A DNA stretch of 40,649 nucleotides from a virus. Location of the stretch: positions 1-40,649 of IMG/VR virus record IMGVR_UViG_3300003650_000022; one strand, written 5' to 3'. Below are positions 1 to 40,649 of the stretch, one piece after another; positions within the stretch are counted from its first letter, which is position 1; each line of letters begins with the position of its first letter. The notes beneath the pieces are model-generated. The model was not told the DNA's origin. It worked only from the letters and a program-made list of their open reading frames with translations, and searched no databases. A program made the translations under genes and the position numbers.

Positions 1-590
1 TCACCGTAATACTTTGCTATAGACCTTGCGTCAAACTTAACGTTGTGCCCAACCTTAATGAGGTCGCTAAAGAACAACGGCCTTAGATGCTGGAGTACTT
101 CTGATCGTGATAGTTGCTTTGGTGGGTCTTCGTAGGTGGCAGGTTTGGTATAACGAGATTTGGCAATTGACTCTTGCCCATTCTTTAAGACCTTACGAAA
201 TCCCTCTGGTGGGATGGTACTACCATCACCAGTTTCTTCGGGAGCCAGCATCACCCCTGTGGTGTGCCCCATGGGGATAGCCCAAGACCGTCCACTGGTC
301 GCAATGCCTAACCAAAAGACATCGTTACGTAAAGGGTTTAAGGCAATTTCTTCCCTATAACGGGTTTCTAAATTATTGTGAGCACGAACAATAATGTCAG
401 GGCTTTTGCTTTTTAACGTTAAAACATGTTTGTTAAACTCTATCTCCAGATGTTCAACCAAATCTTGATGGCGTTCTAGTACCGCCTTTGATTCAATGTC
501 ATAAGCAAAAGCCCCGACTTCAGTAACGTACCTGATGATTTCATCAAGTCCTTCTACTGTGGTGACTATCGGGGGCATCAATCGCCCCAT
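1..590 (-). CDS. DNA polymerase I-type (family A), N-terminal part with 3'-5' exonuclease
   Basis: The gene runs off the left edge; the first 196 residues are visible, starting at ATG 590. The visible part matches the 3'-5' proofreading exonuclease domain of family A polymerases. Exo motif I is FAYDIES at about residues 28-34, giving the acidic metal ligands D31 and E33. Exo motif II is GHNVKFD near residue 185, just before the edge. The polymerase domain would lie outside the window, so family A is inferred from the exonuclease motifs and the neighbouring helicase and primase genes. The start sits 3 nt after the upstream gene's stop, with a GGTAGGTAAG ribosome-binding stretch, so it is the latest visible gene of the replication operon. 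It would replicate phage DNA in the host cytoplasm. Confidence 0.85.
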   Translation of the reverse strand, partial: MGRLMPPIVTTVEGLDEIIRYVTEVGAFAYDIESKAVLERHQDLVEHLEIEFNKHVLTLKSKSPDIIVRAHNNLETRYREEIALNPLRNDVFWLGIATSGRSWAIPMGHTTGVMLAPEETGDGSTIPPEGFRKVLKNGQESIAKSRYTKPATYEDPPKQLSRSEVLQHLRPLFFSDLIKVGHNVKFDARSIAKYYG

Positions 591-593
591 GTC

Positions 594-1289
594 TTACCTA
601 CCTAGGTCTTCTGATGCGATAGCAAACAGTTCTGCGTAGGTTGGCACTTTGATGATTTCTGATGTGTACTTGTTTTCAGACAACTTTGATTGCTCTGTTT
701 CATCAATTGGGGTAACATGCCATTCTTCGGCAAGGTCACGCTCGCGGATAACTTGAAGGTTGTAGGCGGTTGTTGCGCCCTTACCACTGCGAGAAACTGC
801 CCAGTAATGCTTAGTCAATGGACCACTCTGTGGTGCCTTGTTCAAGTTACGCAACTGGTCAACTACACGTGGACCAACTTCAAAGGAACGGTTGATTGGT
901 GGGTCTACTACCGTACATAGGGCTACGTTGAAAGCAATACGGCTCGATGGGCGATTACCACTTTCACAAATTGGGCAACCACGCTCTTCCATTTCACGAA
1001 TGCAAATGAAGGACTTCTGCCCATCGCGCTCAACCCAGTGTTGGTGCCATGCGGCGTATGGTTCGTCACTAAGAAACTTAACGACCTGTACTTCCTCTGA
1101 TACCTTCAAACGCTGTGCGAACTGTGCGTCTGTGGCCTTGAGTGCGTCTACTTGTGCCCAACCACCACGAAGAAGTTTACGTGGTATCTCTAGCGTAGGA
1201 ATATCTGTTAGAACAGGTTTACTTGCTACGTAGTCGTTGGTTTTGGTTAGGGTAATTTCATTTTCTTCAATATCATAATTGCGTGGCAT
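594..1289 (-). CDS. Putative single-stranded DNA-binding protein with zinc-binding cluster
   Basis: This 231-residue protein resembles phage ssDNA-binding proteins that carry the pattern 'VVKFL.DEP...HWVER...FIC...CPIC...RPSSR..FNV'. That pattern is visible here at about residues 68-120, with cysteines (CIREMEERGCPIC) that could bind zinc. The N-terminus is acidic and the C-terminal part has no motif I recognise. It lies between a MerR-like gene and the DNA polymerase, which suits a replication accessory that coats single strands made by the DnaB-like helicase. The family assignment rests on the pattern memory and context, not on a structural search. The alternative is a general zinc-binding replication accessory protein. 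Confidence 0.55.
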   Translation of the reverse strand: MPRNYDIEENEITLTKTNDYVASKPVLTDIPTLEIPRKLLRGGWAQVDALKATDAQFAQRLKVSEEVQVVKFLSDEPYAAWHQHWVERDGQKSFICIREMEERGCPICESGNRPSSRIAFNVALCTVVDPPINRSFEVGPRVVDQLRNLNKAPQSGPLTKHYWAVSRSGKGATTAYNLQVIRERDLAEEWHVTPIDETEQSKLSENKYTSEIIKVPTYAELFAIASEDLGR

Positions 1290-1310
1290 ATGTTTTCCTT
1301 TGTGTGTTTA

Positions 1311-1739
1311 TTAGGGCCAATTGGCTTTAATGTGTTTTCTAAAACCTTCCCAATCACCATGATTTACTTGGTGAATGTTGAAAAGGTCCATTGCTTGTAC
1401 GAGTAACTCTACCTGCTCTTCGCTGTAAAGTCTCCTACCTTTACTAACTTTTTCTGGAAGTTGTTTCTTTACGGGTGTTGGTGTTCTGTACCTTGCTTTT
1501 GGTAACCACCCGTAATGTTCCCAAACTCTTAAAGTGGATGCGCTTTTTCCAAGAGCCTTAGCCACTTCTCCTACTGTGTACATCTGTCTTTCTACACCAT
1601 TAATTACGTACTTCCTTGACCTAGCACCGTTGTACCTATCATTGGCTTTTGCCTTAGTTGGGATACTACGGTTCTTTGGCTTTTTACCACCTGGATAATT
1701 TGGTAAATCTTTAAATAACTCAAGAGGGTCTTTTGGCAT
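1311..1739 (-). CDS. MerR-like helix-turn-helix DNA-binding protein
   Basis: This 142-residue basic protein has a clear MerR-type N-terminal helix-turn-helix: 'YTVGEVAKALGKSASTLRVWE' followed by 'YGWLPKARYRTP' and 'GRRLYSEEQVELL', at about residues 54-117. The order (helix-turn-helix, wing with aromatic and basic residues, R-x-Y-S-x-E-x-V) is that of MerR or excisionase-type DNA binders. There is no obvious effector domain, and the N-terminal 45 residues are lysine/arginine-rich. Its stop overlaps the ATG region of the neighbouring gene at 1739 (TAATG), so it is in the replication operon. It could be a transcription regulator or a DNA-architecture factor for replication; the sequence does not say which. 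Confidence 0.7.
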   Translation of the reverse strand: MPKDPLELFKDLPNYPGGKKPKNRSIPTKAKANDRYNGARSRKYVINGVERQMYTVGEVAKALGKSASTLRVWEHYGWLPKARYRTPTPVKKQLPEKVSKGRRLYSEEQVELLVQAMDLFNIHQVNHGDWEGFRKHIKANWP

Positions 1740-2152
1740 TATACTTTAAATGCCCACGTTTCTTTTTCTATGTAAAAACTTTGAATGGCGGTGGCATGCT
1801 CTTTGTGCTTCCATGCATAGCCTACCAACTTGTCTTCACTCAGCACTTCATGCGCTGGGATAACTTCCTTTACGGTATCCCATAGTCCTTGTTCCCTTGC
1901 CCATTCTTCGGCAGCGGCCATATCAAAACTCTTTGACACACGACGCTCACGCTTAAGTTCGTAAGTACCAATGCTTAACCAACGGTGCCCGCTGTCATCT
2001 GGTATTCCGTGCTCATCAACTAACGCGCTTAACTCTTTTTTCATCTTATCAACTTTTGCTTCTAGGGCTGTAAGAGTTTTCTTTTGTAGTACATAGTCCT
2101 GAACAAAGTGTGTGTAGTCATTTGGGCTGTAAGGGTTTTCTGATATTGTCAT
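1739..2152 (-). CDS. Hypothetical protein with N-terminal coiled coil
   Basis: A 137-residue protein that I do not recognise with confidence. Residues 22-48 (LQKKTLTALEAKVDKMKKEL and following) look like a short coiled coil. The rest is mixed alpha/beta with 'HRWLSIGTYELKRERRVSKSF', a charged strand pair. The layout (a coiled coil, then a segment about substrate hydration or conjugation) faintly recalls Gam-like nuclease inhibitors, but the similarity is too weak to name it. It sits between the SNF2 helicase and the MerR-like gene, with a 1-nt overlap to the latter, so it is likely co-translated and has a role in DNA metabolism. Confidence 0.6.
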   Translation of the reverse strand: MTISENPYSPNDYTHFVQDYVLQKKTLTALEAKVDKMKKELSALVDEHGIPDDSGHRWLSIGTYELKRERRVSKSFDMAAAEEWAREQGLWDTVKEVIPAHEVLSEDKLVGYAWKHKEHATAIQSFYIEKETWAFKV

Positions 2153-2170
2153 TGTGCGCTCCTTGTTAAT

Positions 2171-3718
2171 CTATACTTCTGAGTGTTGTAAAAAGTCGGT
2201 TAGTGAACTAAGTGTCAACTCAAATCTACCTTGGGTATCATAGCCTTTGTCTATAAAGGCCTCATTTATTTTCCTTTTTTGTTGAAGCATTTCATACTGC
2301 CGTTCTTCTATGCTACTGCTCATTATGAACGAAGCAATAGTAACATGGGGGTGTACTGAGGATAGACGTATGATGCGGGCTTCACGTTGGTCTAGTTTCC
2401 CAGCAGACCACGGAAGGTCATATGATATAAGGTAATTGGCTTGTGGCAAATCCACCCCGTACCCGCCTGCGTCTGACGATAAGAATAGGCGTGTCTTTGG
2501 GTCGTTACTAAACTTCTGTTTAGCCTCATCTTTTTGTGTAGCATTCATATCCCCTGTAAATAGCACACTCTTAACAAATGGGTTTGTTTTTTCAGCAAGT
2601 ATCTTTAGGTTCTTTTTAAAGAATGAGAATAAAACAATCTTGTTGTTTGGGTCTTCATTTAGAATATTAGTTATATATTCGAGTACTGCGTCTAACTTTG
2701 GTGTCTCGTAAGGGCTTGTTATCCATTGCATGTCCATTACTTCTTTGGCGTACTTACTCCCTGTTGAGCCATTCACGTCAGCATATTCTAACGCAGAGTT
2801 AATAACTAATTGGGGGTTATCGCAGAGCATCCTAAGAATGGTTAGTCGCGCCATGATTTGTCCTTGTGCTTCATTGGCTAAGCCATTACCTGTGTAGTGT
2901 GCCCAAAGGTCAAAACCTCTTCCGTGTATTTTTAATGCCTGTTGAATCTGTTGTAGTAAGTCATTAGCAATGCGCTTGTAGGCTTGGGCACCCTTTTCAT
3001 CAAATTTAACTGGTATAACTGTGGATATAACTTCAGGTAGTTGGTCTTCTATGTCTTTGCGTGTTTTGCGAACCATTGATGCTTCTAAAGATTTAGTCAA
3101 AAGATTAAGGTTTCTGTAGCGTTTTGGCTTTCCGTACCTATCCCTAACAATAAATGTTTTATCAAAGACTTCAAAGGTTCCTAGCACGCTGGCATCTACA
3201 AACTCCATAATGGAATATAACTCTTCTGGTTTATTTTCAATTGGTTGTCCTGTTAGGGCAAACCTGTAGTGACACTTCTTTCCCAACTTTTTAAGTAGCC
3301 TAGAGCGCTTGGCTCGTGGTGATTTAATCATGGTTGCTTCATCTATGACCATCGCTTCAAACCGAAGTGAACTAAACAAATGGTGGTCGTTCATTAGCAC
3401 CTCTGGGTTAACGACGACGTAGCGGGCACGTAGTGCTGCTCTCCATAGGTTTTCTCGTACTTTTGCATTGCCGTCAATTACAACTACACGAGAATTAGTA
3501 AATTTTGTAATCTCCCGTAGCCATTGGTACTTAAGTCCCGCAGGAACAACAACCGCCACACGTGATATCTCTCCTTGCTCAAAGAGCGTTTCCAAAAGGT
3601 CAATAGTTATTACGGTCTTTCCGCCACCCATGACTACCGCAAGTAGTACCTTCCCCTTATCCAGCATCTTTTCTTTTGCTTCTTCTTGGAATGGGTACAG
3701 TGTTCCGTTAAAAGTCAT
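2171..3718 (-). CDS. SNF2/DEAD-like superfamily 2 helicase
   Basis: A protein of about 515 residues with the motifs of SF2 helicases of the SNF2 group. Walker A is MGGGKT (about residues 30-35), motif II is VIDEAT (DEAT variant of DEAD, near 125), and motif III is ALTGQPIEN. The C-terminal RecA-like lobe has 'SSDAGGYGVDLPQANYLISYD' and then the motif VI-like 'QREARIIR'. It likely uses ATP to move on double-stranded DNA, in replication, recombination or displacement of host proteins. I chose ATG 3718 because it overlaps the primase stop as ATGA and has GGTGG upstream; an ATG at 3730 in frame has no ribosome-binding site. No nuclease domain is visible, so it is not a restriction subunit. Confidence 0.85.
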   Translation of the reverse strand: MTFNGTLYPFQEEAKEKMLDKGKVLLAVVMGGGKTVITIDLLETLFEQGEISRVAVVVPAGLKYQWLREITKFTNSRVVVIDGNAKVRENLWRAALRARYVVVNPEVLMNDHHLFSSLRFEAMVIDEATMIKSPRAKRSRLLKKLGKKCHYRFALTGQPIENKPEELYSIMEFVDASVLGTFEVFDKTFIVRDRYGKPKRYRNLNLLTKSLEASMVRKTRKDIEDQLPEVISTVIPVKFDEKGAQAYKRIANDLLQQIQQALKIHGRGFDLWAHYTGNGLANEAQGQIMARLTILRMLCDNPQLVINSALEYADVNGSTGSKYAKEVMDMQWITSPYETPKLDAVLEYITNILNEDPNNKIVLFSFFKKNLKILAEKTNPFVKSVLFTGDMNATQKDEAKQKFSNDPKTRLFLSSDAGGYGVDLPQANYLISYDLPWSAGKLDQREARIIRLSSVHPHVTIASFIMSSSIEERQYEMLQQKRKINEAFIDKGYDTQGRFELTLSSLTDFLQHSEV

Positions 3719-4632
3719 AGTAACCACCATGGAAATGCGGATGCTTTTTTAACCGCACAGCGTAGTTCTTCTTCTGTCATCTCACCCATGTCTTTTGCTT
3801 TCGTATGCTTGTAGTACAACCACCGTATACCGTGACGGAAGGGTGGCAAGGTACCAAGAAGTTTCTTACCAACGGCTATTCCAGCACTATCATTATCTAA
3901 TGCGATTATCAAAGAGTCGCAGGACCTCTCTAAAAGATTAATCTGCTTCTTGCTTATGTTAACCCCAAAACTGGCTAAGCACTGTGCTCCAGAAAAGCAA
4001 GATGCAAACCTAACAACATCTAAGGGTGACTCAACAAGAATAGCGATTTCTGAACTAAACCTGTCTATGCCAAACAACGTTTCAGACTTGGTAACGCCTA
4101 TGGGGAAGTTTAGTACTCCTTTAGGAGACTTCTCTTGCCACCCCTCTAGTTCTCCGCTAGGAGAAACAATTGGAATAATCCAAGCGTCCCTAAGCATATC
4201 CCACCTAATTCCGTATTGGTCTGCCGCCCTGGCGCTTAACTGACGTTTGTCTAACTGGCTTTGTGGCACCTTGCCATAAGACATATACTTTTTCCAGTCC
4301 ACTACTGCCTTTTCTTTTTCCTTCTTTGCAGTTGTCAACTGTTCCATACCACTAGAGATTAATAAATTATAAATAGTAGAAACTGATTCGTAGTCTCCTG
4401 TTATCTCTGCAACGAGTTGTGGGAGGTTTCCTTTGGCTCCACACGAATGACATAACCACAATCCAGTAGATGCATTCATTGACCATGATGGGGAGTTATC
4501 CGCTTTGCCTGTGTGCTTCTCGTGTACAGGACAGCACCCTATAATCTCATTTCCAGACTCTCGGCGTACATCAACTCCTAGAGCAACTAGCACATCACCA
4601 ATGCTAGTAATACCAGTTGTCATTGTCATCAT
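3715..4632 (-). CDS. DNA primase with CHC2-type zinc finger and Toprim domain
   Basis: A 305-residue DnaG-type primase that would make RNA primers for lagging-strand synthesis. Near the N-terminus are CCPVH and LCHSCG, the Cys/His ligands of a CHC2 zinc-binding domain. The Toprim domain follows, with 'ILVESPLDVVRF' (conserved Glu) and 'LIIALDNDSAG' (acidic DxD pair) at about residues 190-260. The full RNA polymerase core linker is short and there is no C-terminal helicase-binding domain, so it is a compact phage version. The start at ATG 4632 has GGAGG 9 nt upstream and overlaps the helicase gene by 29 nt. A longer frame to 4743 exists but would overlap the helicase by 140 nt. Confidence 0.85.
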   Translation of the reverse strand: MMTMTTGITSIGDVLVALGVDVRRESGNEIIGCCPVHEKHTGKADNSPSWSMNASTGLWLCHSCGAKGNLPQLVAEITGDYESVSTIYNLLISSGMEQLTTAKKEKEKAVVDWKKYMSYGKVPQSQLDKRQLSARAADQYGIRWDMLRDAWIIPIVSPSGELEGWQEKSPKGVLNFPIGVTKSETLFGIDRFSSEIAILVESPLDVVRFASCFSGAQCLASFGVNISKKQINLLERSCDSLIIALDNDSAGIAVGKKLLGTLPPFRHGIRWLYYKHTKAKDMGEMTEEELRCAVKKASAFPWWLL

Positions 4633-5860
4633 TTCCAGATTCCTCCACTTCAGAAAAGTCCATGTTAACCCAATCCCACTTAATTCGTACTTCCCCTCGT
4701 GGTGCCGTTCTTGCGAGTACCACTCTAAGGATTGCTTGGTCATCTATGTCTGGGTCAGCCTCGACGCCAACAACTAGGTCGGAGTCTTGTGCAAAGGAAG
4801 ACGTATAACCAATTGAGTCTGCGGTAATCTGCCTACTCTTTCTGTTGCCAAGTTTCCAACCAAGTACTTGTGTTGTTCCAACAATTGGAATATCAAAGCG
4901 CTGTGCTAGGCGTTTTAATGCTCGTGTGATGTTGGTCAGGGCCTGTGGGGAGCCTTTTGGTTCTCCGTTCTCGTCATCCATGAGATACACACCGTCAACA
5001 AATAACACATCGGGTTTGTGCTGTTGTAGTTTCCCCGCAATAGCGCTAACCGTAGTTAACGACGAAACATCCTCGGACATGATAAATGGATGCATGTGCC
5101 TACGAGTAGATATAATTTTAGTAATCTTGGCTAACTCACTGGCTGTTAAATCTCCACGCATAATCTTTGTAGATGAGATGTTTGATATAAGTGCGTCATA
5201 CCGAATTGATTGCTCTTCAACGCTCATTTCAAATGATATGTATAGTGGCACCTTACCGTGTGTGTGTACGGCGTTAGCCATGATGAGGGTTATCAGAGAC
5301 TTACCCTTCTTTGCTTCTCCAACAAAGGTAACTAGTTGTTGTGGACGAAGGCCAGAAGTAAGACGGTCAAGGCCAGCAAAGCCAGTAGGAATACCACGAA
5401 TGGCATTGGGTGTATCACGCATTGTTGTATATCGCTGAATACGCTCTTCCCAAGTTTTAATAAGGTCAAAGTCACGAAGACGGGATACGTCTGCTGATGC
5501 TGTCTGTAGTCCTGTGGCTAAAACCTGGAGTGCTTCATTTGTGTTGTTCATGTTGAGCATTGGCACTGCCTTAGCCAACGTTTCAACAATGCTGTTGTGC
5601 CTGTATGAGTTCAGTACCTCTTCAATGAGGTTAGAGAACTGCTCACGACTAGCATCAGTAAACTGTATGTCTGCGTACTCTTGTGCAAAGGCTCGCGGAC
5701 TTGGTACGGAACTATGCTCACGCCAGTAGGTAGTAATCCATTGCCATATCTCAGACCAATGCGCTGAAAAGTGTTGCGCCTTGATACCCGCCTCAAGTAC
5801 GGGACTAATGTTATTCTCTTGAATAACCTTACCTATTAGGAGATGTTCGGCGCTTGCCAT
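4604..5860 (-). CDS. DnaB-like replicative helicase
   Basis: A 418-residue hexameric-helicase family protein. The N-terminal 110 residues resemble the DnaB N-terminal helical domain ('AEHLLIGKVIQENNI'). The RecA-like C-terminal domain starts at 'IPTGFAGLDRLTSGL', which leads into Walker A GEAKKGKS (about residue 180). Walker B is VLFVDG (about 285), and 'IPIVGTTQV' is the H3-type sensor. It would unwind DNA at the replication fork, loaded by the DnaC-like ATPase encoded two genes upstream and working with the primase encoded just downstream. Its start shares one base with the upstream stop (TAATG), which suggests translational coupling. Confidence 0.9.
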   Translation of the reverse strand: MASAEHLLIGKVIQENNISPVLEAGIKAQHFSAHWSEIWQWITTYWREHSSVPSPRAFAQEYADIQFTDASREQFSNLIEEVLNSYRHNSIVETLAKAVPMLNMNNTNEALQVLATGLQTASADVSRLRDFDLIKTWEERIQRYTTMRDTPNAIRGIPTGFAGLDRLTSGLRPQQLVTFVGEAKKGKSLITLIMANAVHTHGKVPLYISFEMSVEEQSIRYDALISNISSTKIMRGDLTASELAKITKIISTRRHMHPFIMSEDVSSLTTVSAIAGKLQQHKPDVLFVDGVYLMDDENGEPKGSPQALTNITRALKRLAQRFDIPIVGTTQVLGWKLGNRKSRQITADSIGYTSSFAQDSDLVVGVEADPDIDDQAILRVVLARTAPRGEVRIKWDWVNMDFSEVEESGNDDNDNWYY

Positions 5861-6291
5861 TAACTAATCCATGCTTTCTTTGGGTCCACAACATGTGAGC
5901 GTATGCCTATTGTAGATGCTTGCTCTTCCGTTTCAACATAAATTGTCCTAATAGAATGCTGAAATCTTAGATCGTATGCAAGTTCCTCAATCGTACTATA
6001 ATAATTTATAGATACTGATATTCCTTTTTTCATTAACCATGAGTCAATTACGGGAACTGCCCCGATATCAATAAACGTGTATACGTCCGTAGCAATGCCT
6101 AATCTTACGGAACTGTCTATCATTGCTTTTAGGGATAACTCATTTGGTAAATATGAGTTTATGTATTTTCCCCAATTACCACGTTGTTTATAAAACTTTG
6201 ATAAGACTGTTTCTGCTGGGCGTGCTAGTACTCCTTCAAAGATAACGGCTTGCCCTCGAAAGCCCGCATCTCCAATATCATTTCCCTGCAT
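5860..6291 (-). CDS. Conserved hypothetical, possibly HAD-like
   Basis: About 143 residues; I do not know its function. The N-terminal 'QAVIFEGVLARP' recalls HAD motif I (hhhDGxL) but the first catalytic Asp is replaced by Glu, and no clear motif III lysine or motif IV acid pair is evident. The C-terminal 'IRTIYVETEEQASTIGIRSHVV' looks like the final strand-helix of a Rossmann-like fold. It lies between the helicase loader and the DnaB-like helicase. I took ATG 6291, which overlaps the loader gene's end by 14 nt; the frame is also open to ATG 6351, but that would overlap the loader by 74 nt. If HAD-like it may be a degenerate phosphatase with a binding role. Confidence 0.6.
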   Translation of the reverse strand: MQGNDIGDAGFRGQAVIFEGVLARPAETVLSKFYKQRGNWGKYINSYLPNELSLKAMIDSSVRLGIATDVYTFIDIGAVPVIDSWLMKKGISVSINYYSTIEELAYDLRFQHSIRTIYVETEEQASTIGIRSHVVDPKKAWIS

Positions 6292-6913
6292 TACGTTGGT
6301 CCGTCCCTGCGACAGGCACCAGCCTACAAACTGACTGTAGCACTGATACAAAGCGATCTCCGTATCGTAGTGTTAACTTTTTAGGGTTGTATAGGCTTGT
6401 AACAATTGTTGGCAACTTAGCATTAACACGTTGGTTAATTAGCGTGGCAATAGAGCGACGTGTAAACTCTGTGTCGTTCTCATCACCAAGACCATCTAAA
6501 ACAACCACGTCATACACGCTCCTGATGTACTTGGCAAGATACGGAGATGAGTACTCTTCAGGTAGTTCTCCATCATTGTTTAGTTCGTCATACATCATTT
6601 CCATGTAGTTGGTGACGGGGATAAAGAACCCGCTGCATTGAAAGTTTGTAATTGTTTGTTTGAGTAAGGCTATGGCTAGGTGAGTCTTACCAACTCCTGT
6701 TCCACCAAAAAGATATAGACCCATGCCGTCCTCTAAGTGCTGGTCGGCTGTCTTAAGCCACGTAGTGACCGCGTAGTGAACGTCTGTATCTCCAACGGAC
6801 TTATCGTAGTCATCTAGCGTTAGGTGCTCAAAGCGCTTCGGTATCTTTAGATTCTTTAAGCGCTCGTCCAACGGCCTGTTCTTCCAGTATCTAGCACCCT
6901 TCCACTCACTCAT
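6278..6913 (-). CDS. DnaC/IstB-like helicase loader ATPase
   Basis: A 211-residue AAA+ ATPase of the DnaC type. Walker A is FGGTGVGKTH (about residues 70-79), preceded by 'GLYL', and Walker B is VVVLDGLGDE (about 134-143), with 'TEFTRRSIATLINQR' and the sensor 'PTIVTSLYN' following. DnaC-type proteins load the DnaB hexamer onto single-stranded DNA, which fits the DnaB-like helicase encoded two genes downstream. The N-terminal 45 residues (RYWKNRPLDERLKNLKIPKRFE) would be the helicase-binding part. It overlaps the preceding zinc-finger gene by 8 nt and the following gene by about 14 nt. Confidence 0.88.
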   Translation of the reverse strand: MSEWKGARYWKNRPLDERLKNLKIPKRFEHLTLDDYDKSVGDTDVHYAVTTWLKTADQHLEDGMGLYLFGGTGVGKTHLAIALLKQTITNFQCSGFFIPVTNYMEMMYDELNNDGELPEEYSSPYLAKYIRSVYDVVVLDGLGDENDTEFTRRSIATLINQRVNAKLPTIVTSLYNPKKLTLRYGDRFVSVLQSVCRLVPVAGTDQRNAGK

Positions 6914-7172
6914 CTTTTGTAACTCCTATTTCAAGTTGGTCAAAACTAAACGGATACATTTCAAGGCTACATTGGTTTAACGTAAAGTGGGCAGCATAAG
7001 AGTACCCATCAAGAAACATTGTTCCGCAAAGAGAGCATACATGCATTTGATATTCTTCACTAGTGTCATAGTAGTACACGATCTTTTTTAAGATTGTTAC
7101 AATCTTTTGTATTATCCTGTTTCCTATTTCCATTCTGATACGTCCGAATCTGGAGAATTGGTTGTCACCCAT
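6906..7172 (-). CDS. Small protein with C2H2/C2HC-like zinc finger
   Basis: An 88-residue protein with one zinc-finger-like cluster: C-S-L-C, 12 residues later AAH, then C ('CSLCGTMFLDGYSYAAHF' then 'TLNQC'), at about residues 47-69. This could bind zinc and nucleic acid or a protein partner. The N-terminal stretch is basic and isoleucine-rich. The start is uncertain: the first ATG (7172) overlaps the preceding gene by 49 nt and has AAGGA upstream, while ATG 7133 overlaps by only 10 nt but has no ribosome-binding site. It lies in the replication operon between the initiator-related genes and the helicase loader. Confidence 0.55.
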   Translation of the reverse strand: MGDNQFSRFGRIRMEIGNRIIQKIVTILKKIVYYYDTSEEYQMHVCSLCGTMFLDGYSYAAHFTLNQCSLEMYPFSFDQLEIGVTKDE

Positions 7173-7486
7173 TGTATGAGTTCATCCTTTCTTTGAATAA
7201 AGGCTTTCCATGTTGGCACCTCATATGGAAGAGGTTTGGTTTTAAGTTCTTCAAAGAACCTATCAATCATTTTATAAATATCAGAATAAGATACGGAACT
7301 GGTTCTAAGGGATTTAAACAATGCCATTAGTGCAAGGCTGTTTACTTCTCCGTTCATCTTAAAAGTTATTGAGTTCTTAAAGTGGTACATCAAAGCAAGG
7401 TTTGTGTTCTTGGCTGCTGTGCTCAATTTTATCGGTGCTGTTTCGGGGTCACTTCCTAGCCCTGGGTTCCAGTTATCGGGGTTCAC
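7124..7486 (-). CDS. Hypothetical replication-operon protein (GTG start)
   Basis: A 120-residue mostly helical protein with no motif I can name. Its GTG start at 7486 overlaps a TGA stop (GTGA, 7486-7483) in the frame of the upstream reading frame that continues from the initiator gene in the -1 frame, and GGAG lies 5 nt upstream. That overlap shows it is translationally coupled to whatever product ends at 7483. By position (after a winged-helix protein and before a DnaC-like loader) it could be the second half of a split DnaD/DnaB-type initiator or a loader partner, but no family signature is visible. Confidence 0.6.
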   Translation of the reverse strand: MNPDNWNPGLGSDPETAPIKLSTAAKNTNLALMYHFKNSITFKMNGEVNSLALMALFKSLRTSSVSYSDIYKMIDRFFEELKTKPLPYEVPTWKAFIQRKDELIQWVTTNSPDSDVSEWK

Positions 7487-7668
7487 ACCTGCTCCAGCAG
7501 CGCAGGGTCAATTTCATATCCCTCTGTGTAAGCATCTGTCTTTTTTTCCTTCTTGAAAGAGAGATTCTTGTTAAGGTTATTCTTATTAGTAGTTATTCTT
7601 GATTGGGTGTCAGGGGTGACACTAGGGTAGGTGAAATCACGGCTGGATTGTTGAAGTTTACAATGTAC
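7483..7668 (-). other. Open -1-frame extension of the winged-helix initiator gene, no start codon
   Basis: This frame is open for 61 codons, from just after a TAA at 7671 to a TGA at 7483, and has no ATG, GTG or TTG until its last codon (GTG). It cannot be translated independently. Its sequence (TTNKNNLNKNLSFKKEKK then EGYEIDPALLEQV) looks like a linker plus tail of a phage replication protein, and the next gene's GTG overlaps its stop as GTGA. It would join the upstream gene if one base were missing, or if the ribosome shifted -1 between 7668 and 7593. I found no canonical X-XXY-YYZ slippery heptamer there. Confidence 0.6.
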
Positions 7669-7940
7669 TTATTGCTTATATTTCCATTTTTCCCAAGCCT
7701 GTGCTTTCGGATAAGTACCCCTGTAGAGATTAAGCGGTTTACAGCACGAATAGTTGTGCTACGAGAATAGCCAGTTAACTTGGCAATGTGATTATGTGAT
7801 GTTGTCAACTCCTGCGTGTCTGCATCCATGTACAACAACACAGTTAACAGTACTACTTTAGCGATACCGTCTTCCCCCAAATATGCAAGTGCCCACCGTG
7901 GAAACGGTAAGAATGGTCCTGAGAACTTTCTCTTAGTCAT
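7593..7940 (-). CDS. Winged-helix replication initiator-like protein, C-terminal tail out of frame
   Basis: A 115-residue protein with a clear helix-turn-helix: 'TTSHNHIAKLTGYSRSTTIR' then 'AVNRLISTGVLIRKHRLGKNG', which is a winged-helix DNA-binding domain of the MarR/phage replication-initiator type. The N-terminus 'FSGPFLPFPRWALAYLGEDGIAKVVLL' is the usual start of such initiators. The frame stops at 7593, but the -1 frame is open from 7668 to 7483 and reads a Lys/Asn-rich linker and a tail ending 'EGYEIDPALLEQV'. That looks like the real C-terminus of the protein, so the gene may need a frameshift or contain an indel. It is the first gene after a structured intergenic region and has GGGAG before its ATG. 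Confidence 0.75.
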   Translation of the reverse strand: MTKRKFSGPFLPFPRWALAYLGEDGIAKVVLLTVLLYMDADTQELTTSHNHIAKLTGYSRSTTIRAVNRLISTGVLIRKHRLGKNGNISNKYIVNFNNPAVISPTLVSPLTPNQE

Positions 7941-7978
7941 GTATTGCTAACTCCCTGTCTACTGATACACTTACCGTA

Positions 7979-7997
7979 GGCATTTTGTCCGAATGCC
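7979..7997 (-). promoter_or_regulatory. Perfect 6-bp hairpin upstream of replication operon
   Basis: GGCATT (7979-7984) and AATGCC (7992-7997) form a stem with a 7-nt loop. It sits between the strong hairpin at 8000-8058 and the start of the winged-helix gene. It may be part of a double terminator or a 5' leader structure or operator controlling the replication operon. No convincing -35/-10 pair was found around it. Confidence 0.4.
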
Positions 7998-7999
7998 AA

Positions 8000-8058
8000 G
8001 TGCAGGGCGGGGGCTGGAGGTCTTTCTACCTCCTTTCTAACCTTCAGTCCCCCTGCAC
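8000..8058 (-). terminator. Long imperfect hairpin after the structural operon
   Basis: GTGCAGGG at 8000-8007 pairs with CCCTGCAC at 8051-8058, and the stem continues imperfectly through GGGGGCTG and CAGTCCCC. At the top is a perfect inner hairpin GGAGGT/ACCTCC (about 8017-8034). It begins 2 nt after the stop of the preceding gene (8061), as expected for an operon-end terminator. The stretch after the stem on the minus strand is not U-rich, so it may instead block readthrough by RNA structure or protect the 3' end. Confidence 0.55.
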
Positions 8059-8060
8059 GA

Positions 8061-8759
8061 TTACATGCTCTTAAGGAACTCCTGCGCATGCTTAGCAGAA
8101 CACTTACGTAATTCTACTGCTCCATCACTAAAGCAAAAGACCACCGTAGCAGTACCTTCATCGGAATCCTGTTTGGTATCTGAGACTTCACCAAGTAACG
8201 CATTTATCAATTGAGGCTTAGTCAACTTACCAATCTCGATACCTTGAGCCTTAGCCTGTTGTTCAATTGTTGCGCGTGGCATCGCTTCATATTCTTTGCG
8301 AGTAATTAGTGGCAATGAATCATTTGCAGGAACAACCCTTGGTTCAACATCACTTATTAAAAATGGCGTAAGTCCTTGTGTTAAATCCAACACCCGAACG
8401 TTGGCTAAATCCATTAAGTTCATAACCTCTTTTTCACAATACTGTGCATCATCTTCGTCCCACAAATACAGCACTGTCGCATTGTTCTCTGATGCCCAAT
8501 TAATCAAATCGTGTTCGGGGTTCTTTGAAACAACTTCGGCGCTTGCTTTACGTGCAAGCATCCCAGGTGCTGTGCCATCATGGTATCCAACAAAGGACGC
8601 ATCATTGTCTAACAACCAGTCATACACACGACACACACCGTCAAGGCTGGTCTTCTGTAACTGAACATGAAATGAACGTGGGGTTGGCAAATCAGAGAGA
8701 GAACTCTCAATTACATTTGTCGAACTTGTGCCATTTCCTAATACCACATAGTGGTTCAT
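8061..8759 (-). CDS. Conserved phage hypothetical with SAP/Rho-N-like segment
   Basis: A 232-residue protein of unknown function, of a type I associate with actinobacteriophages. The N-terminal 140 residues look like a Rossmann-like alpha/beta domain: 'YVVLGNGTSS' at the start, then 'VYDWLLDNDASFVGYHDG', 'ATVLYLWDEDDA' and 'VRVLDLTQGL'. Residues about 155-190 ('YEAMPRATIEQQAKAQGI' then 'KLTKPQLINALLGE') resemble SAP or Rho N-terminal helix-extended-helix nucleic-acid binding. The C-terminal part has two small strands ('TVVFCFSDGAVELRKC'). It is the last gene before the hairpin at 8000-8058. It could sense a ligand and bind DNA, but there is no direct evidence. Confidence 0.65.
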   Translation of the reverse strand: MNHYVVLGNGTSSTNVIESSLSDLPTPRSFHVQLQKTSLDGVCRVYDWLLDNDASFVGYHDGTAPGMLARKASAEVVSKNPEHDLINWASENNATVLYLWDEDDAQYCEKEVMNLMDLANVRVLDLTQGLTPFLISDVEPRVVPANDSLPLITRKEYEAMPRATIEQQAKAQGIEIGKLTKPQLINALLGEVSDTKQDSDEGTATVVFCFSDGAVELRKCSAKHAQEFLKSM

Positions 8760-8775
8760 CTTATTCTCCTTGTGT

Positions 8776-9030
8776 TTATTTTAGTGAACGTGTTCTTGCC
8801 ATATCGCCCATGTACATCAAAAAGCGAATGAGGCTGTGTACAATACCAGCAAGCGTGGCAACAACCAAACCATCTAACCAAATTTTGTCTGTCTGTAACA
8901 AGGCCACAGCACCATATGACAACAACATGGTCGCTACTACCTTTACCCAAGGCATCGGGTCTTTTGTTAAAAGCAAATCAGTAATCTGAATCAATTTGTA
9001 TACACCTAGTGCTGCAAGTAGCAAAATCAT
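8776..9030 (-). CDS. Small membrane protein with about three transmembrane segments
   Basis: An 84-residue protein with hydrophobic segments at about residues 1-22 (LLLAALGVYKLIQITDLLL), 28-46 (WVKVVATMLLSYGAVALL) and 50-72 (LDGLVVATLAGIVHSLI and following), and a basic C-terminus. It starts directly next to the stop of the tail protein at 9031. Its size and topology would suit a holin, antiholin or other lysis or superinfection protein, but it is far from the endolysin gene (32 kb), so a lysis role is only a possibility. Confidence 0.6.
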   Translation of the reverse strand: MILLLAALGVYKLIQITDLLLTKDPMPWVKVVATMLLSYGAVALLQTDKIWLDGLVVATLAGIVHSLIRFLMYMGDMARTRSLK

Positions 9031-10944
9031 TTAGTCTCCTGGTAGTGTGTTCCATGCAATTGTGTAGTCGCCAATCATGATAACGGGTAGTAAGTGCTCT
9101 TCCACTACACGCTCCACAGCGACAGTTATCCTACCATAGTCCATGGTGTAGTACGAAAAGTCCTCATTATTGTTTCCACCGTTTGGCCCCCACCTGTAAT
9201 CAGAAAGACCAACAATAGATAACTGGTTGGCTTCCTTAATAAACCCACCAAATATCTTATCTCCATCAAAGTACGCCCCAATAGCATTGGCTTCTACGAG
9301 CCATTCAGAGATAGTTATTTCAGCGCCTGGGTCGGCGGTAAACATCAAAACAGGCAAGACAACATCTTCAACGTTGTCTGGGTCATCTGGCACGGGGTGT
9401 TGTATAGCAAACCTACCAACAGTGGCTAAACCAGGATTTACCGTATCATAGTGTGAATCAGCACTACGCAAGAATAAACTTGCATTACTTGCGGATGTGT
9501 CATTCCATGAATCGTAGTACAAAGCACTACCATAAGAATCTGGTGGATTAATCTCTAATTGATTAACAGCCATAGTATTTGTAATAAACCTAAAGTTACT
9601 AAAAGAAGCACCAGATATATCACAGTTAAATGAACTATAGTACACAATATCGTTTTTGTACATAAATGGTTTTCTACCATATACAACAACTGTTTGTGCC
9701 CCAGTTGCCTCAGCGGGTATTGTTATTTTAATCCCAGTAGGGGTGGCATCAATAATTGGTACGGATGCGCCACTGTCATACGCAGCACCATACGTGTATA
9801 CACCCCAACCAACAGAAGCGGCAGTACTAGTAGTGCTTGTCGTTGTGTATGCCACAAGGTCATCTAGGTCTAGTGGGTTTGAAGAGTACGCCCTAAGAGC
9901 GTCATCATTAGCATCAGGGTTACGCAAAACAGAGCCACCTTCGTCATTGCGCAAACTAAATGGAACCCTGTCTAATTCTGATGGAGACCCTGTGTAATAA
10001 GACAGGTCCTGCTGTCTAAACTTTGGGTCAGACAAAAGGTTTACACGCTGTGTATAAACTTTAAAAGTTTTAGTTGCTTCATCATACGTAGATGTGCAAC
10101 CAGTTAATGCTGAAATATATGCAGTGACACCTTTAGCAGTTCCCTTTGTTTTGCGCAACTCAAAGATGTTTAAAAGAACATTGCGTAATTTACTAGTACC
10201 CACTTCGGTACTAGTATTGGGTACACCCAATTGCTGAGCAAGCAAATCTAAGGCTGGGGTAATAGCCAACAATGGGTCATTTATAATGCTCAAACTATCA
10301 ATAAGGGAACGCATACGGTCAAGTTCCCAACCAAACAGTTTTAAGAAATCGTAAAGGTTGCTGTTTCCTTCAGTGGCATCTATCCAACGATAGTACTCTG
10401 GAATACGTTGCCACAAAGCAGCCGCAGACTCATATTGCTTTGGTATTTGTATGTATATAACTGCTACCCGCTCAAACCATTCAGTAGCGCCATCTGAATA
10501 CTTAATAAAAAATCCATAGTATAACCATGAGCCTAGTTTTAATGTAGTAGATGTGTATTGCAGGTTGTTAACAAACGTTTCAGTTGTGCACGAAAAAACA
10601 GGTATGCCATCTTCTACGGTTACTGGCTCTCCGTTTTGGTTTGAGATTATGTAAAGACCTATTGGTGCAGTAACCACTGGGTCGAGTACAAGGTCTGTAT
10701 CTAGTGACCACGCTAAATCAATTGTGGTCGTGTACTGTGTATATTGCCCACCTGGGCGCGTTTCATCAATAACTTCTGTAGCAACAACATCAAAAACGTT
10801 TGCCGAAAACGTAGATAGCCCAAGGGTGTTAGCAGAAGCAACAACGTACCTATCGCCGCGCAAAGCAGAGTCAAGGACATCCTCTCCCTGCACATACGAA
10901 CCAACATCGTCAGTACGACGTAACCTAAAAGATACAAGAGCCAT
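9031..10944 (-). CDS. Phage tail/baseplate protein, gpI-like (TIGR02242-type)
   Basis: A 637-residue tail protein. Its centre has the features of P2 gpI-type tail proteins: 'LWQRIPEYYRWID' then 'LYDFLKLFGWELDRMRSLI' with an AL-DLLAQQLG motif, and 'LRKTKGTAKGVTAYISALTG' at about 175-285. The N-terminal 160 residues and the C-terminal 330 residues are beta-rich, the latter ending with a repeated carbohydrate-binding-like look. It is coupled by adjacency to the gpJ-like protein just upstream. By family it is part of the baseplate, where it links to the tail fibres or spikes; the beta-rich C-terminus may serve adsorption. No receptor specificity can be read. Confidence 0.75.
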   Translation of the reverse strand: MALVSFRLRRTDDVGSYVQGEDVLDSALRGDRYVVASANTLGLSTFSANVFDVVATEVIDETRPGGQYTQYTTTIDLAWSLDTDLVLDPVVTAPIGLYIISNQNGEPVTVEDGIPVFSCTTETFVNNLQYTSTTLKLGSWLYYGFFIKYSDGATEWFERVAVIYIQIPKQYESAAALWQRIPEYYRWIDATEGNSNLYDFLKLFGWELDRMRSLIDSLSIINDPLLAITPALDLLAQQLGVPNTSTEVGTSKLRNVLLNIFELRKTKGTAKGVTAYISALTGCTSTYDEATKTFKVYTQRVNLLSDPKFRQQDLSYYTGSPSELDRVPFSLRNDEGGSVLRNPDANDDALRAYSSNPLDLDDLVAYTTTSTTSTAASVGWGVYTYGAAYDSGASVPIIDATPTGIKITIPAEATGAQTVVVYGRKPFMYKNDIVYYSSFNCDISGASFSNFRFITNTMAVNQLEINPPDSYGSALYYDSWNDTSASNASLFLRSADSHYDTVNPGLATVGRFAIQHPVPDDPDNVEDVVLPVLMFTADPGAEITISEWLVEANAIGAYFDGDKIFGGFIKEANQLSIVGLSDYRWGPNGGNNNEDFSYYTMDYGRITVAVERVVEEHLLPVIMIGDYTIAWNTLPGD

Positions 10945-12401
10945 TATGCTCCTGTCACACCACCAGAAGTAGTAATGGTGTATGTGCCTTTCTTAAATAG
11001 TGCCAGTGCTCCAGATGTCACGGTTTCACTAGATGGGTCAGAAATAGTTACGTAGTCAACTCCCGCTACGTTTAGTATCTTTCTATAGATTTCGCCCTTA
11101 GACAAGGTTTGATTAAAATACACAGCATCATATTCAAAAAATGAATCTAAAGCCACTTCTACATCCACCTTGACCTTGCTTGCAGTGTGCCCAGACAAAA
11201 CATACACAGTAGCAGTAATATCCACAGAAGTTAAGTCAATAGACGCTGCCACAGATACAGTTGCCCCAAGCATTTGGCGAGGCTCATAATAGGCTATGAC
11301 TGCATCTTGTACAGCAGAACTAACTGACAGAGTAGAACCACTGTACGTTAGGTATTCAGAAGTCATTGGTACTGCATAAATCGTGACCACTTTTGTTGGT
11401 GAATCATACTCTGCCGTTCCTTTGCCTATTCCCGCAATGTTTAACACAAGAACCTTGTAATCATTCAAGGATACTGCCCTATTTTGTGTAGAAAAGGCCG
11501 CAGGGATATTCGCTTTTAATGCGGCAATGCTTTCAGCGTCGGCACCACCAGATGCCACAGTGGAATACACCTCAGAAAGGTATGGACTAGGAGAACTTAA
11601 AATCTGAGTAATTGAGTTTGCGGGAACGTTTCCAAACAACCCTTTACCTTTACGGTACGAAGCCGTAATGGTCTGACCAGCACTTGGTATCTTTCCAGAC
11701 ACCCCATTACCAAAGATAACCTCTGTTTCATTGGCCGCATTTAAGATTAACGAAAAAAACCTATCCGTAGTGGTCGCATCAAACATCTTAGGAATATATT
11801 GATATTCAACTAACGATGGCACACTGTTTACAAGTGGGCCTTCAGCCACGTGGATAACAACACTATTACCAACTACTTTTGGATAGAATAGTGAAAAACG
11901 TTGGTTGCCCTGCCCATTACTCGTTCCCAGTGACTCATCATTAACTTGCTCGCCCTCCACAACAGCAATAACGGCACTATCAGCCGCCGTCGCAGACGCA
12001 GAACTAGTGGACGTGTAGTACACAATAGGACGGGTACTCGTGGCTGGGGCAGCAAAGATAGTCCCACTTGGAATAACTACCAACTCATTTTCAGGGATAT
12101 TAGCCCCAACAACCGTTAATGTCGCCGTAGCAGCCTTCTGCATTTGGGGAAGGTAATCAAAAAGGTTAGCAATAGCCAGCATAGACTCACGCTGCGTTGC
12201 AGTACCAATAAAAGCCTCACGGGCTGACCTATCAACGTAGTAGTGTAGTATGTCTGCGTAGTAGGCCCACAAATCTACAAGGAGTACACCAAAGTCGGAA
12301 GCATCACGAGATGACCACTCTGGCATAATAACTGCTGCGCGAGCCAACAAATCATTTTTAATTGATTGAAAATCCCTGTTTGAATAGTTAATCTGCGCCA
12401 T
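10944..12401 (-). CDS. Baseplate J-like (gpJ / T4 gp6-like) protein
   Basis: A 485-residue protein with the N-terminal signature of Baseplate_J proteins: 'YSNRDFQSIKNDLLARAAVI' then 'SSRDASDFGVLLVDLWAYYADILHYYVDR', followed by 'REAFIGTATQRESMLAIANLFDYLP'. Long beta-strand stretches follow. In P2, Mu and T4 relatives this forms the baseplate wedge. It shares one base of stop/start with the gene at 12401 and abuts the gpI-like gene. Together with the gp25-like protein this is the normal W-J-I order of P2-like baseplates. Confidence 0.85.
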   Translation of the reverse strand: MAQINYSNRDFQSIKNDLLARAAVIMPEWSSRDASDFGVLLVDLWAYYADILHYYVDRSAREAFIGTATQRESMLAIANLFDYLPQMQKAATATLTVVGANIPENELVVIPSGTIFAAPATSTRPIVYYTSTSSASATAADSAVIAVVEGEQVNDESLGTSNGQGNQRFSLFYPKVVGNSVVIHVAEGPLVNSVPSLVEYQYIPKMFDATTTDRFFSLILNAANETEVIFGNGVSGKIPSAGQTITASYRKGKGLFGNVPANSITQILSSPSPYLSEVYSTVASGGADAESIAALKANIPAAFSTQNRAVSLNDYKVLVLNIAGIGKGTAEYDSPTKVVTIYAVPMTSEYLTYSGSTLSVSSAVQDAVIAYYEPRQMLGATVSVAASIDLTSVDITATVYVLSGHTASKVKVDVEVALDSFFEYDAVYFNQTLSKGEIYRKILNVAGVDYVTISDPSSETVTSGALALFKKGTYTITTSGGVTGA

Positions 12402-12808
12402 TACATACTACTTTCTTCAGTTAAGTTTGTTCTAACAGTTAGAACCATTTGGGTACTTCCACGCATAGACGTGGCATAACGGATACTGACGGTGGCAACT
12501 CCATCCTCTAACCCACCCATTTGTGGGTTATTTGGGTGGGTCAAAACCGCTACGTCTATAACACGCCCAGTGCTTAAATGCATGTTAACCTCTGGAAGGG
12601 CATCTAGTTTATAATCTGCCCAAATTAGAGGGTTGTCTATTTCAAACACTATGTTTTGCAGGTTCCCCCCATAGCCAGACTGCATTACCCGCTCTCCAGC
12701 ATTTGTCATAAAATAGTTAATAATCTGTTGCTGAACGGCTACGTCAATACTTGGGGTAGAGCGAACAGACCCGTTCTCAAAACCAAATGGAATAAGTATG
12801 CTCTTCAT
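12401..12808 (-). CDS. gp25/gpW-like baseplate wedge protein
   Basis: A 135-residue protein with the shape of the GPW/gp25 family: 'IPFGFENGSVRSTPSIDVAV' then 'QQIINYFMTNAGERVMQ' and 'GYGGNLQNIVFEI', a conserved N-terminal region, then 'VLTHPNNPQMGG...VSIRYAT'. gp25 of T4 forms the wedge in contact with the sheath. Gene order (gp25-like, gpJ-like, gpI-like) matches known contractile-tail baseplate operons, which makes the call fairly safe. No lysozyme function is implied. Confidence 0.85.
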   Translation of the reverse strand: MKSILIPFGFENGSVRSTPSIDVAVQQQIINYFMTNAGERVMQSGYGGNLQNIVFEIDNPLIWADYKLDALPEVNMHLSTGRVIDVAVLTHPNNPQMGGLEDGVATVSIRYATSMRGSTQMVLTVRTNLTEESSM

Positions 12809-12816
12809 TACAGTTC

Positions 12817-13047
12817 CTAACTGAGGGCACTTACGAGGGCTTCAAGGACTGTAATCCTTGCCGCCAAAACGCTCGTACCGTCTGTTTGTAGCCAAAAGAT
12901 ATTTGTTAAACTAGAGTCATCGGACGAGACTACGATTTGTGAATTGACTTCTGGAACAGCCCAAATGTTTCCCACTTGTTTAACCCTACCTATATATGAT
13001 ATAGATACTTCGGAAGCCGTGCCTATGTGATTTGTTACTATACGCAA
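12817..13047 (-). CDS. Small hypothetical between hub and wedge genes; start uncertain
   Basis: A 76-codon frame ending at 12817 in good register with the gap to the wedge gene. Its only upstream start is a TTG at 13047, giving a 62-nt overlap with the preceding gene. A GTG at 12972 has AGGTAGGG eight bases upstream and follows the preceding stop by 13 nt, giving a 51-residue product, which I think more likely. The sequence ('GNIWAVPEVNSQIVV' then a C-terminal 'RITVLEALVSAL') shows a beta-rich stretch and a short heptad-like C-terminal helix. I do not recognise the family. It could be a spike or hub adaptor or a C-terminal piece of the hub protein read in another frame. Confidence 0.45.
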   Translation of the reverse strand: MRIVTNHIGTASEVSISYIGRVKQVGNIWAVPEVNSQIVVSSDDSSLTNIFWLQTDGTSVLAARITVLEALVSALS

Positions 13048-13909
13048 TTAAAACGTTTTTAGCAGCAGCAAAAGTGGTTACGTTTGCAGAAACGGAGTCC
13101 TCAAAACGAGACGAAGAGGGAGCGCCAAGAGTATCAGGTAATTCTAAGTCCATCAAAGATACAGATGACATTACACCCAAGTTATCAATATACGAAATAA
13201 CTTTACGAGTACTAGCACCACTAGGACTAAGCGTGCTAAATATAGGCTTAAACGAAATAATAGAACCAGGAACAGGCTTATAGTTTATCTTTTTAACCTT
13301 GGTTCCCGTTAATTCAGAATATGATGGTTGCCTACCAGCAGCATTCTGGTAATCCCAAATGTGTATGTGGTTGTTACGCAGTGTGATAGAGTAGCCCAAA
13401 CTAGACACTGTTTTTACTAAAAACTGCCACAGCGATGTTTCAGCCTGCACCAACCTCTTGAACCTATATTGATTATTTGGAATAGAGTAACCGTAACGAT
13501 ACGTACTTGCTATTTCTGAAATAATGTCAATCAGGGATACATTTTCCCAAACGGCATTCTGCTTAGACATAGTTAAGTAGGATGAGCCTAAACAGATAAT
13601 GCTAACTAATTGAAAAGGTGAGTTGTTAACAAGACCCTCATTCGTATTCGACTCTGCCTCGATACGTGAGACATACCCATAGAAATTACAAACACGATTA
13701 CCAAGTGTTTCTATTTTGAGATAAACAGGCTTGTCTACGTAATCCATCAAGTACTCAGATGGCACACCGACAACTTCAATAGTTGCTAAATCGTGTTGAT
13801 TCTCAACAAGGCTAATTGATATACGCTGAACCCTTATCTTAGAAAAGGGTGCATTATCAATGACGCACTCCCAAGTAATGCCAAGAGGAGAGAGGTTAGT
13901 AACAATCAT
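12986..13909 (-). CDS. Baseplate hub-like protein (gpD / gp27-like)
   Basis: A 307-residue tail hub candidate. The N-terminal 'IRVQRISISLVENQHDLATIEVVG' then 'DKPVYLKIE' resembles gpD / late-control proteins. So does the middle 'ENVSLIDIISEIASTYRYG', a helical segment followed by 'RLVQAETSLWQFLVKTVSSLGYSI' and 'NHIHIWD', typical of tail hub barrels. It is shorter than most gpD-like proteins and ends abruptly at 'RSIYIIYR', with no clear C-terminal OB-like domain, which is odd. It lies between a LysM-type protein and the gp25-like wedge, as in other contractile phages. A frameshift near its end is possible (see the next gene) but not shown. Confidence 0.7.
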   Translation of the reverse strand: MIVTNLSPLGITWECVIDNAPFSKIRVQRISISLVENQHDLATIEVVGVPSEYLMDYVDKPVYLKIETLGNRVCNFYGYVSRIEAESNTNEGLVNNSPFQLVSIICLGSSYLTMSKQNAVWENVSLIDIISEIASTYRYGYSIPNNQYRFKRLVQAETSLWQFLVKTVSSLGYSITLRNNHIHIWDYQNAAGRQPSYSELTGTKVKKINYKPVPGSIISFKPIFSTLSPSGASTRKVISYIDNLGVMSSVSLMDLELPDTLGAPSSSRFEDSVSANVTTFAAAKNVLIAYSNKSHRHGFRSIYIIYR

Positions 13910-14163
13910 GACAAGGGGATACGCACTTGCTGTCCTACAGGAATAAAATCGGGAAAGTATATCTGTGGATTAAGGTCGGCAATAACCCAGTACATTGAGT
14001 CATCTCCTAAGAACCTACTGGCTAGTGATGCAAAGGATTCTAAAGACCCAACAACGTGCACAAAATACTGAGAGCGGGACGTATCAACACGTTCGGCAAC
14101 TAAGATAGCCTCATTGTCTTTTTCGTCAAACCTGCCACGATAACGAGAGGTAGAAGTAATCAT
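13906..14163 (-). CDS. Tail LysM-type peptidoglycan-binding-like protein
   Basis: An 85-residue protein starting at ATG 14163, where it overlaps the preceding stop as ATGA (the frame is open to 14220 but that is inside the previous gene). The 'YFVHVVGSLESFASLASRFL' and 'YWVIADLNPQIYFPDFIPVG' stretches match a LysM domain: an N-terminal yxVxxGdtl-like strand and helix, and the closing 'NPxxxFPdxIxvGqxvxIP'. Proteins of this kind (as gpX or XkdP-like) sit next to the hub in contractile tails and help attach to the hub or baseplate. Peptidoglycan binding is inferred from the fold only. Confidence 0.7.
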   Translation of the reverse strand: MITSTSRYRGRFDEKDNEAILVAERVDTSRSQYFVHVVGSLESFASLASRFLGDDSMYWVIADLNPQIYFPDFIPVGQQVRIPLS

Positions 14164-15989
14164 TTCCCAGGTCTCCCATCCGTACCAATAGTAACAGGAT
14201 TCATAATAAATGGCCACCACTTTTTTGTATCGTCATGATAGAACAACGGAGTTGCTGGCTTAAAGAGAATAGACTTCTTCTCACTTATAGTTCCCACTAC
14301 ATCGCTACCAAACGAAGTGGTATTTCCAAAACCCTGTATTGTGAACAAAAACTCTGCGTCAGAAACTAAATAGTTTGTATTAGGGGTTGTCTTATACTTC
14401 GGAATATTCTGTAGTGAATCCAAATCTAGTAAAAACTCTTTGTAGTGTGTTTCATATACGACACTTCCAACGATACGCACCTCTCCTAAATACCACGTTT
14501 CGTCATCAGTATTAACCATACTAACTTGCTGGACACTCTTAGTAGCACCGTATTGTAATGCGCAAGTAAAGTTCCAACCTATCTTTTCAATCTTGTCGCT
14601 TTTCTTAATCTCAACTTTTATAACTATGGGTAACGTTCCTTTATTAGTTTTTTGTTTACTTGTTAATAAACCAAGTGGCCCGAGGTCTCCGAAGTCCGTG
14701 TCTAAGGACACATTGCTTCCCCAATGTTTAGTAAAGAGTATGTTGTAGTACTGTTGAAGAGTTACAAATCTAGGGTTGGTAGAAGTACCAGGGTAATACT
14801 CAGTGGCTTGTGTATGGCTACGCATCATAAGAGATGTGTCTGGACCTGTTTTTAAGTATGTATCATCGTCCCCATCAATACCACTCTTACCACTAGTCAC
14901 TTCAAAGGGCTTGAGTAAACGCCTATTAAACAACACACTAAAAGACTTAAGATTATATGTTAATGCATCCTGCCCACTCTTAGTATCAGCCGAAACTACC
15001 TTTTGGTCTTCTGACTCACTATCAGCCCAAGCGTTTAACGCATTAGTAAGGTACGCTTCTTTTCTGGCAAAGCCAGCATACAGCGCAGTCATACTAACGT
15101 TTACTTGACATACCGTGGGTATCATATTTTGATTAAACTTTTGAAAAGCAACGGCGCTACCTGTAACCAAACCCTCAATCATAAATACGTCTGAAAAGAC
15201 AACCCGTACAGGTAAAGGATTAATAAACGCAGAGTTACCAAAGTTTAATGTGTTGTCGATGTTGAACGTTGTGGCATTAAATGTTGTGTCGGGTGGTTTT
15301 AAGGGTAGAGCAGCCTTTTTATCTTTGTCATCTCCCGCAGCCTCGACCGAGGTTTGCCATGCTTTTATTGCGGCTGCTTGCCGTAGTTTGTCCTGGCTTT
15401 GAGAGAAGCCACTAACAAGGTCAAGTAGTTCTTTGGTTATTCCTTGACCAATAATGAGGTCAAACATTTGTAAGTCTGCCCAAACTCCGACTAAAGCGGG
15501 GTTTTTTATATTGCCCCCGATGTAGTTAGTGCCTGCATACAAAAACGTTCTATCCTTGTTCCACGTTGTAAAACCAGCATTATTTACTTCCATTTCACGA
15601 TTAAACGTCATTGTAAATGTAAAGACTGCCGTACCTGGAACTGGCTGTGTTAGGTTCGCTGGCGCTTGCAAAATTGGGTTAATTGCCCCAATACTTTGGG
15701 TGACACTGCGTTCTATATAGTCTGGGTTAAATTGAAAGTTTAAACGATAGTTACCCATCCTTGTTCCTGTGAACTTAGACGCTACATCCGTTAAAATACT
15801 GCGCATAAATCCGCGCACCATTTTAGTCTGGCCACCGCTAACACCTAAACCAATATTCTTAATTGCGTTACCAGGCCACGCAAAGGGTGGATTCTCTTTA
15901 CGCCAGTCACGTGCTTCCCCTAATTTGGCGTAGTTAGCAAAGTCGGCATTACCCTCTTTTAACAACTTGTTTGTGTTATTAACAACCAT
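14160..15989 (-). CDS. Tail/baseplate structural protein of unknown fold (609 aa)
   Basis: A 609-residue protein I do not recognise by motif. It lies directly after the tape measure gene with a one-base stop/start overlap and before the LysM-type protein, the position of tail-tip or baseplate components. Features visible: an N-terminal 'FNPDYIERSVTQSIGAINP' then 'PVPGTAVFTFTMTFNREMEVN', a beta-rich start. A poorly structured lysine/aspartate-rich stretch lies near residue 220 ('AAGDDKDKKAALPLKPPDTTF'). The C-terminal part ends 'LFYHDDTKKWWPFIMNPV'. Likely a structural component of the tail tip or baseplate, no enzymatic motif seen. Confidence 0.6.
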   Translation of the reverse strand: MVVNNTNKLLKEGNADFANYAKLGEARDWRKENPPFAWPGNAIKNIGLGVSGGQTKMVRGFMRSILTDVASKFTGTRMGNYRLNFQFNPDYIERSVTQSIGAINPILQAPANLTQPVPGTAVFTFTMTFNREMEVNNAGFTTWNKDRTFLYAGTNYIGGNIKNPALVGVWADLQMFDLIIGQGITKELLDLVSGFSQSQDKLRQAAAIKAWQTSVEAAGDDKDKKAALPLKPPDTTFNATTFNIDNTLNFGNSAFINPLPVRVVFSDVFMIEGLVTGSAVAFQKFNQNMIPTVCQVNVSMTALYAGFARKEAYLTNALNAWADSESEDQKVVSADTKSGQDALTYNLKSFSVLFNRRLLKPFEVTSGKSGIDGDDDTYLKTGPDTSLMMRSHTQATEYYPGTSTNPRFVTLQQYYNILFTKHWGSNVSLDTDFGDLGPLGLLTSKQKTNKGTLPIVIKVEIKKSDKIEKIGWNFTCALQYGATKSVQQVSMVNTDDETWYLGEVRIVGSVVYETHYKEFLLDLDSLQNIPKYKTTPNTNYLVSDAEFLFTIQGFGNTTSFGSDVVGTISEKKSILFKPATPLFYHDDTKKWWPFIMNPVTIGTDGRPGK

Positions 15990-18850
15990 TAGGAGTTCCT
16001 CATTACTGTAAGTTGGAGTTCACGTTCTAGTAACTTGCTTACTTCTTTAGCAAGTCTATGGGCGTCAATTGATTGAGACCCAGTAGATGTAATGTTGATA
16101 GTTGGATTAACATTAAACGTATTCTGTGCGCCCGCTTTTACTACTACGTTGCTACCAGTTTCTGCCACACGCCCACCACCACGAGGGGCCGAAGCACCAC
16201 CCATAACTTGGTCGTAGTTTGGGTCACCAGAGTTACCACCACTGGGGTAAAGTGATGATGTTGCAGTACCAGGAGGTAGGTCTATAGATTTAATTCTCCC
16301 AATGCCAGGCCATGAAACGGTACCTTCCACCAGACCTTGAAAACCATTATCGGCCCAAAACTTTTCTAATATGTTTTTAGTAACACTTTTTTGTTGTTCT
16401 GGAGTAGCCAAGGCGGGGGTAGCGGCATGCCGTTTACCACCACCACGGTCCCAATTGTACTGGTTCATATTAAAACCACCCATAAGGGTTCCATGACTAT
16501 TTACTACGGTACTGTTCCAAGAAGTAGTTTCTGAATTATGCAATGCTTCTAAATCGGCGTCAGTCCATTTTTGTTTAGTAAAGTATCCCCACCCACCATA
16601 TGATGGTGTTGTGCGGTATTTAAAACCTGGTGGAATTTGTCCTGGCTTAACTCCCACCTTGCCAGTAGTACCAGTAGTACTCGCATCGTCATGAACACCA
16701 ACAAAGTTTCCTACTGCTAATGTTGCCATTTTCCCAGCCGCACCAGCGCCACCAAAAGCACGCTTTTTAAAGGCGGTCATAGAACTTGCCAAAGTTAACC
16801 GTGATTGGTAGTTGCTTAAACTCCCCGCGCCACCTGCACTTGCTTTTTGTACCCCAAAAGAAGAGTTAACCTGTACCCCAGATTGAGACGTGGCGGAAGA
16901 ACTACCCGCAGTTTTTGCACTACCACCTGTATTAGTGTCCTTCATATTTGGCTGTATGTTGTCATCCATGCCAGCAGGTTGAACGTGATGCGCTTCATCA
17001 ATTGACCCGCCAGCATAGTTTTTAACTCCATATTTTGCAGCGTTTTGTGTAACCCATGCTAAATCACCGCCCATGTCTGCTGCCAAACCAATTTCGTGCA
17101 TGGAATGTCCTGGTGGCAGCATAGGATACACACCCTCATTCCTCCGCCAATACTTGTTATTCCAATGGTAGTCACCCTTACTTGGGTCATACTGTTCCGC
17201 CGAGATGGGCTTATACCGAGAATAGAATCCTGTACTTTGTTCGGCGGTTGACCGTCTACCCTGGTTTACCCAAATGTTGACACCCTCGTCCTTAGCACCA
17301 GCAATCATATTTGCTAAAGGTCCGCTTAAGCGAGGGTCTAATTGGGATACTAGTTGGTCACTATCACCCTTACCAGTTGGGCGTGTTGACCCAAATGAAC
17401 GTAAGGTTGCCCCACGAGGACTAGGGTCACCAAGCACTTCTCCTACAGCACTACCAGCCGCGTAGCCCGCCATAGCCCCCATAGGCCCACCAGCGAAAGC
17501 ACCAGCAAGACCACCAACAATGCCAAAGGCTGGTTTTATTAAGTCCCGCCAACCGCGAGTCTTAGTCCTCAAACCAATGATGTCGCGCAATGCATGTTCA
17601 AACTGACCCAACACTTTGTTTACGTTCTGTAAGTTCTTTTCCATCTGGGCGTAAGCAGAAGCCTGATCTTTATACATGTTTTCTTCACGCTGTACTCCCG
17701 TACGCTCAGTCTCCTCTGCCTGAGTAGCATAGTTCCCCTCAATACCCATCCTTTTGCGGTCGCCCATTTTAGAAGGGTCGTACATACCCGCTCCACCCTT
17801 TTTACCAAACTGAACATTTGACTTGGCATACTGCAATACCAAATCTTGCATTTCTGACCCAACCCCAGCCATCGCTAAGCGTTGACGAACAACTGAACCT
17901 GGTTGCATACTGCCCTCAAGCAGTTTTTCATTGTTTAATCCCAAGCGCTTAGTTAAGTCTTGTATAACCTGCATAGATGACTTTTGTTTTCCGCCAATGC
18001 CATATATGCCTGTACCCGTCATCATAAACATTTTATTGGCGACGTCTGGACTTGCCATGCTTTCAGTCATTCCAGTAATGTCTGAAGCGCTATATCCAAA
18101 GCCACCAAGGGTTCTGAGGGCTTCTATAGATGCAGCATTACCTTGTGCACTTAAGCCAGTACGGGCCTCCATTGACAATAGGCTGCTAATTCCGCCCGCA
18201 CCAAGCCTGTACTTGGTAAGTGGCTGACGCATATCACTAATTACTTGCGCTTGTGATCTGCCAGTGGTTTGCTGGAGCATTACGCTCAGTTTGTCGGCTG
18301 ATAATGCGTATGCCTTATTGCGGTCAACGCGACTATCTATGGCCCCGATGGTCGCCTCAGCAGCCTGTAACCCCGCTTGAACCCAAGGGTTGCCCATCAT
18401 GCCTTGAGCCTTCCCAAACAAGCCGCCACGCATCTTAGAAGCCGTACCAGCCCCGCCACCAGCCCCGCCAGGGCCTCCACTCACGCCAAGTGCCTTAAGG
18501 ATGCGCTCTGCCTCGCCAACGCCCCCCACAGAGGCTGTAGCAGCGGCTGGCATGCCTTTGGATAGGTCCATGTACCCAGAGCCACCCTTACCACTTACCT
18601 TGCCCATAGCAGTGGCTACTTTGTTAAGTTCACCTGTGAGGGCCTTAGCCTCTGCAACCAAACCTTTAAAGTTTACTTTAATCTTTTTAGTGTTTTCGCT
18701 TAACTTGTTTAATTCACTGTTAAGACCTTTGACCATCTGTAAGTCAATGTTTAGGCGAGAGTTGGCAGAGGCACCGCCTACTGCACCAGCGGCACGGCCC
18801 TCTTCGGCGCTACCACCAAAGGCACCACCCCCTAGATTTTGCTCAACCAT
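15989..18850 (-). CDS. Tape measure protein with embedded M15 peptidase and Rpf-like transglycosylase segments
   Basis: A 953-residue tape measure protein: long, with Ala/Gly-rich and coiled-coil-like N-terminal regions and a small transmembrane-like stretch ('GIVGGLAGAFAGGPMGAMAGYAAG', about 448-470). Two cell-wall enzyme segments are visible. Residues about 505-625 look like an M15 (VanY/D-Ala-D-Ala) peptidase: 'GHSMHEIGLAADM' gives the HxxxGxAxD zinc motif and 'EAHHVQP' the second His. Residues about 758-835 resemble Rpf/transglycosylases: 'WTDADLEALHNSETTSWN' with a likely catalytic Glu, then 'GGFNMNQYNWDRGGG', 'ATPALATPEQQKSV'. Muralytic motifs in actinophage tape measures are known (mycobacteriophage TM4). 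The start has GGAGG seven bases upstream. Confidence 0.85.
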   Translation of the reverse strand: MVEQNLGGGAFGGSAEEGRAAGAVGGASANSRLNIDLQMVKGLNSELNKLSENTKKIKVNFKGLVAEAKALTGELNKVATAMGKVSGKGGSGYMDLSKGMPAAATASVGGVGEAERILKALGVSGGPGGAGGGAGTASKMRGGLFGKAQGMMGNPWVQAGLQAAEATIGAIDSRVDRNKAYALSADKLSVMLQQTTGRSQAQVISDMRQPLTKYRLGAGGISSLLSMEARTGLSAQGNAASIEALRTLGGFGYSASDITGMTESMASPDVANKMFMMTGTGIYGIGGKQKSSMQVIQDLTKRLGLNNEKLLEGSMQPGSVVRQRLAMAGVGSEMQDLVLQYAKSNVQFGKKGGAGMYDPSKMGDRKRMGIEGNYATQAEETERTGVQREENMYKDQASAYAQMEKNLQNVNKVLGQFEHALRDIIGLRTKTRGWRDLIKPAFGIVGGLAGAFAGGPMGAMAGYAAGSAVGEVLGDPSPRGATLRSFGSTRPTGKGDSDQLVSQLDPRLSGPLANMIAGAKDEGVNIWVNQGRRSTAEQSTGFYSRYKPISAEQYDPSKGDYHWNNKYWRRNEGVYPMLPPGHSMHEIGLAADMGGDLAWVTQNAAKYGVKNYAGGSIDEAHHVQPAGMDDNIQPNMKDTNTGGSAKTAGSSSATSQSGVQVNSSFGVQKASAGGAGSLSNYQSRLTLASSMTAFKKRAFGGAGAAGKMATLAVGNFVGVHDDASTTGTTGKVGVKPGQIPPGFKYRTTPSYGGWGYFTKQKWTDADLEALHNSETTSWNSTVVNSHGTLMGGFNMNQYNWDRGGGKRHAATPALATPEQQKSVTKNILEKFWADNGFQGLVEGTVSWPGIGRIKSIDLPPGTATSSLYPSGGNSGDPNYDQVMGGASAPRGGGRVAETGSNVVVKAGAQNTFNVNPTINITSTGSQSIDAHRLAKEVSKLLERELQLTVMRNS

Positions 18851-18853
18851 TTC

Positions 18854-19003
18854 CTAGCCTCCCGCAGAGTTTCTCCAACGAGCCATACTTACCCAGTATG
18901 ACCTTTGTCGGACTGTCATAGCCTTAATATCTGTAAGGCTAAAACCTCTATACGTAGAGGCAATCGCTTCGTATTCCCAGTAAGTCTGAATCAGTCTATC
19001 CAA
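18854..19003 (-). CDS. Tail assembly chaperone extension, reached by +1 (or -2) frameshift
   Basis: An open frame of about 50 codons after the C-terminus of the gp26-like gene, in the +1 (equivalently -2) frame. It reads 'LDRLIQTYWEYEAIASTYRG' then 'TDIKAMTVRQRSYWVSMARW' and ends TAG at 18854, three bases before the tape measure ATG. The upstream stop in this frame is at about 19024, and no start with a ribosome-binding site exists, so it needs recoding. Overlapping frames just before the tape measure gene are typical of G/GT-type tail assembly chaperones. The slip window is 'CTTTTATTTGGATAG' (19010-18996). The product would be the gp26-like protein plus this tail. Confidence 0.65.
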   Translation of the reverse strand: MDRLIQTYWEYEAIASTYRGFSLTDIKAMTVRQRSYWVSMARWRNSAGG

Positions 19004-19799
19004 ATAAAAGTGCGACCCAATCTAGGGCTAGATTAATAATAGCATTACAGTGGGCACATTGGGTTTTCACCTCTTCCATACGAGGCCCTGGTTGTGCAGA
19101 AAAGAGCGCCTTGACTAATTTGTTTCTGTCGGCCAAGGATAACCCCCTTGCCCACGCCTCTGGATTAATCTTGTCTTTTGGACCCAAGATAGCGCAACGA
19201 GCCAGCATCATGGTATTTTGTTCCGCAGTATTCTTAGACCTTTTGGCGACCCACTGACTATCCCCACCAGTTGGGTAGTTTAGGGTAATAACTGCCTTGT
19301 TCTTAAGGGTTACAGACAGAGGCTCTGTTAAGTTACCCTTAGCATCCTCAATGGGGAAGTCTTCATCTAGGTCAACTTGAATGCTATTTTGTTTTTCACA
19401 TTCTTTACAAGTTACATCAAACTCACGGTAACGACCATATGTGGCTTTAATGATTCCAAGAAATAGTAAATCCCTATCCCCAATAATTAAGTCATCAATA
19501 ACGCTTGGGTGTTCTTTAATAGAAATATTACCAATATTAATAACCGCTAATTTCAGTAAGTAAGACATGTATTCTGAATACGTTATATTCGTCTTAACGT
19601 CATAAGAGGCTAATGCTTCTTCATCTGTGCCCGTTAATTCACGAACAACCGAGTCTGTCTGCCATTCGTTAGGTAGGTTAGAAAACACGCCACGTAACAA
19701 TGTTACAGAAGCACTCCCAGGCATGCTTATTGTGGGTGCTGGGTCGTCACCGATAATACTAGTAGCGTCGGTTGCTTGGGCGGCAAGTTCTGTAGACAT
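18996..19799 (-). CDS. T4 gp26-like zinc-ribbon tail protein / tail assembly chaperone
   Basis: A 267-residue protein of the T4 gp26-type (baseplate hub/tail assembly) family: 'VVRELTGTDEEALASYD', then 'LLKLAVINIGN', then 'IGDRDLLFLGIIKATYGRYREF'. It has two Cys pairs that would bind zinc: CKEC (about 131-134) and CAHC (about 249-252). 'RSKNTAEQNTMMLARCAI' and 'LSLADRNKLVKALFSAQ' are the conserved late part. In Gram-positive phages a protein of this type sits directly before the tape measure and makes a frameshifted longer form. Here the C-terminal 'LDWVALLFG' stop is followed by an open +1 frame that supports this. It folds the tape measure during tail assembly. Confidence 0.75.
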   Translation of the reverse strand: MSTELAAQATDATSIIGDDPAPTISMPGSASVTLLRGVFSNLPNEWQTDSVVRELTGTDEEALASYDVKTNITYSEYMSYLLKLAVINIGNISIKEHPSVIDDLIIGDRDLLFLGIIKATYGRYREFDVTCKECEKQNSIQVDLDEDFPIEDAKGNLTEPLSVTLKNKAVITLNYPTGGDSQWVAKRSKNTAEQNTMMLARCAILGPKDKINPEAWARGLSLADRNKLVKALFSAQPGPRMEEVKTQCAHCNAIINLALDWVALLFG

Positions 19800-19835
19800 G
19801 TACTGCTCCTCGTGTTGTTACTTACTTTTTATTTA

Positions 19836-20492
19836 TTAAAGTGCTGCTGTTTGCCCTGTTAGTTCCAGAATCTGCGTATCATTAAAGGCAATTTGAAAAC
19901 CCTCATGGTGAATGGTCATTTGCTGAATAAGTATTCCGTTATCGCCAGCATTAAGACCATTCATGGCAAACACGCCAGGCCAACAATTAAATAGTTTAAA
20001 AGCCAGTCTAACGTTACCAGGCTTTATCGCCCCAGAATTTGATGCGAGGTCTTGGTCAAGGTACTGAACCCCAGTACGTGTGTATGGGTGGTCGTAAACT
20101 AATCCCGTAATGGTACAACGGTAATCACTAGAGTCCGCGCCAGCCGTTGCCAAACCCTTAGAACCATAGGCAACTCCTTGGTTCCACGTATGGATAAATT
20201 GCTGCCACGCCCACATACCACCATCAGATGAGTTAGCCGACCCAGCCATGGCAAAGGCACCACGTGAGAAAGACACTGGTGGGAAATCGGATTGACCCAC
20301 CATTTTGTGTGGATGTGTGTTCATTCCACCCTCACGGTAAGCAATCAATTCGTTAGTAACGCTCAAACCAGACATTTCAGCAAAACCAAGTTGTGGAAGG
20401 TTAGAACCAAAACTAGCAAATATACCCGATGGTTCAATAATAACTTTAAATTTAAAGTTACGTAGCGGGTCGGTGCGTTGTGCAAGTGCCAT
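19836..20492 (-). CDS. Tail tube protein (gp19-like)
   Basis: A 218-residue protein that matches phage tail tube proteins of the T4 gp19 family. 'RTDPLRNFKFKVIIEPSGIF' and 'FAEMSGLSVTNELIAYREGG' are the typical N-terminus, followed by 'RGAF...WQQFIHTWNQG' and, near the end, 'IKPGNVRLAFKLFNCWPGVF' and 'IQQMTIHHEGFQIA'. It forms the inner tube through which DNA passes. It lies right after the sheath and before the gp26-like/tape measure genes, the standard order. Confidence 0.9.
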   Translation of the reverse strand: MALAQRTDPLRNFKFKVIIEPSGIFASFGSNLPQLGFAEMSGLSVTNELIAYREGGMNTHPHKMVGQSDFPPVSFSRGAFAMAGSANSSDGGMWAWQQFIHTWNQGVAYGSKGLATAGADSSDYRCTITGLVYDHPYTRTGVQYLDQDLASNSGAIKPGNVRLAFKLFNCWPGVFAMNGLNAGDNGILIQQMTIHHEGFQIAFNDTQILELTGQTAAL

Positions 20493-20501
20493 TATTACTC
20501 C

Positions 20502-21818
20502 TTAGACGGTTTCATTAAATTCTGCGCTACCAATAAATTGGCTGACGTTGATGACAATAAACTCTGCGGGTGTCTGCAATGCGACACCAATTTCAATGTG
20601 TACTTCACCGTTTTCTATTGTTTGTGACGTATTGTTTGTGCTGTTACAGGTAATGTAGTAGGCCTCTGACGAGGTACGACCCTTGAGTCCGCCCGAACTC
20701 CAAAAGGCACTTAGGAACTTACTTAGGCGAGTATTGATGCTCCCCCACAAACCATCGTTGTTAGGCTCAAACACAGCAAAGTTTGTAATAAGTTTTGCTT
20801 GAGACTTGACATAGTTAAGGCTGCGCCGTACAGGGATGTACTTAGTAATATCAGTTTTCTTAAGGGTACGAGCACCGTACACAATGACGCCTGCGCCAGG
20901 AATGGCCTTCAGTGTATTGATGTGGGCATCATACAGAGTGCCCTGCTCAACTTCAGTAAACGATGTCTCTAGTCCAAGGGCACCGCGCAAGTCATACGCA
21001 AAACCAGCAGCCGCCTTAGCGACAGTACGCTCTGCCTCTACACGAGAGTACAGGCCAAGGAGTGCACCACCTGGGGCAGTTGTACGCATAGCCGACGAAC
21101 CGCTCTTGGATGGGTCAACCATGATTAGTTTTGGATAGTACACGGCAGCATACGATGAGGCGCTATAGCCACTAATGCTCGTAAGGGCATCAGCACCAGA
21201 CGTAACCGTTACTGGGTCAATTACCAAGAAACGATTGCCAGCATTTTCACAATATGTAATAGCCGTATTAACAACGGATGCTGTGGTCATATTAACCATG
21301 TTAATAACAAGTTCTTCGTCAACGCTTACAAACCGCGCTACAGCGTTATTCCACTCAGTATTGGTTTCACCAACATTCGCCGCCGAACCATCCGAACCAT
21401 CAGTAAGCGCAGCGTTTGTTACGACGGTAGCAACGTAAACACTTGTGTAAGCACTAACAGAGGCAACCCGAATGTAGGTTGAATAGGTATTAATAACAGT
21501 GCCAATGTACCTATTGGAATCTGGGTCTAGACTGAGTTCACCCCAGCGCTCCACTTCTACAGTGTCATTTTTTACAGTTAAAACAAATGTTGGCAGGTCG
21601 CCCGTTACCAAGCCAGCCGAAATAGATACTGTAAGGTCATTGCCCCACTCACCCTTGTTTTCCGCATTTACACGAAAAGCGGTAGTAGGAGAACCGTCAA
21701 TACTAAAGGTAACGTTTTCACCAGCGACAGACGCCGCAGTTGTCGTAGAAGCGTTGTAGACACGGGAAACATATGCGTCACGCCCACCATTTGCAAAGAA
21801 ATGGCGAAGCCACCGCCC
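20502..21818 (-). pseudogene. Tail sheath protein, N-terminal region missing
   Basis: This open frame of about 438 codons encodes most of a contractile-tail sheath. The visible N-terminal 'RHFFANGGRDAYVSRVYNA' is a segment that lies about 90 residues into other sheath proteins, followed by 'NKGEWGNDLTVSI'. The C-terminal domain is intact ('TAPGGALLGLYSRVEAER', 'YIPVRRSLNYVKSQAK', 'HIEIGVALQTPAEFIVINVSQ'). The frame begins just after a TAG (21821-21819) and has no ATG, GTG or TTG before a TTG at 21611. The part that normally starts the protein, including the strand that links neighbouring subunits, is absent. The preceding gene's frame runs across this point, so a deletion or assembly error is likely. 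If real, contraction would be impaired. Confidence 0.75.
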
Positions 21819-22449
21819 CTACGCCAACCACCTGTGCTGACGTAATTTCTGCGGTCATTTGGAGAGTGTAAACCTTACGAAAGATGCGTTTGCGGTAGCC
21901 CGCTTCAGGGTCAAGCAGGTCAGCCGTTGTCCAGTCCAAGAGGTCTAAACGACGGATGGTGTCATCAGCGGGGATGTTGATGTACCCGCGCCTAAAAGGT
22001 ATAATGTCAGTAAGCATTTGGGCGGATAGTTGCCTGTCGTGCAAGGCAGAACGAGCAAAGGTTGAAACCTGATAAAGAAGGTCAACTGGGACATACTCGT
22101 TACTCACAAGGTATTGATAGTCATTTTTATTAGTTATATAAGAAAAGTCAGCAGACGTGCTAGGACGATAGTCCATACGGTCGGCTCTATTGTCCCGAAG
22201 TGGTGGTGCCCCAGCCGCATCCGTACGATAGTACAGGGTGCTCTCAGAATGCTGTCTGTTCCTTGCGTGAACAATGTCAATGTGCTCTAAGGTTATAAAT
22301 GGGTAGGACCGCTCTGTTTCACCCTCGGGATACCTATAGAACACCTGTACTGGGCGGGCGTTATCTTTATCATCAGAAACAGTCATGGCGCTAAACAACA
22401 GTTTAAGAGCCTGGTCTTCTGCCAGCAGTAAGCCAACGCGATTACTCAT
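21778..22449 (-). CDS. Tail terminator/completion-like neck protein, C-terminus possibly altered
   Basis: A 223-residue protein in the neck cluster. The 'PEGETERSYPFITLEHIDI' and 'RKVYTLQMTAEI' stretches are typical of tail terminator/completion proteins in contractile phages, which cap the tube at the head end. Up to about residue 207 the protein looks complete. After 'MTAEI' it ends 'TSAQVVGVGAVASPFLCKWWA', which is read in a frame that overlaps the start of the sheath frame, so the last 20 residues may be a junction artefact. It overlaps the preceding gene by 4 nt (ATGA). Confidence 0.55.
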   Translation of the reverse strand: MSNRVGLLLAEDQALKLLFSAMTVSDDKDNARPVQVFYRYPEGETERSYPFITLEHIDIVHARNRQHSESTLYYRTDAAGAPPLRDNRADRMDYRPSTSADFSYITNKNDYQYLVSNEYVPVDLLYQVSTFARSALHDRQLSAQMLTDIIPFRRGYINIPADDTIRRLDLLDWTTADLLDPEAGYRKRIFRKVYTLQMTAEITSAQVVGVGAVASPFLCKWWA

Positions 22450-22871
22450 TTGTAGCGTTTTACCAATTCTTTGTCTACCAAGTCAGCAATCTTTTTACCC
22501 AAGTCTGTTTCACGAGATTTGGCAAAAGTACGAAGCAGGGGACTAGGAGCATTTTTAGTAGGTACACCGTACTCTAAGTCCTTAGACTTTTGGGCATTCT
22601 CTGGGGCGTCCTCGGTTCCATATACAAACATAGTTTGCTGGTTATCAAAACGAACGCTAAGACCATCTGCAAGCCCAGACCACTCAGAGTTAGTATCGGC
22701 ATTCTCACGAAGAGCAGTTTGTTCCTCATACGTGGCTTGCTTAATTGCTTTGCGCAAAGCCTTTGGGTACTCGTCAGCAAGAAACTCAGCATAGTCCAAT
22801 ACGGCTAGTCCGCCAGAAATAAAGGACGGCTTAGAAGTTCTGACAGCGTACGGAGACGGGTTACTATCCAT
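22446..22871 (-). CDS. Neck protein, HK97 gp10-like (tail completion candidate)
   Basis: A 141-residue mixed alpha/beta protein with 'LDYAEFLADEYPKALRKAIK' and 'LENG'-type pattern 'DLEYGVPTKNAPSPLLRTF' plus a C-terminal 'IADLVDKELVKRY'. This is the general look of HK97 gp10-like proteins that lie between head and tail: an N-terminal helix, a beta core with a 'tyGxxxxPA.P.lr' element and a helical end. It overlaps the terminator-like gene by four bases. Its call rests on position and this pattern; no motif is decisive. Confidence 0.5.
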   Translation of the reverse strand: MDSNPSPYAVRTSKPSFISGGLAVLDYAEFLADEYPKALRKAIKQATYEEQTALRENADTNSEWSGLADGLSVRFDNQQTMFVYGTEDAPENAQKSKDLEYGVPTKNAPSPLLRTFAKSRETDLGKKIADLVDKELVKRYK

Positions 22872-22933
22872 GTTGCTCCAAGACTTCTAGGCGTTTAGAC
22901 CCTCTGGCGCACGCCAAAGTTAGATTAAGTTTA

Positions 22934-23470
22934 TCAGATATTTGGAAACGCTGAAGGCCAAGGAAGCGTGTGTATAGACGAGAAGGTAGGAGATGTATCA
23001 AAAGAAAACTCCTGCTGAATATATACCTCTAAGCCCTCAACGGTTACGATAACGTCATCTTTTAGACGACCACGAACTTTATAAGAAGTTACTGTAAAGT
23101 AACGCCCGTCGTACATAAACATATCATTTAAATGTTTTCTATACTCATGAGGTTCAGATAAGCCTGCATTCCGAAAGTCCTCAATAGACGCTACAAAGTT
23201 AGCAACTTCAACTGGTTGCCGACCTTCTGGAATAGCACGTTTTTGGTCTTCAGTTTCAGTAATCATTAAAACAGGTATAACTAGGCCGTTGCCATACTTA
23301 CGTCCGCTAGGTCCAGCAATACCCTCGTTGTATACATCGTCATAATATGAACCAGCACTGGCGCTGGCTGCAAACGGTGTAAATTCATAGTAAATGATGG
23401 TTTCGCCCACCTTACGAAAGTACTCCCTATAGTGCTTTCGTATTTGACTTACCTCTACACGCGAGTCCAT
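22934..23470 (-). CDS. Neck/head-closure protein candidate
   Basis: A 178-residue protein of unknown exact family. It has 'IRKHYREYFRKVGETIIYYEF' at the N-terminus and beta-strand pairs ('RYFTVTSYKVRGRLKDDVIV', 'VTVEGLEVYIQQEF'). Similar-sized proteins between the connector and the tail completion protein are head-closure stoppers (SPP1 gp16-like). It shares the base at 23470 with the previous gene, so it is translated with it. A 62-nt spacer follows it. The call comes from gene order and a beta-rich fold. Confidence 0.5.
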   Translation of the reverse strand: MDSRVEVSQIRKHYREYFRKVGETIIYYEFTPFAASASAGSYYDDVYNEGIAGPSGRKYGNGLVIPVLMITETEDQKRAIPEGRQPVEVANFVASIEDFRNAGLSEPHEYRKHLNDMFMYDGRYFTVTSYKVRGRLKDDVIVTVEGLEVYIQQEFSFDTSPTFSSIHTLPWPSAFPNI

Positions 23471-24279
23471 TAGAACAATCCAGTAGTGTTAGCCACCCCA
23501 ATAGCAGGTTGGGTGTCTACAAGAACTTCAACACGCGGGTCGTCTCCCATGTCTGCAATTGCAATATCACCAGTACCACGCTCTGGAAAGACACGCTTAA
23601 TTGGGCCGTAATCACCAAGTTCTTTGTGGACATAAATAGGAATGTAACGATTTGTTGTGCGCGACACGCGACTAAGGGTAAACACTTCAATACGGTCAAG
23701 TCCAATATTTAGGGCACGCGCCCGCTTATCATAGGCATTCATCCAGTAGTCCAATAGCGTTTGGATATTACGAGCGCGTTGGCTTCCAGGAATGTGCACC
23801 GACTCAGAGGTCATTACGTCAATGTCACGACTGTATTCACTAAATAAAGACCAAAGGGTTTCAATGAGCGTAGCCATCCCAATGGTGTCCAATAGGATAT
23901 CGGACATGTTTTCTAGGTCAACCTGTAGGTTGTACACGTGGTTTTCAACGGCACGTTTTGCGTAGTACTCTAAGTCTGCGGGCAAAACCCACTCATAGTA
24001 ATAACCCTCAACCATGATTTTGCTATTTGCGTCAGGGGTAGACGCCAAACGCACCAAGCCATTACGTGCGTCTAAACTAAATGCGGATGCCGCCATTTCT
24101 ACAGGATTAGACGATGTGTAAGTAGCAATATAAAAAGAGTCTACGTCAATATTGGGGTGACCCAATTCATAGGTTCTACCAGCGGCATCAAAGGCAACCT
24201 GAAAGTACTTTGGAAAATCGCGCAAGTAAGTACGCGCATTTTTAGTAACGTCATCAAGAATGCTGGTTGGAATAAGCAT
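23470..24279 (-). CDS. Head-tail connector/adaptor-like protein (269 aa)
   Basis: A 269-residue protein whose position is that of an adaptor that attaches to the portal. It starts ATG 24279 with AAAGGA upstream. It has 'LDDVTKNARTYLRDFPKYFQ', a helical N-terminal region, then 'AFSLDARNGLVRLASTPD', 'VMVEGYYYEWV', 'YYAKRAVENHVYNLQVDLENM', and a late 'RNIQTLLDYWMNAYDKRARALNIGL'. The long helical central part resembles connector proteins. Family not certain. It follows the 50-residue gene and precedes the stopper candidate. Confidence 0.55.
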   Translation of the reverse strand: MLIPTSILDDVTKNARTYLRDFPKYFQVAFDAAGRTYELGHPNIDVDSFYIATYTSSNPVEMAASAFSLDARNGLVRLASTPDANSKIMVEGYYYEWVLPADLEYYAKRAVENHVYNLQVDLENMSDILLDTIGMATLIETLWSLFSEYSRDIDVMTSESVHIPGSQRARNIQTLLDYWMNAYDKRARALNIGLDRIEVFTLSRVSRTTNRYIPIYVHKELGDYGPIKRVFPERGTGDIAIADMGDDPRVEVLVDTQPAIGVANTTGLF

Positions 24280-24291
24280 AGTAGTAGTTTA

Positions 24292-24444
24292 CTATCCTTT
24301 TGAGTCAGCGCCTGCGATAGTATCCAAATCTGGTGCGTTTACCTGTGGTTGTTGCTCGCGGTACCTTTTAGCAGTTACAGTTCGCACACGAGTAATATCA
24401 GCCAACGAACCCGTTGGACGCGGGAGTGGTCGTACAAGTGTCAC
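24292..24444 (-). CDS. Small hypothetical, GTG start coupled by GTGA
   Basis: A 50-residue gene that is easy to miss. GTG 24444 overlaps the TGA of the fibre-like gene as GTGA. The sequence 'VTLVRPLPRPTGSLADITRV' then 'YREQQPQVNAPDLDTI' ends TAG at 24292, 13 bases before the next gene. It is proline-rich and basic at the N-terminus, with no domain I know. The exact overlap with the preceding stop and the clean fit between two neighbours make it a credible gene, possibly a small structural or assembly protein. Confidence 0.65.
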   Translation of the reverse strand: MTLVRPLPRPTGSLADITRVRTVTAKRYREQQPQVNAPDLDTIAGADSKG

Positions 24445-25244
24445 GAAAAGACTTGGCCAGCAAGTACTATTGTTCCCTCTTCACCAGTAATAGCGGTGGT
24501 GGGTGCGGTTGTTGACGCCGCAGTAATGCGACCCTTAGAGTCAACCGTGATATTGGTCAGAGTGTACGACCCCGCTGACACTGCGGTATCGGCAAGTGTT
24601 ATAGAACCCGTAGAGTTGGACGTAGCATCCCCAGACAACTTACCAAACAAATAGGTTGCTATACGAGTAACCGCAGATTTGCGAATAGTGCCAGCACCAC
24701 CGTCGTCAATAATGATTAAATCGGCATTAGTGATAGCCGCACCAATATCAACACCACCAGCGATATCAATTGACGAAATTGCTACAATAGAAGCAACCGA
24801 ATCAGGGGAAAATGCTCTTTTATCAATAATATCATTAGCGACAATTGCTTCGTTTGCCCTACGAAGAACCGCCGCAAGGACAACATCTGCTGCTGTGATT
24901 GCAGGAAAAACTGGGTTGGTAGAACTGGCAATTCCAGTAATAGTAACGATGGTTACAGCACTTGCTGCATACCGCGCAACAACAAGGTCAAACCTATTGG
25001 ACGACGCATTAGGTGACGATAGGGCATACCCACCATCTGCTGAGAGTGCATAATCAGTGCCTTCATAGGCAATTGAGCCAGAGGCAACGGCAACGGTATT
25101 ACCAGATACTGCCGTGACGGCTGCATCACTTACAACACCTTTTCGCCTATTGCCTAGTATTTCAAAGTCAATACGGTCTGGCTCTGCTTGGTCTAATGTT
25201 GACTTATCGGTGTCTGGTGCATTAGGAATTGTAAAGCCAGCCAT
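24441..25244 (-). CDS. Head fibre- or tail fibre-like protein with beta-helix features
   Basis: A 267-residue, Ala/Ser/Thr/Val-rich, low-aromatic protein. The N-terminal 'IPNAPDTDKSTLDQAEPDRI' and 'NRRKGVVSDAAVTAVSGNTV' look like a base domain. Near the C-terminus 'SYTLTNITVDSKGRITAAST' is a motif repeated in phage fibres and needles (VDSKGRIT). The protein sits with the capsid and neck genes, not with the baseplate, so a head fibre or decoration protein is at least as likely as a tail fibre. It is probably a trimeric beta-rich fibre. I found no enzyme motif. Confidence 0.55.
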   Translation of the reverse strand: MAGFTIPNAPDTDKSTLDQAEPDRIDFEILGNRRKGVVSDAAVTAVSGNTVAVASGSIAYEGTDYALSADGGYALSSPNASSNRFDLVVARYAASAVTIVTITGIASSTNPVFPAITAADVVLAAVLRRANEAIVANDIIDKRAFSPDSVASIVAISSIDIAGGVDIGAAITNADLIIIDDGGAGTIRKSAVTRIATYLFGKLSGDATSNSTGSITLADTAVSAGSYTLTNITVDSKGRITAASTTAPTTAITGEEGTIVLAGQVFS

Positions 25245-25252
25245 ATTACCTC

Positions 25253-25483
25253 TTACAGAGTATCGTAAATGTTACTATTCTTCTTTAGATAGGCATAGAG
25301 GTCTTTTGGAATATTAAAAGACTTACCATCCACAAAATTATACACCATGTTGCCGTAGTACATAGTCCAAGTTCCTTTAATACGGGCTTGAACCAAGTTG
25401 CTACCAACAGCGGGTACGGGTGTCGCAATTTCTGGAACCTCTTCAACAACAGTTTCAGCGAATTGATTTGCTTTTCTTGGCAT
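25253..25483 (-). CDS. Small head-associated hypothetical (76 aa)
   Basis: A 76-residue protein encoded just after the major capsid gene, with a 100-nt spacer containing hairpins. 'ARIKGTWTMYYGNMVYNFVDG' then 'FNIPKDLYAYLKKN' look like a small beta domain with a helical end. AAGGAG precedes the ATG. Small proteins directly downstream of capsid genes are often decoration or head-stabilising proteins; this role is an inference from position. Confidence 0.55.
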   Translation of the reverse strand: MPRKANQFAETVVEEVPEIATPVPAVGSNLVQARIKGTWTMYYGNMVYNFVDGKSFNIPKDLYAYLKKNSNIYDTL

Positions 25484-25502
25484 GTGTTTCTCCTTATATT
25501 GG

Positions 25503-25549
25503 ACCCATTAGACGGTAATGGGTGGCTACATGTTCAGTGTAACCACCCA
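25503..25549 (-). promoter_or_regulatory. Two overlapping, mutually exclusive hairpins after the capsid gene
   Basis: Hairpin A is ACCCATTA/TAATGGGT (25503-25510 with 25516-25523), perfect 8 bp with a 5-nt loop. Hairpin B is TGGGTGG/CCACCCA (25519-25525 with 25543-25549). They share bases 25519-25523, so only one can form at a time. In the minus-strand transcript B forms first and A lies nearer the next gene. They lie between the major capsid gene and the 76-residue gene. This could be an attenuator or 3'-end protector that sets the ratio of capsid to later products. Confidence 0.5.
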
Positions 25550-25583
25550 GTGCCAAATTACTACAACTTGCTTTCTAAATATC

Positions 25584-26681
25584 TTAGAAACTGTCGTCGA
25601 TTGCCCCACCCTTGGTATTGATTAGCACACGGGATTCTGCGGTAATGACACCGAAGCCCCAGATGGAGTACCACGAGAGACCGTGCTCACGACCGAAGTC
25701 AATGACACCACCGTCACGGAGTTCAACTGGCAAGGCAATTGCCTGACCGAATGCGTTGTCACCGATCATCAAGGCGCTGTATGAATCCGCTGTTGGGTCT
25801 TCGTTACCAGACTCACCAGGACTCAGGTCAACAACATCCGTTGTTGCTTGGCCCTTGAGGACCTGCGTGGTCTCAATGAACACTACGTCGTAGATACGAC
25901 CGATTTCACCGAGCATGAAGTTGCCTGGGGCTGCGTACTTGGTTACTTCAATGAATTCTGGCCAGTCACGGAGCGAGCGGCTCTGCTTTGGGTGAACGAA
26001 GCAAACGTAAGTATCGCCAAGGCGTGGGATGTTCAGGCTGGCGAGAATCTCGACAGCATCTTTGATTGTGGCTGGGGACATATAGCCAGGAGCCGAAGCC
26101 GAACCCGCTGCTGAGTACTCGTACGGAGCAATGGAACCACGTGTGGAACCATTTGTCTTACGACCGAAGACTACTGATGGGGCTACAGGAGTGCCGCCGC
26201 CAAATGGTACACCAGTGGAGTACAGCGTGTTACGCGCTTGGATGTCCATGGACTGTGCCATGTGACGACCGAGCAAACGGCTGGACGAAGCCATCACGTC
26301 ATCGAACGAAGCGTTCAAGAGAAGTTCAGTTACTGCAACTGCCTTACCCTGTTCCTTAACGGTAATGGAAATCTGTGAAGCGGACAGAGCAGTTGGCTCC
26401 ATACGTACACCTTCAGTCAACTCAGCGCCTGTGTCATTTGACACCTCTAGGTTGGTGTAACGCATAAAGTTAACGGTGAGACCTGGCATGACACCAAGTT
26501 CTGTCTTCTTTACGGCAAATTGCTCAAAGCGGAGAATTGGCATAGCCTGAAACAAAATCTCTTTTGACCAAATAGTTTGAATTGCTGGAGAGAGTGTTGA
26601 ATCACTTGAGTAACCTGTGGTCGTGATTGAACCAAGACTTGCTCCTGTAATTGCTCCACCTGCTGGGCCTGGGATTGCCAT
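25584..26681 (-). CDS. Major capsid protein, N4-gp56 family type
   Basis: A 365-residue capsid protein. The central pattern 'RFEQFAVKKTELGVMPGLTV' then 'FMRYTNLEVSNDTGAELTEG' and 'ISITVKEQGKAVAVTELLLNA' is that of N4-gp56-type major capsid proteins, which have an HK97-like fold. Later 'YVCFVHPKQSRSLRDWPEF' and 'YSALMIGDNAFGQAIALP' also fit. No cleavage site or prohead protease is obvious, so it probably assembles on the separate scaffold encoded upstream. It has GGAGGAA before its ATG. A short hairpin (26723-26735) lies in the spacer. Confidence 0.88.
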   Translation of the reverse strand: MAIPGPAGGAITGASLGSITTTGYSSDSTLSPAIQTIWSKEILFQAMPILRFEQFAVKKTELGVMPGLTVNFMRYTNLEVSNDTGAELTEGVRMEPTALSASQISITVKEQGKAVAVTELLLNASFDDVMASSSRLLGRHMAQSMDIQARNTLYSTGVPFGGGTPVAPSVVFGRKTNGSTRGSIAPYEYSAAGSASAPGYMSPATIKDAVEILASLNIPRLGDTYVCFVHPKQSRSLRDWPEFIEVTKYAAPGNFMLGEIGRIYDVVFIETTQVLKGQATTDVVDLSPGESGNEDPTADSYSALMIGDNAFGQAIALPVELRDGGVIDFGREHGLSWYSIWGFGVITAESRVLINTKGGAIDDSF

Positions 26682-26722
26682 AAATGTATTCCTCCATGGG
26701 AACTAGTTAATTGTTATGTAAT

Positions 26723-26735
26723 AGTCTAGCAGACT
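26723..26735 (-). promoter_or_regulatory. Short hairpin between scaffold and capsid genes
   Basis: AGTCT (26723-26727) and AGACT (26731-26735) form a 5-bp stem with a 3-nt loop immediately after the scaffold stop. No clear U-tract follows, so it is a weak terminator or an mRNA-processing or stability element that could raise capsid expression relative to scaffold. Confidence 0.3.
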
Positions 26736-27533
26736 TTAAAAACGCCCTCTAGATGTTTTCGCATTCAATAGCCTGTCACGCATTTTGGTGTACTGTTCCA
26801 TGGACATATTACGGATATCTTCCGCACTCAACGTTTGCTGCTCCATTTGGGTCTCCATTGGCCCAACAGGTGGGGCTGTTACACCGACACCCTTTATGCG
26901 CTGCTGCGTTCCCGCAGTAGCACGTTGGACACTTTCTAATATAGCAGAACTAGCGACCTTAAACCGACTAATGGAGGACTCAACCTCTTCCAGGGTATTA
27001 CCAGAAATCATCCCTAAAAGTTCTGGAATGATGGATTCCTGCTCTTCTTGCATACGGCGACCAATGTACGTCTGTAGTTCCTGGTGCGCCCGCTCCTTTT
27101 CAAGGAGTGCTGCCTGTGCTTGGCGGTCTTTATCAATCTCTTCCAAACGCCCACGCCACTCGCTTTCAACGGTATTGAGCCTTGCGGTGAAGTCAGTCTC
27201 TTGCTTTAAGAGCAGTTCCTTTGCAGAAAGTTCTTCAAATTCACGCTGTTTGAGAAGTTTGGCTTCTTTTTTAGCACTCTCTTCGGCCTGCTTAATGACA
27301 ACATCCCGCTCTTGCTGAAGAACAGCAAGTTGTTCCTCAAGGCCTTTTACACGTAGGTCAGAGTTTTCAATACGACCGTACATCTTGTCTTTTTCTTGTT
27401 GGCGGGCTTTTTCAATCTCTTCCTCAGAAAAGACCCTTGGCTTAGGACCACGGGTAAGGCTTTCAGCCTCAGCCTCAAATGCCTCAATCGCTATTGCAGG
27501 AATAGTAACTTCGTCAGTACCTTGCTTTGCCAT
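26736..27533 (-). CDS. Capsid scaffold protein
   Basis: A 265-residue, highly charged, helical protein between portal and capsid genes, where the scaffold gene usually lies. Residues about 40-155 are rich in Glu/Lys/Gln/Arg with heptad-like spacing ('EEIEKARQQEKDKMYGRIEN', 'AKKEAKLLKQREFEELSAKE'), so a long coiled coil. The C-terminus is basic ('TKMRDRLLNAKTSRGRF'), which fits a capsid-binding end. No protease motif is visible, so it is a pure scaffold, not a protease-scaffold fusion. Confidence 0.75.
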   Translation of the reverse strand: MAKQGTDEVTIPAIAIEAFEAEAESLTRGPKPRVFSEEEIEKARQQEKDKMYGRIENSDLRVKGLEEQLAVLQQERDVVIKQAEESAKKEAKLLKQREFEELSAKELLLKQETDFTARLNTVESEWRGRLEEIDKDRQAQAALLEKERAHQELQTYIGRRMQEEQESIIPELLGMISGNTLEEVESSISRFKVASSAILESVQRATAGTQQRIKGVGVTAPPVGPMETQMEQQTLSAEDIRNMSMEQYTKMRDRLLNAKTSRGRF

Positions 27534-27582
27534 AATATTACCTCGTTAGTTTGGCGGATAATTACTTATTTAATGTGACGTA

Positions 27583-29268
27583 TTATTCTTGATCGGGCTG
27601 ACGACGCTGAGCGAACTTAGCGCCATAAGCCTTACTTACTAATTGATTCATTAACTCCGATTCTACAGGGTTTACACCTACTCCAGGCATAATTCCTCCA
27701 GAACCTTGACCCCCTGATGATACATCAGAACCTCCCGCCGAAGCAGGTTGCGGTCCACCCTCACCAGGAATCATACCAGTGGCCAACATAATAGCCGCTT
27801 GGATTTGTGCCCGAACCATGTCCAAAGACCCTTGGTCAATGGCATCATCCATAAGTTCTTCAAAGATTTCTTCCATTTTCTCATTTGGAAACTCTTCCCC
27901 AAGAGTGCGCAGGGCACCACGCTTAGACTCTAAACCAAGAGCCATTTTAGCCTGAACCTCATTAAGTTTGATTAAGACATCAACAGGCAATGGGTCAGGC
28001 CAATGAACTGACGTTTTATAAGTTACGGGGTCTGCTGGGTCTAACTTAAGCAGGTTCCCTGGCTCTGGTCTTGCGGAATTGCCTTCACTATACGTCAACA
28101 TTTCTGGACGGAATATTGCGGCGGTGCGAATAATTAGTTCATTGATTAACTCTAAACCTTTATTAAAATGTATCTTCTTCATGGCATAACGGTTCATCAA
28201 AGGCTGGTATTGAATGGCCAAGGCTACGCCAGAAGTATTAGAAATTGGCTGCATTTGACCAAGGGCAGATTCAGGGATACCTGTAATCTCATGCATAGTC
28301 CGTTTAAGGAATTGCACGTACTCCATAGCGCCAGCCATTTCACCACTTGATTCCAAGTTAAAGACGGACGCATCTTTAGGTAATCCAGCCCAAACCTTCT
28401 TAGGGCCACGCTCTAGTTGACTGGCTTTAGCACCAGTAATGATGGTAACTGGGGCGGCATGATAATTGATAATGTCAGATACTTCTGCCATTTTCTCATT
28501 AAGTTCACGGTTTAGGGGAATGATGTCCCAAATATCAGATTGTCCCCAAGGGGAAGAAGATATAGTCACGTTGGGAATATGTACAATCGGAACCATTCCA
28601 ACTGGGTTTGGATACTGGTCAATTAACTCATCATTAATAAACTGCTCTACCGTTTCATCGGAGAGTATCTCAGTAAACGTATACACTTGACGAGTTCCTT
28701 CAGGTGATGTTCCCCAAAACCTATACTTTAGTTTAAACCTAAGTAAACGGTCTCTATCATGGGGGTGATATTCTGGAAAGCAGTGTGCTGGGTTTAGGGG
28801 GATTACACGAATACGTCCCTCTTTGGTAATACCAATGCCATCAACATAGGGGTCCTCATAAGCAACCTTTACAAAACAGTCACCCGTCACACCAGCAAGT
28901 TGACCCATTTGCCACAATACAAAGTGTTTGTTGTTGTGACCGTCCCAAACGTCACTAAGTAGGTGTGGAATAATCGCATTGTTTTGCTCTGGAACCTTAA
29001 ACTGGACTCCCTTACCAAAGCAGAAGTTAGTGATGTAGTCCGACATAGCACGGACATAGTTCATGTAGAACTGTGATTCGCCCATTTCGCGGCGATATGA
29101 CCAGTGATGACCCAAGTACCATGCCCACGCCGCAGAGTAGCGGTTTAGACGTGGACCGTGAACCTCAAACTCTTCGTCGGCTAATTCAACTAGACCTAAC
29201 GGTGAAATCGCAACAGTTAAGTCGCTAGAAGCGGCTCTGTAAGAGGGAGACCAAAAATCAATTGGCAT
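27583..29268 (-). CDS. Portal protein
   Basis: A 561-residue protein that fits phage portals: 'YNSYVR'-like 'NYVRAMSDYITNFCFGKGVQFKVP', then 'FVLWQMGQLAGVTGDCFVKVAY', and 'ITGIPESALGQMQPISNTSGVAL'. The central region also has 'WSYRREMGESQFY'. The C-terminal 60 residues are Gly/Ser/Pro-rich and probably flexible. A portal forms the ring through which DNA is packed by the terminase. It is followed by the scaffold and capsid genes and preceded by a small membrane protein gene. The start ATG 29268 has a plausible ribosome-binding site. Confidence 0.88.
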   Translation of the reverse strand: MPIDFWSPSYRAASSDLTVAISPLGLVELADEEFEVHGPRLNRYSAAWAWYLGHHWSYRREMGESQFYMNYVRAMSDYITNFCFGKGVQFKVPEQNNAIIPHLLSDVWDGHNNKHFVLWQMGQLAGVTGDCFVKVAYEDPYVDGIGITKEGRIRVIPLNPAHCFPEYHPHDRDRLLRFKLKYRFWGTSPEGTRQVYTFTEILSDETVEQFINDELIDQYPNPVGMVPIVHIPNVTISSSPWGQSDIWDIIPLNRELNEKMAEVSDIINYHAAPVTIITGAKASQLERGPKKVWAGLPKDASVFNLESSGEMAGAMEYVQFLKRTMHEITGIPESALGQMQPISNTSGVALAIQYQPLMNRYAMKKIHFNKGLELINELIIRTAAIFRPEMLTYSEGNSARPEPGNLLKLDPADPVTYKTSVHWPDPLPVDVLIKLNEVQAKMALGLESKRGALRTLGEEFPNEKMEEIFEELMDDAIDQGSLDMVRAQIQAAIMLATGMIPGEGGPQPASAGGSDVSSGGQGSGGIMPGVGVNPVESELMNQLVSKAYGAKFAQRRQPDQE

Positions 29269-29307
29269 TAGTTAGTCCTTATCAAGATAAAGGGGATTGA
29301 TAAGATA

Positions 29308-29568
29308 CTACTTCTTTTTTGCAGATGCCTTTTTTGCAGGTGACTTAGTGATACTTACATTAAGTGGTTTGCGACCCTTGTCACCAAAGAATGCGGCAAC
29401 TTCTGGGTCACCAATCTTTGTTGAAGCCCACGCAAGGCCTGCGGCAAGAAGTGGCATAGACATGGCGAGGAGTGCTGGGTCAACATTGTACTTGATGCCC
29501 AAGTATGTGACAATGCCTAAAACACCGCCCTTGGTTGCTTGATCTGTTGTCTGGTTTGCTGTAGCCAT
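29308..29568 (-). CDS. Small membrane protein, holin-like
   Basis: An 86-residue protein with one hydrophobic segment of about 30 residues (VLGIVTYLGIKYNVDPALLA and MSMPLLAAGLAWAST, about residues 16-50) that may form one or two membrane passes. It has a strongly basic C-terminus ('SITKSPAKKASAKKK'). Small, basic-tailed membrane proteins are typical of class II holins, but it is separated from the endolysin at 31.7 kb and lies before the portal, so a membrane structural role is also possible. Confidence 0.55.
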   Translation of the reverse strand: MATANQTTDQATKGGVLGIVTYLGIKYNVDPALLAMSMPLLAAGLAWASTKIGDPEVAAFFGDKGRKPLNVSITKSPAKKASAKKK

Positions 29569-29597
29569 TGAAACGTCCTTTGATTGTTGGATACTCG

Positions 29598-29616
29598 ATT
29601 ATATCCTATAATTATA
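29598..29616 (-). promoter_or_regulatory. Two TATAAT boxes upstream of the holin-like and portal genes
   Basis: Two perfect TATAAT hexamers on the minus strand (29616-29611 and 29603-29598) lie in the short gap between the HslV-like and small membrane genes. Either could be a -10 element; no good -35 (TTGACA) was seen at the expected spacing. A GGATA/TATCC hairpin also lies there. This is a weak promoter or terminator candidate. Confidence 0.25.
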
Positions 29617-30220
29617 CAGGCTTAGCGGGTTTCTTGTTTCCATCTCGGGCCTGGACGAAAGTATGGAAGGGCGCACCCGTACCGCCGTCGTACTTGGCAC
29701 TGATGTTTAATGCCTTAAGTAGGGCCTGTTTGGCTGTATGTGGTGTCATTTCCTTTTTGGAACATACTGCCTCCAGCGCGGCTATGCCATACGCTTGTCC
29801 TGAACCTAGTGCGTATATCCCGCTTACATCCTCTTCTGTCCCGTAGTCATTATCTATCTGGTAGATTGTGCCATTCGCCAACACCAGCGCTTCTATAGAC
29901 GAGTATGCTGGGTTGTCTTCATATGCTGAGAGACTTGAACCGCCCATCTCCAGACATGTTCTATAAACTGGGATGAATTGCGACACCATGAACCTGGTCA
30001 GACCAATACCTGACAGTTTAACTGGTAGCACTGGTGGTGCAAACACATGCTGGATTAAATTAATACCACGGGTGTCCCCCGCCATCCCTATCAGGTAGCG
30101 ACCAACGGAAACAACTTTGGGTTGACTCTGTTTCCCCAAACGGTCGTAACCATCCACCCACCGTGAGTCAGCGCCTATAACCGCGAAACCGTCTCCTTGG
30201 ATAGCAAGGATAGTGGTCAT
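29612..30220 (-). CDS. HslV/proteasome-beta-like threonine peptidase (Ntn hydrolase)
   Basis: A 202-residue protein that looks like an HslV or proteasome beta subunit. The sequence begins MTTILAIQ..., so removal of Met would leave Thr as the N-terminal nucleophile. D18 in 'VIGADSR' and K35 in 'QPKVVSVG' are at HslV-like spacing (residues 17 and 34 after Met removal), and 'YALGSGQAYG' (S140) matches the conserved GSG. The remaining beta-alpha pattern ('IEALVLANGTIYQID') fits the family. Such proteins form compartment peptidases with ATPase partners; no partner is encoded here. The start overlaps the upstream gene's stop as ATGA. It lies in the late (head) region. A role in capsid or host-protein proteolysis is inferred. 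Confidence 0.75.
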   Translation of the reverse strand: MTTILAIQGDGFAVIGADSRWVDGYDRLGKQSQPKVVSVGRYLIGMAGDTRGINLIQHVFAPPVLPVKLSGIGLTRFMVSQFIPVYRTCLEMGGSSLSAYEDNPAYSSIEALVLANGTIYQIDNDYGTEEDVSGIYALGSGQAYGIAALEAVCSKKEMTPHTAKQALLKALNISAKYDGGTGAPFHTFVQARDGNKKPAKPV

Positions 30221-31377
30221 CCCTTTGCCGTGTATTCTTTGCCATTGTACATAGCCCAGCCGTTGTAGATGGGTGTCACGTCATAACTAAACCTATGAGC
30301 ATCTGTGTCTTCATAGGTGACCACCCCAACCCCCTGTTGCCAGTTCTCATAACGAGTCAGTGGTCGTCCGTCTAAGTCAACACCCCCGCGTGTTGACGGA
30401 ATAGCCCCATCAATCCTAGCAAGACACCCTGGGGATGCTGCCATGATTGTGCGAGGACCATCAAAGTCCTCACGTGTTTTAAAGGCTGTCTCAATCCTAT
30501 GAATGTGCCCATAGATAACACTTGTCTTCTCATTGTTGAGATAGATGTGGGCGGTAGAACCAGAGGATTTAACTCGATCACCGTGAATGATTCTAAGTCT
30601 CTCGTTAATCCAGTAATCAGCGGCAGGATATCCTGGGCGATATTCCACACCAAAATCTTCCATCCTGCAAAGATATGGGACACTCAGAACTGGCCAAGAG
30701 TCTGGAGTGTTTCCTTTACGCAAGCCATAGGCGGCTCCTGCGTTTACCAGCAAGTACTTTGGCATTCTTTCTTCGTGGTTTCCAGCAAGCCAAATTATCT
30801 CTGCGTGAGGTGCTGCTGCCCGCATCTCAGCACAGAACAATGTGGCTCTGTCAATGGATGCCTGCGTTGTTTGGGCAAAGGCAGGATACAACAGATACTT
30901 TCCCATTTCTGGAAGGTCTAGATTATCCCCTACGCAAACAATTACACCTGGTTTAATATCCTCAATCATCTTTAGGCAAATCTGAATTGCGCCCTCGTCA
31001 TGTGTTGGTTCCAATTGACCGTCACGTCCTCGGTAATAACCAATCTGAATATCTGGTACTACAACACACGTTTTAAACGTAGATGCTTTTTTTGAAGTTG
31101 CTTTGATAGCGGGAAGTTTTATTGCAGGACCTTGGTGAATAACAGGCCATTCTGGACCCGTTTCCCATTTAGGAGAAAACTGGATTGCAGACAAGTCATG
31201 TATTGTTGCTTCACCAGTCTCATTATCTTTAGTCAATGATTGGTATAGCGAGACACGCTTAATGTCACCTATTTGATTTATGTCTATGTTCTTCCTGTCG
31301 AGCAACTCAACTAGTTGCCCTAAAAACTTAGACTTATTTTGGGTAGTATTTTGCAGGTCATTCACCAGATTCTTCAC
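30217..31377 (-). CDS. Calcineurin-like metallophosphoesterase
   Basis: A 386-residue protein with the motifs of metallophosphoesterases: 'VVPDIQIG' (D109, where the usual DxH has Gln), 'VCVGDNLD' (D151, N152), 'WLAGNHEER' (N200, H201), 'IIHGDR' (H265) and 'IYGHIHRIE' (H291, H293). Only the first motif lacks its usual His. The substrate is not readable; phage members act on DNA ends, nucleotides or proteins. It starts at GTG 31377 with GGAG at about 7 nt, overlaps the preceding gene by 20 nt and the HslV-like gene by 4 nt. It is the upstream partner in a four-gene late cluster. Confidence 0.85.
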   Translation of the reverse strand: MKNLVNDLQNTTQNKSKFLGQLVELLDRKNIDINQIGDIKRVSLYQSLTKDNETGEATIHDLSAIQFSPKWETGPEWPVIHQGPAIKLPAIKATSKKASTFKTCVVVPDIQIGYYRGRDGQLEPTHDEGAIQICLKMIEDIKPGVIVCVGDNLDLPEMGKYLLYPAFAQTTQASIDRATLFCAEMRAAAPHAEIIWLAGNHEERMPKYLLVNAGAAYGLRKGNTPDSWPVLSVPYLCRMEDFGVEYRPGYPAADYWINERLRIIHGDRVKSSGSTAHIYLNNEKTSVIYGHIHRIETAFKTREDFDGPRTIMAASPGCLARIDGAIPSTRGGVDLDGRPLTRYENWQQGVGVVTYEDTDAHRFSYDVTPIYNGWAMYNGKEYTAKG

Positions 31378-31642
31378 AGTAACACTCCTTGTTAATATGC
31401 CTTTGGATTGTGCTCACACTCATCAAGTACCCATTTTTTCGTAACACTTTAGAAAGCCAAACAGAACTGTAAACTTTACATTTACCTTGGGCGTCCGATT
31501 CGCGCACTAGCACAATTGCTTTTAGAAGTGCCTCTTGTTCATCATCGGGAAGTCCACGAAGAGTTCTTCCAAATTTACACTGGGCTTTTATCGCTTCTTT
31601 TTCTGGATTAATTAAGTCAAGTACTAGTGATGATTTTGACAA
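31358..31642 (-). CDS. Small helix-turn-helix-like protein (TTG start)
   Basis: A 94-residue protein starting at TTG 31642 with GGAG 6 nt upstream. Its C-terminal 'VYSSVWLSKVLRKNGYLMSV' then 'STIQRHINKECYC' looks like a helix-turn-helix with a two-cysteine end. The middle 'GLPDDEQEALLKAIV' is helical. In some actinophages a short protein of this kind lies near the terminase genes, and it may be a DNA-binding regulator. I cannot assign it further. Confidence 0.5.
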   Translation of the reverse strand: MSKSSLVLDLINPEKEAIKAQCKFGRTLRGLPDDEQEALLKAIVLVRESDAQGKCKVYSSVWLSKVLRKNGYLMSVSTIQRHINKECYCEESGE

Positions 31643-31700
31643 GTTCTACTCCAATTGTTGTGTGCCCTTACTGTAGCCTACAGATTGTAAGCATACCACC

Positions 31701-32237
31701 TTACCCCGAAAAGGCTGCTACCGCTACGGGTAAACTATCTCCACAAACGTAGCGTATATGCCACGGTTCGGAAGGGACAACCTCCCATGAAAATCCAAAT
31801 TCCTTTACATTAGCGATTAGCCAAGCAAGCCTTTTGGGTTCCGAAGCGGAATGGACATCAACAGCAATACCAAGATTATGTTGGCTCTTTCCTGGGGTGG
31901 CTAACATAGCCATGCCTTTTTTTAGATACCAAGTTTTTCCTTCAAATGATTTGGTGCTTGTTCCTGCAATCGGTTCCAGTACGTAGCGCTGTTTAAAGCC
32001 CGCCAGTTGTGCTGCGTAACTGCGATAGCAGTCGCCTGATGACGTGGGTTTGAGTATAATTCCTTCTGATTTGGCTTTGGCAACCATTGCTGCCCATGCT
32101 TGAGCGGCAATGTGGTGGAGTCTTCCTCCGCCAACAGCGGGGACGAGGAGATGTTCAGGCAATTTTCCAGGGATAACTCCTTTCAGGTCAGAGGGTAGTT
32201 TAACAGGAACAATATAATCCCAAGCAACCTTTGGCAT
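31701..32237 (-). CDS. Endolysin, M15 (VanY-type) D-Ala-D-Ala carboxypeptidase
   Basis: A 178-residue peptidase with the M15B zinc motif SxHxxGxAxD: 'KSQHNLGIAVD' gives H120 and D127, and the ExxH motif 'EPWH' gives E157 and H160. This is the layout of VanY/L-alanyl-D-glutamate or D-Ala-D-Ala peptidases used as phage endolysins. No signal peptide is visible, so export would need the holin encoded next to it at 32241. It cleaves the peptide part of peptidoglycan. A related domain is present in the tape measure protein. Confidence 0.88.
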   Translation of the reverse strand: MPKVAWDYIVPVKLPSDLKGVIPGKLPEHLLVPAVGGGRLHHIAAQAWAAMVAKAKSEGIILKPTSSGDCYRSYAAQLAGFKQRYVLEPIAGTSTKSFEGKTWYLKKGMAMLATPGKSQHNLGIAVDVHSASEPKRLAWLIANVKEFGFSWEVVPSEPWHIRYVCGDSLPVAVAAFSG

Positions 32238-32240
32238 AAT

Positions 32241-32468
32241 TTACTTCTTTCCTTTTACGTGCCAATCTATATGGCCATTTAGTCTATCGCTTATTTTAGT
32301 AAGTTCAACTCCATGACTTTTTAGTTCTTCCATAACACGACCATGGTCTTCGTGGTTCTCAGTTCTGAATACCTTCCACTCCATACGCAGATTAACAGCA
32401 AGCCATCCAATACCACCCAGTACTGGCGTAGCAACGGCGGCGATAATGGCGGCGATTTCAGGACTCAT
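32241..32468 (-). CDS. Holin-like protein with one transmembrane segment
   Basis: A 75-residue protein with one N-terminal transmembrane segment (about 2-27, 'AAIIAAVATPVLGGIGWLAV') followed by a charged amphipathic helix ('HEDHGRVMEELKSHGVELTK') and a basic end. It is encoded immediately upstream of the endolysin gene. Its size, topology and neighbour are typical of a class III holin, or of the DUF2746-type proteins that actinophages carry in the lysis cassette. I infer membrane permeabilisation. Confidence 0.65.
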   Translation of the reverse strand: MSPEIAAIIAAVATPVLGGIGWLAVNLRMEWKVFRTENHEDHGRVMEELKSHGVELTKISDRLNGHIDWHVKGKK

Positions 32469-33037
32469 GTTATCTTCTTAAACTTCTTTGAACGAATGGA
32501 AACATCAGTATTACCACTACGAAGTTGCTGTATTTCTTGGTAGTCGCTTTTGCGAACAGTATCAAGTTCATTTAGATTTCCAGGATTAGCCTGATTATAT
32601 ATGTATTGTGCCCTGCTACGCATGCGCTTTGTATCAATAAACCGAATTCGTGGAGAAGCGCCCGCACCTCTAATGGCTGTAAAAGCCTTGTGTGGCTTGA
32701 ACGTGTCCGTTGGGTCTTTTGCAGTCTGAGAAACGGTGCTATCTTTGCGGGCACGCTGCAAAGTGCTACCAATAAAGCCAGTGCCACTACCAGTGCCATG
32801 ACCACCCACAAACTTATTTTTAAAGTTATAGTCATAACCTAAGTTACGATGTGTGTGTTGGGTGCTATAAAACTCAGACCAACGGGCTTGGCGCATAGCG
32901 CTAAAGTCGTACAAACCACCGCCATGTACCGTGCTGGCGATTGGAATACCCGATATGGATGTAGTTAGTGGTCTAATAATCCTTCTGGGGTCACGACTAC
33001 GACCACGAGGACTACTTCCTGTTCCAGCACGAGCCAT
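32465..33037 (-). CDS. Basic hypothetical protein (190 aa)
   Basis: A 190-residue, Arg/Lys-rich protein. The N-terminus is 'GSSPRGRSRDPRRIIRPL' (RS/RG-like, disordered). The middle 'YDYNFKNKFVGGHGTGSGTG' is Gly/Thr-rich, and the C-terminus is 'YQEIQQLRSGNTDVSIRSKK'. The basic character suggests nucleic-acid or DNA-packaging contact, but no fold is recognised. Its end overlaps the holin-like gene by 4 nt (ATGA). Confidence 0.5.
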   Translation of the reverse strand: MARAGTGSSPRGRSRDPRRIIRPLTTSISGIPIASTVHGGGLYDFSAMRQARWSEFYSTQHTHRNLGYDYNFKNKFVGGHGTGSGTGFIGSTLQRARKDSTVSQTAKDPTDTFKPHKAFTAIRGAGASPRIRFIDTKRMRSRAQYIYNQANPGNLNELDTVRKSDYQEIQQLRSGNTDVSIRSKKFKKIT

Positions 33038-33065
33038 GACTAGGTTAGTGTAATGCTGTTAAATA

Positions 33066-33467
33066 TCAGTCAAAGACAACTGTTGCATTAGGGCGGTTCA
33101 TATGCCCACCACTATTCATTTCCCTTTCAAAGGTTGGCATACCATCGCCAGCCATTGCGCCAGTTACGAAATCTGACAGGACAACTGGGGCTTCAACCCA
33201 AGAAGCCGAGCCGACGTGGGCACGCTCTTGCATTGTTTGCTCAGCATGTTTAAACACCATTTCTGGGTTATTGTGGTTATCGCGGCCTCGGGCCGAAGAT
33301 GTATCAAAGTAGGCACCAACAGCAAAGTCGTTTGGTACGTCTGTGTCTGTTGCTATACCCTCTTCAAAACGAAGAGGACCCTTATTGCCTGGAATGCTCG
33401 GAGCCAGCGTGCGTTCAAACACATTAGGGGTGCGCTCTGGAAACATTGGATTTGGTGATACGGTCAT
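33066..33467 (-). CDS. Conserved phage hypothetical (133 aa)
   Basis: A 133-residue protein of a family I associate with actinophages near the terminase: 'NPMFPERTPNVFERTLAPSI' then 'GNKGPLRFEEGIATDTDVPN', and 'HAEQTMQERAHVGSASWVEA' then a C-terminal 'RPNATVVFD'. The pattern is strongly conserved but its function is unknown. It sits immediately downstream of the terminase gene. A role in packaging or head completion is possible from its position. Confidence 0.6.
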   Translation of the reverse strand: MTVSPNPMFPERTPNVFERTLAPSIPGNKGPLRFEEGIATDTDVPNDFAVGAYFDTSSARGRDNHNNPEMVFKHAEQTMQERAHVGSASWVEAPVVLSDFVTGAMAGDGMPTFEREMNSGGHMNRPNATVVFD

Positions 33468-33531
33468 TTTAGGTATTCCTCCAAGTAATTTTATCTGGTA
33501 CGTTTATTTTATCAGTTTTTAGTGGTCGTGT

Positions 33532-35115
33532 TTATCTAAAAAACGGAGAAGTGCTAATTTGCACCTCTGGGAGTGTTTCAAAGATGCTCATAGCACAGGC
33601 AAGTGCCAAAGAATCGGGGTAATCGTCAAACGCGCCCTTCTCATCTGGGGCTGCTGCCAGTAGGTATGGACCTTTGTAAACCTTCTCAAGGTCACTCATT
33701 TGCTGATTAAACCTTTTCCAAGTACGCATTCTGCGTGCCTTAGAGTGCGCGGGAATGACTAACTGGTCCCGCTGTATAAGTTCCATTAGATGCACCCAAC
33801 GCTCGTGTTGTGCCTTTGAATCGGAAGACATGGCAATTACGTCAATATCAGGCAGGAGCAACTGTAGACGCTCTGCAACGGCTCCACCAACTCCCTGTGA
33901 GTCCACCCCAACACGCATAACCTCATAATGGCGTAAGAAGTCAACAATTTCAAAATACTGCTTTTCCCACTCTTGATTATTGATTTCTAGCCAATTAAGG
34001 ATGCGGTGTTCGTAGAAACCAAAGGCATCTGGATGGTCCCAGTCAACCCAAACAGCCGTTACAACCGTTGAGTCATTTGTACGGGCTACGTCAATACCAG
34101 CCACGATAGGGGTTCTCCACCACTCTTTGATTAACGGCATAGTTTGGTCAAATAGTCGTTCTAACTTTTCCTCAGTAACAAACATGCCCTTTTCTAGAAT
34201 CCAACGGTTGCAGTAACTCATTTGAAACTCGTCTGAGTCCTCACCAATGCGCACCCGTTCTTTAGAAATAAACTTGCCGTAGTTAACATTATATTTTGAA
34301 GCCACGTGCCAGTCATATTCAAAATGGGCCTTACGGTGCCGTCGTCCACCATTAACCGCACGTCGTTTATTAAACTGAATCATTTTATAGAAATAAGATT
34401 TATTACGAGCGGCTGTACCTGTTAAGCAAATTGTCCCGTTGTTGAAGGCCAACATGGGCTTAATAGACTTAGTAATAACGTACTCATCTGCCGCCTGACA
34501 CTCGTCAATTAACACAAAGTGATACGTTTTTGATTCAATTTTTGCTTTAGGGTTAGACGTTTGCATACGGCAAAATGACCCTGCATTACGCAATGTGATG
34601 ATTTTACCCTTACCTCGTGCCCCACCAGATGACGCTTTATCGTCAATTTCTGGGTCTAGTAAGAAGTTTAAAGCATGGTCACTTGTTAGTTTTGTAACAA
34701 TACGACCAAAGACTGTATCCGCTTGGTCTTCTACTGGGGCAAATACCCCGCACCAAAAACCCTTATCAAACTTACTTAACCACGTTGGGTACACGGGGGC
34801 CAACTTGGGTAAAATAACCATCATTGATGCCATTACCGCTGCCAAGACCTCAGACTTACCAGATTGGCGACAGCCAATAACCGTTATTTCATCACCATCA
34901 CCAATAACAATTGACTCAATTAACCTACAAGCAATCTCTGTTTGGTACGGAAAGAAGTCAATATCACAAAACTCTTCGGTAAATATGACTAAGCGCTTAA
35001 CAAGGTTATTTACAAACTCTGTTGTTGTTTGATCTAGTTCGGGCGATAACTCCTCAATATCCAGAACTGTCCGAAGGTCATTGTCAATATCGCTATCAAC
35101 ATCAGTTTCTTGCAC
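33532..35115 (-). CDS. terL: Terminase large subunit
   Basis: A protein of about 527 residues with the large-terminase motifs. Walker A is GCRQSGKS (about residues 73-80), Walker B is VLIDECQ (about 195-201), and the coupling motif 'ICLTGTAARNK' follows. The RNase H-like nuclease begins at 'VAGIDVARTNDSTV' (about 338, first catalytic Asp) and later 'RVGVDSQGVGG' and 'FDDYPDSLALAC' give the further acidic residues. I chose GTG 35115 because AGGAGG lies 4 nt upstream; ATG 35148 also is in frame but has no ribosome-binding site and would overlap the previous gene by 47 nt. It packages DNA through the portal. The small subunit is not identified. Confidence 0.9.
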   Translation of the reverse strand: MQETDVDSDIDNDLRTVLDIEELSPELDQTTTEFVNNLVKRLVIFTEEFCDIDFFPYQTEIACRLIESIVIGDGDEITVIGCRQSGKSEVLAAVMASMMVILPKLAPVYPTWLSKFDKGFWCGVFAPVEDQADTVFGRIVTKLTSDHALNFLLDPEIDDKASSGGARGKGKIITLRNAGSFCRMQTSNPKAKIESKTYHFVLIDECQAADEYVITKSIKPMLAFNNGTICLTGTAARNKSYFYKMIQFNKRRAVNGGRRHRKAHFEYDWHVASKYNVNYGKFISKERVRIGEDSDEFQMSYCNRWILEKGMFVTEEKLERLFDQTMPLIKEWWRTPIVAGIDVARTNDSTVVTAVWVDWDHPDAFGFYEHRILNWLEINNQEWEKQYFEIVDFLRHYEVMRVGVDSQGVGGAVAERLQLLLPDIDVIAMSSDSKAQHERWVHLMELIQRDQLVIPAHSKARRMRTWKRFNQQMSDLEKVYKGPYLLAAAPDEKGAFDDYPDSLALACAMSIFETLPEVQISTSPFFR

Positions 35116-35329
35116 TATCCCTCCTACCAAGTTCGTCGTGGAGGTCATTGAGTATCATGAGCAATTCTGATAGGTCAATCAGGGGACCTTTATGAAATCG
35201 GTATCTATCAAACTTCTCACCAAATTCCATAATAGTTGTATCAAACCAATTAAGTAAATCAGGGGTATCTAACTTTTCAATGCGGGTTGCATAGTTAGCA
35301 CCCTCTACAACTCTTTTCCAAAGGTTCAT
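35102..35329 (-). CDS. Small hypothetical upstream of terminase (75 aa)
   Basis: A 75-residue protein starting at ATG 35329 and overlapping the previous stop as ATGA. It is acidic and helical ('DTPDLLNWFDTTIMEFGEKF', 'DLSELLMILNDLHDELGRR'). It sits where a terminase small subunit might be, but it is shorter than usual and I see no helix-turn-helix. It overlaps the terminase gene by 14 nt. Its role is unknown. Confidence 0.55.
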   Translation of the reverse strand: MNLWKRVVEGANYATRIEKLDTPDLLNWFDTTIMEFGEKFDRYRFHKGPLIDLSELLMILNDLHDELGRRDSARN

Positions 35330-35736
35330 TTCCACAGTCCCAATTCTTTAGGTTTATGATGAAGTTCGCGTCCCTTAAGGGCTTTTAACAACCCCTGTGC
35401 CTCTGTACCGTACTGACCCTTTCTACAGACACCTACCTGAAAAGAGTAGGTACCCAGACCAACTTGCAACCCAACTCCCGTTCGCCAAGGGACACTAGTC
35501 TCTCGCATAAAGCCCTTAGAAATTGAAAAACCCTTATGAGTATCTCGTAGAATCCAATATACAAAGCCAACACCCTGCACAACGTTTAGTGTGTCTTTAA
35601 ACACTGGGTAACCTGAGAGGGAGAGGATAACTAAGGAAACTAGCAAAAGTGGTGCACTAGTAAATAGGCTGAATACAAGAATTGGAATAAAGCAAACAAA
35701 GGTAATTAATGCTAAATATAAACTAATTTGTTTCAT
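35326..35736 (-). CDS. Membrane protein with two N-terminal transmembrane segments
   Basis: A 136-residue protein with two hydrophobic segments at about residues 5-27 ('LYLALITFVCFIPILVFSLF') and 29-43 ('LLLVSLVILSLSGYP'), then a soluble C-terminal part ending 'KGRELHHKPKELGLWK'. The positions suggest an N-terminal hairpin anchored in the membrane. It lies in the early part of the structural operon. Function unknown. Confidence 0.55.
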   Translation of the reverse strand: MKQISLYLALITFVCFIPILVFSLFTSAPLLLVSLVILSLSGYPVFKDTLNVVQGVGFVYWILRDTHKGFSISKGFMRETSVPWRTGVGLQVGLGTYSFQVGVCRKGQYGTEAQGLLKALKGRELHHKPKELGLWK

Positions 35737-36314
35737 CCACCCAGTCTAATGCCCGCTGCGTCTGTTCCACTGTTGGAACTAAACTCACTCATGTATTGGT
35801 TAACCTCCTCTGCCGAAGCAGGACCCTTTGGAAAACTGTTTAAAGTTGAATTAATGAATTTCCCTTTTGAACTGCTATTAGCAAACTGTTTGTAAATTTC
35901 CAAACTAACTGGGCCATACTTCCAGTTAGGTCCCCTCTTACCGTTTTTATGAAACCGAACAAAAATGTAACCCAACTTTGCTCCATACACATCAAAAAGG
36001 GGTTGGTCTAGTACAAAGGCATGAGAGCACATACGGGTACTTGCCGCAGGACCTTGCCCATAGTTTGAGGCTCTATCTGGCCTGTTGGCAATTTGAGCAA
36101 TATGGGCAACAGCATAAAAGTTTAAGTCAGCAGCAACCTGAGCACGGCCAGTGTCCTCATCAATAATAGGAAAGCCATCTTCGTCTACCTTTGCGCCACT
36201 TATCTTGGTGTCACGTAAACCTTTATTGCGCCTTTCGTTAGCGGCATCAATATCAGCAGCAGCCTTACCCCAATCAATGGAGCCTGGATTAAGACCTGGA
36301 CGGCGACGTGGCAT
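35733..36314 (-). CDS. KTSC-domain-like hypothetical protein
   Basis: A 193-residue protein. Its C-terminal half resembles a KTSC domain: 'YGAKLGYIFVRFHKNGKRGP' then 'YGPVSLEIYKQFANSSSKGK', with 'FINSTLNSF' following. KTSC domains occur in phage and bacterial proteins, often with little-known roles. The N-terminus is basic and Arg/Pro-rich ('MPRRRPGLNPGSIDWGKAA'). It overlaps the next gene by 4 nt. The similarity is a pattern match and not checked by alignment. Confidence 0.5.
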   Translation of the reverse strand: MPRRRPGLNPGSIDWGKAAADIDAANERRNKGLRDTKISGAKVDEDGFPIIDEDTGRAQVAADLNFYAVAHIAQIANRPDRASNYGQGPAASTRMCSHAFVLDQPLFDVYGAKLGYIFVRFHKNGKRGPNWKYGPVSLEIYKQFANSSSKGKFINSTLNSFPKGPASAEEVNQYMSEFSSNSGTDAAGIRLGG

Positions 36315-36325
36315 ACACCATTATA

Positions 36326-36682
36326 TCAGCGAGGACGAACCTTATCGCAGTCTGAGCATGTTGTTTTAATCCAGTAACTATTTTTATTAGAGGGTTCACC
36401 TGGCTGTCCACAAGCCTCGCAGGTCTTAATAGCGATGGCTTCATACTTTTTTACAACATCATTCAGTGCGTCCCAGTTATCTTGATCGGTCGGGTCGAAG
36501 TAGTACCTAAGACCACCAAACTTTTCCTTTATTTGCAGAATCTGATATGTAGGGTCTAACGCAACCAGTTCGTCATGGCATGCGTAGATTAACTCAGTCC
36601 AGCCATTACCAGTCCACGGGTTCGTACTCGCCCTACCCGTCTTGGTATTATACCCCTCGTGGTGCTCATGAATCGTTCCCAT
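36326..36682 (-). CDS. Zinc-ribbon-like phage hypothetical (118 aa)
   Basis: A 118-residue protein of a type common in phages: 'ILQIKEKFGGLRYYFD' followed by 'CEACGQPG' and later 'CSDCDK', so two CxxC pairs that may bind zinc. I took ATG 36682 with AGGAGG 6 nt upstream; a TTG at 36685 is in frame one codon earlier. It is the first gene of the left-going operon after the 2-kb non-coding region, so its promoter should lie upstream of 36.7 kb. Function unknown. Confidence 0.65.
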   Translation of the reverse strand: MGTIHEHHEGYNTKTGRASTNPWTGNGWTELIYACHDELVALDPTYQILQIKEKFGGLRYYFDPTDQDNWDALNDVVKKYEAIAIKTCEACGQPGEPSNKNSYWIKTTCSDCDKVRPR

Positions 36683-36766
36683 CAAATTCCTCCTAGTTGT
36701 GGTCGTTACCCTCGTATGTTACCACCATGTGAGGGCAATACGTAATCGTACCATGTCCGTATTTGT

Positions 36767-36788
36767 GGACACTGTACGGACACTGTAC
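36767..36788. repeat. Tandem 11-bp repeat GGACACTGTAC
   Basis: Two head-to-tail copies of GGACACTGTAC (36767-36777 and 36778-36788). The repeat lies close upstream of the first gene of the late operon. Such tandem motifs may be regulator or initiator binding sites. No protein is known to bind it. Confidence 0.6.
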
Positions 36789-37098
36789 GGCCACCCGCAA
36801 ATCAGGACATCGCTCTGATTATGAGCAATATCAATCACAATGTCATAATGTGTACGGACGCACTCATGACGCAGTGAGGTGTTTTTACCAGACAACTGAG
36901 CGATTTATTGCCGTTTCACTGAGCAGTTTGTGGTGTAACAATAGGTCCTATTAAAGCCCTTACGGGGCTAAAAGCGGGCTAACAGTTACAAATGCAACTA
37001 TGGAGACAGTAGTTGCGTCTATAGATTTAAACGCGACAACATGCGAGGTTCTCGTATCTAAATGACTTACCCAAAGTATTACATTCCCATACTTTACG

Positions 37099-37136
37099 CA
37101 AGTGTTTGGTGTTCGGCAACAAGCGAACACTTGCAT
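37099..37136. repeat. Hairpin GCAAGTGTT...AACACTTGC
   Basis: Nine or more base pairs pair GCAAGTGTTtG with CGAACACTTGC, with one mismatch, around a loop of about 15 nt. It has no U-tract on either strand. Possible operator or structured RNA. Confidence 0.4.
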
Positions 37137-37230
37137 ATTTAGCAACAGTTGCCCTAAACCGCAACTGAACGGGCATTCAAAGTGTCAGAAGGAAGGACGG
37201 ATATCTACCAACCCTACATTCCTCATGGTC

Positions 37231-37260
37231 ATAGCCTGTAAAAAGGGTACCTTTTACAGG
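37231..37260. repeat. Inverted repeat CCTGTAAAA...TTTTACAGG
   Basis: Perfect 9-bp arms CCTGTAAAA and TTTTACAGG flank a short centre that includes GGTACC. It is close to a terminator or operator in shape, with A/T-rich arms next to the centre. Confidence 0.5.
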
Positions 37261-37906
37261 GTGTATCCGTTGGTTACTATATTGAACTCTGTGCGAAATA
37301 CTGCACAAGTGATACTTTGCCCCTTACTTGTTGTCATTTAAGCAACAACTGATAATGCTTTAGCGTTTTAGGGAGATTTTCGCCATAATACTGGCAGTTC
37401 AGTTATCGACAAAATGTAGACAACTGAATCCAATTACCCAGATAACCCCCTCCAGAAGTTCGATTGACCCCCTCGCGTTGCGCACGTAGAGGCCCTCGAA
37501 TTGCGTGTTTCAGGTTCCACAATCTGGTACATAAAACATCCCTAAACTGAGGTGTAAAAGCCCGCTAACCTATGGTATGCAACGGTTGCATACTTAAGCC
37601 TGAAACCCCTGCAAACTTGCGTATTGCCCCTCCAATCTCGAATTGTTAGACCCTCCAATTACGAATTAGGCCTCCACAAAGTGTAACCAAATCACCAAAA
37701 TGGCAAAACAGTTATACTTTCCAGCCATACACATCAAAAATGAAACACTTGTTACATTTATGACGACTACTTGTGCCATCTTGTGCCAAACTGTATGCTA
37801 AACCAAACAGGAATGCGATTGTTTGGTATACAATACAAAACCCAGTAATACAAATCTCAGTCGGTAATATAGCAGCGCCGCACTGCTTTATATCATTTCA
37901 CTGATG

Positions 37907-37925
37907 TATTAGGAAATACCTAATA
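37907..37925. repeat. Hairpin TATTAGG / CCTAATA
   Basis: Perfect 7-bp arms with a 5-nt loop (AAATA), nine bases before the 21-bp palindrome. The two elements may form one compound binding site. Confidence 0.5.
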
Positions 37926-37933
37926 GTTGCCGT

Positions 37934-37954
37934 AACTAAACGTAACGTTTAGTT
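37934..37954. repeat. Near-perfect 21-bp palindrome AACTAAACGT-A-ACGTTTAGTT
   Basis: Two 10-bp arms (37934-37943 and 37945-37954) are perfect reverse complements with one central base. This is the size and symmetry of a dimeric repressor or regulator operator. No matching second copy was found in the window. Confidence 0.55.
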
Positions 37955-38083
37955 TGGGTATATTGGTGGTTTCATTAGGTACATCAAAGTTGAGTAACTG
38001 GTATATCTGATTGTATATATTGGGGCGCTACGCTACCATCGGCCCCCTCGCTACGCTACTTATCGTCCGTTGTCTACGCCAGA

Positions 38084-38110
38084 GTAGACTACCGTACCGT
38101 AGACTACCGT
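38084..38110. repeat. Direct repeat GTAGACTACCGT (two copies)
   Basis: Copies at 38084-38095 and 38099-38110 are 15 bp apart in phase, next to a GTCTAC/GTAGAC inverted pair (38072-38077 with 38084-38089). This pattern is iteron-like and supports the idea that the region contains a replication origin or regulatory element. Confidence 0.45.
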
Positions 38111-38497
38111 TTCGGGCTGTCAATCAGACCCCCAATTAGTGCCACTGGGAGCAAAAGGTGGTACAAGTGACAGTTGTCCAGGATTTGTGTACAAGTGATT
38201 AGAATAGGGCGAGATTATCAAACATGGTTATAATTATCGGCCCGAATCTAATCATCTGGGTATAGTGTTGGCGTAAGAAGGTTCACTAGATTTACACTCA
38301 AGCACGTTCGACGTACCCTGTATACGCGCTCCGCGTGTGGTTGACAACCTTACACCCCGAACCCTACACATAACCACTTTAGTAAATTGTCATATAACCG
38401 TTGTGTTTCTTGGGTTTGGGCGGGGGAAAGGCTACTGTACTTTAGAAGTGGGTAGTGAGGTCGGAATAGTTAGACTTCCGAGTGCTTCCTAGTCGTA

Positions 38498-38547
38498 CCC
38501 CCCCTACTTTGGCGCAATTTACCCTCCAGACCCCCCCCTATTTGGCG
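38498..38547. repeat. Two copies of C-tract plus TA(C/T)TTTGGCG
   Basis: C7-TACTTTGGCG (38498-38514) and C8-TATTTGGCGG (38531-38547) are near-identical, 33 bp apart. Homopolymer C tracts are also prone to sequencing error. Confidence 0.45.
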
Positions 38548-38671
38548 GCTATTAAGACAGGTTTGTATCTATATGACATGATAACGCCATCCCCATATGG
38601 CTGTAGGGTGCTCTCACTAAAGAGGAGGGTACCCCTAATAGAATGGGATTAGCAACTTAATAGAAACAACC

Positions 38672-38688
38672 CGTGACAAAGTGTCACG
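38672..38688 (-). terminator. Perfect hairpin downstream of the tRNAs
   Basis: CGTGACA (38672-38678) and TGTCACG (38682-38688) give 7 bp with a 3-nt loop. On the minus strand it follows the tRNA-Pro gene and is followed by GGGTTGTTTC. A moderate rho-independent terminator candidate for the tRNA transcript. Confidence 0.45.
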
Positions 38689-38698
38689 TCTTGGGTTG

Positions 38699-38750
38699 GG
38701 ATGGTGGGGGTCTAGACCGTGACCCAATAGAGTCCCGCACCCCACCATCC
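38699..38750. repeat. 11-bp inverted repeat GGATGGTGGGG / CCCCACCATCC
   Basis: Perfect 11-bp arms at 38699-38709 and 38740-38750 enclose 30 bp, just downstream of tRNA-Pro on the minus strand. It may be part of the terminator or a processing structure for the tRNA 3' trailer. Confidence 0.55.
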
Positions 38751-38754
38751 GCCG

Positions 38755-38827
38755 TCGGGGAGGTGGGACTCGAACCCACGGCCTCCTGGTCCCAAACCAG
38801 GCACGATACCAACTTCGCCACTCTCCG
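38755..38827 (-). tRNA. tRNA-Pro (anticodon TGG)
   Basis: A 73-nt cloverleaf on the minus strand. The acceptor is CGGAGAG with CTCCCCG and one A-C mismatch, followed by discriminator A. The anticodon stem CCTGG/CCAGG holds the loop TTTGGGA, so the anticodon is TGG (reads CCA and CCG-type Pro codons by wobble). The T stem is GTGGG/CCCAC with loop TTCGAGT. No CCA end is encoded. It could supply Pro codons used by the phage. Confidence 0.85.
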
Positions 38828-38838
38828 TATTACTTTCG

Positions 38839-38911
38839 CACCGCAGGCAAGAGTCGAACTTGCGGCTCGCGGGTTTGGAGTCCGCTACTCTGGCCACTGA
38901 GTTACTGCGAT
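38839..38911 (-). tRNA. tRNA-Trp (anticodon CCA)
   Basis: A 73-nt cloverleaf. The acceptor ATCGCAG pairs with CTGCGGT (one G-T wobble), discriminator G. The D stem is ACTC/GAGT. The anticodon arm GCGGA-CTCCAAA-CCCGC carries the anticodon CCA, with an A-C mismatch at the loop-closing pair. The T stem is GCAAG/CTTGC. CCA is not encoded. A tRNA-Trp next to a tryptophan halogenase gene is notable, but may be coincidence. Confidence 0.85.
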
Positions 38912-38945
38912 ATCTCTAGTATAGCAGGGCAGAAACAAAACCGCC

Positions 38946-38964
38946 CGCCCTAGGAAACCTAGCG
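38946..38964 (-). terminator. Weak terminator candidate after the halogenase/membrane genes
   Basis: CTAGG/CCTAG with loop TTT and a further CG pair across a 2-nt bulge forms a hairpin, followed on the minus strand by GGCGG and TTTTGTTT. The U-rich stretch begins five bases after the stem, so it is a weak candidate. It lies between the small membrane protein gene and tRNA-Trp. Confidence 0.3.
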
Positions 38965-39025
38965 ACGGACAGTTGAACCACGCCACCGAAGTGAACGCGG
39001 GGGGGTAACTTTAGTGTAGCACTAA

Positions 39026-39331
39026 TTAAAGAAAATGCTTGGCTACTGCCGCCGCCGCCAAGCACATCCACGCAATGTTGAACCAGATAATGGTTGGCAT
39101 TGTTTTGATTGTGGATGTTATAACCAGTGCGGAACTTGATACTAGGGCGAATAGGTAGAGCCACCACCATTGTTTCCCAAACAGCAACCCAGGAAAGATA
39201 ATGGCTATTTTGGTCAGGAACGACCAGGCTTCAATAGTATTTACTTTAGTCCAGTATTCTCTAGTTCCCCACTGTCTGGACACGGCAAGTATATTCTTTA
39301 TGAACGATAATTGTCGCAATATATATGTCAT
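39026..39331 (-). CDS. Small membrane protein coupled to halogenase
   Basis: A 101-residue protein with about three hydrophobic segments: 'IAIIFPGLLFG' (about 42-52), 'WWWLYLFALVSSSALVITST' (about 54-74) and 'TIIWFNIAWMCLAAAAVA' (about 80-97). The N-terminus is basic and amphipathic. Its ATG overlaps the halogenase stop as ATGA, so translation is coupled to the halogenase C-terminal fragment. I do not know the family. A role in membrane-linked handling of the halogenated product, or an unrelated one, cannot be decided. Confidence 0.65.
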   Translation of the reverse strand: MTYILRQLSFIKNILAVSRQWGTREYWTKVNTIEAWSFLTKIAIIFPGLLFGKQWWWLYLFALVSSSALVITSTIKTMPTIIWFNIAWMCLAAAAVAKHFL

Positions 39332-39975
39332 ACAATTTCATCCTTATAGTACGTATCATGTAGGTACTTCTCAAGGCTGGGGCATGCTTTTGCTATTTTG
39401 TCCCAAACTTCACTTCGTTCCTCTAGCCTCTTAAAACTTCGAGCATACACATCTGCGTACTTTACCTTTTGTTCGCATTGGCCTAGAGAGATGGCAACGT
39501 CATCCAAAAGTTTGTAATTCATTCCTGCGGATATCCATGTTAAACCACCGCGTTCTGCTGGCTGAAATGTTTTTGTTTTGATGTTCGCAAGAAGTTGCAT
39601 TTGCGAAGAGGGGTCTTGGATAGTTGGTATATTATTATTTTTATTAGATAGGTCCAACCAGTAGGGGGAGTCGGTACGGACGCTTAATGCATAGTGTAGT
39701 CGAATAAACCCAACAAAATCATCAAACCTTAATTTTACAGCCCTGTTATAAATATCCCTGTCCCATTGGGTTACACTACCCCTGTCTAATGCCCTAATAA
39801 GTTCCCACAAGAATACATGAATGGTATATAGTCCATTGCTTTCTAGCGGCTCAATAAACCCTGCTGACAGACCTATAGCAACAACATTTTTAACCCAGGT
39901 GCGCTCATGTATTCCAATACGCATCTTAATGTGCGTTTTCACCAACAACAGCGCTACATACGGTGGCACGTACAT
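39328..39975 (-). pseudogene. Tryptophan halogenase, C-terminal fragment (out of frame)
   Basis: A fragment of about 198 meaningful residues. 'RTWVKNVVAIGLSAGFIEPL' and then 'ESNGLYTIHVFLW' is the late region of PrnA-type tryptophan halogenases, including the Glu of the EPLES motif (E346 in PrnA). 'FDDFVGFIRLHYALSVRTDS' then 'PYWL' follows as in the family. The frame differs by one base from the N-terminal piece, and the middle about 115-120 residues, including the WxWxIP motif, are missing. Start codons available are ATG 39975 and 39924. The broken state means no active enzyme is expected as sequenced. Confidence 0.8.
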
Positions 39976-40525
39976 ATGTTACCCCACGAGGAAGTGCATA
40001 TCTATTTTTTAACCATTCGGCAAACTTAAGAGCATCAAAATGTAAGGCAGTATGTAAAATTGGGTCAAAGTTCAACTTTTCGCTGCCTGTGTTGTCCGTA
40101 AAAGTGTTGTATTTGATTAAATGGGCTTGGGGAAAGTGCCATTCCACATATTCGCTGTTGGGCGTGTCTGGATACACATATTTCTTTATCTGCCAATCCT
40201 GTAAACCATTAAGCGTTCCCTCGGTGTTCGGGGGTCCAAATGGGTAAATAAATCTATCCCCTTCCTCCTTATTGTAAAAATCAATAAACTCAGTAGCCAA
40301 TTTGACGGACGCATCGGTGTATGCAAAGAAATCGGCTCGGTCTATTTCAAGCATATCAAAGTAGTAGTTAATGCCGTCAAAAGTACTTTCACCGACGCCG
40401 ACTGTCGCAACCTGTGGACTTTCAACAACTACAACCTGTTTATCTGGGTAACGCTTAATTAACAAAGAAGCGGTCATCCACCCTGCGGAACCACCACCAA
40501 CCACTACTATCTTATTTATTATCAT
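39926..40525 (-). pseudogene. Tryptophan halogenase, N-terminal fragment (FAD-binding)
   Basis: A 199-codon fragment. 'IVVVGGGSAGWMTASLLIKR' is the FAD-binding GxGxxG Rossmann motif, followed by 'VGVGESTFDGI' and 'ASVKLATEFIDF', where Lys near residue 75 matches the catalytic PrnA Lys79. 'HFDALKFAEWLKNRY' and 'GVTYVRATV' follow as in PrnA to about position 216. After 'VV' the frame runs into TAA at 39926 where the family continues. The halogenase would use FADH2, chloride or bromide and O2 to halogenate free tryptophan. It has a plausible ATG at 40525. Cyanophages carry similar genes. Confidence 0.82.
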
Positions 40526-40529
40526 CTAT

Positions 40530-40649
40530 CTAACTATACGACTTAGGTTGCCTAAATATTTTGCGATAGCCGCCAGTAAACATTCCTTGCCACGCACTAC
40601 GCTTTTGGCGCTCTGCCTCTGTCATGTGCCTTATGCTACTTGTCCATTC
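40530..40649 (-). CDS. Unknown gene, C-terminal end only
   Basis: The frame is open from the right edge to a TAG at 40530 and reads at the end 'TEAERQKRSAWQGMFTGGYR' then 'KIFRQPKSYS'. The last 31 residues after an in-frame ATG at about 40625 could be all of it or the tail of a longer gene. It lies five bases before the halogenase start, so it is probably in one operon. No function is visible. Confidence 0.4.
   Translation of the reverse strand, partial: EWTSSIRHMTEAERQKRSAWQGMFTGGYRKIFRQPKSYS

What the first reader, a model, noticed from the sequence alone, without database searches (positions are those of the whole stretch)
21776..21850. Tail sheath gene lacks its N-terminal part and start codon
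The sheath frame opens only after TAG 21821-21819 and begins with 'RHFFANGGRDAYVSRV', a segment about 90 residues into other sheath proteins. No ATG, GTG or TTG occurs before TTG 21611, and the neck gene runs straight across the junction and ends in an atypical tail. The N-terminal strand that links neighbouring sheath subunits is missing. This is either a deletion of about 270-300 bp, a defective phage, a split gene, or an assembly error.
Basis: partly seen in the sequence, partly recalled or inferred. Interest (0 to 1): 0.8.

Follow-up and report, generated by a model that had tools for sequence, protein, structure and literature searches.

The report
Phage sheath gene cut by missing DNA
The tail-sheath gene of this metagenome phage looks beheaded because 350 bases are missing from this particular assembled record; a 99.8% identical record from another metagenome has the complete gene, and the same window has about four other holes of the same sort, so this is most likely an assembly artefact and not a new kind of sheath.

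Summary
The sheath frame (20502-21818, minus strand) has no upstream start, and the neck gene reads across the junction. The cause is now pinned down. A near-identical IMG/VR contig (L042/L001; 99.84% and 99.76% identical on the two sides) holds 350 extra bases exactly between window 21805 and 21804. They encode the last 25 neck residues, a 69-bp spacer with a ribosome-binding site, and sheath residues 1-68 of an ordinary 501-aa sheath protein. All 34 relatives whose contigs reach this point have that N-terminal segment. No other viral record holds the junction sequence.

The hole is not unique within the record. The window has similar frame-breaking losses in an HTH gene (~7.6 kb), two adjoining baseplate-region genes (~13.0 kb), a VanY endolysin (~31.7 kb, less certain) and a VirX1-like halogenase (~39.9 kb), while the same genes in relatives are almost all intact. 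Conversely L042 lacks 223 bp inside a tail gene where the window is intact. Private, repeat-free deletions scattered over essential genes, with otherwise mostly silent substitutions, point to sequence lost in metagenome assembly. A truly defective phage population is the main rival. Raw reads would settle it. Ordinary; low interest.

The parts
20502..21803 (-). Tail sheath gene remnant: residues 69-501 of a 501-aa sheath protein; N-terminal 68 residues, start codon and RBS absent
   Evidence: phrog_23 and phrog_17610 tail sheath hits; 100% aa identity to L001 4797-6302 residues 69-501
21804..21805 (-). Deletion junction: 350 bp present in L042/L001 are absent here; no base of overlap between the two flanks
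   Evidence: blastn and base-by-base extension against L001; L042
21778..22449 (-). Neck gene upstream of the sheath; true product 240 aa, here 215 true residues followed by 8 residues read out of frame from sheath DNA
18396..18618 (-). 223 bp present in the window but missing from sister record L042, where the loss frameshifts the large tail gene 15989-18850
7605..7632 (-). Second lesion: HTH protein gene loses ~70 bp with a frameshift (115 aa against a median of 169.5 aa)
13019..13026 (-). Third lesion: ~380 bp missing; the first 297 of 390 residues of a baseplate-region protein run into the C-terminal part of the next gene in another frame
31643..31710 (-). Fourth, less certain lesion: VanY endolysin ends after 178 aa where relatives have 266-274; ~220 bp absent before the next gene
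39926..39975 (-). Fifth lesion: flavin-dependent tryptophan halogenase (VirX1-like) split in two frames with ~120-130 residues missing between them
   Evidence: Pfam PF04820 positions 1-186 then 304-410; VirX1 4-193 then 325-469; frames

Best explanation
The window is a metagenome-assembled fragment of a contractile-tailed phage with an ordinary, complete sheath gene in nature. In this record 350 bp across the neck/sheath boundary were lost when the sequence was assembled, most likely because two contig ends flanking an unassembled stretch were joined without a run of Ns. The same happened at about four other places in this record, and independently at one place in its sister record. In the real phage the sheath is made from its own ATG and RBS as a 501-aa protein; no unusual sheath mechanism is needed. 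Shown: the 350-bp difference, intact relatives, further lesions, reciprocal lesion. Inferred: that the loss arose in assembly and not in the virus, and that a scaffold gap was the route.
For: L042/L001 is 99.84% identical over 3186 bp downstream and 99.76% over 6138 bp upstream, with exactly 350 extra bp at the junction. In all 34 relatives whose contigs reach this point, the 52-81 residues upstream of the matched start are open and of sheath type. No other viral record holds the junction 26-mer, and the six records matching the right flank are all intact there. Further frame-breaking losses at ~7.6, 13.0, 31.7 and 39.9 kb in a set of genes whose ~570 copies in relatives are nearly all full length (rough Fisher p ~1e-5 on hand-counted lesions). 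L042 has its own private 223-bp frameshifting deletion. The remaining sheath gene is identical to L042 at every base, and the 20 substitutions in the 9.3 kb around the junction are mostly synonymous, so these genes are under constraint and not decaying. No repeat or overlap at the junction.
Against: No raw reads were available, so assembly loss is inferred. None of the fetched loci contains N, so it could not be shown directly that gaps were closed up. For the lesions other than the sheath one only more distant relatives were available; the VanY one could be a genuine domain loss.
Confidence: 0.88

Rival explanations
1. A real deletion: a defective phage genome, or a decaying prophage, that has lost sheath, neck, baseplate, endolysin and halogenase segments and persists only with helper virus or in a host chromosome.
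For: The deletion is clean at base level; several genes are hit, as in a decaying element.
Against: The rest of the genome is intact and under purifying selection, with zero substitutions in the surviving sheath gene against L042; genes other than the lesioned ones are near full length; no other record has the junction; the sister record shows a different private deletion, as expected of assembly noise.
Confidence: 0.09
2. The short sheath is functional: translation starts at TTG 21611 or by coupling from the neck gene, giving a sheath without the N-terminal arm.
For: The reading frame downstream is open and identical to an intact sheath.
Against: All 34 relatives reaching this point keep the N-terminal segment. 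[quoted passage not shown] A TTG 21611 start would also remove residues 69-132. The neck gene is damaged at the same junction.
Confidence: 0.01
3. Split gene: the N-terminal part lies elsewhere in the genome (inversion, trans-splicing or intein-like arrangement).
For: The record is only a fragment of a phage whose relatives' contigs reach 87-94 kb, so a displaced piece could lie outside it.
Against: No copy of the 350-bp piece elsewhere in the window; in the 99.8% identical record it sits in place; the neck gene's end is missing at the same point.
Confidence: 0.01

Closest known systems
Tail sheath protein of IMGVR_UViG_3300003653_000029 (L001/L042), 501 aa
   Same: Residues 69-501 identical at every base; same neighbours in the same order
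   Different: Keeps residues 1-68, start codon, RBS and the end of the neck gene
Contractile tail sheath family (phrog_23 / phrog_17610; Pfam PF17482 C-terminal domain and PF04984 subtilisin-like domain; Streptomyces phage BRock sheath)
   Same: Domain matches over the surviving part (PF04984 below its cut-off); 33% identity to the BRock sheath over residues 33-428
   Different: The N-terminal segment, which links neighbouring subunits in characterised sheaths (PMC10457771), is absent from this record only
Misassembly in viral metagenome contigs (e.g. PMC11727651)
   Same: Erroneous joins in phage contigs are a recognised problem, with co-occurring strains named as one challenge
   Different: Here the error type is a set of short losses, inferred by comparison and without read depth

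Membership tests
Contractile phage tail sheath protein | Sheath C-terminal domain (PF17482) and sheath profile match | tested here: met
   PF17482 E=6.3e-9 above cut-off; phrog_17610 E=1.2e-40, phrog_23 E=2.7e-32
Contractile phage tail sheath protein | Gene order neck - sheath - tube | tested here: met
   Neck-position gene 21778-22449 upstream (named by position only: no family hit), tail tube phrog_4542 at 19836-20492 downstream; same order in L001
Contractile phage tail sheath protein | N-terminal segment with start codon | tested here: not met
   Absent in the window, present in L001 and in all other relatives that reach it
Assembly artefact (sequence lost at a join) | Near-identical independent record intact at the site | tested here: met
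   L042, 350 bp longer exactly at 21805|21804
Assembly artefact (sequence lost at a join) | Several unrelated lesions of the same kind in one record, rare in relatives | tested here: met
   Lesions at ~7.6, 13.0, 21.8, 31.7 and 39.9 kb
Assembly artefact (sequence lost at a join) | Read depth drop or clipped reads at the join | not testable with these tools
   Raw reads not held
Decaying prophage or defective phage | Relaxed selection, stops and frameshifts in many genes | tested here: not met
   Differences from L042 in the 9.3 kb around the junction are mostly synonymous; surviving sheath identical; other genes near full length

The most novel reading that the evidence does not exclude
The sampled virus population really contains a deletion-bearing, helper-dependent form of this phage in which several structural genes are broken.
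Probability: 0.06. Interest if true: 0.4.

Novelty: not a real feature. Interest (0 to 1): 0.08.

Why it matters
It matters mainly as a caution: this IMG/VR record seems to carry about five silent losses of ~70-390 bp, so split, fused or short genes in it should not be read as biology without an intact relative or raw reads. Were the deletion real it would point to defective phage genomes in the environment.

Tried and rejected
Repeat- or microhomology-mediated deletion: the two flanks share no base at the junction. Chimeric join of two strains at the window junction: mismatch rates on the two sides are alike, 0.24% and 0.16%. A jump in divergence beyond L042's own lesion first suggested a chimera, but the 22 substitutions cluster at 17711-17831, not at the junction, so they look like a recombination patch. 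Displaced N-terminus: no trace in the window. Apparent short genes in L058 and L015 turned out to align over their whole length. The pattern scan for relatives of the halogenase found none, and for the gene at 9031-10944 only 53-61% identical relatives. Left-flank 28-mer in the 84,980-species bacterial and archaeal genome collection: no match, so no sign of a prophage there.

Full report
OBSERVATION. The window is a 40,649-base IMG/VR virus record. On the minus strand the frame 21818->20502 encodes a tail sheath protein (phrog_17610 E=1.2e-40, phrog_23 E=2.7e-32; PF17482 E=6.3e-9). It opens after TAG 21821-21819 and its first ATG/GTG/TTG is TTG 21611. The preceding gene, 21778-22449, runs across the start of the sheath frame and ends in 'SPFLCKWWA'.

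CAUSE. A scan of viral contigs with the sheath protein returned 37 loci. One, L001 (whole contig L042, IMGVR_UViG_3300003653_000029, 10,987 bp), is the same phage: 99.76% identical over window 21805-27942 and 99.84% over 18619-21804. Between these two blocks L001 has 350 bp that the window lacks, exactly at 21805|21804, with no base shared at the two edges. In L001 the neck gene is 240 aa (4005-4727) and the sheath 501 aa (4797-6302). The missing piece therefore holds 78 bp of neck gene with its stop, 69 bp of spacer with an AAGGAG ribosome-binding site, and 203 bp of sheath (68 codons less one base). The window's true sheath DNA starts at residue H69, and the residues GRWLR before it are neck DNA read out of frame. 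In all 34 loci that reach this point the stretch upstream of the match is open and sheath-like (MAYxxPGVYVxExxF...YKxxFGD...), mostly 63-72 residues back to an ATG; three of them run off the contig end before the ATG. No other viral record holds the window's junction 26-mer; the six records that share the right-hand 23-mer, five of them ~72% relatives and one L042, are all intact there.

ASSEMBLY OR BIOLOGY? I compared the window's genes with their orthologues in the relatives. Of 42 window ORFs, most lie close to the relatives' median length, and in about 570 orthologous ORFs away from contig ends only a few are short. The window, in contrast, has further losses: an HTH gene switching frame at ~7605-7632 with ~70 bp missing; a 390-aa baseplate-region gene cut after residue 297 at 13019 and running into the C-terminal part of the next gene, with ~380 bp missing; a VanY endolysin cut to 178 aa with ~220 bp missing; and a tryptophan halogenase in two frames, matching Pfam positions 1-186 and 304-410 and VirX1 residues 4-193 and 325-469. 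Conversely, sister record L042 lacks the 223 bp of window 18396-18618 inside the large tail gene 15989-18850, which breaks the frame there. A rough Fisher test on hand-counted lesions gives p ~1e-5; the counts are not independent, so this is only a guide.

The surviving sheath gene is identical to L042 at every base, and the 20 substitutions in the 9.3 kb around the junction are mostly synonymous. These genes are under purifying selection and are not decaying. Deletions private to single assembled records, in different places in two 99.8% identical records, without repeats, and hitting genes a contractile phage needs, are best explained as sequence lost in assembly, for example contig ends joined over an unassembled gap without Ns. 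None of the fetched loci contains an N, which fits but does not prove that route.

MECHANISM. In nature the gene most likely makes an ordinary 501-aa sheath protein from its own ATG. In phage XM1 the sheath N-terminus pairs with the C-terminus of a neighbouring subunit (PMC10457771), so a sheath without it would not be expected to assemble normally (inference).

VERDICT. A true observation with an ordinary cause: a 350-bp loss in this record, most likely an assembly artefact (0.88), less likely a real defective genome (0.09). Raw reads, or the original scaffold with its gap marks, would decide.

Noticed in passing
39328-40525 (-): VirX1-like flavin-dependent tryptophan halogenase in two frames; homologues in cyanophages (~42% identity), none found by the IMG/VR pattern scan. 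An intact copy is probably present in the real phage.
   Followed up: partly
36690-38910: About 2.2 kb without any long ORF on either strand, next to tRNA-Pro(tgg) and tRNA-Trp(cca) at 38754-38911; no other Rfam match.
   Followed up: partly
17711-17831 (-): 22 substitutions, several changing amino acids, packed into 121 bp of a large tail gene between two otherwise ~99.8% identical records: a local recombination patch or fast-changing segment.
   Followed up: no
31643-32237 (-): VanY-type endolysin lacking the C-terminal domain that relatives carry; may be another lesion or a real domain loss.
   Followed up: partly
L074:2219-2777: Relative with a frame change in the orthologue of window gene 8064-8759; another possible assembly lesion.
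   Followed up: no
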